This document shows, one piece after another, positions 1 to 64,000 of a stretch of 64,000 bases of DNA. Source of the DNA: Xiphias gladius. Lineage: Eukaryota; Chordata; Actinopteri; Istiophoriformes; Xiphiidae. Made by a program: the position numbers and the translations under genes. Under the pieces are notes generated by a model. It searched no databases. It was not told the DNA's origin and saw only the letters and a program-made list of their open reading frames with translations. Position 1 is the stretch's first letter. Each line of letters starts with the position of its first letter. The stretch covers positions 26,442,439-26,506,438 of the forward strand of contig NC_053413.1 of the NCBI RefSeq assembly GCF_016859285.1. Direction: 5' to 3'.

Positions 1-140
1 ACACGCACTTTTATTGCCGTTATAAATTTCTTCTGTAGTTGTTCAGCTTTGCCGGCTAACTAACGTGCCCGCCAGAAGATAGACTCTGCCCTGGTTTCGC
101 ACTCTGAAATCTGACGTCTCCACGTCTCTCCCGCCCACAG

Positions 141-2352
141 CTCGACTCCACGGTGTGCAAGGAAATGTCGGTATCAGACACAGAGGTGTCTGATGTGACG
201 TGGACGGACAACGGTACTTTCAACCTGTCAGAAGGACACACACCACAGACGGAGAACTCAGAGGGTACGTTTGTCAGCCCTACAGGTGTGGACACATGGT
301 TGTAAAATAAAGATGTCGGGTCTCTAGAATGGAGGCTCAGAAGCACAGAGGCGCATCCGATTGAACAGCTGCGACGAGTTTTGTAGCTCGATGGCGGTGG
401 CAACTGTGCTTGGACGGTAAATGTTAGGGGGTTATCTTTAGTATACTCATATGCAATCAATCTAGTTTCTGAGATAATCAAGACAAAGAAATTGAACCGG
501 ACCCTTTGCATCACTCTACCATCCAACGGCCCAGACAAGCATTTTTCACTCCTGCAGTACATAATCTAAACCACCTTTTAACTTTTTTATTTATTTAACT
601 TTGATTTTTTTATTTTATTTTATTACAAAAATGTGTACCCTTACTTTAATTCAGCTTACTTTATTTAAATTGCATAATTTACCAAGCATTAATACTGTTT
701 CCTGGGTACGTACGGTATAATAAAAAACAAACAAAAAGACAATTAAGACAAACACACACCTGACAAATTATGATGATTCGAGTTTGTTGCATGCACCAAA
801 GTCTATGAGAAATGAATGTCGGGACAAAGTTCAGACTTCTTTAGCTTCTATCTGTATTGCTAAAAAAAAGAATCCTCTTTCTTTAGGTATAGCAAATTAC
901 TAAATCGATGCATTTAAAAAGGCAGTCATGAAGTGACTGATTAGATTTGGTATTAGAATGATGCATTAACATGACTAAGAGTCCGCAGCCATGCTTGAAG
1001 CTTTGTGAGGCTGTACAGTGGTGACGCGGGATAAACGCTGATGTCAGCATGCTAACGTGCTCATAATGACGCCGCTAAAATCCTGACGTTTTGCAGTAAG
1101 GATGTTTACCATGTTCGTCATTCTTAGCAGGTCAGCATGGTAATGTTTGCTGATTGGCAAGAAAGGCAAAGTACGGCTGAGGCTGATGGGAACTTCATTA
1201 GTTTGGCAGGGATTTTGTCCAAAACAAAAGCAGTGGCCAAACTGAAATTTTGCTCCAATGATGGGGCTACATGAAAAGTAAGAGGTTCACCGAAGTCATT
1301 AGGATTCATCCTCTTGTGACCATGAATGTCTGCACCAAATTTTGTGCCAGTTCATTGAGTAAATATTGAGATTTTCCCAAGATAAGTGAAAACGTTCACC
1401 TGCTGGCGGCGCTAGTGGAAATGTCAGAGGATCACCAAAGTCACGAGGGTTGTATGAAAGTTCATGGTTATCCATCCAATAGTCGTTGAGATATTTCAGT
1501 CTGAACTGAAGTGGTGGACTGACTGACAGACGTGTATTTACTCCGTTGGCACACTCCGGACTTCACGAAGACAATGGGCTTGCTGCCTTATTTTCTCTGC
1601 TCAAATTTTAATCAAATTTTTATGCCCTCAATTTTTCTGTCAGCTCATTGCTCACTGTATGAATAACAAATATTAAATACAATATTATTGATTGCATTAT
1701 ATCCAAGTTAGAAAATATCAGGTTTAGGACTGTGGAGAAAAAAATAACAAAAAAATAAGTATCTTTGTGCATAATGTGAACATTTTGTGCCGGTTTCCTG
1801 TTAATGTCTTTGCCACTTGACCACTCTTTGTATCTCAACCTCACAGACCTCGACAGAGAAGAAGTGTTCACCGGTGGCCTTCCAGAATTCCCTTCACTTG
1901 ACAACGGCCTGACGACCAACGGCGACGACGACGATGACCTCATGCTGGGCCTTCCCTTGCCTCCGCCTCAGCCGCAGGAACCAATCAAATCCACGCATAC
2001 ACCTGCTCCTCAAAACGCCCTGGAATTGGTCAACCAGATGGCGGGAGACTTCATCGCTGCCGCGGTCACAACTGCCATCCAGGAGAGAATAGAAGCAGCG
2101 GTCGGCTTCGATGCGCCGAGCAACAACCCGGAGCGGTCAAGACGCCCAGAATCCACCAGGCTGCTGGAGCTGGCCGAGGAGTCGGACAGTGAGGTGGAGG
2201 ACTTTGAGCTGCTGGACCAGTCGGAGCTGGAGCAACTGGAGGGGGAGCTGGGGCTGGGAGAGGAGAAGGCCCAGGCCAAAGAGGAGGCGCAGGTGGAGAG
2301 CGACAATTCGGCCTCAACTGGATTCTTCACCAAACTCCTCAGACGCCAATGA
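141..2352 (+). CDS. retreg1: retreg1 (fam134b), ER-phagy receptor, last two coding exons (partial gene)
   Basis: Reticulophagy regulator 1 sits in curved ER membrane through a reticulon-homology domain and binds LC3/GABARAP to deliver ER fragments to autophagosomes. Only the C-terminal 209 residues are in the window. Exon A is 141-264 (acceptor CCCACAG, donor GTACGT) and exon B is 1847-2352 (acceptor CTCACAG). They join in phase 1 to give an ENSEDLDREE-type junction. Exon A encodes the conserved [12 protein letters not shown] block. Exon B encodes an FPSLDNG block, an Asp run, a [14 protein letters not shown] segment, and the acidic LC3-interacting motif [10 protein letters not shown] with core F-E-L-L at 2203-2214. 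The end, [11 protein letters not shown], resembles RETREG1 (human ends GFLSNLLGGH) more than RETREG2 or RETREG3 as I recall them. The membrane part lies upstream of the window. A RETREG2 paralogue is the main alternative; the znf622-march11 neighbourhood favours retreg1. Confidence 0.9.
265..1846 (+). other. retreg1 last intron with an interspersed repeat
   Basis: The intron runs from GTACGT at 265 to CTCACAG ending at 1846. Its middle (about 1020-1545) contains phrases typical of a very common percomorph repeat: CATGCTAACGTGCTC, a CTGGCGGCGCTAGTGG block, GGATCACCAAAGTCA, and TCCATCCAATAGTCGTTGAG followed by GTGGTGGACTGACTGACA. I recognise the family by its wording, not by a search, and cannot name its class. 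AT-rich, low-complexity sequence fills about 570-760. Confidence 0.6.
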
Positions 2353-5335
2353 TGGATGAAAAGCACGGTCGGCAGGGGAGAAGAAGGGGTTCATGAGGAC
2401 ACCTGGAGAGGGTTGTGAGAACACAACATTTCCATTTATCTTTTTCCTGTAGCGCTAACATCAACGTTTCAAAACTGATCAGTCTGTGAAATGTGGAGGT
2501 GGAAGTGATGTCGCTCTGATCAGAATCATCCTAGCCTAATGCCGAGATCAGACTACACAACGTCAGCCTGCGAATGGCCTGACCCGACAGACGCGGTAAC
2601 CAAAATGAGCGCTGGGCGCCACAGTTGCTCCTGCGTTCCATCCTGCGTAGCGTCAGGAGCTCCTCCCTACGTCCTGACAAAAAGAGCACATCAATTAAGA
2701 GTTAAAATCCAGGTAAAGCGTTTATAGAAAAAACAAATGGGGGTGTCTACACTGTGCCAGCTGTGCGTGAACTCACGCAGGGTTGAGCTGGTGTGAGAGC
2801 GAGGAAACGCAAGTGAAAAGGATTCACTGGAAATGTTGGGGGTTGCAGCATGTCTCGCTGCATATTTATTTAGTTATTTATTTATTTATTTTTAACATTT
2901 ATTTTGTTCCCTGTTGTGCGCTCCAACAGTTTTTGTCCGTTTTGCCCAGGAGCAGGCTCAGACCATATTTAATTAGCCTGGTGGTCAGGTGGAGAGTCTT
3001 ATATTAACGTGTTGGGTCGGGTCAGGTCCGGAATCGATTTAGGGATAATTGCAGGTGACAGGGTCAGTTCCGGTGCTGGGCTTTGCAGATTTGCAAGGCA
3101 GGTTTGCAAAACTCGAACCGTGCAAGACGCTGGACAGAAAGTAGAATGTCCTTCTACTCTACAAATTTGTTAAATAGTTTTTCATTTTTATTTCTCTTTT
3201 TTTTGGGGGGGGTTGCAGAAAGGCATAACGGATGAAAAATTGTGTGTTAGTTGTGTGTTAGTGTCTACTTCGTGTGCATCACGGACGCTGGGAAAAACGA
3301 CGAGCTATGGCCTGTAGCTGTTTGGGTCATGTCTCTCAGTGAAGTCGTGACAAGAATTTATGATACTGTGATCATCTAGACTGATGCAGTGACCTTTAAA
3401 AAACAAAAAACAAATTGTGTAGTCTGATCCTGGCTAAAGGTTGGTTGAGGACTAAGATCCTGCTCTTGGCTTTAATCAATTGCTGTGGTTCCTTTTGTCT
3501 TTTTAAAGCAACTTTTATCATATTTGATTGGTGAGGTCAACTTAGCATTTATAAGCAGCATATAGACACTTAATCCATGGTTTATAACGCACTATAACTT
3601 AGCTGTAAGCAAATAAGGGCATTTGTAAGTGTTTATTAATGTATTTGTCAACAACTATAACTACCCTGAAGCATCTGTTGAATGAACAGTAAATGAGTGA
3701 TTAATAACACAGCATATTTGTTAATACGCTAATACACTGTATGTAATTGATATAATATATATAATTAGTACATATAATAAAGAAATATTTTATAAGATTA
3801 CACCTGTGTTACATGAATTTATCATCTGTTTTCTGTTAATACACTTAAAATGTCCTCATATCTACTTACAACTCAATTATACTTTGTTATAAAACATTTA
3901 ATGACCTTATATTGCTCATAAATGCATAGCAGTGGGTTAAAATCATGTAATGCCGATAAATTTGTTCTGAAACTCCCTCTGGACTGGAGGCAAAGTGCTC
4001 GAAACTGAAATTGACAAGCTCTAAATAAGACAAAAAACACACGCATTTACCAAAACATACAACTTTTGCCGTAATTGCGATCCAAGCGCGAATGTATCCC
4101 AGAACTGCACAGTAACGACCAGTAAAACTGCAGCAAGATGTACATTTTACCAGTGACCCGAGGTGATATAGGCCAGTGGAAAGACTTCCTGTTATATATT
4201 ATATTATAATTATTATCATATATTACAAGTGACTGGTTTTAGTCCCAAAACACTGCAGCCGCTGCTGCTACACTGAAGACCGCTCACAACGCCCCTGACA
4301 TTCACTTTGATGCAGAATTGATTCATCCAACTACGTTACCCAGAATTCCACAAACATCCACCTGTAGGGCAATCGCTAGGCAATCAAATCATCTTTAATG
4401 CCTAAAATGTTAGTACTGGTTGGCCAGTTGAAAATGAAGATTAAAATGTAGGACATTTTTATTTTTTATCAATTTTTTTTATCATTTTCTTTTTAAATTG
4501 TATACGTAATTTTCTTTTTCCACGAAACGCTTATGTATTCGAGGGACTTTTACATTATTTCAACATTCAGCAGGTCTCAAAATACTATGCATGGAAATCT
4601 CATTTTGAGACATAAATATATTTAGACATAAACATTTTACTTCCATTGCTTTCAGCCCATGAATTTCACATTTCAGTGTAGATTGAAAGGGCATAGGTGA
4701 GTCATCAGTGGGCACAGAAGAAAATCATTTTGCATTCACATCATCACCTATCTAGTCAAAACTGCAAACCAAATTGTGATTGTTGTCGTAATCTGAAACA
4801 TTTACGAGTTTGCTGACTGGTTCGGCCTCCAGCCGAGAGGCACAATCCGTTTTCAGCGGACCGTCTCCCAACAAAAATTCACAGATTTAAACACGAGAGC
4901 TGCATTCCTGTAAAGCCACTGCACAGATCTTACAGGGGAAATAGAACTTGTTAAAGTTGTGACAATTTTTTCTGGCTTCAACACTAAGACAAGCGATACA
5001 TGGCCCATTTAAAGCTGAAATGAGCAACCACTGACCACTAGACTCCTAGAACTGCTACCGGTCAGTTTCCGATGCTGAGCCCACAATCAATATCACAAAG
5101 TGAAAAATGTAAACACAGTTACTGTGGGGAATATAATTAAAGGTAGCACTGGTAAACTGTTCTGCTGTCAGGTCTACTGGATTCAGTTACCACTAACCCT
5201 TGTAGCTGTACCAGCTACTAACAGGCCATAACATACCTGAATGACTTGATTGCAATCAACAAGAAAAAGGAAGCAAGCCTTGAAGCCATGAAGTCAAATT
5301 TCCTGGGGTTAAAACAGAACTATGCTGAATGTAAA
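2353..5335. other. retreg1 3' UTR and repeat-rich intergenic spacer
   Basis: No protein gene is supported here. The retreg1 3' UTR starts at 2353; its end is not obvious, and the first clear AATAAA is near 3776. The part from about 3535 to 3915 (ATAAGCAGCATATAGACAC, TTAATACGCTAATACACTGT) reads like a degenerate AT-rich teleost interspersed repeat. A short part of it recurs in each TRIM repeat unit (for example near 7148). From 3960 to 5335 I see only AT-rich unique sequence. Confidence 0.4.
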
Positions 5336-5425
5336 CAAGGGTCCATGGTGCTGTGGTGGCCCAGTGGCTAAAGCACTGACCATGAATTGCAACATCCCCA
5401 GTTAGCATCTGGCTGAGGACCTTTG
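5336..5425 (+). repeat. tRNA-derived SINE fragment
   Basis: The stretch has an A-box-like GTGGTGGCCCAGTGGCTAAA, then CATGAATTGCAACATCCCCA where the B box should lie, then GAGGACCTTTG. This is the wording of a common teleost tRNA-derived SINE (SINE copies typically read CAGTGGTTAAAGCA and GGGGACCTTTG). The B box is degraded and the tail is missing, so it is a dead fragment and not a tRNA gene. Confidence 0.55.
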
Positions 5426-6418
5426 ACGCAAAGACAATCCAGAAACAGTCCAAATTGCAAGTGGACCTGAGAACGCCAGACTCAGCCAAATTAGGCCCCA
5501 TCCTAAATGCAGTCAGCCTTAGCAGACCCATACAGCGAGAGAACACAAGCTTTGCAAGCAGCATCATGCTCCATCAGTTGACCAGCTGCAGCGGTCAAAA
5601 AGTGCACCAATACATCACACGTCATTTTTCCTGCACTTTACAGTTCATGCTTTCCCTCTGCCTTTAAAGACGTGTTTCCTCTCATGATGATGATGCACCA
5701 TGGGATCAAGGCTGATAGATATTCAGCCTAAATTCACTTGGTTATCAGACAAGACCTGCAGCAGTAGAACCGGATTCTACCCGATCCGATTAGACTAGAG
5801 TGATCTGGCCCGTCTCCGGTCCCCGTTAAGTCTCGGCTAATAGCAACCAAGTGAACCCATGAAGACCTCTGCTTCTCATGTCGTAGGATGATCCAAAACT
5901 ACACTCAAAATAACGCAAAATGTATTTTTAGTGCAACGAAAGTAAAATGTTGTGAGATGGCGTATTTCCATTTGCACCTTAATTCTTATTAAACGATGCA
6001 CCTAGGTAGGGAAGTCTGCTGTGTCAAGCATCACTTGTGGATTCACTGAATGCCGAAGAATGACTGAACTGTTTCTTTAAAATGTCTCGTACATTAAGAG
6101 ACATTGTCTTTATGATAAAGACACGCAGCAATGTTTAATGTATCCTCTTGAATTAATCATGTAATGTACTAGCATAACTGTAAAGATGATAATAGAAGTA
6201 TTTGTTTATCAGTGTGTAAGAGGACTTTGTCGTGGCTGCCGTTCATTTTTAGCTCACATGTAATAACTGTTTAAAACAAAGACTATTTCTGAATAACAGC
6301 TGAGACGGGTTCAGGTTTTACTAAATAAAGACCTTTTTAAAAATGTATTAAACTGTTCGGTTCATTTTTATCCTTGACCTTCCAGTTGTGTTAAGGTGGC
6401 TTCCATGGAGTTGCCTAA

Positions 6419-6550
6419 AAGATCAGAGCTCAAACTAATTCCAGTTCTAGGAAAGTGACACTCAGACAGTCGTTGCCACTGAAAGGTGAAATGGCGCAGA
6501 AAGGAGTTCAGCTCGACCTGGAAACCTTTTCCTGTGCACACATCAATTGA
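6419..6550 (+). pseudogene. Truncated finTRIM relic (5' end only)
   Basis: This is the first copy of the array. It matches the region upstream of the intact TRIM genes from about 6419 and keeps the start codon (ATG 6491) and the first 15-16 codons (MAQKGVQLDLETFSC). It then jumps at about 6534-6543 directly into the common downstream sequence (CAATTGAACCAAAG), losing essentially the whole RING-to-SPRY coding region and the poly(A) signal. The predicted product would be about 19 residues and ends at a TGA. A single internal deletion of roughly 3.5 kb explains it. The upstream ISRE has one mismatch (GAAAGTGACACT). Confidence 0.9.
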
Positions 6551-6714
6551 ACCAAAGTTGGCTGAAATACAAGAAGTCACAGAGAATCACATCTTGAATT
6601 TGATAGGATTCATATTTTCCACCTTATCTTATAACGTTATTCATATGCCCATATGTAGAGGCAGTGAAAGAGGTATTGATTGCTGTCATCTTTCCAACTG
6701 TCCAATGATGGAAG

Positions 6715-7145
6715 TTATATACACATTTCTACTTTACTCTACTACATTTTAGAGGGGAACATTGTTCTTTTTTCTCCGCTACACGTCTTTCACAGCTGTA
6801 GTTACTTTGCAGAGTCAGATTAATGATACAGATCACAGTCAAGAAATAAATTGTGATGTATCATCGTAGGTAATACAAGATTCAAAAACTACCCAGAAGT
6901 ATATGAAGTCATTAAAATTAGTCCCACCTTTAGCAGCTGCAACATTAAAGTGATGTTTACACATGAATGCGTCAGTGATTAAAATCCAATAATCTAATAT
7001 ACATAATTCTGAAAGGAGCCATTCTGCATAATGAGTTCTTTTACATTTGATACTTTACCAATATGTTTTGATGATGCTTATACTTTTGCACCTTTACTTA
7101 AATAAAACTCTGAAAGAAATCACTTTTACTTGCAACAGAGTATTT
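6715..7145. repeat. Interspersed teleost repeat, copy in TRIM unit 0
   Basis: The motifs ACATTTCTACTTTACTCTAC, CTACATTTTAGAGGGGAACA, TTAGCAGCTGCAACATTAAAG and ACTTTTACTTGCAACAGAGT are the wording of a frequent percomorph element that normally ends with AAGTAAAGGATCTGAGTACTTC and CCACTG. Here that end is missing and the sequence switches to TATTTCTATAAGCAGC. The same truncated copy is repeated in each unit (starts near 10385, 14045 and 17715); only the last one (21393-21885) keeps the usual end. Confidence 0.6.
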
Positions 7146-7765
7146 CTATAAGCAGCATATAGAAACATAATGCACGGTTAGCATTGATCATAGATTTCAC
7201 AAATTGTGTCTCAATTGGTGTGTTGACAGTAGAAATCTCTTATTTACAAACCATTTTTCCTGAAGCCTGCAGGGATGAAACTGTCCAGAAGTACTGAACT
7301 GAACCCCATCCTGTCCCTAGTTTGGTAAATATATTTGTTTGCATTACGACTCTTTGTCTTCTCAAAACATGGCCAAACAATAGCAATGACGTCAACGCCT
7401 GCATCCAAAGGGATTAGTTACTTATACACTGATTTGTAGTTTGTATTGTATTTATCTGTGTATGGTGAGGAAGTATTTCTATTAGTCATATTCTGCAATT
7501 TATATTGTAAAAAGAGTGAATCACACAGAATCAAACTGCTCCTCTTCCTGGCATGAATCGAATCCTGATAACCCTCCCTCTTCTTCCTGCTCTCAAACAC
7601 AGTGAACTTTACTCTGTCCATATATTTCCTTGTTCCTTCCCCTTCAGATCTACAGTTTGAAGATGGGTGGAACCAACATGTGGTGAAGTGCAAGAGCTGA
7701 CAGGCCCCGTTCACTGCAGAAACAGATGTTGTTAAGATCAGAGCTCAAACTAGTTTCGGATCTAA

Positions 7766-7777
7766 GAAAGTGAAACT
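7766..7777 (+). promoter_or_regulatory. ISRE upstream of TRIM copy 1
   Basis: GAAAGTGAAACT is a perfect match to the interferon-stimulated response element core GAAANNGAAACT bound by ISGF3/IRFs. It ends 28 nt before the ATG at 7806. This spacing implies either a very short 5' UTR or an element lying around the transcription start. Confidence 0.75.
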
Positions 7778-7805
7778 CAGACAGTCGTTGCCACTGAGAG
7801 GTGAA

Positions 7806-9485
7806 ATGGCGCAGAAAGGAGTTCAGCTGGACCTGGAAACCTTTTCCTGTTTGATCTGTCTGGATCTACTGAAGGATCCGGTGGCTGTTCCCTGTGGACA
7901 CAGCTACTGCATGAACTGTATTAAAAGCTTCTGGGATGAAGAGGATGAGAAGAAAATCCACAGCTGCCCTCAGTGTAGGCAGACCTTCACACCGAGGCCT
8001 GTCCTGGTGAAAAACACCATGTTAGCAGCTTTGGTGGAGGAGCTGAAGAAAACGGGACTCCAAGCTGCTCCTGCTGATCCCGGCTATGCTGGACCTGAAG
8101 ATGTGGCCTGTGATGTCTGCACTGTGAGAAAACTGAAAGCTCTGAAATCCTGTTTGGTGTGTCTGGCATCTTACTGTGAGACACACCTACAGCCCCATTT
8201 TAAATCACCTACATTTGAAAAACACAAGCTGGTGGACCCCTCCAAGAAGCTCCAGGAGAACATCTGCTCTCGTCATGATGAATTGATGAAGATGTTCTGC
8301 CGCACTGATCAGCAGTGTATCTGTTATCTCTGCTCTGTGGATGAACATAAAGGCCACGACGCAGTCTCAGCTGCTGCAGAAAGGACTGAGAGGCAGAGAG
8401 AGCTGGAGCTGAGTCGACAACAAATCCAGCAGAGAATCCAGGACAGAGAGAGAGATGTGAAGGTGCTTCAACAGGAGGCGGAGGCCATCAATCGCTCTGC
8501 TGATAAAGCAGTGGAGGACAGTGAGAAGATCTTCACTGAGCTGATCCGTCTCATCGAGAAAAGAAGCTCTGGTGTGAAGCAGCAGATCAGATCCCAGCAG
8601 AAAACTGAAGTGAGTCGAGTCAAAGAGTTTCAGGAGAAGCTGGAGCAGGAGATCAATGAGCTGAAGAGGAAAGAAGCTGAGCTGAAGCAGCTCTCACACA
8701 CAGAAGATCACAACCAGTTTCTACGCAACTACCCCTCATTGTCAGGACTCAGTCAATCTACAGACTCATCCAGCATCAATATCCGTCCTCTGAGGTACTT
8801 TGAAGATGTGACAGCAGCTGTGTCAGAGGTCAGAGATAAACTACAGGACATTCTGACTGAGAAATGGATGAAGATCTCATTGACAGAGGCTGAGATGGAT
8901 GTTCCTCCATCACATCCACAACCGGAGCCCAAGACCAGAGCTGGATTCTTAAAATATTCACAGGAAATCACACTGGATCCAAACACAGCACACACACGTC
9001 TGTTATTATCTGAGGGAAACAGAAAAGCAACATTAATGAGTCAGCGACAGTCTTATCCTAGTCACCCAGAAAGATTCACTAAATGTTTTCAGGTCCTGAG
9101 TAGAGAGAGTCTGATTGGACGTTGTTACTGGGAGGTGGAGTGGAGAAGAAGAGTTTATGTAGCAGTCGCATACAAGAATATCAGTGGAGCAGAAAGATTG
9201 GATGAATGTGTATTCGGACTAAATAACAAATCTTGGGCATTAAATTGTGACCAAATGGGTTATACGTTCTGGTATAACAGCATCAAGACTCCAGTCTCAG
9301 GTCCTCAGTCCTCCAGAGTAGGAGTGTACCTGGATCACAGTGCAGGTATTCTGTCCTTCTACAGTGTCTCTGAAACCATGACTCTACTCCACAGAGTCCA
9401 GACCACATTCACTCAGCCTCTCTATGCTGGACTATGGTTTAGTGGATATAAAGGAAACAATGCTGAGTTCTGTGAACTCAAATAG
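7806..9485 (+). CDS. finTRIM/TRIM16-like E3 ubiquitin ligase, copy 1
   Basis: This is an intronless 559-aa tripartite-motif protein, a probable cytosolic antiviral or signalling E3 ligase. Its RING is C3HC4: C15, C18, C30, H32, C35, C38, C54, C57. B-box 1 starts at C102/C105 and B-box 2 at C154/H157 through H184. A coiled coil covers about 190-300 (heptad-rich, Glu/Gln/Lys/Arg). PRY-SPRY (B30.2) covers about 380-559, with LDP at 390, WEVE at 442 and YLDH at 508. The start is taken at ATG 7806 because the in-frame upstream GTG at 7770 is not a normal vertebrate start and overlaps the ISRE; the ATG has G at -3 and +4. The family is the single-exon TRIM16-like/TRIM25-like fish group. Copy 1 has the A-type linker (WMKISLTEAEMD) and the C-terminus FSGYKGNNAEFCELK. 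Lack of introns suggests an ancestral retrocopy (inference). Confidence 0.93.
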   Translation: MAQKGVQLDLETFSCLICLDLLKDPVAVPCGHSYCMNCIKSFWDEEDEKKIHSCPQCRQTFTPRPVLVKNTMLAALVEELKKTGLQAAPADPGYAGPEDVACDVCTVRKLKALKSCLVCLASYCETHLQPHFKSPTFEKHKLVDPSKKLQENICSRHDELMKMFCRTDQQCICYLCSVDEHKGHDAVSAAAERTERQRELELSRQQIQQRIQDRERDVKVLQQEAEAINRSADKAVEDSEKIFTELIRLIEKRSSGVKQQIRSQQKTEVSRVKEFQEKLEQEINELKRKEAELKQLSHTEDHNQFLRNYPSLSGLSQSTDSSSINIRPLRYFEDVTAAVSEVRDKLQDILTEKWMKISLTEAEMDVPPSHPQPEPKTRAGFLKYSQEITLDPNTAHTRLLLSEGNRKATLMSQRQSYPSHPERFTKCFQVLSRESLIGRCYWEVEWRRRVYVAVAYKNISGAERLDECVFGLNNKSWALNCDQMGYTFWYNSIKTPVSGPQSSRVGVYLDHSAGILSFYSVSETMTLLHRVQTTFTQPLYAGLWFSGYKGNNAEFCELK

Positions 9486-11437
9486 AAAGAAGTCATTTAA
9501 GGGACAGTTGGTCAAAATCTGTGTTTTAGTTCATCCGTTTATTTGGTCTCCATGTTTGTTGCTAAAAGCTCATTGCTGTTGTGCCTCTGCGCTGCATGGA
9601 GATCACCTGTCAATCAAACATTATGGGTGGTACTTTGGCATCTTCTCCTTTATCGTCCTGTTGATGTTTGACTTTCTTTAGGTGGAGCTGGAGCCTCGGA
9701 GGAGATCACTGCTCATGATGATTTTTGTTTACGTAAACTTATGTTTCTCCACGTGAAAATGTAAACTTCTCTCTTCTCTAAATGTTTGTTGAATATTTGT
9801 ACTGATGTATTTGTATGTTGTTGTTTCTCTTCCGCTGCATGAGCCTGAACAGACAAATCACCAGACCTTCCTTTATCTGAGATATTTAGTTCTCACTGTG
9901 AAAAGAAAGAAAGCTATAATTACGTTTACATTAATGCGTTTGTCAGATCAAATGTTGTCTTTGCACAAATCGGCTTACAAAGAAGATGCTCTGATGTATT
10001 ATAAAACTGTATTCATTGTGGTTATAGTCAATAAGGAGATACTTCATTATTTATACTGAACTGTCAACAAAGAAATGCATCTAAAACAGTCATGATTAAG
10101 GTTCCTGACAACATCAAAGATAAAGTTAATCCAACTGTTATAAAAAGAAATAATTTTTTATTATAATGTCAGTAATTATATTTGAAAATGTGCATTCAGA
10201 TAAATCAGAATAAACATATTCAATTGAACCAAAGTTGGCTGAAATACAAGAAGTCACAGAGAATCACATCTTGAATTTGATAGGATTCATATTTTCCACC
10301 TTATAACGTTATTCATATGCCCATATGTAGAGGCAGTGAAAGAGGTATTGATTGCTGTCATCTTTCCAACTGTCCAATGATGGAAGTTATATACACATTT
10401 CTACTTTACTCCACTACATTTTAGAGGGGAACATTGTTCTTTTTTCTCCGCTACACGTCTTTCACAGCTGTAGTTACTTTGCAGAGTCAGATTAATGATA
10501 CAGATCACAGTCAAGAAATAAATTGTGATGTATCATCGTAGGTAATACAAGATTCAAAAACTACCCAGAAGTATATGAAGTCATTAAAATTAGTCCCACC
10601 TTTAGCAGCTGCAACATTAAAGTGATGTTTACACATGAATGCGTCAGTGATTAAAATCCAATAATCTAATATACATAATTCTGAAAGGAGCCATTCTGCA
10701 TAATGAGTTCTTTTACATTTGATACTTTACCAATATGTTTTGATGATGCTTATACTTTTGCACCTTTACTTAAATAAAACTCTGAAAGAAATCACTTTTA
10801 CTTGCAACAGAGTATTTCTATAAGCAGCATATAGAAACATAATGCACGGTTAGCATTGATCATAGATTTCACAAATTGTGTCTCAATTGGTGTGTTGACA
10901 GTAGAAATCTCTTATTTACAAACCATTTTTCCTGAAGCCTGCAGGGATGAAACTGTCCAGAAGTACTGAACTGAACCCCATCCTGTCCCTAGTTTGGTAA
11001 ATATATTTGTTTGCATTACGACTCTTTGTCTTCTCAAAACATGGCCAAACAATAGCAATGACGTCAACGCCTGCATCCAAAGGGATTAGTTACTTATACA
11101 CTGATTTGTAGTTTGTATTGTATTTATCTGTGTATGGTGAGTAAGTATTTCTATTAGTCATATTCTGCAATTTATATTGTAAAAAGAGTGAATCACACAG
11201 AATCAAACTGCTCCTCTTCCTGGAATGAATCGAATCCTGATAACCCTCCCTCTTCTTCCTGCTCTCAAACACAGTGAACTTTACTCTGTCCATATATTTC
11301 CTTGTTCCTTCCCCTTCAGATCTACAGTTTGAAGATGGGTGGAACCAACATGTGGTGAAGTGCAAGAGCTGACAGGCCCCGTTCACTGCAGAAACAGATG
11401 TTGTTAAGATCAGAGCTCAGACTAGTTTCGGGTCTAA
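9486..11437. other. Spacer between TRIM copies 1 and 2
   Basis: This holds the 3' UTR of copy 1 to about 10215, then the interspersed repeat (about 10385-10815), then the upstream region of copy 2. Equivalent spacers lie at 13143-15101 and 16816-18771. The small ORFs here are kept only because the DNA units are near-identical; no coding signal is seen. Confidence 0.7.
10209..10214 (+). terminator. Poly(A) signal of TRIM copy 1
   Basis: AATAAA lies about 0.7 kb after the stop in the conserved 3' region, just before the CAATTGAACC landmark. It is present in all four intact copies and absent from the relic. Its use is inferred. Confidence 0.45.
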
Positions 11438-11449
11438 GAAAGTGAAACT
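11438..11449 (+). promoter_or_regulatory. ISRE upstream of TRIM copy 2
   Basis: GAAAGTGAAACT, a perfect ISRE core, ends 28 nt before ATG 11478, with the same spacing as in copies 1, 3 and 4. Confidence 0.75.
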
Positions 11450-11477
11450 CAGACAGTCGTTGCTACTGAGAGGTGAA

Positions 11478-13142
11478 ATGGCGCAGAAAGGAGTTCAGCT
11501 GGACCTGGAAACCTTTTCCTGTTCGATCTGTCTGGATCTACTGAAGGATCCGGTGACTGTTCCCTGTGGACACAGCTACTGCATGAACTGTATTAAAAGC
11601 TTCTGGGATGAAGAGGATGAGAAGAAAATCCACAGCTGCCCTCAGTGTAGGCAGACCTTCACACCGAGGCCTGTCCTGGTGAAAAACACCATGTTAGCAG
11701 CTTTGGTGGAGGAGCTGAAGAAAACGGGACTCCAAGCTGCTCCTGCTGATCCCGGCTATGCTGGACCTGAAGATGTGGCCTGTGATGTCTGCACTGTGAG
11801 AAAACTGAAAGCTCTGAAATCCTGTTTGGTGTGTCTGGCATCTTACTGTGAGACACACCTACAGCCCCATTTTAAATCACCTACATTTGAAAAACACAAG
11901 CTGGTGGACCCCTCCAAGAAGCTCCAGGAGAACATCTGCTCTCGTCATGATGAATTGATGAAGATGTTCTGCCGCACTGATCAGCAGTGTATCTGTTATC
12001 TCTGCTCTGTGGATGAACATAAAGGCCACGACACAGTCTCAGCTGCTGCAGAAAGGACTGAGAGGCAGAGAGAGCTGGAGCTGAGTCGACAACAAATCCA
12101 GCAGAGAATCCAGGACAGAGAGAGAGATGTGAAGGTGCTTCAACGGGAGGCGGAGATCATCAATCGCTCTGCTGATAAAGCAGTGGAGGACAGTGAGAAG
12201 ATCTTCACTGAGCTGATCCGTCTCATCGAGAAAAGAAGCTCTGGTGTGAAGCAGCGGATCAGATCCCAGCAGAAAACTGAAGTGAGTCAAGTCAAAGAGC
12301 TTCAGGAGAAGCTGGAGCAGGAGATCAATGAGCTGAAGAGGAAAGACGCTGAGCTGAAGCAGCTCTCACACACAGAGGATCACAACCAGTTTCTACGCAA
12401 CTACCCCTCATTGTCAGGACTCAGTCAATCTACAGACTCATCCAGCATCAATATCCGTCCTCTGAGGTACTTTGAAGATGTGACAGCAGCTGTGTCAGAG
12501 GTCAGAGATAAACTACAGGACATTCTGACTGAGAAATGGACAAACATCTTAATGACAGTGACTGAAGTGGATGTTTTGCTGCCACAACCGGAGCCCAAGA
12601 CCAGAGCTGAATTCTTAAAATATTCACAGGAAATCACACTGGATCCAAACACAGCACACACACGTCTGTTATTATCTGAGGGCAACAGAAAAGCAACATT
12701 AATGAAACAACATCAGTCTTATCCTAGTCACCCAGACAGATTCACTACATGGTGTCAGGTCCTGAGCAGAGAGAGTCTGATTGGACGTTGTTACTGGGAG
12801 GTGGAAAAAGGCGGGGGTGGAGTTTCAGTAATGGTTGCATACAAAGACAATAACTCTGTAAATGAAAAATGTGGAGATAATGACAAGTCTTGGGCCTTAG
12901 AATTTTACAAAAATCGTTATGACCTCAGACATAACAATATCAAAACTTCCATCTCAGGTCCTCATTCCTCCAGAGTAGGAGTGTACCTGGATCACAGTGC
13001 AGGTATTCTGTCCTTCTACAGTGTCTCTGAAACCATGACTCTACTCCACAGAGTCCAGACCACATTTACACAGCCTCTCTATGCTGGACTTTGGCTTTAC
13101 TGGCCAGTTGGAGCCAATGCTGAGTTCTGTAAATTCCAGTAG
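11478..13142 (+). CDS. finTRIM/TRIM16-like E3 ubiquitin ligase, copy 2 (divergent SPRY)
   Basis: This is an intronless 554-aa TRIM protein with the same RING, B-box and coiled-coil layout as copy 1 and near-identical sequence there (RING core SCSICLDLLKDPVTVPCGH). It has the B-type linker (WTNILMTVTEVDVL). Its SPRY is the most divergent of the four: between about 12805 and 12970 it reads EKGGGGVSVMVAYKDNNS, then NEKCGDNDKSWALEFYKNRY and DLRHNNIKTSISGPHSS, where the other three share WRRRVYVAVAYK/WRRRVFVAVAYK and GYTFWYNSIKTPVSGPQSS. The C-terminus is LYWPVGANAEFCKFQ. In TRIM proteins the SPRY variable loops contact the target, so this copy probably recognises something else (inference). The start was chosen as in copy 1. 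Confidence 0.93.
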   Translation: MAQKGVQLDLETFSCSICLDLLKDPVTVPCGHSYCMNCIKSFWDEEDEKKIHSCPQCRQTFTPRPVLVKNTMLAALVEELKKTGLQAAPADPGYAGPEDVACDVCTVRKLKALKSCLVCLASYCETHLQPHFKSPTFEKHKLVDPSKKLQENICSRHDELMKMFCRTDQQCICYLCSVDEHKGHDTVSAAAERTERQRELELSRQQIQQRIQDRERDVKVLQREAEIINRSADKAVEDSEKIFTELIRLIEKRSSGVKQRIRSQQKTEVSQVKELQEKLEQEINELKRKDAELKQLSHTEDHNQFLRNYPSLSGLSQSTDSSSINIRPLRYFEDVTAAVSEVRDKLQDILTEKWTNILMTVTEVDVLLPQPEPKTRAEFLKYSQEITLDPNTAHTRLLLSEGNRKATLMKQHQSYPSHPDRFTTWCQVLSRESLIGRCYWEVEKGGGGVSVMVAYKDNNSVNEKCGDNDKSWALEFYKNRYDLRHNNIKTSISGPHSSRVGVYLDHSAGILSFYSVSETMTLLHRVQTTFTQPLYAGLWLYWPVGANAEFCKFQ

Positions 13143-13867
13143 AAAAAAAAGTAATTTAAGAGGCAGTTGGTCAACATCTTTATCTTAATTTATCAGTTTA
13201 TTTGGTCTCCATGTTTGTTGCTAAAAGCTCATTGCTGTTGTGCCTCTGCGCTGCATGGAGATCACCTGTCAATCAAACATTATGGGTGGTACTTTGGCAT
13301 CTTCTCCTTTATCGTCCTGTTGATGTTTGACTTTCTTTAGGTGGAGCTGGAGCCTCGGAGGAGATCACTGCTCATGATGATTTTTGTTTACGTAAACTTA
13401 TGTTTCTCCACGTGAAAATGTAAACTTCTCTCTTCTCTAAATGTTTGTTGAATATTTGTACTGATGTATTTGTATGTTGTTGTTTCTCTTCCGCTGCATG
13501 AGCCTGAACAGACAAATCACCAGTCCTTCCTTTATCTGAGATATTTAGTTCTCACTGTGAAAAGAAAGAAAGCTATAATTACGTTTACATTAATGCGTTT
13601 GTCAGATCAAATGTTGTCTTTGCACAAATCGGCTTACAAAGAAGATGCTCTGATGTATTATAAAACTGTATTCATTGTGGTTATAGTCAATAAGGAGATA
13701 CTTCATTATTTATACTGAACTGTCAACAAAGAAATGCATCTAAAACAGTCATGATTAAGGTTCCTGACAACATCAAAGATAAAGTTAATCCAACTGTTAT
13801 AAAAAGAAATAATTTTTTATTATAATGTCAGTAATTATATTTGAAAATGTGCATTCAGATAAATCAG

Positions 13868-13873
13868 AATAAA
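13868..13873 (+). terminator. Poly(A) signal of TRIM copy 2
   Basis: AATAAA lies at the same place in the 3' region as in copy 1. Confidence 0.45.
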
Positions 13874-15101
13874 CATATTCAATTGAACCAAAGTTGGCTG
13901 AAATACAAGAAGTCACAGAGAATCACATCTTGAATTTGATAGGATTCATATTTTCCACCTTATCTTATAACGTTATTCATATGCCCATATGTAGAGGCAG
14001 TGAAAGAGGTATTGATTGCTGTCATCTTTCCAACTGTCCAATGATGGAAGTTATATACACATTTCTACTTTACTCCACTACATTTTAGAGGGGAACATTG
14101 TTCTTTTTTCTCCGCTACACGTCTTTCACAGCTGTAGTTACTTTGCAGAGTCAGATTAATGATACAGATCACAGTCAAGAAATAAATTGTGATGTATCAT
14201 CGTAGGTAATACAAGATTCAAAAACTACCCAGAAGTATATGAAGTCATTAAAATTAGTCCCACCTTTAGCAGCTGCAACATTAAAGTGATGTTTACACAT
14301 GAATGCGTCAGTGATTAAAATCCAATAATCTAATATACATAATTCTGAAAGGAGCCATTCTGCATAATGAGTTCTTTTACATTTGATACTTTACCAATAT
14401 GTTTTGATGATGCTTATACTTTTGCACCTTTACTTAAATAAAACTCTGAAAGAAATCACTTTTACTTGCAACAGAGTATTTCTATAAGCAGCATATAGAA
14501 ACATAATGCACGGTTAGCATTGATCATAGATTTCACAAATTGTGTCTCAATTGGTGTGTTGACGGTAGAAATCTCTTATTTACAAACCATTTTTCCTGAA
14601 GCCTGCAGGGATGAAACTGTCCAGAAGTACTGAACTGAACCCCATCCTGTCCCTAGTTTGGTAAATATATTTGTTTGCATTACGACTCTTTGTCTTCTCA
14701 AAACATGGCCAAACAATAGCAATGACGTCAACGCCTGCATCCAAAGGGATTAGTTACTTATACACTGATTTGTAGTTTGTATTGTATTTATCTGTGTATG
14801 GTGAGTAAGTATTTCTATTAGTCATATTCTGCAATTTATATTGTAAAAAGAGTGAATCACACAGAATCAAACTGCTCCTCTTCCTGGAATGAATCGAATC
14901 CTGATAACCCTCCCTCTTCTTCCTGCTCTCAAACACAGTGAACTTTACTCTGTCCATATATTTCCTTGTTCCTTCCCCTTCAGATCTACAGTTTGAAGAT
15001 GGGTGGAACCAACATGTGGTGAAGTGCAAGAGCTGACAGGCCCCGTTCACTGCAGAAACAGATGTTGTTAAGATCAGAGCTCAAACTAGTTTCGGTTCTA
15101 A

Positions 15102-15113
15102 GAAAGTGAAACT
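15102..15113 (+). promoter_or_regulatory. ISRE upstream of TRIM copy 3
   Basis: GAAAGTGAAACT, a perfect ISRE core, ends 28 nt before ATG 15142. Confidence 0.75.
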
Positions 15114-15141
15114 CAGACAGTCGTTGCCACTGAGAGGTGAA

Positions 15142-16815
15142 ATGGCGCAGAAAGGAGTTCAGCTGGACCTGGAAACCTTTTCCTGTGCGATCTGTCTGGA
15201 TCTACTGAAGGATCCGGTGGCTGTTCCCTGTGGACACAGCTACTGCATGAACTGTATTAAAAGCTTCTGGGATGAAGAGGATGAGAAGAAAATCCACAGC
15301 TGCCCTCAGTGTAGGCAGACCTTCACACCGAGGCCTGTCCTGGTGAAAAACACCATGTTAGCAGCTTTGGTGGAGGAGCTGAAGAAAACTGGACTCCAAG
15401 CTGCTCCTGCTGATCCCGGCTATGCTGGACCTGAAGATGTGGCCTGTGATGTCTGCACTGTGAGAAAACTGAAAGCTCTGAAATCCTGCTTGGTGTGTCT
15501 GGCATCTTACTGTGAGACACACCTACAGCCCCATTTTAAATCACCTACATTTGAAAAACACAAGCTGTTGGACCCCTCCAAGAAGCTCCAGGAGAACATC
15601 TGCTCTCGTCATGATGAATTGATGAAGATGTTCTGCCGCACTGATCAGCAGTGTATCTGTTATCTCTGCTCTGTGGATGAACATAAAGGCCACGACACAG
15701 TCTCAGCTGCTGCAGAAAGGACTGAGAGGCAGAGAGAGCTGGAGCTGAGTCGACAACAAATCCAGCAGAGAATCCAGGACAGAGAGAGAGATGTGAAGGT
15801 GCTTCAACAGGAGGCGGAGGCCATCAATCGCTCTGCTGATAAAGCAGTGGAGGATAGTGAGAAGATCTTCACTGAGCTGATCCATCTCATCGAGAAAAGA
15901 AGCTCTGGTGTGAAGCAGCGGATCAGATCCCAGCAGAAAACTGAAGTGAGTCAAGTCAAAGAGCTTCAGGAGAAGCTGGAGCAGGAGATCAATGAGCTGA
16001 AGAGGAAAGACGCTGAGCTGAAGCAGCTCTCACACACAGAGGATCACAACCAGTTTCTACGCAACTACCCCTCATTGTCAGGACTCAGTCAATCTACAGA
16101 CTCATCCAGCATCAATATCCGTCCTCTGAGGTACTTTGAAGACGTGACAGCAGCTGTGTCAGAGGTCAGAGATAAACTACAGGACATTCTGACTGAGAAA
16201 TGGACAAACATCTTAATGACAGTGACTGGAGTGGATGTTTTGCTGCCACAACCGGAGCCCAAGACCAGAGCTGGATTCTTAAAATATTCACAGGAAATCA
16301 CACTGGATCCAAACACAGCACACACAGGTCTGTTATTATCTGAGGGAAACAGAAAAGCAACATTAATGAAACAACATCAGTCTTATCCTAGTCACCCAGA
16401 AAGATTCACTAAATATTTTCAGGTCCTGAGTAGAGAGAGTCTGATTGGACGTTGTTACTGGGAGGTGGAGTGGAGAAGAAGAGTTTATGTAGCAGTCGCA
16501 TACAAGGATATAAGGAGAACGGGGAGATCGGATGAATGTGTATTTGGATTCAATAACAAATCTTGGACATTAAATTGTGACCAAATGGGTTATACGTTCT
16601 GGTATAACAGCATCAAGACTCCAGTCTCAGGTCCTCAGTCCTCCAGAGTAGGAGTGTACCTGGATCACAGTGCAGGTATTCTGTCCTTCTACAGTGTCTC
16701 TGAAACCATGACTCTCCTCCACAGAGTCCAGACCACATTCACTCAGCCTCTCTATGCTGGACTGTGGTTTAGTGGATATAAAGGAACCAATGCTGAGTTC
16801 TGTGAACTCAAATAG
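15142..16815 (+). CDS. finTRIM/TRIM16-like E3 ubiquitin ligase, copy 3 (mosaic)
   Basis: This is an intronless 557-aa TRIM protein. The RING (SCAICLDLLKDPVAVPCGH), B-boxes and coiled coil are as in the other copies, with small changes such as HKLLDPSKK and TELIHLIEK. The linker is B-type like copy 2 (WTNILMTVTGVDVL), but the SPRY and C-terminus are copy-1-like (WRRRVYVAVAYKDIRRTGRS, then FSGYKGTNAEFCELK). It is therefore a mosaic of the two types, as expected from gene conversion or unequal crossover. The loop DIRRTGRSDECVFGFNNK differs from copies 1 and 4 (NISGAERLDECVFGLNNK). Confidence 0.93.
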   Translation: MAQKGVQLDLETFSCAICLDLLKDPVAVPCGHSYCMNCIKSFWDEEDEKKIHSCPQCRQTFTPRPVLVKNTMLAALVEELKKTGLQAAPADPGYAGPEDVACDVCTVRKLKALKSCLVCLASYCETHLQPHFKSPTFEKHKLLDPSKKLQENICSRHDELMKMFCRTDQQCICYLCSVDEHKGHDTVSAAAERTERQRELELSRQQIQQRIQDRERDVKVLQQEAEAINRSADKAVEDSEKIFTELIHLIEKRSSGVKQRIRSQQKTEVSQVKELQEKLEQEINELKRKDAELKQLSHTEDHNQFLRNYPSLSGLSQSTDSSSINIRPLRYFEDVTAAVSEVRDKLQDILTEKWTNILMTVTGVDVLLPQPEPKTRAGFLKYSQEITLDPNTAHTGLLLSEGNRKATLMKQHQSYPSHPERFTKYFQVLSRESLIGRCYWEVEWRRRVYVAVAYKDIRRTGRSDECVFGFNNKSWTLNCDQMGYTFWYNSIKTPVSGPQSSRVGVYLDHSAGILSFYSVSETMTLLHRVQTTFTQPLYAGLWFSGYKGTNAEFCELK

Positions 16816-17538
16816 AAAGAAGTCATTTAAGGGACAGTTGGTCAAAATCTGTGTTTTAGTTCATCCGTTTATTTGGTCTCCATGTTTGTTGCTAAAAGTT
16901 CATTGCTGTTGTGCTTCTGCGCTGCACGGAGATCACCTGTCAATCAAACATTATGGGTGGTACTTTGGCATCTTCTCCTTTATCGTCCTGTTGATGTTTG
17001 ACTTTCTTTAGGTGGAGCTGGAGCCTCGGAGGAGATCACTGCTCATGATGATTTTTGTTTACGTAAACTTATGTTTCTCCACGTGAAAATGTAAACTTCT
17101 CTCTTCTCTAAATGTTTGTTGAATATTTGTATTGATGTATTTGTATGTTGTTGTTTCTCTTCCGCTGCATGAACCTGAACAGACAAATCACCAGACCTTA
17201 CTTTATCTGAGATATTTAGTTCTCACTGTGAAAAGAAAGAAAGCTATAATTACATTTATATTAATGCGTTTGTCAGATCAAATGTTGTCTTTGCACAAAT
17301 CGGCTTACAAAGAAGATGCTCTGATGTATTATAAAACTGTATTCATCGTGGTTATAGTCAATAAGGAGATACTTCATTATTTATACTGAACTGTCAACAA
17401 AGAAATGCATCTAAAACAGTCATGATTAAGGTTCCTGACAACATCAAAGATAAAGTTAATCCAACTGTTATAAAAAGAAATAAGTTTTTATTATAATGTC
17501 AGTAATTATATTTGAAAATGTGCATTCAGTTAAATCAG

Positions 17539-17544
17539 AATAAA
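17539..17544 (+). terminator. Poly(A) signal of TRIM copy 3
   Basis: AATAAA lies at the conserved place in the 3' region. Confidence 0.45.
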
Positions 17545-18771
17545 CATATTCAATTGAACCAAAGTTGGCTGAAATACAAGAATTCACAGAGAATCACATC
17601 TTGAATTTGACAGGATTCATATTTTCCACCTTATCTTATAACGTTATTCATATGCCCATATGTAGAGGCAGTGAAAGAGGTATTGATTGCTGTCATCTTT
17701 CCAACTGTCCAATGATGGAAGTTATATACACATTTCTACTTTACTCTACTACATTTTAGAGGGGAACATTGTTCTTTTTTCTCCGCTACACGTCTTTCAC
17801 AGCTGTAGTTACTTTGCAGAGTCAGATTAATGATACAGATCACAGTCAAGAAATAAATTGTGATGTATCATCGTAGGTAATACAAGATTCAAAAACTACC
17901 CAGAAGTATATGAAGTCATTAAAATTAGTCCCACCTTTAGCAGCTGCAACATTAAAGTGATGTTTACACATGAATGCGTCAGTGATTAAAATCCAATAAT
18001 CTAATATACATAATTCTGAAAGGAGCCATTCTGCATAATGAGTTCTTTTACATTTGATACTTTACCAATATGTTTTGATGATGCTTATACTTTTGCACCT
18101 TTACTTAAATAAAACTCTGAAAGAAATCACTTTTACTTGCAACAGAGTATTTCTATAAGCAGCATATAGAAACATAATGCACGGTTAGCATTGATCATAG
18201 ATTTCTAAATTGTGTCTCAATTGGTGTGTTGACGGTAGAAATCTCTTATTTACAAACCATTTTTGCTGAAGCCTGCAGGGATGAAACTGTCCAGAAGTAC
18301 TGAACTGAACCCCATCCTGTCCCTAGTTTGGTAAATATATTTGTTTGCATTACGACTCTTTGTCTTCTCAAAACATGGCCAAACAATAGCAATGACGTCA
18401 ACGCCTGCATCCAAAGGGATTAGTTACTTATACACTGATTTGTAGTTTGTATTGTAGTTATCTGTGTATGGTGAGTAAGTATTTCTATTAGTCATATTCT
18501 GCAATTTATATTGTAAAAAGAGTGAATCACACAGAATCAAACTGCTCCTCTTCCTGGAATGAATCGAATCCTGATAACCCTCCCTCTTCTTCCTGCTCTC
18601 AAACACAGTGAACTTTACTCTGTCCATATATTTCCTTGTTCCTTCCCCTTCAGATCTACAGTTTGAAGATGGGTGGAACCAACATGTGGTGAAGTGCAAG
18701 AGCTGACAGGCCCCGTTCACTGCAGAAACAGATGTTGTTAAGATCAGAGCTCAAACTAGTTTCGGTTCTAA

Positions 18772-18783
18772 GAAAGTGAAACT
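18772..18783 (+). promoter_or_regulatory. ISRE upstream of TRIM copy 4
   Basis: GAAAGTGAAACT, a perfect ISRE core, ends 28 nt before ATG 18812. Confidence 0.75.
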
Positions 18784-18811
18784 CAGACAGTCGTTGCTAC
18801 TGAGAGGTGAA

Positions 18812-20491
18812 ATGGCGCAGAAAGGAGTTCAGCTGGACCTGGAAACCTTTTCCTGTGCGATCTGTCTGGATCTACTGAAGGATCCGGTGGCTGTTCCCTG
18901 TGGACACAGCTACTGCATGAACTGTATTAAAAGCTTCTGGGATGAAGAGGATGAGAAGAAAATCCACAGCTGCCCTCAGTGTAGGCAGACCTTGACACCG
19001 AGGCCTGTCCTGGTGAAAAACACCATGTTAGCAGCTTTGGTGGAGGAGCTGAAGAAAACTGGACTCCAAGCTGCTCCTGCTGATCCCGGCTATGCTGGAC
19101 CTGAAGATGTGGCCTGTGATGTCTGCACTGTGAGAAAACTGAAAGCTGTCAAGTCCTGTTTGATTTGTCTTGTCTCTTACTGTGACAAGCACCTCCAACC
19201 TCATTATGAGTCTCCAGCCTTTGAAAATCACAAGCTGGTGGACCCCTCCAAGAAGCTCCAGGAGAACATCTGCTCTCGTCATGATGAATTGATGAAGATG
19301 TTCTGCCGCACTGATCAGCAGTGTATCTGTTATCTCTGCTCTGTGGATGAACATAAAGGCCACGACACAGTCTCAGCTGCTGCAGAAAGGACTGAGAGGC
19401 AGAGAGAGCTGGAGCTGAGTCGACAACAAATCCAGCAGAGAATCCAGGACAGAGAGAGAGATGTGAAGGTGCTTCAACAGGAGGCGGAGGCCATCAATCG
19501 CTCTGCTGATAAAGCAGTGGAGGATAGTGAGAAGATCTTCACTGAGCTGATCCGTCTCATCGAGAAAAGAAGCTCTGGTGTGAAGCAGCAGATCAGATCC
19601 CAGCAGAAAACTGAAGTGAGTCAAGTCAAAGAGCTTCAGGAGAAGCTGGAGCAGGAGATCAATGAGCTGAAGAGGAAAGACGCTGAGCTGAAGCAGCTCT
19701 CACACACAGAGGATCACAACCAGTTTCTACGCAACTACCCCTCATTGTCAGGATTCAGTCAATCTACAGACTCATCCAGCATCAATATCCGTCCTCTGAG
19801 GTACTTTGAAGATGTGACAGCAGCTGTGTCAGGGGTCAGAGATAAACTACAGGACATTCTCACTGAGAAATGGATGAAGATCTCATTGACAGAGGCTGAG
19901 ATGGATGTTCCTCCATCACATCCACAACCGGAGCCCAAGACCAGAGCTGGATTCTTAAAATATTCACAGGAAATCACACTGGATCCAAACACAGCACACA
20001 CACGTCTGTTATTATCTGAGGGAAACAGAAAAGCAACATTAATGAGTCAGCGACAGTCTTGTCCTAGTCACCCAGACAGATTCATTAGATGGCGTCAGGT
20101 CCTGAGTAAAGAGAGTCTGATTGGACGTTGTTACTGGGAGGTGGAGTGGAGAAGAAGAGTTTTTGTAGCAGTCGCATACAAGAATATCAGTGGAGCAGAA
20201 AGATTGGATGAATGTGTATTCGGACTAAATAACAAATCTTGGGCATTAAATTGTGACCAAATGGGTTATACGTTCTGGTATAACAGCATCAAGACTCCAG
20301 TCTCAGGTCCTCAGTCCTCCAGAGTAGGAGTGTACCTGGATCACAGTGCAGGTATTCTGTCCTTCTACAGTGTCTCTGAAACCATGACTCTACTCCACAG
20401 AGTCCAGACCACATTCACTCAGCCTCTCTATGCTGGACTTTGGCTTTACTGGCAAGTTGGAGCCAATGCTGAGTTCTGTAAATTCCAGTAG
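18812..20491 (+). CDS. finTRIM/TRIM16-like E3 ubiquitin ligase, copy 4 (two conversion patches)
   Basis: This is an intronless 559-aa TRIM protein with RING, two B-boxes, coiled coil and PRY-SPRY in the same positions as copy 1. The linker is A-type (as copy 1) and the SPRY body is copy-1-like, but the last residues (LYWQVGANAEFCKFQ) and the first bases after the stop are copy-2-like. In the B-box 1/B-box 2 interval, 19148-19228 carries about 22 differences in 81 bp from all other copies (VKSCLICLVSYCDKHLQPHY against LKSCLVCLASYCETHLQPHF), with near-identical flanks. The Cys/His ligands are kept, so the gene still looks functional. Confidence 0.93.
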   Translation: MAQKGVQLDLETFSCAICLDLLKDPVAVPCGHSYCMNCIKSFWDEEDEKKIHSCPQCRQTLTPRPVLVKNTMLAALVEELKKTGLQAAPADPGYAGPEDVACDVCTVRKLKAVKSCLICLVSYCDKHLQPHYESPAFENHKLVDPSKKLQENICSRHDELMKMFCRTDQQCICYLCSVDEHKGHDTVSAAAERTERQRELELSRQQIQQRIQDRERDVKVLQQEAEAINRSADKAVEDSEKIFTELIRLIEKRSSGVKQQIRSQQKTEVSQVKELQEKLEQEINELKRKDAELKQLSHTEDHNQFLRNYPSLSGFSQSTDSSSINIRPLRYFEDVTAAVSGVRDKLQDILTEKWMKISLTEAEMDVPPSHPQPEPKTRAGFLKYSQEITLDPNTAHTRLLLSEGNRKATLMSQRQSCPSHPDRFIRWRQVLSKESLIGRCYWEVEWRRRVFVAVAYKNISGAERLDECVFGLNNKSWALNCDQMGYTFWYNSIKTPVSGPQSSRVGVYLDHSAGILSFYSVSETMTLLHRVQTTFTQPLYAGLWLYWQVGANAEFCKFQ

Positions 20492-21216
20492 AAAAAAAAG
20501 TAATTTAAGAGGCAGTTGGTCAAAATCTGTGTTTTAGTTCATCCGTTTATTTGGTCTCCATGTTTGTTGCTAAAAGCTCATTGCTGTTGTGCTTCTGCGC
20601 TGCATGGAGATCACCTGTCAATCAAACATTATAGATGGTACTTTGGCATCTTCTCCTTTATCGTCCTGTTGATGTTTGACTTTCTTTAGGTGGAGCTGGA
20701 GCCTCGGAGGAGATCACTGCTCATGATGATTTTTGTTTACGTAAACTTATGTTTCTCCACGTGAAAATGTAAACTTCTCTCTTCTCTAAATGTTTGTTGA
20801 ATATTTGTACTGATGTATTTGTATGTTGTTGTTTCTCTTCCGCTGCATGAACCTGAACAGACAAATCACCAGACCTTCCTTTATCTGAGATATTTAGTTC
20901 TCACTGTGAAAAGAAAGAAAGCTATAATTACATTTATATTAATGCGTTTGTCAGATCAAATGTTGTCTTTGCACAAATCGGCTTACAAAGAAGATGCTCT
21001 GATGTATTATAAAACTGTATTCATCGTGGTTATAGTCAATAAGGAGATACTTCATTATTTATACTGAACTGTCAACAAAGAAATGCATCTAAAACAGTCA
21101 TGATTAAGGTTCCTGACAACATCAAAGATAAAGTTAATCCAACTGTTATAAAAAGAAATAATTTTTTATTATAATGTCAGTAATTATATTTGAAAATGTG
21201 CATTCAGATAAATCAG

Positions 21217-21222
21217 AATAAA
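21217..21222 (+). terminator. Poly(A) signal of TRIM copy 4
   Basis: AATAAA lies at the conserved place in the 3' region of the last unit. Confidence 0.45.
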
Positions 21223-21820
21223 CATATTCAATTGAACCAAAGTTGGCTGAAATACAAGAAGTCACAGAGAATCACATCTTGAATTTGATAGGATTCATAT
21301 TTTCCACCTTATAACGTTATTCATATGCCCATATGTAGAGACAGTGAAAGAGGTATTGATTGCTGTCATCTTTCCAACTGTCCAATGATGGAAGTTATAT
21401 ACACATTTCTACTTTACTCTACTACATTTTAGAGGGGAACATTGTTCTTTTTTCTCCGCTACACGTCTTTCACAGCTGTAGTTACTTTGCAGAGTCAGAT
21501 TAATGATACAGATCACAGTCAAGAAATAAATTGTGATGTATCATCGTAGGTAATACAAGATTCAAAAACTACCCAGAAGTATATGAAGTCATTAAAATTA
21601 GTCCCACCTTTAGCAGCTGCAACATTAAAGTGATGTTTACACATGAATGCGTCAGTGATTAAAATCCAATAATCTAATATACATAATTCTGAAAGGAGCC
21701 ATTCTGCATAATGAGTTCTTTTACATTTGATACTTTACCAATATGTTTTGATGATGCTTATATTTTTGCACCTTTACTTAAATAAAACTCTGAAAGAAAT
21801 CACTTTTACGTGCAACAGAG

Positions 21821-22959
21821 AATACACTGTGGCCTTGCTTCTTTTACTCAAATAAAGGATCTGAGTACTTCTTCTACCACTGCTGACTGAGACCGAGATC
21901 CGTTCTTGGTGCGTGTGGGACGAGGGACAAAATCCACAGCCCTCATCCTGTGTAGAAAATGCCAATAAATAAAAGCATATGTTGATATGGTGAGCTAATA
22001 TGAAGCTTCAGGAGCATGAGTTATAAATCAAGTATTTATATTCTAAAGCTGTTGCCTTTTGTCAAGAAATGCTTACATGCTCACAACGTATGAGCCATGA
22101 CAGCCCCTTTGGTCCTCTGGCGTTAGTCTTTTGGTTTTACCTGGGAGCCGGACCAAACCTTTCAGTGAAGCAGCTTTTAGTTATCATGCCCTGAGCCACT
22201 GGGACAGTCTGCCTGAGGATCTTAGAGCTGCTGAAAGTGTTGATATCCTTTATTTAGATGGTTTTATGGCCATGATTTATTTTGTTTTATTTTTGTTTTA
22301 AAACGTTTTTAATTTCATCTTATCTATAGTTATTTCTATTTTTTTTAATGTTTTATCTATTTTATAGTTTTTAAATCTATTTTATAATCACTTTCATTGG
22401 TTTTATCATCTTAAAATAATTTCTCATATCCATTAGTTGCAATTTTTTCAGTTTAATGCGTACATGTCTGCATTTGTACTGTCTAATTATCAGCAGTCAG
22501 TCATGTGTAAAGCACTTTGCATTGCGTCAACCTCCGTGAAAGATGCTGTGCAATTAAAGGCTGATTGATTGATCGATCTCTTGTATTGCAAGGGAAGCAT
22601 CGTTTCTCTTCCCCGAGAGAGAATTTTGCGCAAAAAGACTGTAACTATGCAAAAAATACCCACTTGATTAGGCTGTATTGTTGTGGTATTAACAGGAGAA
22701 ATTAATTTATCAATGGACAGGCCTAACTCTTTCAACACGCACACAAGGCCAAGTATTTAAACAGATGCCAAAAAAACAGTATTATTATGAGTAGTGTTAT
22801 TATTATATTTGTGATCATAGAGTCACAAAGTAGTATTGCATATTCACAATATATATAGTACCAGTGGTTGGGTTTCATTACTGTCTCCAACCCAGTGCAA
22901 TCAAGGTGAAGTCAATAGTAAAAACCCACCTATTTCAACACACGGCCGGTAGACACACC
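21821..22959. other. Spacer between the TRIM array and znf622
   Basis: This holds the native end of the unit's interspersed repeat (AATAAAGGATCTGAGTACTT near 21855), the LINE 3' end and AT-rich sequence. No gene is seen. Confidence 0.6.
22120..22575 (+). repeat. LINE 3' end (L2/CR1-like), 5'-truncated
   Basis: The phrases CTGGGACAGTCTGCCTGAGG and ATCTTAGAGCTGCTGAAAGT translate as the conserved C-terminal reverse-transcriptase-end motif W-x-SLPEDLRAAES of fish L2-type LINEs. They are followed by an AT-rich 3' UTR, then AAGCACTTTGCATTG and a GATTGATTGAT tail. Only the last part of the element is present and the reading frame is decayed. Confidence 0.6.
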
Positions 22960-23153
22960 GTGAAGCAGTAGGGGGCGGTAATGCGCCTAAAGCGCTGCTT
23001 ACCGAGCGCCAAGAAGCATCAAGAGGAAGACGTCCAGCCGGAACCCTCGTGTGGTGGTGGTGGTGGTGCGGGCGCGGCAGTGAGGCAGGGGCAAGCTCAC
23101 CGAAAAAGAGAGCAAAAACGCGGTTATTTCGGAGGAGTCAGCTCACCGAATAA
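22960..23153 (+). promoter_or_regulatory. znf622: znf622 promoter and non-coding first exon
   Basis: A GC-richer block precedes a good donor (GTAAGT at 23154), and the next acceptor (TTTTAAG ending 25037) lies 6 nt before the znf622 ATG. This predicts a non-coding exon ending at 23153 and an intron of about 1.9 kb. The transcription start is not resolved. The block begins with AGTAGGGGGCGGTAATGCGC, wording seen in a dispersed fish repeat. Confidence 0.55.
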
Positions 23154-24124
23154 GTAAGTAAAAGTCGCCCGCTGTGCCCTCCGTCTGTCGTTATTCAGGT
23201 ATCATGAATGTCTGTGCTTTCAGCTGTTACTAGCTAATGTCAAGACCAAAGTTTGGTTAGCCGGTTGCTAGCCGACGCTAGCATGGTTTGTCTCGGATCA
23301 GCGAAACGCCACAGTTCAGCAGCTCGTGTTTAGTTTATTTTACTTTAGTTAAGTTACTTTTTGGTATCGTTGTGTATCGCTTGAGACCTGCTTTATCACT
23401 CAGTGTCTTTACCAGACAGCTGGCTAACTACTGTGTGGTACAGGCGGGCTATGCTAACCTACCTGTACGACTTTAACATCCGTTAAGTTGATGTTATGAA
23501 ACAGTCACCGGATAAACTGACATTACAGCTTAACAATAATGTCCCTTCTGCGTGGCCCGGTTATATTTTAGGATTAGTAAAAAAATCCTCATTTATTGCA
23601 CATTGTTACATTTCTTTATTTTAACATAACAACGCACGTTAAATGTTCAGTTTATTTCAGGTACATCTAGCTAAAACTAATAGTGTTTAATGCAGCAGTC
23701 CTAACATTATAGAAAAAAGGTTATGATGCTGAGTTTTTATTGTTAGAGAGCTGTTAATTCAACTTAATGGTCATTTTGGAGGCTGCAGTTTGTGATGCTG
23801 TTGAGATTTTTCATGTTCTACTGAGAGGTGTGTTTTGTTTTTTTACTTTTTTAAAAACACCTCACATCCTTATGTAGGACTGCAAGTGACTATTATTTTT
23901 AAGATTGATTAATAATAATTTTCTTACTGAACCGATTAATCGCTAGGTTGAGAATAATCCAGAAAATGGTGAAAAATGTCCTTCACAATTTCGTTTGCTA
24001 AAGTTAGAAATGCTTGTTTTGTCTGATTTTAAAGTCCAAAACACACTTATACTTACTTTACTGTTACATAAGAAAAACAAAACAAAAGAACCAGATCCTC
24101 TCAATTGTGAATCTTGAACTAGGT

Positions 24125-24156
<32 letters not shown>

Positions 24157-25037
24157 ATTTATTTAAATTTCAGCTTGAAAAATGGTAAACAATTTATTCT
24201 CAAAATGGTTAGTGAATAATATTTGCTCATACACGGAGTAGTTACCTAATCCTTTCAGCTCTATTGGTATTAAGTGACATTATACTAAACTCTGTGTAAA
24301 AATCTGAGGGTTCAAGTTACCTTGCTCTTTGGCGAAGGTGCAGAAAAAAATACACAATTTTAGACCCAACATATGTGAAATATACACATCTTTAATTTCA
24401 TTAAAATGTGATCTTTTGCTATTTGGTTGTCCATTGTCGTCGTCTTCCATAGTGCGTAATATTTGCAATTTTATTAAAATACTGATTTCCTTATAATTAA
24501 TATACCCATCAGTCTGCAACAACTGATAAAAGGCCATGTTATGTTTTGCCAGCGGTTTTGTTGCCAAACAACCTAAACAGACCTTAAATTACTAGCTGGT
24601 TAATCAATTGCTAAATTCATAATTACTAGACAACTTTTATAATTTTTTTTTCCCAGTAATTTTTAAAGAAAAAATACCATTCGCTCCTCTAGCTTCACAA
24701 ATGAGAGGCATTGCTGCTGTAATTGTCATTTATGACAATAAGTTGAATATCTATGGGTTTTAGACTGTTTGGTCAAAAATAGCCATTTATTTTTCACTTG
24801 TGACATTTCATAGACTAAACAATAAATGGAGAAAATAATTGGCAGTGTAATCGATACTGAGAATAACATTTTTTAATGGAGTTTAATACGATGTCCTCTC
24901 ATAAATTTGAACAAGATCCAAATGGGTCTAATGACCGAGGGTGTCATACGTCGTCCATATTTTAAAGCCCTCTGAGACAAAGTTTTGATTTGTGATACAT
25001 AAATAATGTAAGCTTAACTTTCCTCTCTTATTTTAAG
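23154..25037 (+). other. znf622 intron 1 with interspersed repeats
   Basis: The part from about 23880 to 24130 (GACTGCAAGTGACTATT, CCGATTAATCGCTAGG, CCAGAAAATGGTGAAAAATG) is a copy of a common teleost element with a CGATTAATCGATTA-type end. The reversed end of the same family lies at about 24770-24880 (TAGACTAAACAATAAATGGA, GAAAATAATTGGCAGTG). An ATT microsatellite lies between them. Confidence 0.55.
24124..24160. repeat. (ATT)n microsatellite
   Basis: TTA/ATT trinucleotide repeat of about 37 bp within znf622 intron 1. Confidence 0.85.
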
Positions 25038-25620
25038 GTTGTCATGGCCTCCTACACTTGCATCAGCTGTCGAGTGGCTTTCGCAGATGGCGAGGTGCAG
25101 CGAGCACACTACAAAACCGACTGGCACCGCTACAACCTGAAGCGCAAGGTGGCCGACATGCCACCTGTCACTGCTGAAAACTTCCAGGAGCGCGTCCTGG
25201 CGCAGAGGGCCGCTGCCGAACAGCATCTGGATGACGCAGCGGTCACAGAGGCCTGCACCGTCTGCAACAAGAAGTTCTCCAGTGCCAACGCCTACCAGAA
25301 CCACCTGCATTCCCGCAGACACCAGCAGGCCGAGAGTCAGGCCCTGCTCGCTGCCCAGAGGAAAGTGGAGAGGATGAACGAGAAGAACCTGGAAAAAGGA
25401 CTTGGCGACGAGAAGGTGGACCACGATGCCAGGAACGAGGCCCTGCAGCAAGCCCTGAAAGAGCAGCACAGATCAAGCCTGGCCAAGCAAGAGAAGGCCC
25501 AGACATCACAAGGAGCGACGAAGCAGAGGACAGAGAGGCCGGACAAACCTCCCCGGATGATGTGGCTGGAGGAGCAAGCCAAGAGACGAGAGAGAGAAGA
25601 GGGAGCCGAAGCTCAGGAAG
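25038..25620 (+). CDS. znf622: znf622 exon 2 (first coding exon)
   Basis: Acceptor TTTTAAG ends at 25037 and the start ATG is at 25044, giving MASYTCISCRVAF. It encodes zinc fingers 1 and 2 and the charged linker. The donor is GTGAGG at 25621, phase 1. Confidence 0.93.
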
Positions 25621-27486
25621 GTGAGGAGGAGAGATCAAACCACTGTGGACATCACTGAGTACACCTCTTACTGTTGTGACCTTTTTTTTTTTTTTTTTAA
25701 TTACAAATGACCGAAACTCTGACCGTTCCAATAATCCAAACTTGTATTAGACACTGCCCAGTGTATTTGTCTTACAGTGAAAGCACAGTCTGCTTGTTTC
25801 AAGATATTTTTATTAGTCTTTTATTACTGTCAATACTTTCTTACCCATCTTGTCTGCGGCATTAAACCCCAAACACATTGGTTCCTACTGAATACATAAT
25901 CTTTTAAAAATGACTCGTAAATATATATTTCCATTTTTATTTTAAAACGGCTCAGTAATTTTCAAAAACAGTTGGACACAGTAGTTTTTCAGTCAATCAT
26001 AAGGTAGTAGCTCATTTGTGGCGGACTGTTTTCAGCGGCCGGTTAATCCATCCATTTGGTGCTGTAGTGAGTATTTGGGGCAGCAGGATGGTGTGTGTGT
26101 GGGACTCCGTCCAAAAAAAAACTACAGTGTGTGATGGAGCGTGACAGTGTGGCTCACAGATGTGTTTTTAATAGTATTTGTACAATAGTGGAGCTCTGTG
26201 GCACAGACGAATAAGATATTTCAGGCTTCGATACACACACAGTATTTGTTGGTTTTTGTCTTTTCATGGAATTTGTTAACAAGAAGAAAAAATTTACACA
26301 ACAGTCTTCATGTTTGGAAAACTCAAACTCCCAACAACTCATTTTGTTAGTTTTTAACTACAGCTTGCTTGGAATCATTCATTTGTATAACAGACTTTTA
26401 TAAAGAGAATGATAGCAAGATATAATCACATTGGAACAAATGATTCCAGAAAAATTATATTTAATCATATTTATTTACCCTAATATATAATTAAGGTAAA
26501 TAAACTCCCTTCAGTTGTAAGATAAATGTACAGAAGTTCAAGTTGTTCTACTTAGTTTGTGGTGTTAAAATGTTCCCATGAAAATTTTCCAGAAGAGTGG
26601 GAGGATGTTGACGAGGAAGACGACGACGACGACGATGATGAGATGGAGGAGGATGAAGATGAAGAGGAGACAATGGACCAGGAGGAAGGAGACTTGGCGG
26701 CTCTGTCTGACCCCCAGCCAGCTTCCCTGCCAGGCTCCATCCCCATCAGCGACTGCCTGTTCTGCTCACATCACTCAAAGTCACTCATGAAGAACGTCAC
26801 CCACATGACCAAGGTCCACAGCTTCTTCATCCCTGATGTGGAGTTCCTTGTCGACCTCAAGGGCCTCGTCCGTTACCTCGGTGAGTTTGGTACAAGTTCC
26901 TCGGCCACTTGGTCTCAGGTTCGGGTTTATTGTCCTTTCCACACGCGTGCTTGACACACAAAACGTCGTTCCTTGTGGACCTCGGTGCAGCATAGAAACA
27001 GACATACAAACACCAGACAGTCTTACGGGTAAAAGTGAGCAGTCTGACATTAGCAGCAACAACTTGGATGTAAACAAGGTCCAGTGTATTTTCTCCTCTT
27101 GTAGCAAACTTGACATGTTGGTGGAATTTTGGCAAAACAGTCTTTTAAATTATCACGATTGAGGGTGTGCTTGATTGGTTGTGCCGTTTGTCGATCGCTG
27201 ACGCTGCTGTAAAGCTGTCGCAGGTGGACTACACACGATGACGACGACAGCGGTGAGCTCCCTCGGCACCTGGTAAACTTCAAACTCCACCAACGGTCCA
27301 CCGCCACGAGTCCCACCGGGCGGCGATGATGTTTCAAGCAGTGAGTTGGTGTCCAGAGTGTCGCTGTGCAGCCACGTTTCAATGAAAACCGGGACGCAGC
27401 AGTTCTTCATTTCACGCTGGATAGTCAGTTGTACGAGCTCTGCCGGTCTCTGGAAAATCCTGGCTGCTGTAGCTGAGTTTTGATGC

Positions 27487-27517
<31 letters not shown>

Positions 27518-30500
27518 AACAGTTGAAGACACGTAACACGACAAACGCACTGAAATATTCGGGCCGTGAGAAGGCAGCTGTATCCGCACGCGCCCCCCTG
27601 GCAACCATTTCTTAGTTCTGACCCACTGCATTAAAAACCTTGTTATTGTGAAAACCAAATGTCCTCACAAGGAGGCAGGGAAAACATTGAATTGGGGGTT
27701 TATTTGAAGATAGATTACAACATCGCGGCAGGTGATTCTTATCCAAAGTTACTGCTCAGTCCGGCCCGTTACCGACTTGATGTTCCACGCCTGCTCACAT
27801 GACGGTAGCTACACATTGTCACACATTCTCACACGGCTTGGTGTTATCCAGGACACGCGGTGAAAAGGATGTTTCGGCCCACGGTTTTACAGACTTGTCT
27901 GCATCTAACTTGTACCACGTCCTTCCTAAACTTCTTACCCATGCGCTCTTCAAGCTGCCGTAGGCCACCATCACCTGTTGTAAATAACAAAAAACATATC
28001 CACCTGTATTGTAGCACTTAAAAACAGAATAATAGCAAATATAAACCTAACCATAGCATGGTTGACCTATAAGACACGTTTCAATAGACATTAATTTTTT
28101 CATAAACTTAAAAAAATAATATTAGAACTCGTAAAACCTGTGATCACAACATAAGCAAATGACCAAATAACAAATATATGCTCTAATGGCTCTTACATGA
28201 ATCGTTTTGGGAACTGTGCTTACTTGCTTTCTATTGGAGAATGAGATGAGAAGATGGATGCCACTCGTGTACCTGTGTATTAACAGTCGAGCTGGCGCTC
28301 ATCAGTTTTTCTATCACTAACAGTCAACAGCAACATATTCTTTGAGGCTTAGCCTCAGAGGAGCTGTTAATCCCTCAGGAGAGCCGTGGAAGCTGAGCGC
28401 TAACAAATAATAACCATCGCTAAAGTGACACAGGGTCAAACTGCAACTGTCCGGTATGGTGGTAGATTATGGACAGAGAACCTCAGGAACACGTTTTCAT
28501 CTTTACAGAGAAACTCTCGTGTATAGGAACCTCAGCTGTCTGCAGTCGGGGTAGACGGCACTGGCAGCCAACTTTTTGCACAATGCAATAAAGGACAAGA
28601 CAAGACAGTGGTCCTGCAACAGATTCTGCCTCTTAAGAAAATGATGGCTTCGTGTTTTTGATGTGTACATTCAACTACGCGTTCATATTTATCGGAAAGC
28701 ATTATACTTTAAAGAACTGATGCTGTTTTGTTTTTATGTCTGTGTGTGAGACAAAATAACAACAAGACCTACAGATTTATTCAACCAATCGCTCTGACTC
28801 AGTCTTTCTAAATGTCAGATTAAGGATTTTCGCAGCTGGACTAGAACCAGTATCCATAGACACATCCTGTGTGCAAAAGATGATTTGATGTTGCATGTGA
28901 TTTATTTAGTTATTTTTTCATTTCTATTTTTTAAACTTTACAGCCAAATCTAATATTGTTTGTTTGTTTGTTTGTTTGTTTGTTGTTGTTTTTTCCCTCT
29001 TGTTAAAGGAGAAAAAGTTGGTGCCGGGAACGTGTGTTTATGGTGTAACGAGAAGGGGCGTTCGTTTTACTCGACAGAGGCGGTACAGAGTCACATGACA
29101 GACAAAAGCCACTGTAAACTCTTCACAGACGGCGATGCTGCTCTGGAGTTTGCAGACTTCTATGACTTCAGGTGATAAATTAATTTTTAGCAAATTAATA
29201 ATCTGTGATCTGCTTTAACCCTGTTTAGTGACCCGTGGGGATACAGGAAATATACTTTCCCCTGCAGTTATAACAGCCTCTAATGGCAGCAGCTGCATCT
29301 CTGTCATTCTGATTCACACGTTCTTTTTTTTTTTTTTTTTTTTTTTTTTGCCAACAGGAGCAGCTACCCTGACAGAAAGGAGGGAGAGGATTCTGAAATG
29401 AACGAAGAGCTGCCCGACGACAAGAACTTGGAGTACGACGACGAAACGCTGGAGCTGAGTCTGCCGTCAGGTGACTTGACTTAAAAAATTCGTTTTTTAG
29501 AATCAGCAAAGGTCGACAGTGGATCACTATCAACCGTACAGAATGTGGGCCTCCTATGCAGGTCTTAAAAAATTGCATATAAAATGTGTCGGCAATTCGC
29601 GATGGGCTGAATTTAACTAAAATAACGCTAACTTTAAGTAATGTAAATAATTCTAAAAGTTCAGTTAGTGATTTCAGTGATTTTAATTTAAAATATTTTT
29701 TTAATTTTTTTTTTTTTTTTTTAGTGATTTTAAAGAAAACCAATCTTCTGTGGCATTTTAAGCAGCATTATTTAACTGATGAGTTATCAAAGTGAGTTGT
29801 CCACTGAGAAACAAATTGTTCAATGAAAAAAATACCAAACAGTCTTTGGTTCCAACCTCCATAATATGAGATTTGATTCTTTTTCTCTGCTTTTAGTAAA
29901 GCAGAGAAAAAGTTTTTTAAATTTATTATTTTTATTATTTATTATTTTTGGGGGTTTTGGACTGTCAGCCAGACAAAAACAAACAAGGTGAAGACATCGG
30001 AAATTGTGAGGGAAGTTTTCACTATATCCTGACATTTTAGAGATCATAAAATTGCTAATTGTAAGTCGCAGTCCTAAATGCAGCAGCATTCTGCAGTTTT
30101 ATAGACATGAATTATAAGGCCCTGCCTCGTGTCTTTACCTTTGCTCTCTGATCACGTCAAAACACAGTAAGTACGATCTGTTCACCTTCAGATGTTCAGT
30201 CTAAGCTCAGCTAAACCAGTTTTAAACACCATGCAACTTTCAAATGGAAATAATACAAACGAAAAAAAAAATGGGGGCGATGGGGTCGGCCACGAGTAGA
30301 ACAGTAGAATTTAACAATTAACAACTTTGCAGGCCGTTTCTGTGAGATCTGTGCTCTCATTCGCTTGTCCTGGTCATAGTGTGGCTTTTTATCGTCTGAT
30401 GATGCGCTCACACTGTAACAGAACACGCCTCCTTGCTGTGTGTTTCTTCAGGTGCTAAGATCGGCCACCGCTCCCTCATGAGGTACTACAAACAGCGATT

Positions 30501-32125
30501 TGGAGTTCAGCGAGCGGTGGCTCTGACCCACAATAAGAACGCTGTTGGCAGAGTCCTGCGGCAGTACAAGGCCCTGGGCTGGGGAGGAGATGGAGGTAAG
30601 ATTCAACCAGGACCACAAAACCTTGGAGTTGTTTTTTTGGGATCATTTGTTTTATATTTAACAGTTTGAAGAGAGAAACTGATTGAGGTTTTGTACCAGT
30701 CTGGGAATGTCTCCTGAACATTCAAACCCAGTTTCTGTTTCTGTTTCTGTTGTTTTTTTTTTCTCTATCATTTATCGAGCCGGGTCATCTTTACAGTTGT
30801 GAAGCACTTTTTTGACTTTGACCTGGGACGATGCCTTTTGAACAAGCCCCTGATCACACGGTGGCATAGCAGGCTATAATTGGAGGTGGTGTGAAGGCAT
30901 TATAATACCACCACTGTCACCAGGAGCATCATAACAAATTGCTCTGAACAACTAGATCCAAAGGAGAAATATTAAGAGTTGAAACAATATAATTAAAAGT
31001 ATGTTTAGTGCTCAAATATTTGAATTGTGTTTCTCAAATATAAACATTTGTGTAAATGTATCTCAGCCAAGGATAAGCTCTCACGCTAAAATCAAACCCT
31101 AATTTCCTCCGTTCACCTGATTCTGACCCTGCAGTATTGCCGTATCCCAGTTTTGATTTATTGTGTTTACTTAAGTGTTTTGGGAAAGGAAGACGCTCTT
31201 TATCCCTCCTTTTGAAAGTCCGACTCTTACCGTCATTGCCAGCTTCCGGTTTTCTTTTGCTAAGTTGTCTTTTGCTGCTAATTTGAGGATTTGATTTTAT
31301 TCCATTCTGTATTGTGTTCTGCCAGTTTAAGTTTATTGATAATGCTATTTCCTTTTGTTTTTCGGTTCCAACAGCTTCCTCTTTCACCCATTATTTCTTG
31401 TGGCTTATTAGGTAGAGAGAGGCACCGTCACTACCAGGGTTAGCCATTTCTTAACCATGCTTCACATGAGGGCAATCCATGGGGACTATACATGTCCTGG
31501 AAAACCTGGACGAAATTTTACTTTCATCTTTCAGGTCTTGACAAACTCCTGGAAAATGATAAAATAGAGCAAGATAAGCTCAAAAACAACGCTGTGCAAC
31601 GAACATCCCACTGATACAGTGACAACTGTATGTTGTAACCACTGAAAAAAAAAAACAGTCACCAGTGTTTCAAATACGGTGCATTCAGAAAGTATTCAGA
31701 CCCCTTTAATCTTTTCACGTTATGTTGTAGCCTCATGATAAATGTGTGTCTGAACAATATACACTTTCTGAGATTGCTTTTGTTTTGTTCTTTTGTTTTA
31801 TCTGTGATGACCTCTTCCCTCTACTCTGAACATTTGTGTTTCTCATGGAGTAAGTGAGCCAGTGTTGAATGGGCTCCCCCTTGTGTTTGCTTTTCGTTAT
31901 GCCCATAACTGCAAGAGAACTGCTCATAAACACCATTATGACTCACTGCATGTACATGCATGCTGCCCCACCCTTCTCTATGTCCCTCTAGGAAACCGCT
32001 CCTTGCATCAGAAACAGAGAGACATGCAGTACGTACAGATGATGAAGTCAAAATGGATGCTGAAGATGGGCGTGAGCAACAACGCCACCAAGCAGAAGCA
32101 CTTCAGAGTCCAAGTCATCTTCTAA
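25044..32125 (+). CDS. znf622: znf622 (yeast Rei1-like), 60S ribosome biogenesis zinc-finger protein
   Basis: Six coding exons are joined as 25044-25620, 26593-26880, 29009-29171, 29358-29470, 30452-30595 and 31992-32125. They total 1419 nt and give 472 aa (human about 477). All junctions are GT-AG with matching phases. Domains: U1/JAZ-type zinc finger 1 (C6, C9, H22, H28), finger 2 (C71, C74, H87, H93), an acidic run, then the family-specific fingers DCLFCSHHSKSLMKNVTHM and CLWCNEKGRSFYSTEAVQSH, the ALEFADFYDFR block, and the C-terminal RSLMRYYKQRFG and NNATKQKHFRVQVIF motifs. The yeast orthologue Rei1 works in the cytoplasm on late pre-60S particles (Arx1/Alb1 release, tunnel probing). Vertebrate ZNF622 binds 60S and has reported partners in ASK1/MYBL2 signalling. 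The gene lies between retreg1 and march11, as in human. Identification is very secure. Confidence 0.97.
26593..26880 (+). CDS. znf622: znf622 exon 3
   Basis: Acceptor TTTTCCAG; the exon begins inside a Glu codon. It encodes the Asp/Glu-rich stretch and finger 3 (C-x2-C, H-x4-H), then the LKGLVRYLG block. The donor is GTGAGT, phase 1. Confidence 0.95.
27487..27513. repeat. Poly(T) run in znf622 intron 3
   Basis: 27 consecutive T. The 2.1-kb intron around it (26881-29008) shows no gene. CACAATGCAATAAAGGACAA near 28578 resembles a LINE 3' tail. Confidence 0.8.
28958..28990. repeat. (GTTT)n microsatellite before znf622 exon 4
   Basis: Tetranucleotide repeat of about 33 bp that forms part of the pyrimidine-rich region upstream of the exon 4 acceptor. 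Confidence 0.85.
29009..29171 (+). CDS. znf622: znf622 exon 4
   Basis: Acceptor TTGTTAAAG follows a TTTG microsatellite. It encodes finger 4 and the LFTDGDAALEFADFYDF core typical of the family. The donor is GTGATA (weak at +5), phase 2. Confidence 0.94.
29358..29470 (+). CDS. znf622: znf622 exon 5
   Basis: Acceptor GCCAACAG lies only 8 nt after a run of 26 T, which doubles as the polypyrimidine tract. It encodes RSSYPDRKEGED and NLEYDDETLELSLPSG, as in human ZNF622. The donor is GTGACT. Confidence 0.94.
30452..30595 (+). CDS. znf622: znf622 exon 6
   Basis: Acceptor GTTTCTTCAG. It encodes AKIGHRSLMRYYKQRFG and the AVGRVLRQYKALGW block. The donor is GTAAGA, phase 1. Confidence 0.95.
31675..31735 (+). 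mobile_element. Tc1/mariner-type transposon end fragment
   Basis: GGTGCATTCAGAAAGTATTC, AGACCCCTTTAATCTTTTCA and CGTTATGTTGTAGCCT are the terminal sequence of a widespread fish Tc1-like transposon (usual form GCATTCGGAAAGTATTCAGA). Only one end of about 60 bp is visible, in znf622 intron 6, and no transposase is present. It is a dead fragment. Confidence 0.7.
31992..32125 (+). CDS. znf622: znf622 exon 7 (last)
   Basis: Acceptor GTCCCTCTAG. It encodes RDMQYVQMMKSKWMLKMG and the C-terminal FRVQVIF, then TAA at 32123-32125. Confidence 0.95.
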
Positions 32126-34250
32126 GCTCGGGCTGGAGGCGGCCAGATGTGCCGTGAAACGTGACGTGGACCGGTCACGTCGTTGCCGTTTTCCAGCCGA
32201 CAGGACTTTTGAGTACAGAATCAAGTACAGCTCCAGAAACTGTGGTTACATGCACCGTGGCAGAAAGAAGTATCAAACCTGTTGATCACCTGATATCAAT
32301 GCTGTTTTGCGTTTAAAGTAAATGCAGCTCTGTTGATTTGAGATTTGATAACTGCAGCAAAAACCCTGAAAGGTAGAAATCTTTAGCAACTTTACTTCTA
32401 AGATTTCGATTATGAAGAGCAGTTATATCACTTTTTTTTTTTTTTTCAAATTTCCAACTTTCAGACATCTCTGTAATGTTTGCAGTAAAGCTGCTTGACA
32501 TTGACTTGTGGTAGGGATCCACGTGGAAACTCTGACATCTCAGCAACCGAACTGCAAAAACAACCACTTGGGTGAAGATCAAGGGCATGAGTCACAGTTA
32601 CCGAATTACTTTACAAGCTATGTGGATCATGTAGAGGCTACAGTATATCAATATTAAGGAGGTGGTCTTAACATTTTAGACTCTTCAGTTGCATAACACA
32701 ATATTTTTTTTAGACTAATGAAAGGACTACATCTACATGATTCAGCATGCTCATAATACATCCAGCTAAATAAATTTATTTCATATTTCTTGGATACATG
32801 GCAGTCTTCCTTAAATGGAGTAAAATAATTGTTATTAACTATCTTACACTTCGTTTTCAGGTGGAAGAACCTGATTCGGCGCCAAAACTCTGCGGCTACG
32901 AGCCGCGTCCTAGACAGAATGTCCCTTAAATGTTTTGCTCTTTTGCGATTAAAACATTAGCAGGATTCAATGCGGACGGCGTGTTAACGTGGCTGAAACG
33001 GTGCAGCCACAGTATCTGTCCTGTGAGCGCTGTAATTCACATTAAACACAACAAGCCAAAATTTTGGTGTGGTGTTGACGGGGTTTAGGATTTGTGAGAA
33101 GGCTGCAAATCGTGTCACGTTGTCAACGGTACCCCGTAATTTGACGATTGGTCCCGTTTCCAGCTGATGAGCAGAATCCAAGTTATAGTAGAATTTTTCC
33201 AAACTCTTAAACACCAGGAGGAGGAAAAAGAAAAAGAGAAGAAGTTGGCTTGTTGAAATTGCTTGAACTTTTTTTGGATCCTTTGAAGGAATTACAGCAA
33301 ACAAATACCAAAGATATGATTGAGGTTATCAAGAAACGGTGTCTTCATTATAGTTTGTCCAAGAGCAGCAACATAATCTTTCAGCTGTAAAATGTCCCGT
33401 GTACTACATGTCTGAAATATAAGCAAATTTAAGGATCTTTATCAGATATGTTTGTTTATGTATGTACATAACATATTAGCCAATATTGGTTTTTATTGGG
33501 TTTTTTTTGTTTTGTTTTTGTTTTTTTTTAAACTCCAAATACAACAAATGTCTAGCATACTTGTCCTTAAAAGTCCGGTATTGGTTGGGCTTTCATTAGC
33601 GCCTAAGCACTCTCAAATGAATATGCCTGCAGTTAGCGTTATGCTAACTATTGGATGTTAACATTAAAGGGCATTATGTAACACTTAGCACATTAGCTTA
33701 TTAGCTATAATTAGCATGTTAACATTTGTGCCAACCCTGTGCATTCAGCCCTGTTACCTTGACATAGTAACATTAAGCATATTGGGGCCTCAACTAACGA
33801 TAATATTTATAAGTGATCAACCTGCAGATTAATATTGTCTACAAAACATCAGAAAACGCTGACGAATGCCCATCACAGTATCTTGCGGCACCAGTCATCT
33901 TATGTCTTGTTTTGTCCGACCAACAGTCCAAAATATAAAAAATACTCAATTTCTTATACTTTAAGACCAAGGAAAAAAAAATCTCAGATTTAAGAAGCTA
34001 GAACCATCAAATCTCTTGCATTTTTACTTGAAAATGACTGAAACGATTGATTGATTATCCAAATAGTTGGTGATTAATTCACTTTCAGTTGACTAATCAA
34101 CTAATCTTTGCAGCTCCGAAGCAGATTAGTATGGTAACCTTGCCATGTTAGCATGCTATGCTAGCATGCCAACATGGATGGGTCCAAAGATCCAGGACAA
34201 CCAAACTTTGAAATCCCCTTAAATTTAATATGACAGTGTGATAATGTCGT
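32126..34250. other. znf622 3' UTR and spacer with a teleost repeat
   Basis: Candidate poly(A) signals for znf622 are AATAAA near 32769 and ATTAAA near 32946. A copy of the same interspersed family seen in znf622 intron 1 lies at about 33785-34125 (CCTCAACTAACGATAAT, CAACTAATCTTTGCAGCTCC). GCTAACATT/TTAGCATG repeats at about 33630-33740 and 34140-34175 are of common teleost type. No gene is seen. Confidence 0.5.
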
Positions 34251-35235
34251 CATTAATTTCCTTTTCTGCTTTTCTTTCCCGCCATATTTTTTCTTTTCTT
34301 CTTCTCGTCTTTATTTATTTTTTTTTACCCCTCTCATATTATTTCAGAGTGCAATTCCCCCCCCCCCCAAATTTTGCCTTACAAGGTTTTCACTCACCAG
34401 CAAAACTATGTCCCAGCTCCTCTTCTCAGCGAGAGCTCTTACTTTTGACCCTTGGGTGCTTCTACTACCCTAAGTAAACTTTCTGCTGAAGGAAAGGGCT
34501 TGAGTTCATCACCACTGGAGTTCTTTCCAGATACGTCAGACTTAGTGACTGCGGGCCTCGTGCAGATGATGTCATCGAAAGCTGATCGGGCTTCAGCAGG
34601 ATGCTGACCCACCGCAACACCCATTTAATGAGCTCAGCTACTCCCATTTGTTTGTGGTCCTCCACTCTATCTTTGGCAGGCTCTCCACTTCCCTTTGCAA
34701 GCAGGGAGAGTGTTTGCGGCGCAATGGTTTCAGGGGTTTATGGCGCACTGCCACTAGCACTGACAGAGTCGAGAGGTAAAACGGAGAGGGGGAGGGGCCC
34801 CGCAGACAGGCCGACGGCGAGAAGGAGACTAATTGATCAGGGCGACTTGGGGAGAGAACCGGGGCAAATGGCGAGGCATTAGCACGGTGGACGTCGTGGG
34901 AGGAGGTGATTGTTTTAAATAGGGCGACGGTTTGACCGATGCGTCTCTGAAGGCCGATATTGATCATGTTGGACACGAGATGTTAATCTATCTCAATTGC
35001 TTATCTTCAGTGTTTGTATTGTTGCCTTAAAGTCTAGTGCAGCTCATGTTCCGAGGGATTTTTGCAAATAAAGTTGGTTTAAAGTTGAATGAGATAAACC
35101 GATTTAATGTAAACACTAAATTTTCACAATGGATAATTGGCGGAAGGCGGCAGCTGCCGCGAGGCTCCCCTAAAGATGCGGAGGAGAGGTTTTTAGTTAC
35201 AGCTGCTGAAAACTGGTATGAATGGACTGATTGGA

Positions 35236-35492
35236 GATATATAGAGAGATCGATCTAGATATAGAGATATATATCTATAGATATATATAGAGATATAGAT
35301 CTGTATCTCTATCATATATATTAGAGAGAGATACATATCTAGATATGTATCTATATATAACTGTTCATATCTATCTAGATAGATAGATATATACATCTAT
35401 ATAGATAGATAGATATTAGATATTAGATATCTATAATATCTAATATTAGATATCTATATAATATCTAATATTATAGATATATATATATAACT
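35236..35492. repeat. AT-rich palindromic tract (TAGATA/TATCTA type)
   Basis: Almost entirely A, T and G/C in alternating AGATAT, ATATCT and CTAGAT words with many overlapping palindromes (for example GATCGATC, TCTAGATA). It ends with TATATATAACTGTTTA. It would form hairpins or cruciforms. Confidence 0.85.
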
Positions 35493-37817
35493 GTTTAATA
35501 AGATGACAGATTTGCTTACTTTGTAACTAAAGCTCAAAAAACAGTTACTCTGTTTACAGTGATACAAAATGGATACGTGAAACAGCAAATTTTCAAATTT
35601 GAGAAGCTGTAACCAAATATTTGTTGTTTTTACACATTCTTTAATTGATCATTTCAGTCAGTGAGTTCAGTCCGGAGCCGGTTCTACTATACAACGTGGT
35701 GCAGAGGCAGCAGCCAATAACATCTTCCACTGTGGGCCACAGTCTTACCAACGGTGGTTAAGCTAAATCTACAAAATATAAAAAGCCATTTGAGGCCTAC
35801 AGGTGCTGTAGAGGTTTAAGCAATAGTAAGATATTGTGCCATTCCCAGAGCCCAATCGGGTGAGAAATTTTTATTTCGCTCCTAAACAGTTGCAATACAA
35901 GCATGTTAGACTAATGAGCATTACTGGAGCAGCATACAGTGCACCCCTGTAGACTTTTCAAGGGATACGTGTGTGTTGTACTAGCTTTTTTAACATAGTT
36001 AAAGAGAGACAGAGAAACGATAGCGTTTGAGCTCGAGTCTGCGGCCCACGTTAAGATCCGGAAGAGCTGACGTGGACTCTCTGATAAAGCCGATCAAGTT
36101 TAACGCGAGCCTTTCAAACATCCGCACCCCTTCGAACAAGCACTTTTAACCAAACTTCAGCCGCATGTTAAGATCCGACGGTAGCTCTTACTGGATGTAC
36201 CGCCAGACTCTCCTTCCCCTCAGGGAAGACTCTTCCTCCCGAAGGGGAAGAGGAGTCTGAGTGGAGAGGTTAAAACCTCAGCTGGGATTCTGTTGAAAGG
36301 TGTAAATGAAGGACAGTGGTGCTGCAAGATCGACAAATCTTTCCTGAATGGGGGGGGTGGTAAGTGGATTAAACCTAGTCTGACATGAAAAAACGTCTTA
36401 ATTCCAACATGACTGATGGCTTCTCTCAGTCTGCTGAACATATGTGATGCTTTAAGAACTGCCCCATATTGTTCTGGGCTTTTCGTAAAGGACTCAGAAT
36501 GTCAGGATTATTGCCATGACCTCCTTTGCTGTTGCCCGGTATCTTATTATCAACCTCCAAATGGACCTGATAATAAAGTTCGAGGAGCCTCAGCCGGCAA
36601 ATCATTGGTTGGAGGGGACTGCTTTTCCAAGAAGAATCTTCTCTCTCTCTCTCTCTGTTTTTTTTTTTTTTTTTTTTTGGACGATGTCTATCGCTTTCCG
36701 GGGAGTGGGCCAGTAATGGACTCTAATGCAGCAAAGGAAATTATCCACTCATGTCCAATCACTACCTACGAGGCACCGATCAATACCAGGTCCCCAGGGC
36801 TCGGAGGGAGACCGGGCTCGTGCTGAGAGCAGGGAGGGCCGGGTGAACTGCTTCGAAACACGTTTTGTTCGGGGGGGGGGTGTGGGACTGAGACGGACTG
36901 TCTCTGAATTTACTTTTGGATTTTTGTCTGATGGTGTGGCGCCCATCTACCGATATACATATTTAGAAGACGTCTTTTTATAGGAAGTTAAGGTTTTATT
37001 CTTGTATACAAACTTACTGTATAAAGTTAAGTGTGTTTAATGAAACCAAATTTCCTCTCATGTGTCTGAGAGGAACAATTTTGGCAAGTCACCCTTCCTG
37101 AACTGTAAGTTGCAGCTAAACGCGTCACCCACTTACGCTGTATACAGTCCATCAGTTATTAGCCATTAATGAGAACTTTTGGGTCACCAGGTCGTGAAAA
37201 ATCTTTTTTTTTTTTTTGCCGTCTTCAGTAAGAAATGTTAAAGCAGTTTATTTATTTTTAAATAAGCTAACACGTCGGTACTTGTTGGTAAAACAGCGAG
37301 AGCCACAACAATCAGGCAATAAATCCATCGAGCAAGTATTTTTGCCAAACTTGTTCGTTCCAGCTTCCCAAATGTGAGAATTTGAGGCTTTTCTTTGTCA
37401 TATATGATGGCAAATTGAATATCTTCTGAGTTTGGAATGTTAGTCCAATAAAACAAGCAATAGGAATACATTTCCCTGGACTTTTCCCTGGGTTGTTGTA
37501 CCAAACACTTTTCCCCATGTGACATTTGATTTACTAAAGTATTGACCAAGATTTCTTCTGGTCCAGAAGAACAACATTGGAGGTCGACACGGAGGTCAAA
37601 CAGTCCTCAGGTGGGGTCTTCTGATGAATTAAAGAGTTAAAGGTCATGATGGAGGAGGACAAACACCAGCCAAAGAGATTTCAGAACCTGGAAACCCAAA
37701 AGTTATTCCAATAAATGTCTTTTAACTGATGTCCACAGCTTAATAAATGACTTATTAACTATTGATAAAAGCATGAACTTGGTCCGGATTGGCTCCCCTC
37801 TCTAATGTCTCCAATCT

Positions 37818-38092
<275 letters not shown>

Positions 38093-38659
38093 CTGCAAAC
38101 CTACTTTAGTGGTTAGTAGTAGGAGAGATCTCATGAGCAGCTAGTCCTGTTATGGACATTTAGAAACTGGCCCAGGAATCCATGTGACCACGTTCAGGGA
38201 CCCTTAAAACTGTTCGACAACATCAGGGACCCCGGTCAACCCCCTCATCACTCATAGGTCGGACCAAACTGTCTTACCCCATCAGAGGTCCCTGGACCAC
38301 CATCAGATGTCCCCTTAAAGTGGCAAGAAAACTTAAAAGAGGAGAGCCCTTCCGGGACCCCTGTGATCCCTCAACGAGACCAAGCCCTCCCCAAAGAGAC
38401 CCTGTGGTCTAAACCGGAGGGACTGATCAGGCTGCTCCTGCGAACATGATGCAGCTCATCTCTTTCTCACGGGCGACTGTGCAGAAGTGGTGCGTGCACT
38501 GGGTCTGGAAAGTTATCTCCTCCATCATATTAATGGGATCATAATGTGACTGATTGGTCATGTCTCCGGGGAAATGCTCTTCTCTGCTTCCTGAGAGTAC
38601 AAGACTCATCAGAGAACCGGCGGCTGACTTGAAGGACTCTTGCTCGAGACCCCCTCAGG

Positions 38660-39680
38660 TGGGTGAATACTCGGCCGCGTCGGGAGGAGGAGGAGGAGGA
38701 GGAGGAGGGAGGGGGCATCACCCCCGGGTTGTCCCGTTCAGAAGATTCTTACCCTGACGCTGCTGCATAGCCGTCGGCCGTCGGAGGACTAAAGAGGCGG
38801 AGGCGGAGGGGGAGGAAGGGGAGAGGAAGAGGGGGAATCCGGCGCCTCGGGACCGTTGAGTCCCGTTGCGATGCATGGAGGCTGCTTGGAAATGCTCCCC
38901 GGGTCTCCGGAGCGAGTGAGGCGGTTTCAGCCGACCGACGGCCCGCGGCACCGGGGGGATTCGGCCGCCGATCCGCAGCTCTGCCGAGCTGCCGCGCCGT
39001 AGGTCCGGCCACAGGAGCGCGGCTCGGTTCGGCATCCGCGGAACGGACGCATATCCGCGGACAGCGCCGTGATCTGGAAGCCTACAGGCTGCATCGCATC
39101 CCCGGCGACGCAGTGGTGGCGGATACGGTGTGAGCTCGTCGGGCGGCATCTATGCAATTTCAGTTCCACTTTTCATTTTATTATGAGCACAGAGGAGGGA
39201 GAGGCGGGCGGAGGCACCGCCGTCGCCCACCGCCACACCTGGGAGGAGGGCGAACCGCGCGGCGCCCAAGGACGTCCGCGTCCCGACGACGAGGACACGG
39301 AGGAGCAGGGACGGGAGGAAGAGGAAGCAGAGGACCGCCGGGAGGGCCGGAGCTGCGGGGAAACGTGTGAGGGGAACGCGGAGAATTTCTCCAGCGAGGA
39401 TGGGGCGGTCGGGGGCACGTCGTGCAAGACGCAGGCGATGCACTCAAACTGCAGCAGCGAAACCTGCATCCCCACTCCCAGCTGCCGGATCTGCTTCCAA
39501 GGCGCAGAGCAGGTAAATGCGCCGCCGACATGTAGGCGAAACCGTCGGCGGGTCCGACGCCGGCGCGTCCGGGCATTAGTTAACGAACCCACTCGGTCCC
39601 TGGCGCTATCGGATCGAAAGTCCCGGTTTTGTGAATGGCGACGGTTGAGACCATTTGAATGAAAGCCAGGGCGCAGTCCT
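38660..39680 (+). promoter_or_regulatory. march11: GC-rich, CpG-rich promoter region of march11
   Basis: A sharp rise in G+C and CpG (CGGCCGTCGGAGG, CCGCGGACAGCGCC and similar words) surrounds march11 exon 1, in contrast to the AT-rich neighbourhood. A (GGA)n run sits at 38682-38709. This is the likely CpG-island promoter and 5' UTR; the start site is not resolved. Confidence 0.6.
39183..39512 (+). CDS. march11: march11 exon 1
   Basis: 110 codons: disordered Glu/Gly-rich N-terminus, then [11 protein letters not shown] with the first two RING-CH cysteines. The donor is GTAAAT, phase 0. Confidence 0.88.
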
Positions 39681-42600
39681 CTTAGTAGGCAACTGGACCC
39701 CGATTGGCCGAGGGCAGCAAGGCCGTGTAGTTAAAAGGAGGTAAACCTGCTCAGGTGGAGGCTGCGCAGCTCATATGCTGGTAGACTGGACCGATTTTCA
39801 GCAGTTCTTTAGTGAGGAGAGAGAATCAGAACCAGAACCAAAAGAACCGCGAAGACTCGACGTGTAACAGACCCAACATCAACAACAAATTCAAAACGCG
39901 AGAGATTACAAAAACATCTACGGTGGTACAGAAAGAGGTTAAATGTCACCAGCACCGGGGACAATGGCGGCGCGAAAAGTGAGCTCGGGAAACCTCCGGG
40001 GTCCCTCAGGGGCCCCCAGGAGGCCCCCAGCATAATGTCAGCTGCAACAGCTGACTCACATCACACTAAATTATATCATTGCCATGTACAAAAACTGGCA
40101 CAAGGGACACAGGTTGTTTGTTTTTTTGTTTTTGTTTTCACAAAATCTTGCCTTCAGAGTAAAACCTCCAGCCGCCTCTACTGGGCAAACCTGGCAGGTA
40201 AAAGGTCTGAATGTAGAGGCTTTCTTTGGTCAATGAAATCCTTCGCGTAGGCAATTCACCAACAGCCGGAGCTGAAATAAGTCAATTACCCAGTGCACAG
40301 AGAATTAGTCTCTTCTAACACTGATATTCTCTGGTTCCACATTGTCAGTTATGAAAATGTGCCCCCCCCCCCTCATATGATTCTAAGGAGATTTTGGAGA
40401 TTTTGGTTGTAAAAAGTGAACAATTGGATGACGTCACCTTTTGCTATAGAAAACTGACGGGCATTATTCATTAATTCGTTTAATTCGTTCGTTTACCTTC
40501 ATTATCTTCCGACACTTATTTGGACAAGTAATCGATCAATCAACGGAGGGAATGACCCTTTTGTTGTCAGCTGGTGGTTCCCGGCTTGGGGCAGCCAAGG
40601 TGAAGTCCGCATGTAGCCTGCACCGTCCCTCAGAAAGCTAAAAGCGTCCGAATCCGGGGAACTAACGTGGTGCGGTTTCACAAAAGCTGAGGCCACAGCA
40701 GGTTAGGGGCAATGTGACCTGTAACCACGCTACCTCCTCCATGGCCACTGGGTCGTACCTTGTCCCTGAAATGACCAATCCAGGTTCTTTTCCTTTCTTT
40801 CTTTTTTTTTTTAAATATAAAATAGATCCATGTCAGATCTTGGAAAAACATTTTCGAAGATTTATTTGTTAAACCTGACCCAATGGGTAATTAATTAGAC
40901 AATCCTAGTTGGATTTCTGACATTGTTCGTAATGACCCTGACACCCTGCTCAGGAGAACCTCGGCTTGGGAACCGCAACAACAACTTGTAGCCTGCCGCC
41001 GTTAAAAGTAGTTCTCCAAAAAAAAAGAAATTGATCAAATGAATTGTAACACGACCGAAAACCTTGTGCCCCGCCAGAATTCCCTTCTCAGCACCACGGA
41101 CAGAGCTTCAGAAGTTCAGCTCACCACATCGGGATCAGGATCAACAATCAACGTGGGCGATGTCCATTTCCCACCAGTTTCATTAACTAGATTTACATTG
41201 AAAAAAAAAAAAAAAAAAAAATTCAGAGCAACTCATCTCGAGTGAGACACAAGTGGCCGGTTTCACGACCACAGAATCCGGTCATAGTTTTAACTCTCTC
41301 TGTTAGACTCTCTCAAGCTGCCTTGGACTTGTTATTTGTTCCAAGTAAATTTAGACCGTTCAGTTAAAACTTTGCCAAAAAGCCTCAACCCTTTTTTTTT
41401 TCAGCTTCACGCTCTCCAGAGAAAGGACAAAGGTTTCAACTGTATAGTTACATAGAAATTTTTCCGTTTTTTGCCAACCACAAAATTCAATACCGGCCTG
41501 CACCTTCCTGTTTTTCAGCTTTTCGGTCGATTGCAATCAGGTGTCACGTGTCGGTTATTCATGAAAACACAAACGTTGGTTCAGGGGTAGGTTGCAGTAC
41601 CATTGGGAGCACATTGGATAACTTTTAAGGCAAATAATCATCTTGCCTTTATACTTGTCTACCAGCAAAGCTAAGACTGAGGAAAACTCAGACCTGTCCT
41701 ACAGATCCGTTGTACGATAAAGATCCAGAGCAGGCCTGCTTAATTTACACAAGTATATAGCAAGGGGGCACAGGGTCAGAGGTCAAAGTGCCCTGACAGT
41801 TGTAACTCTGGAGGGTGTTGATTTTTACTTCTTCCCTTCTTTAACACGATCCCTGCCAAGAGCAGAAAAAACTCGCTGCACCGCTCTGTCGGCGTCCACG
41901 CTTCAGACCATTTTGCACCGTTGGCGGCACTGAGAGCAGGTTCTGCGCTTCTAGCTGCGTTGTCCTAAATTCAGCAACAAATTAAAGGCCGTACTGTGGG
42001 GTAGCGTTGGTTTAAAGCGGTGCTAGCTGTTTCATCAGACCATCAGTTTGAGTCCAGTGGACAAGTTAAGTGTCCACTGATGCTCTGAATTCTCCATTTA
42101 AATAAAAGAACAGTTCTTCGGTCATAGTGAAAAATGTTTATCAGAGCCTTTAAAAATGCCGTTTGGTTCCAACCCAAATCCAGATTTGAGAAATCCATAT
42201 TTGACCAAGCCTGATACCATCAAATGTGAGAAGAGGAACCCGGAAATGGAGATAAAATTACGCTGCGGTTCCCTGTAGAAGGTGCATATTTTCATGTTTT
42301 CTCAATGGTGACAAAACACATTTTATCATGATTGGTGTTTTTAAACATTTAAAAAAAAAAAAATTTTTTCATCCCTGTAGAGAGTCAAGTCAAGTCGTGG
42401 TTTTCCTATAGACAACTAAGGAAATATTGGTCAGTTGCACAATCAATACACTATGAAACAGACTGCGTCATGTCAGAGGTGGATGACAATGGCTGAATTA
42501 TAACCTACTTACAATAAATATCCTCCCCATGCGATGCATCAGTCTAACTGTCTGCTCGTCTTCCTGGAGCTGGACGGACAGATGTGGACCAGCAGGGACA

Positions 42601-45600
42601 AATGGGCACTCTGTCCGACCATCTCTGAAATCTGACACTCTGTGGGCCTGTTTGGTCCGTGACAGTGAGGCTCGATGAGGGACGAATCATCCCCGCCGGA
42701 GGTTAAGGGAAAGAGAGGAGTCAGGGCAGTAAATGCCTAAGTGAATATCCTGTCTTCTGAACGTGGGCTATGGCCTATTAGCAGAGCTAATCTAATAGCA
42801 CTGCCTCCAGGTCCAGACTGATATTTGATTTTGATAGAAGGCTGCAGGCTGGGCATGCTCACCAGTTATCAAGAAAATTGCAAAACAGAAATTTGACACT
42901 CTAAATATTCGTGTGTGAGCAGATAGAGTGAGAATAAGATGTTATTTAACGCGAGAAAAGGCCAAACCAGCATCAGTAGGCCGGCGTTTTGAGCTTAGAT
43001 CAAGTATCTTTTAAACCTTTTCCCTGTCCTTTTAGAAACAAGTGCTCTTTGATTCACAAAACCAAAGGGGGGGAATTGTAGTTGAACTTCACAGCTCATT
43101 CTTAACTTTGGACTCAACTCAATGTCCACTTACACACTTCTCTGCAGCTTTCAGTCCTACCCTACGGCAGGTGGAGTTGGCTCGGTTCTGATGGATCGGT
43201 ATAAAGTTTCTCCTATTCAGAAAACTTTCAAGACTTCTTTGTCCATGTTTCACATTTCTGTTTTGTTAGTTCTTTCAAACGGCGGCTGACAACTGCTGCC
43301 AACATGGATGCGGGGTCCTAAAAAAACTCCAGGTTCACCCGCCAGTCTTTTCCGGGGCTTTCAACCACATCTCAAGGTCCTCCTCAGTTGGTAGAGTTTG
43401 CAGCACGGTTAAAATCTCCCGAAAAAGCCAGCAAACATTGCAGTTCTTTGACAAAACATTTCTAACCTATGGTCCACGTACCTGCTTTTATGGGAGCTTT
43501 CAGCTGCAAAAATCCATCTGTTGATTAAAAACTGTGAATTGCGGTTGAAAAAAGCTCTGCAGAAAGCTAGTGGACCTTGATTTGCTAGTGGCTATGGACC
43601 TTGATTTGAGACTGTTTTGTCAATTGTAACAGTCGTAGTACTACTAATAATAATAATAATGAATATGATGATTATAAAAGTAATAGAGTAATAATCTTTG
43701 TCAGGGGCTAATTGACAAAATGTCAAAATCACAATTCGAGGTCTGCTTACTCCTTTGACTGTATGTCAAGGAAAACCATGACATCCGGTCGAAAGCTCCA
43801 GAATAGGCGAGTAAGGACACCTTGAGCTGATACTGTTTTGTCAATTACTGCAGTTCTTTGACAAAATGATCTCAAGGTCCACTTGCTAACTTTTTGGGGA
43901 GCTTTTGACTACGTACAAACTTCATACACTGATGAAGACCAGAAGATTCCGTGGAAAGTGCTGTAAAAAAAAACTAGTAGGAGGACCTTGAGTTAAGATG
44001 ATTACAAAATCAACCGACTGTTTCCGAGGTCAAGAATCTACTTGCATGCTCATTATTGTATTTTTATTGGGATGTCTTGGAAACGGAGTGGTAAGGACGT
44101 ATATACCCTGTAACTTAACGCTCCCGGCCCAGGAACCTTCGGCTCATGTCATCACCCCTCTCACTCTCCCCGTGTTTCCTGTCTCTCTACGCTCTCATAA
44201 AGAAGAACATGCGGATATTATAGTTTTATTTACACCCTCCAGTTGGAGTCTTTGTTGGCATTCGTGTAGACTCCAGAATCCATCGGCCTTGGTAGTGCTC
44301 AAAAGAAGTGGTATTTTTTCCTCAAATGTCCCCTCAGAGATTTCGGAAGCATATTAAAATAGTCCTTGATGTTGGTTTCATCAGTCACAGCTTCGGTGGG
44401 TAGCTGACCTGCGTCAGTACATTTATGTGAAAGCCTCCGAGGTCCTTTTAAACCCACAAGGTTAATATGACACGATGAAAAACGAGCTCCCTGACCGCTG
44501 ACCTTAATATACAATTAACGTGCCACTCGCCGCCCGGCCGGCAGGTCAAACCTGCAGTATTGGCTGCTTGAGGAATGCCTCGAGGAAGGAAAAAAAAAAA
44601 ACCCTTCAGAACAAATATATACGGCTGTGATGATTAATGTCGCGCTGCATCCTGCCTTTAATACCCGCTAGTGTTGTATCTTTGAGAAATGATCATTGAT
44701 CTGACCGATGCCGGCGAAGCCCTCTGCCGAACGAGTCGTGTATTTTCTCTGATGTATGACCTGCTGGAAGAAAAGGCCAAACCGAGGCCTGAAAACAAGG
44801 ATTTTTAGATGAAGGGGGGAAGTTGCCACAGAGTCTTTGTAAATGGATGTAAGATTGATATTGGGGAGACGGTTCTAATACTGATCCAAAAGCAGAGTTT
44901 CTCTCTATTCCTGAAAAGATCCTGAGGTTTAATCCGTCACTGGTACTCCAGGGAGTGGCCAAAATTACAGAAACACCAGACAAGATGTGAATATCAAGTG
45001 TCCGGTAACTCGTAGGACGAGCCTTTTGCTCCAGAGCGCTTCCATACCACATTGTTAACTGTTTGCAGGAGGATAGCCGAGGGACAGCTTCTTTACAGCT
45101 GTTCGAGTGATGACACGGGCAGAAATCTGGTTCCTCTGTGCTGACTGTTGAGGCCAGGAAATAGTTGGAATCTCTTCCGCCGTTCACCAGAACATTCTGG
45201 ATTTCCTCAACATGGTGTACCACAGCAGTATCCTAATGCTAACGTGCGTTGATCTCCCTAGAGGTACTGACTGTTTTTCACACTGAATCACATGTCCGAT
45301 TTTTTTATATTGGAAGCAAGTGCTGTCCTTGAGATAGTGTCTTGACCGGTCCAGGGTGTAGTGTACCCCTTTCCCGCCGTGAACTGCGTGGGTATGGGTG
45401 ACGAGCTCTCAGATTTCCGTTTTGCGATATTACAAAATGGTGAAATGGTGAAATGTCGCGAAAAATCCAGGAAGAACGCTTGATAAACTAAAGCACTGCA
45501 GAATGCTTTGGCAAATGGTTGGCAGTGACGCCGACACTCACACTGAGTACTTGGGATGAGTTAACGGGCTAAAACAGAAATGTTCTTCACGAGAACGTTC

Positions 45601-48600
45601 AGTAGTAGAGTATACGACTTTTAATGGGCTCTGTTAGCAATCAGCAGGAGTAACAACAACAACATCGAAGCTGGACAGGACAGAGCAAAGCTGCAGCACC
45701 ACCACTGGCTGGTTTCCCTTGAAAATATCACCTTTGAGCCTTCTCGGGTGCAGTACGTTGGGGTGATTTGGCTGTAGCTCAATCCTACAGGCTCCCGCCT
45801 TTAGGAAGGTATAAATCTCAGCATCTGGCCAAGGAATCATAAAATTGTATTATGAGGTATTTATCATCTTCATCTGAGGATAGAACAGTAAAATTCCTGC
45901 TGTTGTGTTTTGATTATTATTGTTCTTCCCTTTCAAGTGCCCCCCCCACCACCACTTTTGTGACCCCAACTGCATGTCTTTTTAACTTGCCGTTATCGTA
46001 ATCCACGTCACCTCTGTATGCACCTGACCTTTTGCCCTTTGTCCGGTCCCCAGGGCGACCTGTTGAACCCTTGTCGGTGTGACGGCTCGGTGCGTTACAC
46101 CCACCAGCACTGCCTGCTGAAGTGGATCAGTGAGCGAGGCTGCTGGACCTGCGAGCTCTGCTGCTATCGCTTCCACGTCATCGCCATCAACATGAAGAGA
46201 CCGTGGCAGGTAAAATACTGCGGAGGAAAGTTCGCACTCTGCGGCTTTGACCCCAATAACTACAGCTCTTTTCATGGGCTGGTTCCCCTCTGTTTAAAAT
46301 GACCTCAGTTAGAGGGACTGTTGAACTGCTTGGCGGCGATGGCAGCGAGAACCAGCGCAACGAGGCTTCAAGGTACTGCCCCGTGTGGAAATGCACACCT
46401 GCCTACCTTCTTATCGGGAAAACCCCGCCACAATATCAGTATCTCTGCGGGATATTCAGTCTGAGAAGAGAATTAAATGAGAGAGATGAAAGCAACAGCT
46501 GTAGTTTCTGCATAAAAAAATATTCTACTTGCTCAAAGTAGATGGTGCTTTGATTTTAACATTTTTTTAAAAAAAGTGTCAGCATCTTAAAAATTGCAGT
46601 ATTTACCTAACAGATATTAGAAGGGGTTTTAAGATGCTTGATTGTGGAGATGTTAACGGGTTTTTAAAAACATTCATTGAATTAATTATTAATTATTAAA
46701 TCTCCAAGCCACTAGGAATTTCAGTCCACCAGACTAAATGATAAAAGAGGCCGTGTCATTTCCCTCCTATTTTCTTTTATCTGACCTGCTATTGGACAGT
46801 ACCTTTCTGAAATGTTACACACAAGACTGAGGGATTCGACCAATGCTGGGGTTTGTCTGATTAGCACAGTCTTGCAAGTGGAGGTGGTCTGAGGTCATTT
46901 ATTTCTGAATTTAAAAGACCTGTTGTTCTTACAGATTATTATACGGGGATCTGGCACAACTTGGCCTACTCGTGAGATGCATGGAAAGGGGAGTCGTTCT
47001 TGAAGCTTTTAAAAATGAGTCGTCTCGATGAGTGCCCCTTGAGGACCCCGAGGTCCCAGAGGCCAGTTCGATGATTTCAAATCAGATTAACTGGTGGCAT
47101 CTTTTAGTCAAAAGATGCACCTCTTTTTGCACTATTCTCTGGAAATCCTGGAGACTGCTGTGGAAAGACAACAGTTGTTTTTGGAGATGCCAGGACAGCC
47201 CTGCTGAGCAGTAACTACCGTGCTGGAAAAACAGCGCTGTCTGATTTTCACAAAAAAACCCTGCAGTCATGTGACATCTAACTGAATGTATTTTATGTAG
47301 GTGATGTTTGGAGAACATTGAAAGAACAAGTGCACTTCTTCCTGAAAAATACTCTTGTCAGATTTTCAGTTAAATTTTTTTTTTTTTTTTGCTTTTTACA
47401 GCCATAAACCTTTGAGGTTACTGGTTTCTCCCACCAAGCCTGCTCTCGAAATCATTGTGGAGGCATTAACAAGAGATTGTTTTTTCAATCTCTGTATCGA
47501 CCCACCAGTGAGATCTAGTGAGCCAGCAGTTTCACAGGCAGGCTCACGACAAATAAACCCACCTGCGTCTGTGGGAGCCCTTCCCGCAAAATGGTTCGCT
47601 TAAACTCAATTTCAAAACCCAGATTTTGAAGTGCTCCAGCTCTACTAATTGTGTAGATTTTCCTTCCTCTCCGTAGCCCTCTGAAATAATTATTGCTTTT
47701 TGATAATGACTCGTCGCTCATAAAATTGAGGAACAGGTGGACGGATCTGCCACAGGTGCACATTCTGACCTCATAGTTGTGATTTGAGTCTCTACTCGCA
47801 GTAGAAGCAGAGCTGTTATCTCAAAAGTGCAGAATCCAAACTCTCAGTCCATTTGGCAGCATGTGGTTGAAGCTGCAACGGCTTCAACCACGATAGAGCA
47901 GAAAAACTATTGGGCTGCATTAGTGATAAAATGCCCAAGGTGATAATAAGGGATAATCAACATTTCTCACAAAACCAAAACAGAAAATGCCTTAGTCATC
48001 CCATGATCTATGCACACAAATAACCTCGGTTTAAAAGTTGCAAGAGTTTAGCAGGCGGGGTCCAACGAAAGACCCAATCAGTTCGCTCTGTAGGAAGCGT
48101 CGGACTCGGTGGTTCTGAAGCTTCAGCCACATTATTGACTGAAAATTTTGAATGTCTGCCTCAGCTGCTCCGATTTGTGACCTTTCCTTAACCTGATTCT
48201 TTGCTTTTGCTTTTTGAGGGGTTCTGCTCAACTGAACTTAAAAAGCTACAGTGCACCTAAAATAATGTGGTAGAGATGTAATTTTCAAGAAAACACAGAA
48301 ATATTGATGGCTGTGTTTGGTGTCTTGAGGCAAAAGTAGCTTTTGTTTCCTCTTGAGGTCTCTGCTGTGAGTTTGGAGCGTCAGGATTCATTCAGTCCTC
48401 CTTCAGTCCTCCCTTCCTCCAAGGCTGAACAGACAGAGGCTCTTGATGCTTTAAAATATCCGCATTCTGGATCGTTTCGTTTCACGGAAGAACATTCAGG
48501 CCCTTTCGGATTTGTCCGCTCCAGATGGGACGTGAGTCACTGGCAGACTGAACAAACCTGCAGCTGAGGCTCAGCAGAGCTTTTCTCTCCGTCCCAACAG

Positions 48601-51600
48601 TCTGCCCAACGCCTTTTCCTCTGAAACAAGCACTGTGCAGCTTTACAATCATCTGCTCGGCATCAACAATTTTCTGTTCCAAGTTATTTTATCAAGTTTA
48701 TTCTGTCCGTTCTTTTTTCTTCTCCTTTTTCTCTCGTTATTGATTTGGCTCTGACACCCAAATTTCTTCTTCCCACAGCTCTTCCCTCCTCTTTCACGTT
48801 CTTCACGGCCTCTTTCCACCTCTTCTCAGCCACCTCCGTCTCCTTTTTGGACATTTTGTCATGCCTGTGGCAGGTTTTCAGGGCAGCGTTGGTGATCATT
48901 TGCATGGTGATCATTTTGTGTTCCCGCCTTCTGACATAACACGTCCTACTCTGGTCGATGTGGCTTTCCAGCCAGGTGAGGGTCCCGCCGGTGAGACCGG
49001 TCACTGCCTATACGACAGCAGAGAGGACAGGCTCCTCTGTGTCTGTCTGCTGTTTGATGCTGAGTAGGTACTGTACGGTGCGTTTTTAGGCCACTTTCAA
49101 TGAAAACAGCGTTCTGCTGCTGCAGAAAACGCTATTTTATCAGTAGTGAATAAAAACCATGAAGTTGCGGGAAATAAAACAGCTGAAGGACCCTATCAGG
49201 CAGAGTCTGGTAATGATTCTCTGAAGGGTTAATCGCTACGAGCAACACCTTTCACAGTCCACACAGTTGTCTGATCTATTGTTATCATAAAGATATAAAT
49301 TATAGCTGCTTTAAATGGTAATTTATTTCACCATGAGCCATCATATGTTTCGGTACCATTATATATTCGTATACAATGGTATAGTATTGAGGCTCGTCTA
49401 GAGCGTTGATGCTCATCAACTCGGGGAAATGGGACAGTGGGATAGCACATCGGTTCGTGATGCCACACACTTTGACAGCACTTTTCGAAAAAACAAACCG
49501 GTGTGTGTGGCTCTTTGTGGAGGTCAACATGCATTGTTGGGTATATTGTGACATGAAGACCAAGCAAAAGTCAGTGTTGGTTAAGTTTCGGTAAGGGGGT
49601 CCGGTCCCGGTTAAAATAAACCCAGTTGTTTTAGTCGTCTGAACCTAATCAGACCTTAACCATAAAGGTGGCAGATCAGAAAATGCTCCTCCGAGCAGTT
49701 TCTGTAACAGCCACATGGATAAAGGAACTATACACTGTATTTTGTTTCAGTCCATTTTATGTATTGACAGTGGCAGTCCATCACCATCACCCTGGTGGAG
49801 AAGGTGCAGATCATTGCCGTGTTCCTGGGCTCTCTCTTCTTGGTGGCCAGCATCTCCTGGCTGCTGTGGTCGGCTCTCAGCCCGCAGGCCGTCTGGCAGC
49901 GGCGGGACGTCCTCTTCCAGATCTGCTACGGCATGTACGGCTTCATGGACCTGGTCTGCGTAGGTGAGGACAGGAACCCTTAATGCAGCTGTCACCAGCA
50001 GAATGCGAAACACACCAAACACCTATCCTCTGTGGTCAGTTATACATGAAAAACTGGTATCTTCATACACGTATTTGCACAGGGAACCATTTGGCTTTTT
50101 GGGTCCATTTTGTTGTTTGGTGTCATTTATCTGCTGTTGCAGGTAATGGGCCAAACATACTGTATAACACAACCTTACGCCGAGATATTTCCAGATGTCA
50201 CACAGGTGTGCGATGGCAGGAAATGTTCCAGGGTAAATAATTATCAGTAACACCAGGCTTGTGTGTCAGTCCTTCGGGATCAGAGTCGCCTGTCAAACAG
50301 AGACTCCACTGAACCCTATGCATCCCGACTTCTGTCGGGCTGACATCGGCCTCTTACCTTCAGCATTTGATTCCCAAGTTAAGAGTGAATCTTAAGGAAA
50401 AAAATGTAATACAGAAATGGTCCCAGATCTACCAGAGGTCTGAAAACATTTTTGGTGTTTGTGAAATATAAAAAAAAAAAAAGATGATTTCACTTTTTCT
50501 TCTGTCAAAGTTACGTAAGACAAATACAACACAGATGGAGCGTAGAGTTAGTTCCGCTACAGCACTAAAGCCACAGCTTGCATGAGCTGATTGGCATCGG
50601 CTGCTTCACCATCTTTCACACACTGCTTGGCTACAAGCTGATTAGCAACATCTGATCAGGTTTATACACATGTTGACAACGCTCATTATAACCGGGCAGT
50701 TTTCACAGACTACTCTAATGACACCTAATGATGTTGCCATGGATGCAGTGAGTCACGCCGTCACCTGCGGCTTGAGCCCTGTTTTTGTTTTTTTCGTTTT
50801 TTTGTTTTTTTAGCCTCCAGTTATTTCAATTTTGGCAAAAGGGCGACATTAAAAATATGCTGAATTAGCCATTAGCAGTTGCTGTTTGCAGTTTACCCGT
50901 GGAGGTACAGACAACCATCACTGGAGTACCGTGATACTGAAGAAAAACAAAAAACGCACTAATTCCCACGCACGTTCTGGACTATTAAGGAGCCTCTTTT
51001 TTTGCTGATTATTGAGTGAATTTATGGAGATTTATTCACAATGGACACTAGAGATAACGATATCCTCAGAAAATGTAAGTCTCACTGAATCTAAACGTTT
51101 GCGTGTCATGTCTGTGTGTTCAGATTCGACTGCGTTTACCATAGGTTTGGATTACGGGTTTGAGTTATTAGTGAAAACCTAAAAACGTTGCTGAAAGCTA
51201 GTTTCAGGGACAAGCTAGTATGTTTGATAAGTTGCCTTTGAAATCATTTTTTTTCCTGCTCTAACAATCAGCACAAGGATTCAAAAATCCAAAAAGGGTT
51301 TAAAGGGTTTGGGGGCTCTTAACATGATATGACCAGGGAACCAGGGAACCAGGGAACCAGGGAACCAGGGAACCAGGGAACCAGGGAACCATCTGAGTCT
51401 GAGCAAGTGCTTTGCATAAATCCTGTTTTATCTGGGAACCATAACCTGGGGTGGAAGAGGATGAGACTTGTTGAAGTAAAAAAAAAAAAAAAAAAGAAAT
51501 TATGATACCTGACACTGAATATTGCTCGGAGCTTGACAATGACTATTTGACTGATACTTAAGATTGTCAGCAGTGTCGGAGGATCAACACTTCCTTTAAT

Positions 51601-51948
51601 GTACCCATGTCTGTGGTTGCAACAGGTTTGATTGTCCATGAGGGGGCAGCAGTGTACAACGTCTTCATGCGCTGGCGGGCCGTAAACCTCCACTGGGACG
51701 TTCAGAGCTACGATAAGGCCAAGGACATGGAGGAGACGAGCACCGGTCATTCCTCGTTGGCCCCCAGGACGCTTTTGTTGCCCCTGGCCACCTTTGGCCC
51801 CAACGGCCCCTCACACGCCACCCAACTTGGGCCGCAGCCATGGACCTGCCTCTGTTTGGCCCCTCTCTGTCCCAGCCTAGTGCCCCAAAACAACCTCAGC
51901 CAGGACAGTGACTCAGGAGAGGTTGTCATTCGTGTAACATCGGTGTAA
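39183..51948 (+). CDS. march11: march11 (marchf11), membrane-associated RING-CH E3 ubiquitin ligase
   Basis: Four coding exons, 39183-39512, 46054-46209, 49771-49963 and 51626-51948, total 1002 nt and give 333 aa (human about 402, the difference mainly in the low-complexity N-terminus). The RING-CH is C4HC3: C101, C104, C117, C119, H127, C130, C143, C146. Two transmembrane helices lie at about 174-196 and 209-231. A YNVF (YxxPhi) sorting motif follows TM2, and the C-terminus RVTSV is a PDZ ligand. MARCH11 is known from mammalian spermatids and brain, where it ubiquitinates membrane cargo in the TGN-endosome route and binds AP-1 and PDZ proteins. The start was chosen at 39183 ([10 protein letters not shown]), which opens an acidic N-terminus. 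MARCH4/MARCH9 are the nearest relatives; the tail [11 protein letters not shown] and synteny support MARCH11. Confidence 0.95.
39513..46053 (+). other. march11 intron 1 (6.5 kb)
   Basis: No gene is supported. It contains poly(A) at 41201-41220 and a set of related sentences at 43430-43930 built on ACTGTTTTGTCAATT, CTTTGACAAAA and GACCTTGA (a local or interspersed repeat of unknown class). The rest looks like single-copy sequence; regulatory elements are possible but not visible. Confidence 0.5.
46054..46209 (+). CDS. march11: march11 exon 2
   Basis: 52 codons with the rest of the RING-CH ([27 protein letters not shown]). The acceptor is CCCCAG and the donor GTAAAA, phase 0 on both sides. Confidence 0.96.
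46210..49770 (+). other. march11 intron 2 (3.6 kb)
   Basis: Nothing is recognisable beyond short A/T runs. The small ORFs have no domain content or splice support. Confidence 0.5.
49771..49963 (+). CDS. march11: march11 exon 3
   Basis: Encodes [15 protein letters not shown]1, and the start of TM2 ([18 protein letters not shown]). The acceptor is TATTGACAG and the donor GTGAGG, phase 1. Confidence 0.96.
49964..51625 (+). other. march11 intron 3 (1.7 kb)
   Basis: No gene is seen; it contains the octamer minisatellite at 51332-51390 and a poly(A) at about 51478-51495. Confidence 0.6.
51332..51390. repeat. 8-bp minisatellite (CCAGGGAA)n
   Basis: About 7.3 uninterrupted, identical copies of CCAGGGAA. 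The perfection of the copies suggests recent slippage and probable length polymorphism. Confidence 0.95.
51626..51948 (+). CDS. march11: march11 exon 4 (last)
   Basis: Encodes [20 protein letters not shown], the cytosolic tail, and the PDZ ligand RVTSV, stop TAA at 51946-51948. The middle of the tail (Pro/Leu/Cys-rich, about 30 residues) is poorly conserved relative to mammals, while both ends are well conserved. Confidence 0.95.
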
Positions 51949-52298
51949 CAACAGCGGTGTTTATGCGGGAACAAAACATCTGATGGTTTGCACTTGGTGG
52001 TAACAGTCTGAGTTTTGCTGGGATTACACACAGTGTGCTGTTCTTTTTTCTTTTTTTTTTGCAGATTTCCCCGTTACCACATGATTTCCTAATGAACTAG
52101 AATTGTGTGTCTGCTCTGGGGCCGGTCCTCAAAACAATCTTCACAGTTTAAGTACGTTAACGTTTTTGCTGCATAGACAGACATGAACCACAACCCCCCC
52201 TTTTTCTAGATGATCAGATTTAGAGTTTGCAAGCGTTGTAAATCCGATACTCACATTCATGAGGGTTTTGGATTGCAGAGCTGGCGGTGTGAGAGTTA

Positions 52299-52304
52299 AT
52301 AAAT
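52299..52304 (+). terminator. Candidate poly(A) signal of march11
   Basis: AATAAA lies about 350 nt after the march11 stop. It is plausible but unproven; mammalian MARCHF11 3' UTRs can be longer. Confidence 0.35.
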
Positions 52305-54094
52305 ACTGTGCATGGTCAATATAGCACTACATCCCTTAGACTTGGTTTTAATGACCTTGAACTACGGACTTTGGCTGATTTGTGGCATCCACGCTTGCTT
52401 TATAAGGCACTTCTGCAATATTTAGCGCTCGGTCGGAACACGTGGGAAATCAGAATTTCCCGGTTGGAATTGTGATTGGAATGCTGACGTGAGCAAGTTG
52501 GTAATGACAGAAGTTACCACATGACATGAAGCATTAAGCAGCATTGAGACTAATGTGTACCGAGACAAAATATCTTCAAATATCTTTGAATATTCTGGTC
52601 AAACTTTATTTTACAGTACGATAGTTTCCTATAATTTAATAGAAAGGAAATGATACGTAACTGTAAATTTATAGGACGATTCCTAGAAAGAACTGTCATT
52701 CGGCACTAGCTATAGGGCAATGGAGACCACGTCCAATTGGCAGACTTCCAATTTCCATTAATACATTAATAATGAATGAAAAATTTACCAGGGTTTACTT
52801 GGGTTAAAATAGAGCTGTTATTTCAAGGGACTCATTCTTGAAATCAACAAATTATTCATAGATAAGAACTTAGTCTCTGCTTCAGAACTCAGTCTCTGTT
52901 CTCTATTTTTGATCAGTATCAAATTATTAGCAGTATCGAAGCAACAAGAGTAAAAGTGTAAAGCCATGCCAGCATGCACGTGACGATGTAATACTCATTA
53001 TAGATCAGAAACGATTTCCTGGGTGGCTATAAAAGGGAGGGAAAAGATGTTTATTCTACGACACTTACCTCCAACGCGGCAAAAAAAAGTTATCGATCTA
53101 AACAAGACTTAAGAGGCGTGTTCAGACTCAGTATAAAGATTTGCTCTCGGCAGTGTAGAGTCAATTGAGGCGTAGACTTGTCCATGAGAGTTTAAAACAT
53201 TTCTACTTCGGCCACAATTTGAGCTTATCCCAAAGCTGCAGCAGCCCGCCCTGGGAAAACTGGAGCAAAACTGAGAGAAACCGAAGGAAAATTAGCGGAA
53301 CAACTGAAAACAATCGTCCAATCAGAGCTTTGTATGCAGGACAGAAAATGAGGAAATAAGGGGACAGGCGGCATTGATGTAAGTAGACTTGTAGATACTG
53401 TATAACTCTTAAATTGGCATATTTCTTTGATTTGCATTGAAATCAATAGGGTAACTGCTACCACAGTTTTTGTGTCCGCTGAAAATGAAATTGGTGGATT
53501 CCGATTGGTTACAGTAAACCACAGCAAAGAGACCCGACGTACTGTTGAGAGAGCCTCTGTTCCAAGGCGGGATTTTTGGTTATCAGCGTGGTTACAAATG
53601 GGATTCGGAATGTGGTTTCTCAAAACTGCTGAACCACGTAGGGAGTCTTCGTGGCTTTATCGCCATGTTTTCCTGGGATAGATCTGCTTTATGTTTTGTA
53701 CAAAGAAATCTTAACGTTTAGAGAAACACATATTTCCCAGCAAGCAATTGACGAATGAGGATGCAGGACTCAGCAATTTAGACAGATTACAAATGAGCAC
53801 AAAAAAACAAAAACAAAAAACTGATGTCAGAAAAGCTATATAGGTTTTAGACACAATGATACAAGCAGATAATATGAACATTTTTGAATATCATTTAAAG
53901 GTTATATCTAATAGCTCTCAGTGTCTGTATATGCTGGCATATAAACATCTGTTCTATGTCAGAAAGTCTGCTGGGCTGCCACAAAGGATTGATCCTCAGA
54001 TGATTTGTGCCGGTATGAATACAGCGGCTGAGACTGTAGTCTCGATCTGTCTGTATGCCAGTCTGCTGAGCTTCCAGGAGCCTTGTGGTATTTG
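52305..54094. other. Spacer downstream of march11
   Basis: AT-rich, no gene seen. The part from about 52590 to 52800 (GTCAAACTTTATTTTACAGT, CCAGGGTTTACTTGGGTT) may be a decayed interspersed repeat. ORFs at 53165-53680 and 53856-54146 have no recognisable domain. Confidence 0.45.
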
Positions 54095-54913
54095 GGTTGT
54101 GGACAGGTTTTGGGGTGGTGGATGGGTTTGGGGCTCTGTTTCTTGACTTAAGTCATTTGGGGTTTTTTTTGGTGCCTTAGGAGGCTGGGTGACGACGTTG
54201 CAATGTGCAGCACAGAAATGACTTGAATGTGACCTTTGCTGTTGGCTGTATTTCTATTTCTTTTGAATGTAACATGGATGTAATGTATAAAGAATATTTA
54301 TATACACAGAGATTTATTTGTCTTATTTGCCTGATGTCAAACTGACTTTAAGTGCATTTGGATTTAAAGCTGCGCTGCAGCAACTGTCACTTTAGAGTGA
54401 CAGTAGTAGCCTCTTTACATCAAACCGAGGGACGAAAGAGGAAGAAGATCTAATGCTGGGAAGTCCAGTTTAATATATTGTGCAGTTAGAGGCACTGGCT
54501 GTTTTGCTAATGTTTAGGTTAAAATTTGTACTGCACTCCTTTGCCTTGTCACTTTTGTGGTTGGAAAAAGTCTTAAATGTCATCTACAGACCAGAACTTC
54601 ATTAAGGTCTCAGCAAGGTTGGTACGCTTCGAACAAGGTGCTAGCCGGATTGTCTAACAGTGTCTGAAACCACCTCTCCAATCCCAGAACTGTGGGCAGC
54701 TGAGTCAGACCATTGTTTGTAACTTCCTGAACCAGACAAGGCGACATTCATATGCATTTTCCCCTGTGGCAGTGAAAGTGAGGCAGGGTTTGAACGTCTC
54801 TGAGCTGAGAATGCAGTCACACGGTCATAAAGAAACAATGACCCTTAAGAGATTGTTCCTTATCAATAATTGTATCTTCATGCATAAAATTTCTAGGCAC
54901 AGCCAAGAAATGC

Positions 54914-56093
54914 TGTCCATGCTTTTGTTACTTCTAGGCTGGATTATCGTAGTTCTGTATTAAAAGGATGTCCCAACCAGTCTGTAAATACTCTCCAGCT
55001 GATCCAGAACGCTGCAGCGCGAGCACTGACAGGAACTAGGAAAAGACATCATATTTCTCCCGCGTTAGCGTCTCTGCATTGGCTCCCTGTAAAATCCAGA
55101 CTAGAATTTAAAGACCTCCTCCTCACCTACAAAGCCCTTAATTGTAAGCACCGTCATATCTTAAAGAGCTTACCCCACTAGAACACTGCGGTCCCAGAAC
55201 ACAGGCTTGCTTGTGGTTCCTAGAGTCTCCAAAGCCTTCAGTTATCAGGCTCCTCATCTGTGGAACCATCTTCCAGTTTTGGTCCGGGAAGCAGACACCC
55301 TCTCCCTGTTTAAGAGGAGGCTTAAAAACCCTCCTTTCTGATAAAACTTACAGTCAGGACTGGCTCAGGCTTGGCTTGAACCATCCCCTAGTCATGCTGC
55401 TATAGGCCTAGACTGCCTGGTGACTTCCCATGATGCACCAAGCTCCTCTCTCCTCCTCTCCTTCTCCATCCGCATGCATTCATATCCCATCAATGCCCGT
55501 CACTAACTTGACCTCTTCTCTCTCCCGTAGTTTTGTCTTTCCTCGTCTCTCTCCTCTCTCTTCCTGTCGCTTTCTGCTGGTGTTTCTGCCCCCTTTGCCG
55601 CCAGAGTCTGGATCTGTGACTGCAAACCTACTGCCCCCATGATCCTGCTCAACACCCACTGCTTCAATTATTCTGATCATTGCTATTATTATTATTACAG
55701 TCAGTCTGATTATTATTGTTATTATACCTATTATTATAATTATTAGTTTTTTATTATTAGTCTTATTATTATTATAGTACATCTTTATGTGGAACCTGCA
55801 TGTTGCTGTGTTTTCTTTCCCTCTGCCTCTCCCTCTCTCTTCATCTTTCAACCCGATCGGTTGGGGCAGGCGGCCGCCCACCATAAGCCAGGTCCTGTTC
55901 AAGGTGTCCACCTGTTAAAGGGGAGTTTATCCTTGCCACTGTCGCAAAGTGCTTGCTCATGGGGGAATGTTGCACATCTGTAAATATAACTATAAAGACC
56001 GTGGTCTAGACCTGCTCTATATGGAAAGTGCCCCGAGATATCTTCTGTTATAATATGGCACTATATAAATAAAATTGAATTGAATCGAATTAA
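54914..56093 (+). repeat. L2-type LINE 3' end inserted into array unit 1
   Basis: A reading frame at about 54936-55181 gives LDYRSSVLKGCPNQSVNTLQ, then LIQNAAARALTGTRKRHHIS and ASLHWLPVKSRLEFK, the C-terminal reverse-transcriptase motifs of fish L2 LINEs. A stop (55179-55181) and frame change follow, then LFKRR-type text, a pyrimidine-rich and ATT-rich 3' UTR, GTTAAAGGGGAGTTTATCC, AAAGTGCCCCGAGATA, TATATAAATAAAATTGAATT and a GAATT-type tail. It is 5'-truncated and dead. Unit sequence resumes on both sides (AGCCAAGAAATGCTG before; GAACCCTACGCAATAATCCAA after), with about 230 bp of the unit missing at the insertion point. Confidence 0.85.
55680..55785. repeat. (ATT/TTA)n low-complexity stretch in the LINE 3' UTR
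   Basis: Imperfect ATT and TTA trinucleotides, a usual part of this LINE family's 3' UTR. Confidence 0.8.
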
Positions 56094-56155
56094 AATATTT
56101 TATATGAACCCTACGCAATAATCCAACTGAGAGAAAAAATACAGACATAAAATAA

Positions 56156-56345
56156 TCCTACTAATAAATGGAGAAATCTCTCTCTTTCTTTATGTCTTCT
56201 GTCTGTCCTTTGATTTTCTCGACAGCCACTGATCTGATCAACTTCAAACTTCATGGGTGTAATACTGAGGGCCCAAGGAAGTGCAGTGTTGACTGTGAAG
56301 CTTTTTGGATGCACAGTTGTAAAGAAAATTGACGGACAGATTCCG
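56156..56345 (+). mobile_element. Helitron-like terminus, type B, unit 1
   Basis: Begins TCCTACTAATAAATG, which resembles the TCCTATATAATAAA 5' end of animal Helitrons. It is followed by a TCTTTCTTTATG part, then GATTTTCTCGACAGCCACTG and, about 120 bp on, the complementary arm (AGTTGTAAAGAAAATTGAC). The same start occurs at 57682, 59048 and 60415. The family assignment is by resemblance only. Confidence 0.35.
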
Positions 56346-56371
56346 GCATTTATTTTTAAACTGCACTTGCT

Positions 56372-59300
56372 GTTACCACGGTAACCGCATTTTCTTTTGA
56401 ATTGACACAAAACAAGAGCAGATTCCATTGATGATGTCACAAAGAACGGGCACTGCACTAGTTTACTTTAAAAGTCATGCAGTGTTACCATGGTAACTAT
56501 GTTTTGGACTCGAGTGCTTGGGAATGATCACTAATTTCCATCGGGGGAACAGTGTCAGAGAGGTTGCATTACAGACATTCACTGTCATTTATATGCTACC
56601 ACATGTTTATTGAGCTTCCTTAGCGTCTGCGTTGGCGACTTCGCCTCGCTCTGCGAACTAGGGGCCTGCGGGGCCTCCTTCGTCTGCGAACGGGGCGAGA
56701 AGCCTGTCTGCGTCTGCGTGGCATTGTCAAAAAACAACTTCTTGTTCGCAGTGGGTCCTATTTACAAACTCTCCTAGGCATGGTTGTGATGTCATTGATG
56801 ATGTCACAGTTCATGTGGTTGTGGACAGGTTCTGGGGTGGTGGATGGGTTTGGGGCCCTGTTCTTAAGTCATTTGGGTCATTTGATTTTTCTGGTGCCTT
56901 AGGAGTTGGAGAAGGTCTTAATTGTCATTCACAGACCAGAATTTCATTAAGGTCTCAGCAAGGTTGGTACGCTTCGAACAAGGTGCTAGCCGGATTGTCT
57001 AACAGTGTCTGAAACCACCTCTCCAATCCCAGAACTGTGGGCAGCTGAGTCAGACCATTTTTGTAACTTTCTGAACCAGGCAAGTGGACATTCACATGCA
57101 TTTTCCCCTGTGGCAGTGAAAGTGAGGCAGGGTTTAAGCATCTTTAAGTGTCTTTGAGCTGAGATTGCAGTCGGGTGGAGGATATGATTGCGTGCTGTTC
57201 AGTTCACCTTTTGAAAGGCTGTTAGGAGAAATTTTAAGCACTTGTGCCTTAATTCAATCAAGGTTGGGATTACTTAAGACGTTCAATTTTTCAAGATATG
57301 AAGCAATGACCCATAAGAGATCTAGCCTTGTCGACAATTCTGTTTTCATGCATAAAATTTCTAGGCACAGCCAAGAAATGCTGTTTGCTGTTAATGCAAA
57401 AACAGTTACTCAACACTTCCTCCATGTATCCTACTAATAAATGAAGAACTGTCTTTCTGTATGTCTGTATTTCGATTTTCTTGACGCTCGCTCATCCGAT
57501 CGACTTCAAACTTTTTGGGTGTATTGCTGAGGACCCAATGAATGGAGTGTCGAATATGAATTTTTTCGGATGAGTGGTTGTCAAGAAAATCGAAAATACC
57601 TACATAAAATAATTTATATAAACCCTACACAAGCATCCAACTGACAGAGAAAATACATACAAAAAATAATCTTATTAATAATCCTACTAATAAACTGTCT
57701 TTCTTTTCTCTTTCTTTCTTTATGTCTTCTGTCTGTCCTTCGATTTTCTAAACAACCACTCATTCGATCAACTTCAAACATCATGGGTGTATTGCTGATG
57801 ACTCAAGAAAGTGCAGTGTCAACTGTGAAGTTTTTTGGATGAGCGGTTGTAAAGAAAATTGACGGACAGATTCCGGCATTTATTTTTAAACTGCACTTGC
57901 TGTTACCATGGTAACCGCATTTTCTTTTGAATTGACACAAAACAAGAGCAGATTCCATTGATGATGTCACAAAGAACGGGCACTGCACTAGTTTACTTTA
58001 AAAGTCATGCAGTGTTACCATGGTAACTATGTTTTGGACTTGAGTGCTTGGGAATGATCACTAATTTCCATCGGTGGAACAGCCTCAGAGTGGTTGCATT
58101 ACAGACATTCACTGTCATTTATATGCTACCACATGTTTATTGAGCTTCCTTAGCGTCTGCGTCGGGCGACTCGCCTACGTCTGCGAACTAGGGGCCTGCG
58201 GGGCCTCCGCTCTCTTAACAGGCGAGAAGCCTGTCTGCGTCTGCGTGGCATTGTCAAAAAACAACTTCTTGTTCGCAGTGGGTCCTATTTACAAACTCTC
58301 CTAGGCATGGTTGTGATGTCATTGATGATGTCACAGTTCATGTGGTTGTGGACAGGTTCTGGGGTGGTGGATGGGTTTGGGGCCCTGTTCTTAAGTCATT
58401 TGGGTCATTTGATTTTTCTGGTGCCTTAGGAGTTGGAGAAGGTCTTAATTGTCATTCACAGACCAGAATTTCATTAAGGTCTCAGCAAGGTTGGTACGCT
58501 TCGAACAAGGTGCTAGCCGGATGAGCTGAGATTGCAGTTGGGTGGAGGATATGATTGCGTGCTGTTCAGTTCACCTTTTGAAAGGCTGTTAGGAGAAATT
58601 TTAAGCACTTGTGCCTTAATTCAATCAAGGTTGGGATTACTTAAGACGTTCAATTTTTCAAGATATGAAGCAATGACCCATAAGAGATCTAGCCTTGTCG
58701 ACAATTCTGTTTTCATGCATAAAATTTCTAGGCACAGCCAAGAAATGCTGTTTGCTGTTAATGCAAAAACAGTTACTCAACACTTCCTCCATGTATCCTA
58801 CTAATAAATGAAGAACTGTCTTTCTGTATGTCTGTATTTCGATTTTCTTGACGCTCGCTCATCCGATCGACTTCAAACTTTTTGGGTGTATTGCTGAGGA
58901 CCCAATGAATGGAGTGTCGAATATGAATTTTTTCGGATGAGTGGTTGTCAAGAAAATCGAAAATAAATACATAAAATAATTTATATAAACCCTACACAAG
59001 CATCCAACTGACAGAGAAAATACAGACAAAAAATAATCTTATAAATAATCCTACTAATAAACTGTCTTTCTTTTCTCTTTCTTTCTTTATGTCTTCTGTC
59101 TGTCCTTTGATTTTCTAAACAACCACTCATCTGATCAACTTCAAACTTCGTGGGTGTAATGCTGAGGGCCCAAGGAAGTGCAGTGTTGACTGTGAAGCTT
59201 TTTGGATGAGCGGTTGTCAAGAAAATTGACGGACAGATTCCGGCATTTATTTTTAAACTGCACTTGCTGTTACCAAGGTAACCGCATTTTCTTTTGAATT

Positions 59301-60765
59301 GACACAAAACAAGAGCAGATTCCATTGATGATGTCACAAAGAACGGGCACTGCACTAGTTTACTTTAAAAGTCATGCAGTGTTACCATGGTAACTATGTT
59401 TTGGACTTGAGTGCTTGGGAATGATCACTAATTTCCATCGGTGGAACAGCCTCAGAGTGGTTGCATTACAGACATTCACTGTCATTTATATGCTACCACA
59501 TGTTTATTGAGCTTCCTTAGCGTCTGCGTCGGGCGACTCGCCTACGTCTGCGAACTAGGGGCCTGCGGGGCCTCCTTCGTCTGCGAACGGGGCGAGAAGC
59601 CTGTCTGCGTCTGCGTGGCATTGTCAAAAAACAACTTCTTGTTCGCAGTGGGTCCTATTTACAAACTCTCCTAGGCATGGTTGTGATGTCATTGATGATG
59701 TCACAGTTCATGTGGTTGTGGACAGGTTTTGGGGTGGTGGATGGGTTTGGGGCCCTGTTCTTAAGTCATTTGGGTCATTTGATTTTTCTGGTGCCTTAGG
59801 AGTTGGAGAAGGTCTTAATTGTCATTCACAGACCAGAATTTCATTAAGGTCTCAGCAAGGTTGGTACGCTTCGAACAAGGTGCTAGCCGGATGAGCTGAG
59901 ATTGCAGTTGGGTGGAGGATATGATTGCGTGCTGTTCAGTTCACCTTTTGAAAGGCTGTTAGGAGAAATTTTAAGCACTTGTGCCTTAATTCAATCAAGG
60001 TTGGGATTACTTAAGACGTTCAATTTTTCAAGATATGAAGCAATGACCCATAAGAGATCTAGCCTTGTCGACAATTCTGTTTTCATGCATAAAATTTCTA
60101 GGCACAGCCAAGAAATGCTGTTTGCTGTTAATGCAAAAACAGTTACTCAACACTTCCTCCATGTATCCCACTAATAAATGAAGAACTGTCTTTCTGTATG
60201 TCTGTATTGATTTTCTTGACGCTCGCTCATCCGATCGACTTCAAACTTTTTGGGTATATTGCTGAGGACCCAATGAATGGAGTGTCGAATATGAATTTTT
60301 TCGGATGAGTGGTTGACAAGAAAATCGAAAATACCTATAAAATAATTTATATAAACCCTACACAAGCATCCAACTGACAGAGAAAATACAGACAAAAAAT
60401 AATCTTATAAATAATCCTACTAATAAACTGTCTTTCTTTTCTTTTCTCTTTCTTTCTTTATGTCTTCTGTCTGTCCTTTGATTTTCTAAACAACCACTCA
60501 TCCGATCAACTTCAAACTTCGTGGGTGTAATGCTGAGGGCCCAAGGAAGTGCAGTGTTGACTGTGAAGCTTTTTGGATGAGCGGTTGTCAAGAAAATTGA
60601 CGGACAGATTCCGGCATTTATTTTTAAACTGCACTTGCTGTTACCAAGGTAACCGCATTTTCTTTTGAATTGACACAAAACAAGAGCAGATTCCATTGAT
60701 GATGTCACAAAGAACGGGCACTGCACTAGTTTACTTTAAAAGTCATGCAGTGTTACCATGGTAAC
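56372..60765. promoter_or_regulatory. Eight RFX X-box-like palindromes in the 1.37-kb array
   Basis: GTTACCATGGTAAC (perfect palindrome) or one-base variants lie at 56372-56385 (ACG variant), 56484-56497, 57902-57915, 58014-58027, 59269-59282 (AAG variant), 59381-59394, 60640-60653 (AAG variant) and 60752-60765. They match the X-box consensus GTNRCC-N(0-3)-RGYAAC. There are two per unit, 112 bp apart every time. Binding is not shown. Confidence 0.55.
57429..57681 (+). mobile_element. Helitron-like terminus, type A, with inverted arms
   Basis: About 253 bp beginning TCCTACTAATAAATG, with arms GATTTTCTTGACGCTCGCTC and GAGTGGTTGTCAAGAAAATC that pair over about 27 nt. Copies begin at 57429, 58796 and 60166 (the last as TCCCACT). 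Each lies directly before a type B copy. There is no coding capacity. Confidence 0.4.
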
Positions 60766-61605
60766 TATGTTTTGGACTTGAGTTCTTGGGAATGATCACT
60801 AATTTCCATCGGGGGAACAGCGTCAGAGAGGTTGCATTACAGACATTCACTGTCATTTATATGCTACCACATGTTTATTGAGCTTCCTTAGCGTCTGCGT
60901 CGGGCGACTCGCCTACGTCTGCGAACTAGGGGCCTGCGGGGCCTCCTTCGTCTGCGAACGGGGCGAGAAGCCTGTCTGCGTCTGCGTGGCATTGTCAAAA
61001 AACAACTTCTTGTTCGCAGTGGGTCCTATTTACAAACTCTCCTAGGCATGGTTGTGATGTCATTGATGATGTCACAGTTCATGTGGTTGTGGACAGGTTC
61101 TGGGGTGGTGGATGGGTTTGGGGCCCTGTTCTTAAGTCATTTGGGTCATTTGGGGCCCTGTCCTTGACTTAAGTCATGTGACCTTGAATGTGACCTTTGC
61201 TGTTCGCTGTATTTCTATTTCTTTTGAATGTAACATGGATGTAATGTATAATTTGCCTGATGTCAAATTGACTTGCATTTGGCTTTAAAGCTGCGCTGCC
61301 AGGAAGCTATACTCAATGGCTGCTTCGGGATGGCAACAAGTGGCACCTTTCTGAGAGCTGAACTTCATTACTCAGAGGTTCTCTAGAGTGACAGTAGTAA
61401 CCTCTTCACATCTAGACTGAAAGACGAAGGAGGAAGAAGATCTAATGCTGGGAAGTCCAGTTTAATACATTATACACTTAGAGGCACTGGCTATTTTGCT
61501 AATGTTTAGGTTAAAATTTTATACTTCACTCCTTTGTCTTTTCACTTTTGTGGTTGGAAAAAGTCTTAAATGTCATTCAAGGACCAGAATTTCATTAAGG
61601 TCTCA

Positions 61606-64000
61606 AACTTCTGTCATGCAGAGTTGAGCTTGCACTTAACGCTGAAAAAAATTAGATATTTTAGCCGAAGCTTCAGTAAGAGCTTATGACTCTGTGACAT
61701 ATTTGAGGATGAAAAATGATCAGGGACAGACTCATGTTTAGTTTATTATGACTCGATCTCAGAAAGCCTACACAAAACTGCTCACCATGTCCAGTCCGTA
61801 GTTGTCTGCTGCCCTTACAGGAGCCCAGTTGGTTCGGCTGTTCTAGACTAACCAACCCTACTAGATCAAGCAGCGATTTGGTCCGATTTGACTGTGGTCC
61901 TGACCTTGTTACAGTCAACGAGTTTGTTGTTGCTGCACAAGAGTTGTGCAATCATCAGTGACATCACGGGAGTTGCTTAGGGAAGGTTTTATATATAGGG
62001 CCACATACTTGCAAGAATTGTTACATTAATCATCTCACCTTTTTTTCCCCCCAGATCAAATCTGCTGCACGGAAGGAACTCCAAACAGGTAACGTTAGCA
62101 AGGGAATCAGATGATCAAGGTGAGTCAGTAATAGAGGAAAGAAAGAGGGAAAAAAAAATCTCTGGCACCAAACTGCTCTCAAACAGTAATCGCAAACTAC
62201 TCAAAACCTACTACTGTTTATTCAATCCGTTAAACTAGTGGTCCTGACCTTGTTACAGTCAGAGTCTTGACCAGACCTTCTTGATGAATGGCCATATGTT
62301 AAAACAGTAGTCCATAATATACAAAGTGCTGAGGTCACAGGCCACTTTCAATTTACAATGATTACCAATCTTCAGTGCCCATACAGGGAGTAATGTGCCC
62401 TTTTTACAGTGAAACGGAAGGCAATGGTGTGGAGTTGGCAATAGGGTTGGGATTATGGCTGTACGACCTTAGTGCAAGTGAGAACGTGTTTGCCTCTGGA
62501 GACACTCAGTATAGTTTAAAGTCTCATCCGCTGTCCATGTCCGTTTTGGAGTATATGCAGCACAGTGCAGAAGGGATATGACCCCTCATGAGAACAAAAT
62601 GTACCTTCCATAAAGGATAGATATTTTCCTAATGCTATAATATCATTGCATATATAAATGTATATATATAAAAACAAAACCAATTCTTGTAATATGCTTG
62701 AAAAGACGAACAATAGTCGGTCAACCTTGCAAAACTATATTGGAAACGAAGCATACTAAATCTGGTTAAAACAAAACACAACAACATCACAAAATCTTCC
62801 TGCTGGAGGAATAGACCGCTTGTAGATGCTCCACGTCTGAAACAGCTTGGACATGAGGTGTCAGAGTCATACAATCTTGGAATCTAAATGTTAGCCAGAT
62901 CAGGAAACAGGAAAAGGTTGCCGACGATCAGACAATCATAGCTGATTGTGCTGCTTTCTCCTTTCATCGACGTAAATGGCTAGGCTTAGTCTGAGCGGGG
63001 TTGCTTATCAGCTCATGACAAGTTTAGGGCAGGAGGAAGAATTTCAAACCGCTACTCCTCAAATATGGAGAGCGAAAGAAAGAAAAAGGAGGGAAGGCAA
63101 AAAATGACAGAGAGAGAGGAAAGGGATGAACTATTCAATGAAAATTCGTACAATCCAAAGAAAAAGAATATAACAACATGTAAGGGGATAGTAACAGAGG
63201 ATAAAGAAAAACAAAAGAAAAAAGAACGAACAAACAGTTAGGCGAGAAATTATACACATGATGTTCGGTTGTTAGATACCCTGACAATGATGTTGGGTTA
63301 ATGAGTCCTAGTGATACCCTCTCATGATGTCACTGACATCAATAGACCCATACAATGATACCAATGTCGTGAAGCCTCCCTATTCTTGCTCATGTTCTGT
63401 CCCCCTCTGGTTTATTATTTTTTATATCATTTTATCGAATGTGCTGTTGAGGTTAATGTAAAAAGCTAATTGCAGAACTTATTTAACTTGTCTTTAGCTT
63501 AGATAAAGCGATTAGGTTCACTGTCTTTTTGACGCCTAGGCTTCATGGTTAACGAGCTGACCGAGCGTCCGTGCTGGACAATCCCGCTTCTGCGGCCAGG
63601 AGAGGAACTGCGGGGTCTCGGGCGTCTGCAAAGAGGGCGAGAAGCAGATCGAGTCTGCTGCCACCACAACTACCGGAAACGACTGTACGGAAGGAACTCC
63701 AAACAGGTAACGTTAGCAAGGAAGTCAAACGATCAAGGTGAGTCAGTAATAGAGGAAAGCGGCGGCCCACCGGAATTTCTCTCGGTGTCTCCCGATGGCC
63801 AGTCCAACTATACCTTATGGGGGATATATGAAGCCAGCCATGCAACATACTGTTTTGAAAGGCTCGGTTCCCAGGATGCATTTTAGTTCTTCATGTAGTT
63901 TCAAATGTCAATGGCATTTTAAGAGGTTTTCTTTCTTCTGGACCAGAACCCAAAAGTTCCGCTTTCACAAACGTCACATACAAGAATTATTATGTTAATA
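61606..64000. other. Right-hand spacer with a duplicated exon-like segment
   Basis: No recognised gene. CTCCAAACAGGTAACGTTAG, then ATCAAGGTGAGTCAGTAATA, occurs at about 62076-62135 and again at about 63696-63755. GTGGTCCTGACCTTGTTACA occurs near 61892 and 62238. A purine-rich, A-rich stretch fills about 63060-63240. An ORF at 63545-63708 is Arg-rich (RPGEELRGLGRLQRGREADR) and resembles the decayed coding piece of the 54-61 kb array; its origin is unknown. Confidence 0.5.

Follow-up and report, generated by a model that had tools for sequence, protein, structure and literature searches.

The window analysed here, 64,000 nt of Xiphias gladius contig NC_053413.1, carries an array of TRIM genes between a RETREG1-like last coding exon and the N-terminal coding exon of ZNF622, all on the + strand, and matches to PDB entries on both flanks bear out this placement, which had been proposed in a first-pass annotation. 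On the left, the LIR stretch of the exon matches reticulophagy regulator 1 (PDB 7fb5_B, E 0.00039), an assignment for which the RETREG2/3 paralogues are also possible; a Pfam search of this exon gave no match. On the right, the ZNF622 exon is matched by PDB 6lqm_0 (E 2.6e-63) and is followed downstream by a reading frame (39003-39662, +) without a Pfam match and by a RING-CH exon that we take to be march11. Presumably, retreg1, znf622 and march11 are also neighbours in this order in human. The main features are as follows.

1804..2352, + strand: RETREG1 (FAM134B)-like last coding exon with LIR motif, left flank
6419..7140, + strand: fifth, leftmost unit, a remnant, 5'-truncated and internally deleted
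7141..10812, + strand: complete unit 1
7806..9485, + strand: TRIM copy 1, 559 aa, with RING, B-box, coiled coil and PRY-SPRY
10813..14476, + strand: complete unit 2
11478..13142, + strand: TRIM copy 2, 554 aa
14477..18147, + strand: complete unit 3
15142..16815, + strand: TRIM copy 3, 557 aa
18148..21820, + strand: complete unit 4
18812..20491, + strand: TRIM copy 4, 559 aa
25044..25658, + strand: ZNF622 N-terminal coding exon, right flank
about 46072, + strand: RING-CH exon

Self-alignment resolves four complete units of 3.66-3.67 kb each, tandem and in the same direction, with repeat spacings across the array of 3672, 3664, 3671 and 3673, unit junctions at 7140, 10812, 14476 and 18147, and an array end at 21820 that shifts to 21823 at lower stringency. 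Each unit contains a TRIM reading frame that runs uninterrupted from ATG to stop, and the reading frames, Pfam domains and self-alignment agree on four intact intronless genes, head to tail, plus a relic, as initially annotated. The relic matches 7734-7852 at 91-94% over 6419-6537, covering the bases just upstream of the ATG and about 15 codons; it keeps the first 15 TRIM codons (6491-6535), which a deletion joins to the 3' flank of the unit at about 6543. The number of complete units is exactly four: a right-hand piece taken at first as additional proved to be the ordinary end of unit 4, and the sequence beyond 21820 is absent from the other units. With the array masked, no convincing further TRIM piece was found in the window (best tblastn E = 0.22), and reading by eye 3' of the stop for the poly(A) tail of a retrocopy revealed no long A-run. 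Both the 7140/7141 junction and the right end at 21820 adjoin what we assume to be mobile-element-like sequence, and a 33-base stretch (7147-7179) shows 88% similarity to 3550-3582; we regard this likeness and these neighbours as too little to claim repeat-mediated duplication as the breakpoint mechanism.

Protein domains, family placement and an upstream motif

All four proteins contain the RING, B-box, TRIM_CC, PRY and SPRY domains in Pfam, so that the complete TRIM class IV (RBCC-PRY-SPRY) arrangement is present within each one. A single zf-B_box is assigned by Pfam (150-188), and a Cys/His-rich stretch at about 100-141 aligns to its TRIM25 counterpart and reads by eye as B-box 1. Among solved structures, the nearest relatives are TRIM25 for the N-terminal half (in the best 60 of 146 matched structure sequences) and TRIM16 for the PRY-SPRY part (profile search). 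One of the four proteins was compared with NCBIfam, which gave nothing beyond a rad18 RING match well under its cut-off, and searches for relatives in viral contigs and in prokaryote genome contigs yielded 4 and 80 stretches fitting the pattern, respectively, none of them confirmed. Modelling of the PRY-SPRY domain with AlphaFold, on an alignment of four rows, reached a mean pLDDT of 39.9, too low for placing the variable residues on loops.

These features recall the finTRIM (ftr) family of teleosts, for which lineage-specific clusters are known (van der Aa et al. 2009, PMC2657112). As described there, finTRIMs likewise combine RING, a coiled coil and B30.2, together with B-boxes, of which the present proteins have one in Pfam and a putative second, and finTRIMs have TRIM25 and TRIM16 as their closest mammalian relatives, a correspondence that for the present array is drawn among solved structures only; furthermore, one exon carries the whole reading frame in 47 of 55 medaka genes. 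The same account describes finTRIM clusters as mostly without conserved synteny, and at the present locus it is the cluster itself that is seen. From its sequence, the array of four near-identical antiviral-type genes is most aptly classed as a finTRIM-type (TRIM25/TRIM16-like) cluster with single-exon genes, and it appears to add a member to a known fish gene family rather than to represent a new kind of system.

A perfect ISRE-type motif (GAAAGTGAAACT) was found by pattern search 28 bases ahead of the ATG in 4/4 intact genes, and a version with one mismatch to the pattern was recognised by eye in the relic:

6451..6462, + strand: ISRE-type motif in the relic, one mismatch
7766..7777, + strand: perfect ISRE-type motif, unit 1
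11438..11449, + strand: perfect ISRE-type motif, unit 2
15102..15113, + strand: perfect ISRE-type motif, unit 3
18772..18783, + strand: perfect ISRE-type motif, unit 4

The pattern search gave five matches in the window, those of the four intact units among them, against 0.34 expected, a number reached in none of 100 shuffles and to be read in light of the descent of the four motif copies from one. The motif may sit in transcribed sequence, and its presence ahead of every intact gene suggests that the TRIM copies may be interferon-induced.

Patches of divergence among the copies

Outside clusters of differences, the six pairs of units differ by 0.57-0.96%, which supports the tandem duplication put forward earlier. 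Within 22 clusters of at least five differences, spanning 21-292 bases, divergence amounts to 4.5-36.6% (at least 14.4% in 19 of the 22), a contrast that is partly built in, as clusters were set by density. Many of the differences are silent, and the clusters occupy B-box 1, the linker between coiled coil and PRY, the core of SPRY, and the C-terminal end, from which they extend into the 3' UTR. The near-identity originally ascribed to whole units holds only outside several short patches, and the recent expansion or homogenisation read from it is retained with the amendment that homogenisation was only partial, patches with 37-51% silent-site difference in the most diverged pairs having survived. 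The patches, with limits chosen after the data were seen and coordinates given on unit 1, are:

8142..8232, + strand: B-box 1 patch; copy 4 against copies 1-3, 22-24 of 91 positions
8869..8909, + strand: coiled-coil/PRY linker patch; copies 1 and 4 identical (0/41), copies 2 and 3 nearly so (1/41), 14-15/41 between groups
9017..9308, + strand: PRY/SPRY core patch
9434..9536, + strand: C-terminal patch; copies 1 and 3 against copies 2 and 4, 21-30/103 between groups

Within 9140-9308, in the SPRY core, 63-66 of 157 positions set copy 2 apart from the other copies and copies 1 and 4 differ from each other at 1 of 169, and the C-terminal patch continues beyond the stop codon (9485) into the 3' UTR, to 9536. 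In the most diverged pairs, silent-site difference reaches 0.37-0.51 for the SPRY core, the C-terminal end and B-box 1. It stays within 0-0.036 in the RING, the stretch leading up to B-box 1, B-box 1 itself among copies 1-3, and B-box 2 with the coiled coil. Values beside the patches are intermediate (as high as 0.109 in PRY and 0.115 in codons 505-540) and as many as 12/683 positions differ in the 3' flank, so that the contrast between patch and non-patch is not all-or-none.

Variable columns (203 of 3648 gap-free ones) are strongly clustered, with a peak of 49 variable sites per 100 columns against at most 19 in 2000 shuffles. Among the same 3648 columns, 55 two-against-two sites fall into three groupings in 9 runs, compared with a mean of 35.3 and a minimum of 21 in 20000 shuffles; these shuffles are independent of the choice of patches and test clustering, not a particular recombination model. 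Since the patches group the copies in conflicting ways, we attribute the mosaic to gene conversion or unequal exchange, and since diverged patches persist amid stretches that are far more similar, recent duplication must be supplemented by exchange between copies.

Origin of the mosaic

Overall, the locus is most likely a young cluster of tandem finTRIM-type genes, each in a single exon, whose copies exchange sequence, whichever way the diverged tracts originated. As to that origin, we favour import from other family members, with diverged paralogues as putative donors, over survival of old differences. Under the latter, old paralogues would have been homogenised except in recognition patches protected by selection, making the patches ancient and the uniform parts the product of recent conversion; this account has the tandem array and the exchange in common with the favoured one and differs in direction, and we consider it possible but less plausible. 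The high silent-site difference in the patches fits old divergence, and the PRY-SPRY core and C-terminal end are, we assume, plausible target-binding loops. However, the B-box 1 patch of copy 4 combines a pS of 0.47-0.51 with a pN of 0.10-0.11, so that no protective diversifying selection is visible there, and the conflicting groupings require exchange within the patches as well.

An assembly artefact, in which copies were collapsed, duplicated or chimeric, is improbable: units about 99% alike outside the patches are poorly resolved by short reads, but every unit has private differences (75 sites in copy 2, 37 in copy 4, 18 in copy 3 and 9 in copy 1), four open frames are preserved, and the divergence of the patches is far beyond read-error level.

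When the four sequences were compared over the whole coding part, patches against the rest, amino-acid changes were not in excess either within the patches (78 non-silent over 350 sites, 21 silent over 88 sites, p 0.66) or outside (18 non-silent over 954 sites, 9 silent over 267 sites, p 0.95), with gapped codon columns left out and codons 8910 and 8913, at the edge of the linker patch, counted as outside. With neither value significant, the comparison lends no support to positive (diversifying) selection. Rapid positive selection on point mutations in recent duplicates, without conversion, is very unlikely; the PRY-SPRY half holds many variable residues and positive selection on B30.2 has been reported for zebrafish finTRIMs (PMC2657112), but divergence by point mutation only is contradicted by the crowding of differences also at silent and 3' UTR positions (to 9536) within patches, by the conflicting groupings and by the lack of a non-silent excess. 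Also very unlikely is an ordinary uniform recent tandem array with an unremarkable difference pattern, as in the initial reading, which the constant spacing and near-identical flanks would fit and the strong clustering of variable columns contradicts.

Probable exchange among copies and its relation to known families

Returning to the young exchanging cluster, one TRIM transcription unit would have duplicated head to tail, after which unequal exchange and gene conversion would keep similarity at about 99% over most of the gene bodies and non-coding flanks; short tracts and inter-copy exchanges would produce a mosaic, mainly in the PRY-SPRY half. The founding unit may, as first proposed, have entered a conserved gene block as a single copy, and the array may be lineage-specific. 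Interferon or virus sensing would turn the genes on via the ISRE adjoining the ATG, RING and coiled coil would form an oligomeric E3 ubiquitin ligase, and differing PRY-SPRY surfaces would direct the proteins to different targets. For zebrafish FTR83, antiviral activity is described as needing both the RING/B-box/coiled-coil part and the B30.2 domain (PMC5445110).

Similar exchange has been described in related settings. Zebrafish finTRIMs show GARD recombination breakpoints in their RING/B-box and B30.2 parts (PMC2657112); in contrast to that family, the present array consists of four uniform units with flanks about 99% alike and individually visible patches, and its selection test, on four sequences, is not significant. 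In the zebrafish NLR-B30.2 family, gene conversion likewise acts differently on different gene parts, and a gain of B30.2 variation is proposed when tracts are shorter than the exon, but its nearly 400 genes encode NACHT/LRR receptors rather than TRIM E3 ligases (PMC4852459). Young primate TRIM genes on chromosome 11 are likewise products of recent duplication; GARD placed one breakpoint between their RING and B-box 2, and gene conversion was suggested for two 100% identical copies. They differ in that conversion was judged not extensive and that their duplications are segmental and partly inverted (PMC3228819).

More speculatively, the array might act as a germline cassette exchanger, in which conversion would keep gene bodies and promoters uniform and short pieces of PRY-SPRY and B-box 1 would pass between the copies and to and from finTRIM genes elsewhere; new target specificities would then come from reshuffling instead of point mutation, and individuals would carry different copy numbers and combinations of patches. 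The array bears on how a vertebrate innate multigene family can change its recognition surface and yet retain one effector body: with four copies and clean flanks, it allows individual exchange tracts to be counted more easily than in clusters of tens of genes, and long reads could type it in different individuals.

Layout and surroundings of the TRIM array

The array holds four TRIM genes:

7806-9485, + strand, TRIM copy 1, uninterrupted reading frame
11478-13142, + strand, TRIM copy 2, uninterrupted reading frame
15142-16815, + strand, TRIM copy 3, uninterrupted reading frame
18812-20491, + strand, TRIM copy 4, uninterrupted reading frame

Spacing between TRIM repeats is 3672, 3664, 3671 and 3673 bases, and self-alignment places the unit junctions at 7140, 10812, 14476 and 18147 and the array end at 21820; the array therefore consists of four complete units, with the stretch to the right of copy 4 forming the terminal part of unit 4. 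At the left edge, 6419-6537 matches, at 91-94%, the part of the units that starts shortly before the ATG and ends near codon 15, and at about 6543 the sequence switches to the unit's 3' flank, so that this relic reads as the remnant of a fifth unit that lost its 5' part and underwent an internal deletion. Together with the Pfam assignment of RING, B-box, TRIM coiled-coil and PRY + SPRY domains in 4/4 copies, the reading frames and this match bear out the first-pass annotation of four intact TRIM genes and a relic. A pyrimidine-rich stretch (7620-7650) ending in CAG about 160 bases upstream of the ATG is a possible splice acceptor, which would give a 5' UTR intron, the coding part itself being one exon. 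RING codon 16 (7851-7853), immediately after the first Cys of the domain, is variable (Leu, Ser, Ala and Ala in copies 1-4).

The LIR stretch of the left-flank exon matches human RETREG1 (E 0.00039), with RETREG1 paralogues also possible; the exon gave no Pfam match. ZNF622 flanks the array on the right, followed by a RING-CH exon at about 46072 that we take to be consistent with march11. All three lie on the + strand, presumably in the same order as RETREG1, ZNF622 and march11 in human. Bases 3550-3582, which we take to be mobile-element-like, are 88% like 33 bases near the start of the TRIM unit (7147-7179), a likeness that may bear on the duplication breakpoint. Directly right of the array, 21821-21885 presumably continues a dispersed fish repeat, the first part of which we take to sit within every unit; a 33-base piece of it occurs just once in the window when as many as 3 mismatches are allowed. 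Downstream of the RING-CH exon lies a second tandem array (56091-61152; period about 1.37 kb), whose adjacent copies are as much as 98% alike; further related pieces reach back to about 54.1 kb and on to 61.6 kb.

Patchwork divergence among the copies

Clusters were defined across the six copy pairs as at least five differences, each separated from the next by no more than 40 bases. The earlier claim that whole units are near-identical holds outside these clusters, where differences amount to 0.57% (copies 1-2), 0.85% (1-3), 0.89% (1-4), 0.74% (2-3), 0.96% (2-4) and 0.65% (3-4), but fails within them: 19 of the 22 clusters differ at 14.4-36.6%, and the other three at 4.5, 6.6 and 13.0%.

Counted over fixed stretches (unit 1 coordinates), the grouping of copies changes from patch to patch. 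B-box 1, a Cys/His-rich stretch read as such by eye from a TRIM25 alignment (8142-8232), sets copy 4 against the others (22-24/91, vs 0-2/91 among copies 1-3), and the linker (8869-8909) separates copies {1,4} from {2,3} (14-15/41; 0 and 1 within groups). The SPRY core (9140-9308) isolates copy 2 (63-66/157), with copy 3 at 13-14/169 from copies 1 and 4, themselves 1/169 apart, while the C-terminal end and 3' UTR (9434-9536) divide {1,3} from {2,4} (21-30/103; 2/103 for 1 vs 3, 8/105 for 2 vs 4). Variability is moderate at 9040-9139 (6-14/100), and the non-coding stretches show 0-3 differences per 593-598 (6543-7140), 4-8 per 664-665 (upstream, 7141-7805) and 1-12 per 678-683 (downstream, 9537-10214).

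Point mutation alone is rejected as the source of this pattern by the dense silent differences in the strong patches, by the C-terminal patch, which runs beyond the stop codon, and by the order of the 55 two-against-two sites, whose three possible groupings fall into 9 runs along the unit (20000 shuffles: mean 35.3, minimum 21) and which no one tree of the four copies fits. Values of pS reach 0.47-0.51 in B-box 1 (copy 4 vs others), 0.37-0.38 in the SPRY stretch (copy 2 vs others) and 0.39-0.45 in the C-terminal end (between {1,3} and {2,4}). They are 0-0.036 in the RING, the stretch to B-box 1, B-box 1 of copies 1-3, and B-box 2 with the coiled coil, and intermediate in the linker (0.125-0.129 between groups), PRY (up to 0.109), codons 505-540 (up to 0.115) and the SPRY stretch of copy 3 vs copies 1 and 4 (0.097). 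As read from this one assembly, the array is best described as a mosaic of patches exchanged among tandem copies, in which either tracts were imported from diverged relatives or old differences survive in a homogenised array.

Selection and a shared motif upstream of the ATG

With patch limits fixed after inspection and gapped codon columns excluded, the patches contain 78 non-silent and 21 silent changes on 350 and 88 sites (p 0.66), while outside them 954 non-silent and 267 silent sites carry 18 and 9 changes (p 0.95). Among these four copies, non-silent relative to silent changes exceed neutral expectation neither in nor outside patches, and the test therefore gives no support for diversifying selection.

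A perfect ISRE-type motif, GAAANNGAAACT, lies 28 bases upstream of the ATG in 4/4 intact units, and with one mismatch (read by eye) in the relic. The window holds 5 matches where 0.34 are expected (0/100 shuffles reached 5). The four unit motifs descend from one ancestral site and are thus not four independent events. The motif suggests that the TRIM copies could be interferon-induced. Many finTRIMs are described as induced by virus or interferon in a review (PMC13030082), and antiviral activity of zebrafish FTR83 is reported to require its N-terminal part and B30.2 domain (PMC5445110).

Relation to the finTRIM family

Among the matches listed, TRIM25 is the closest solved relative for the N-terminal part, and for PRY-SPRY it is TRIM16. 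The array agrees with the finTRIM description in PMC2657112, where these genes are teleost-specific, clustered and closest to trim16 and trim25, with a single exon in 47/55 medaka genes, conserved synteny limited to the oldest members, and recombination breakpoints in RING/B-box as well as B30.2 parts. Its sequence fits tandem finTRIM-type genes, a known family. Gene conversion has been treated for the NLR-B30.2 family (PMC4852459), and in PMC3137616 it is named in the reference list alone; conversion among finTRIMs may already have been described. The pattern of exchange in the present array is unusually legible.
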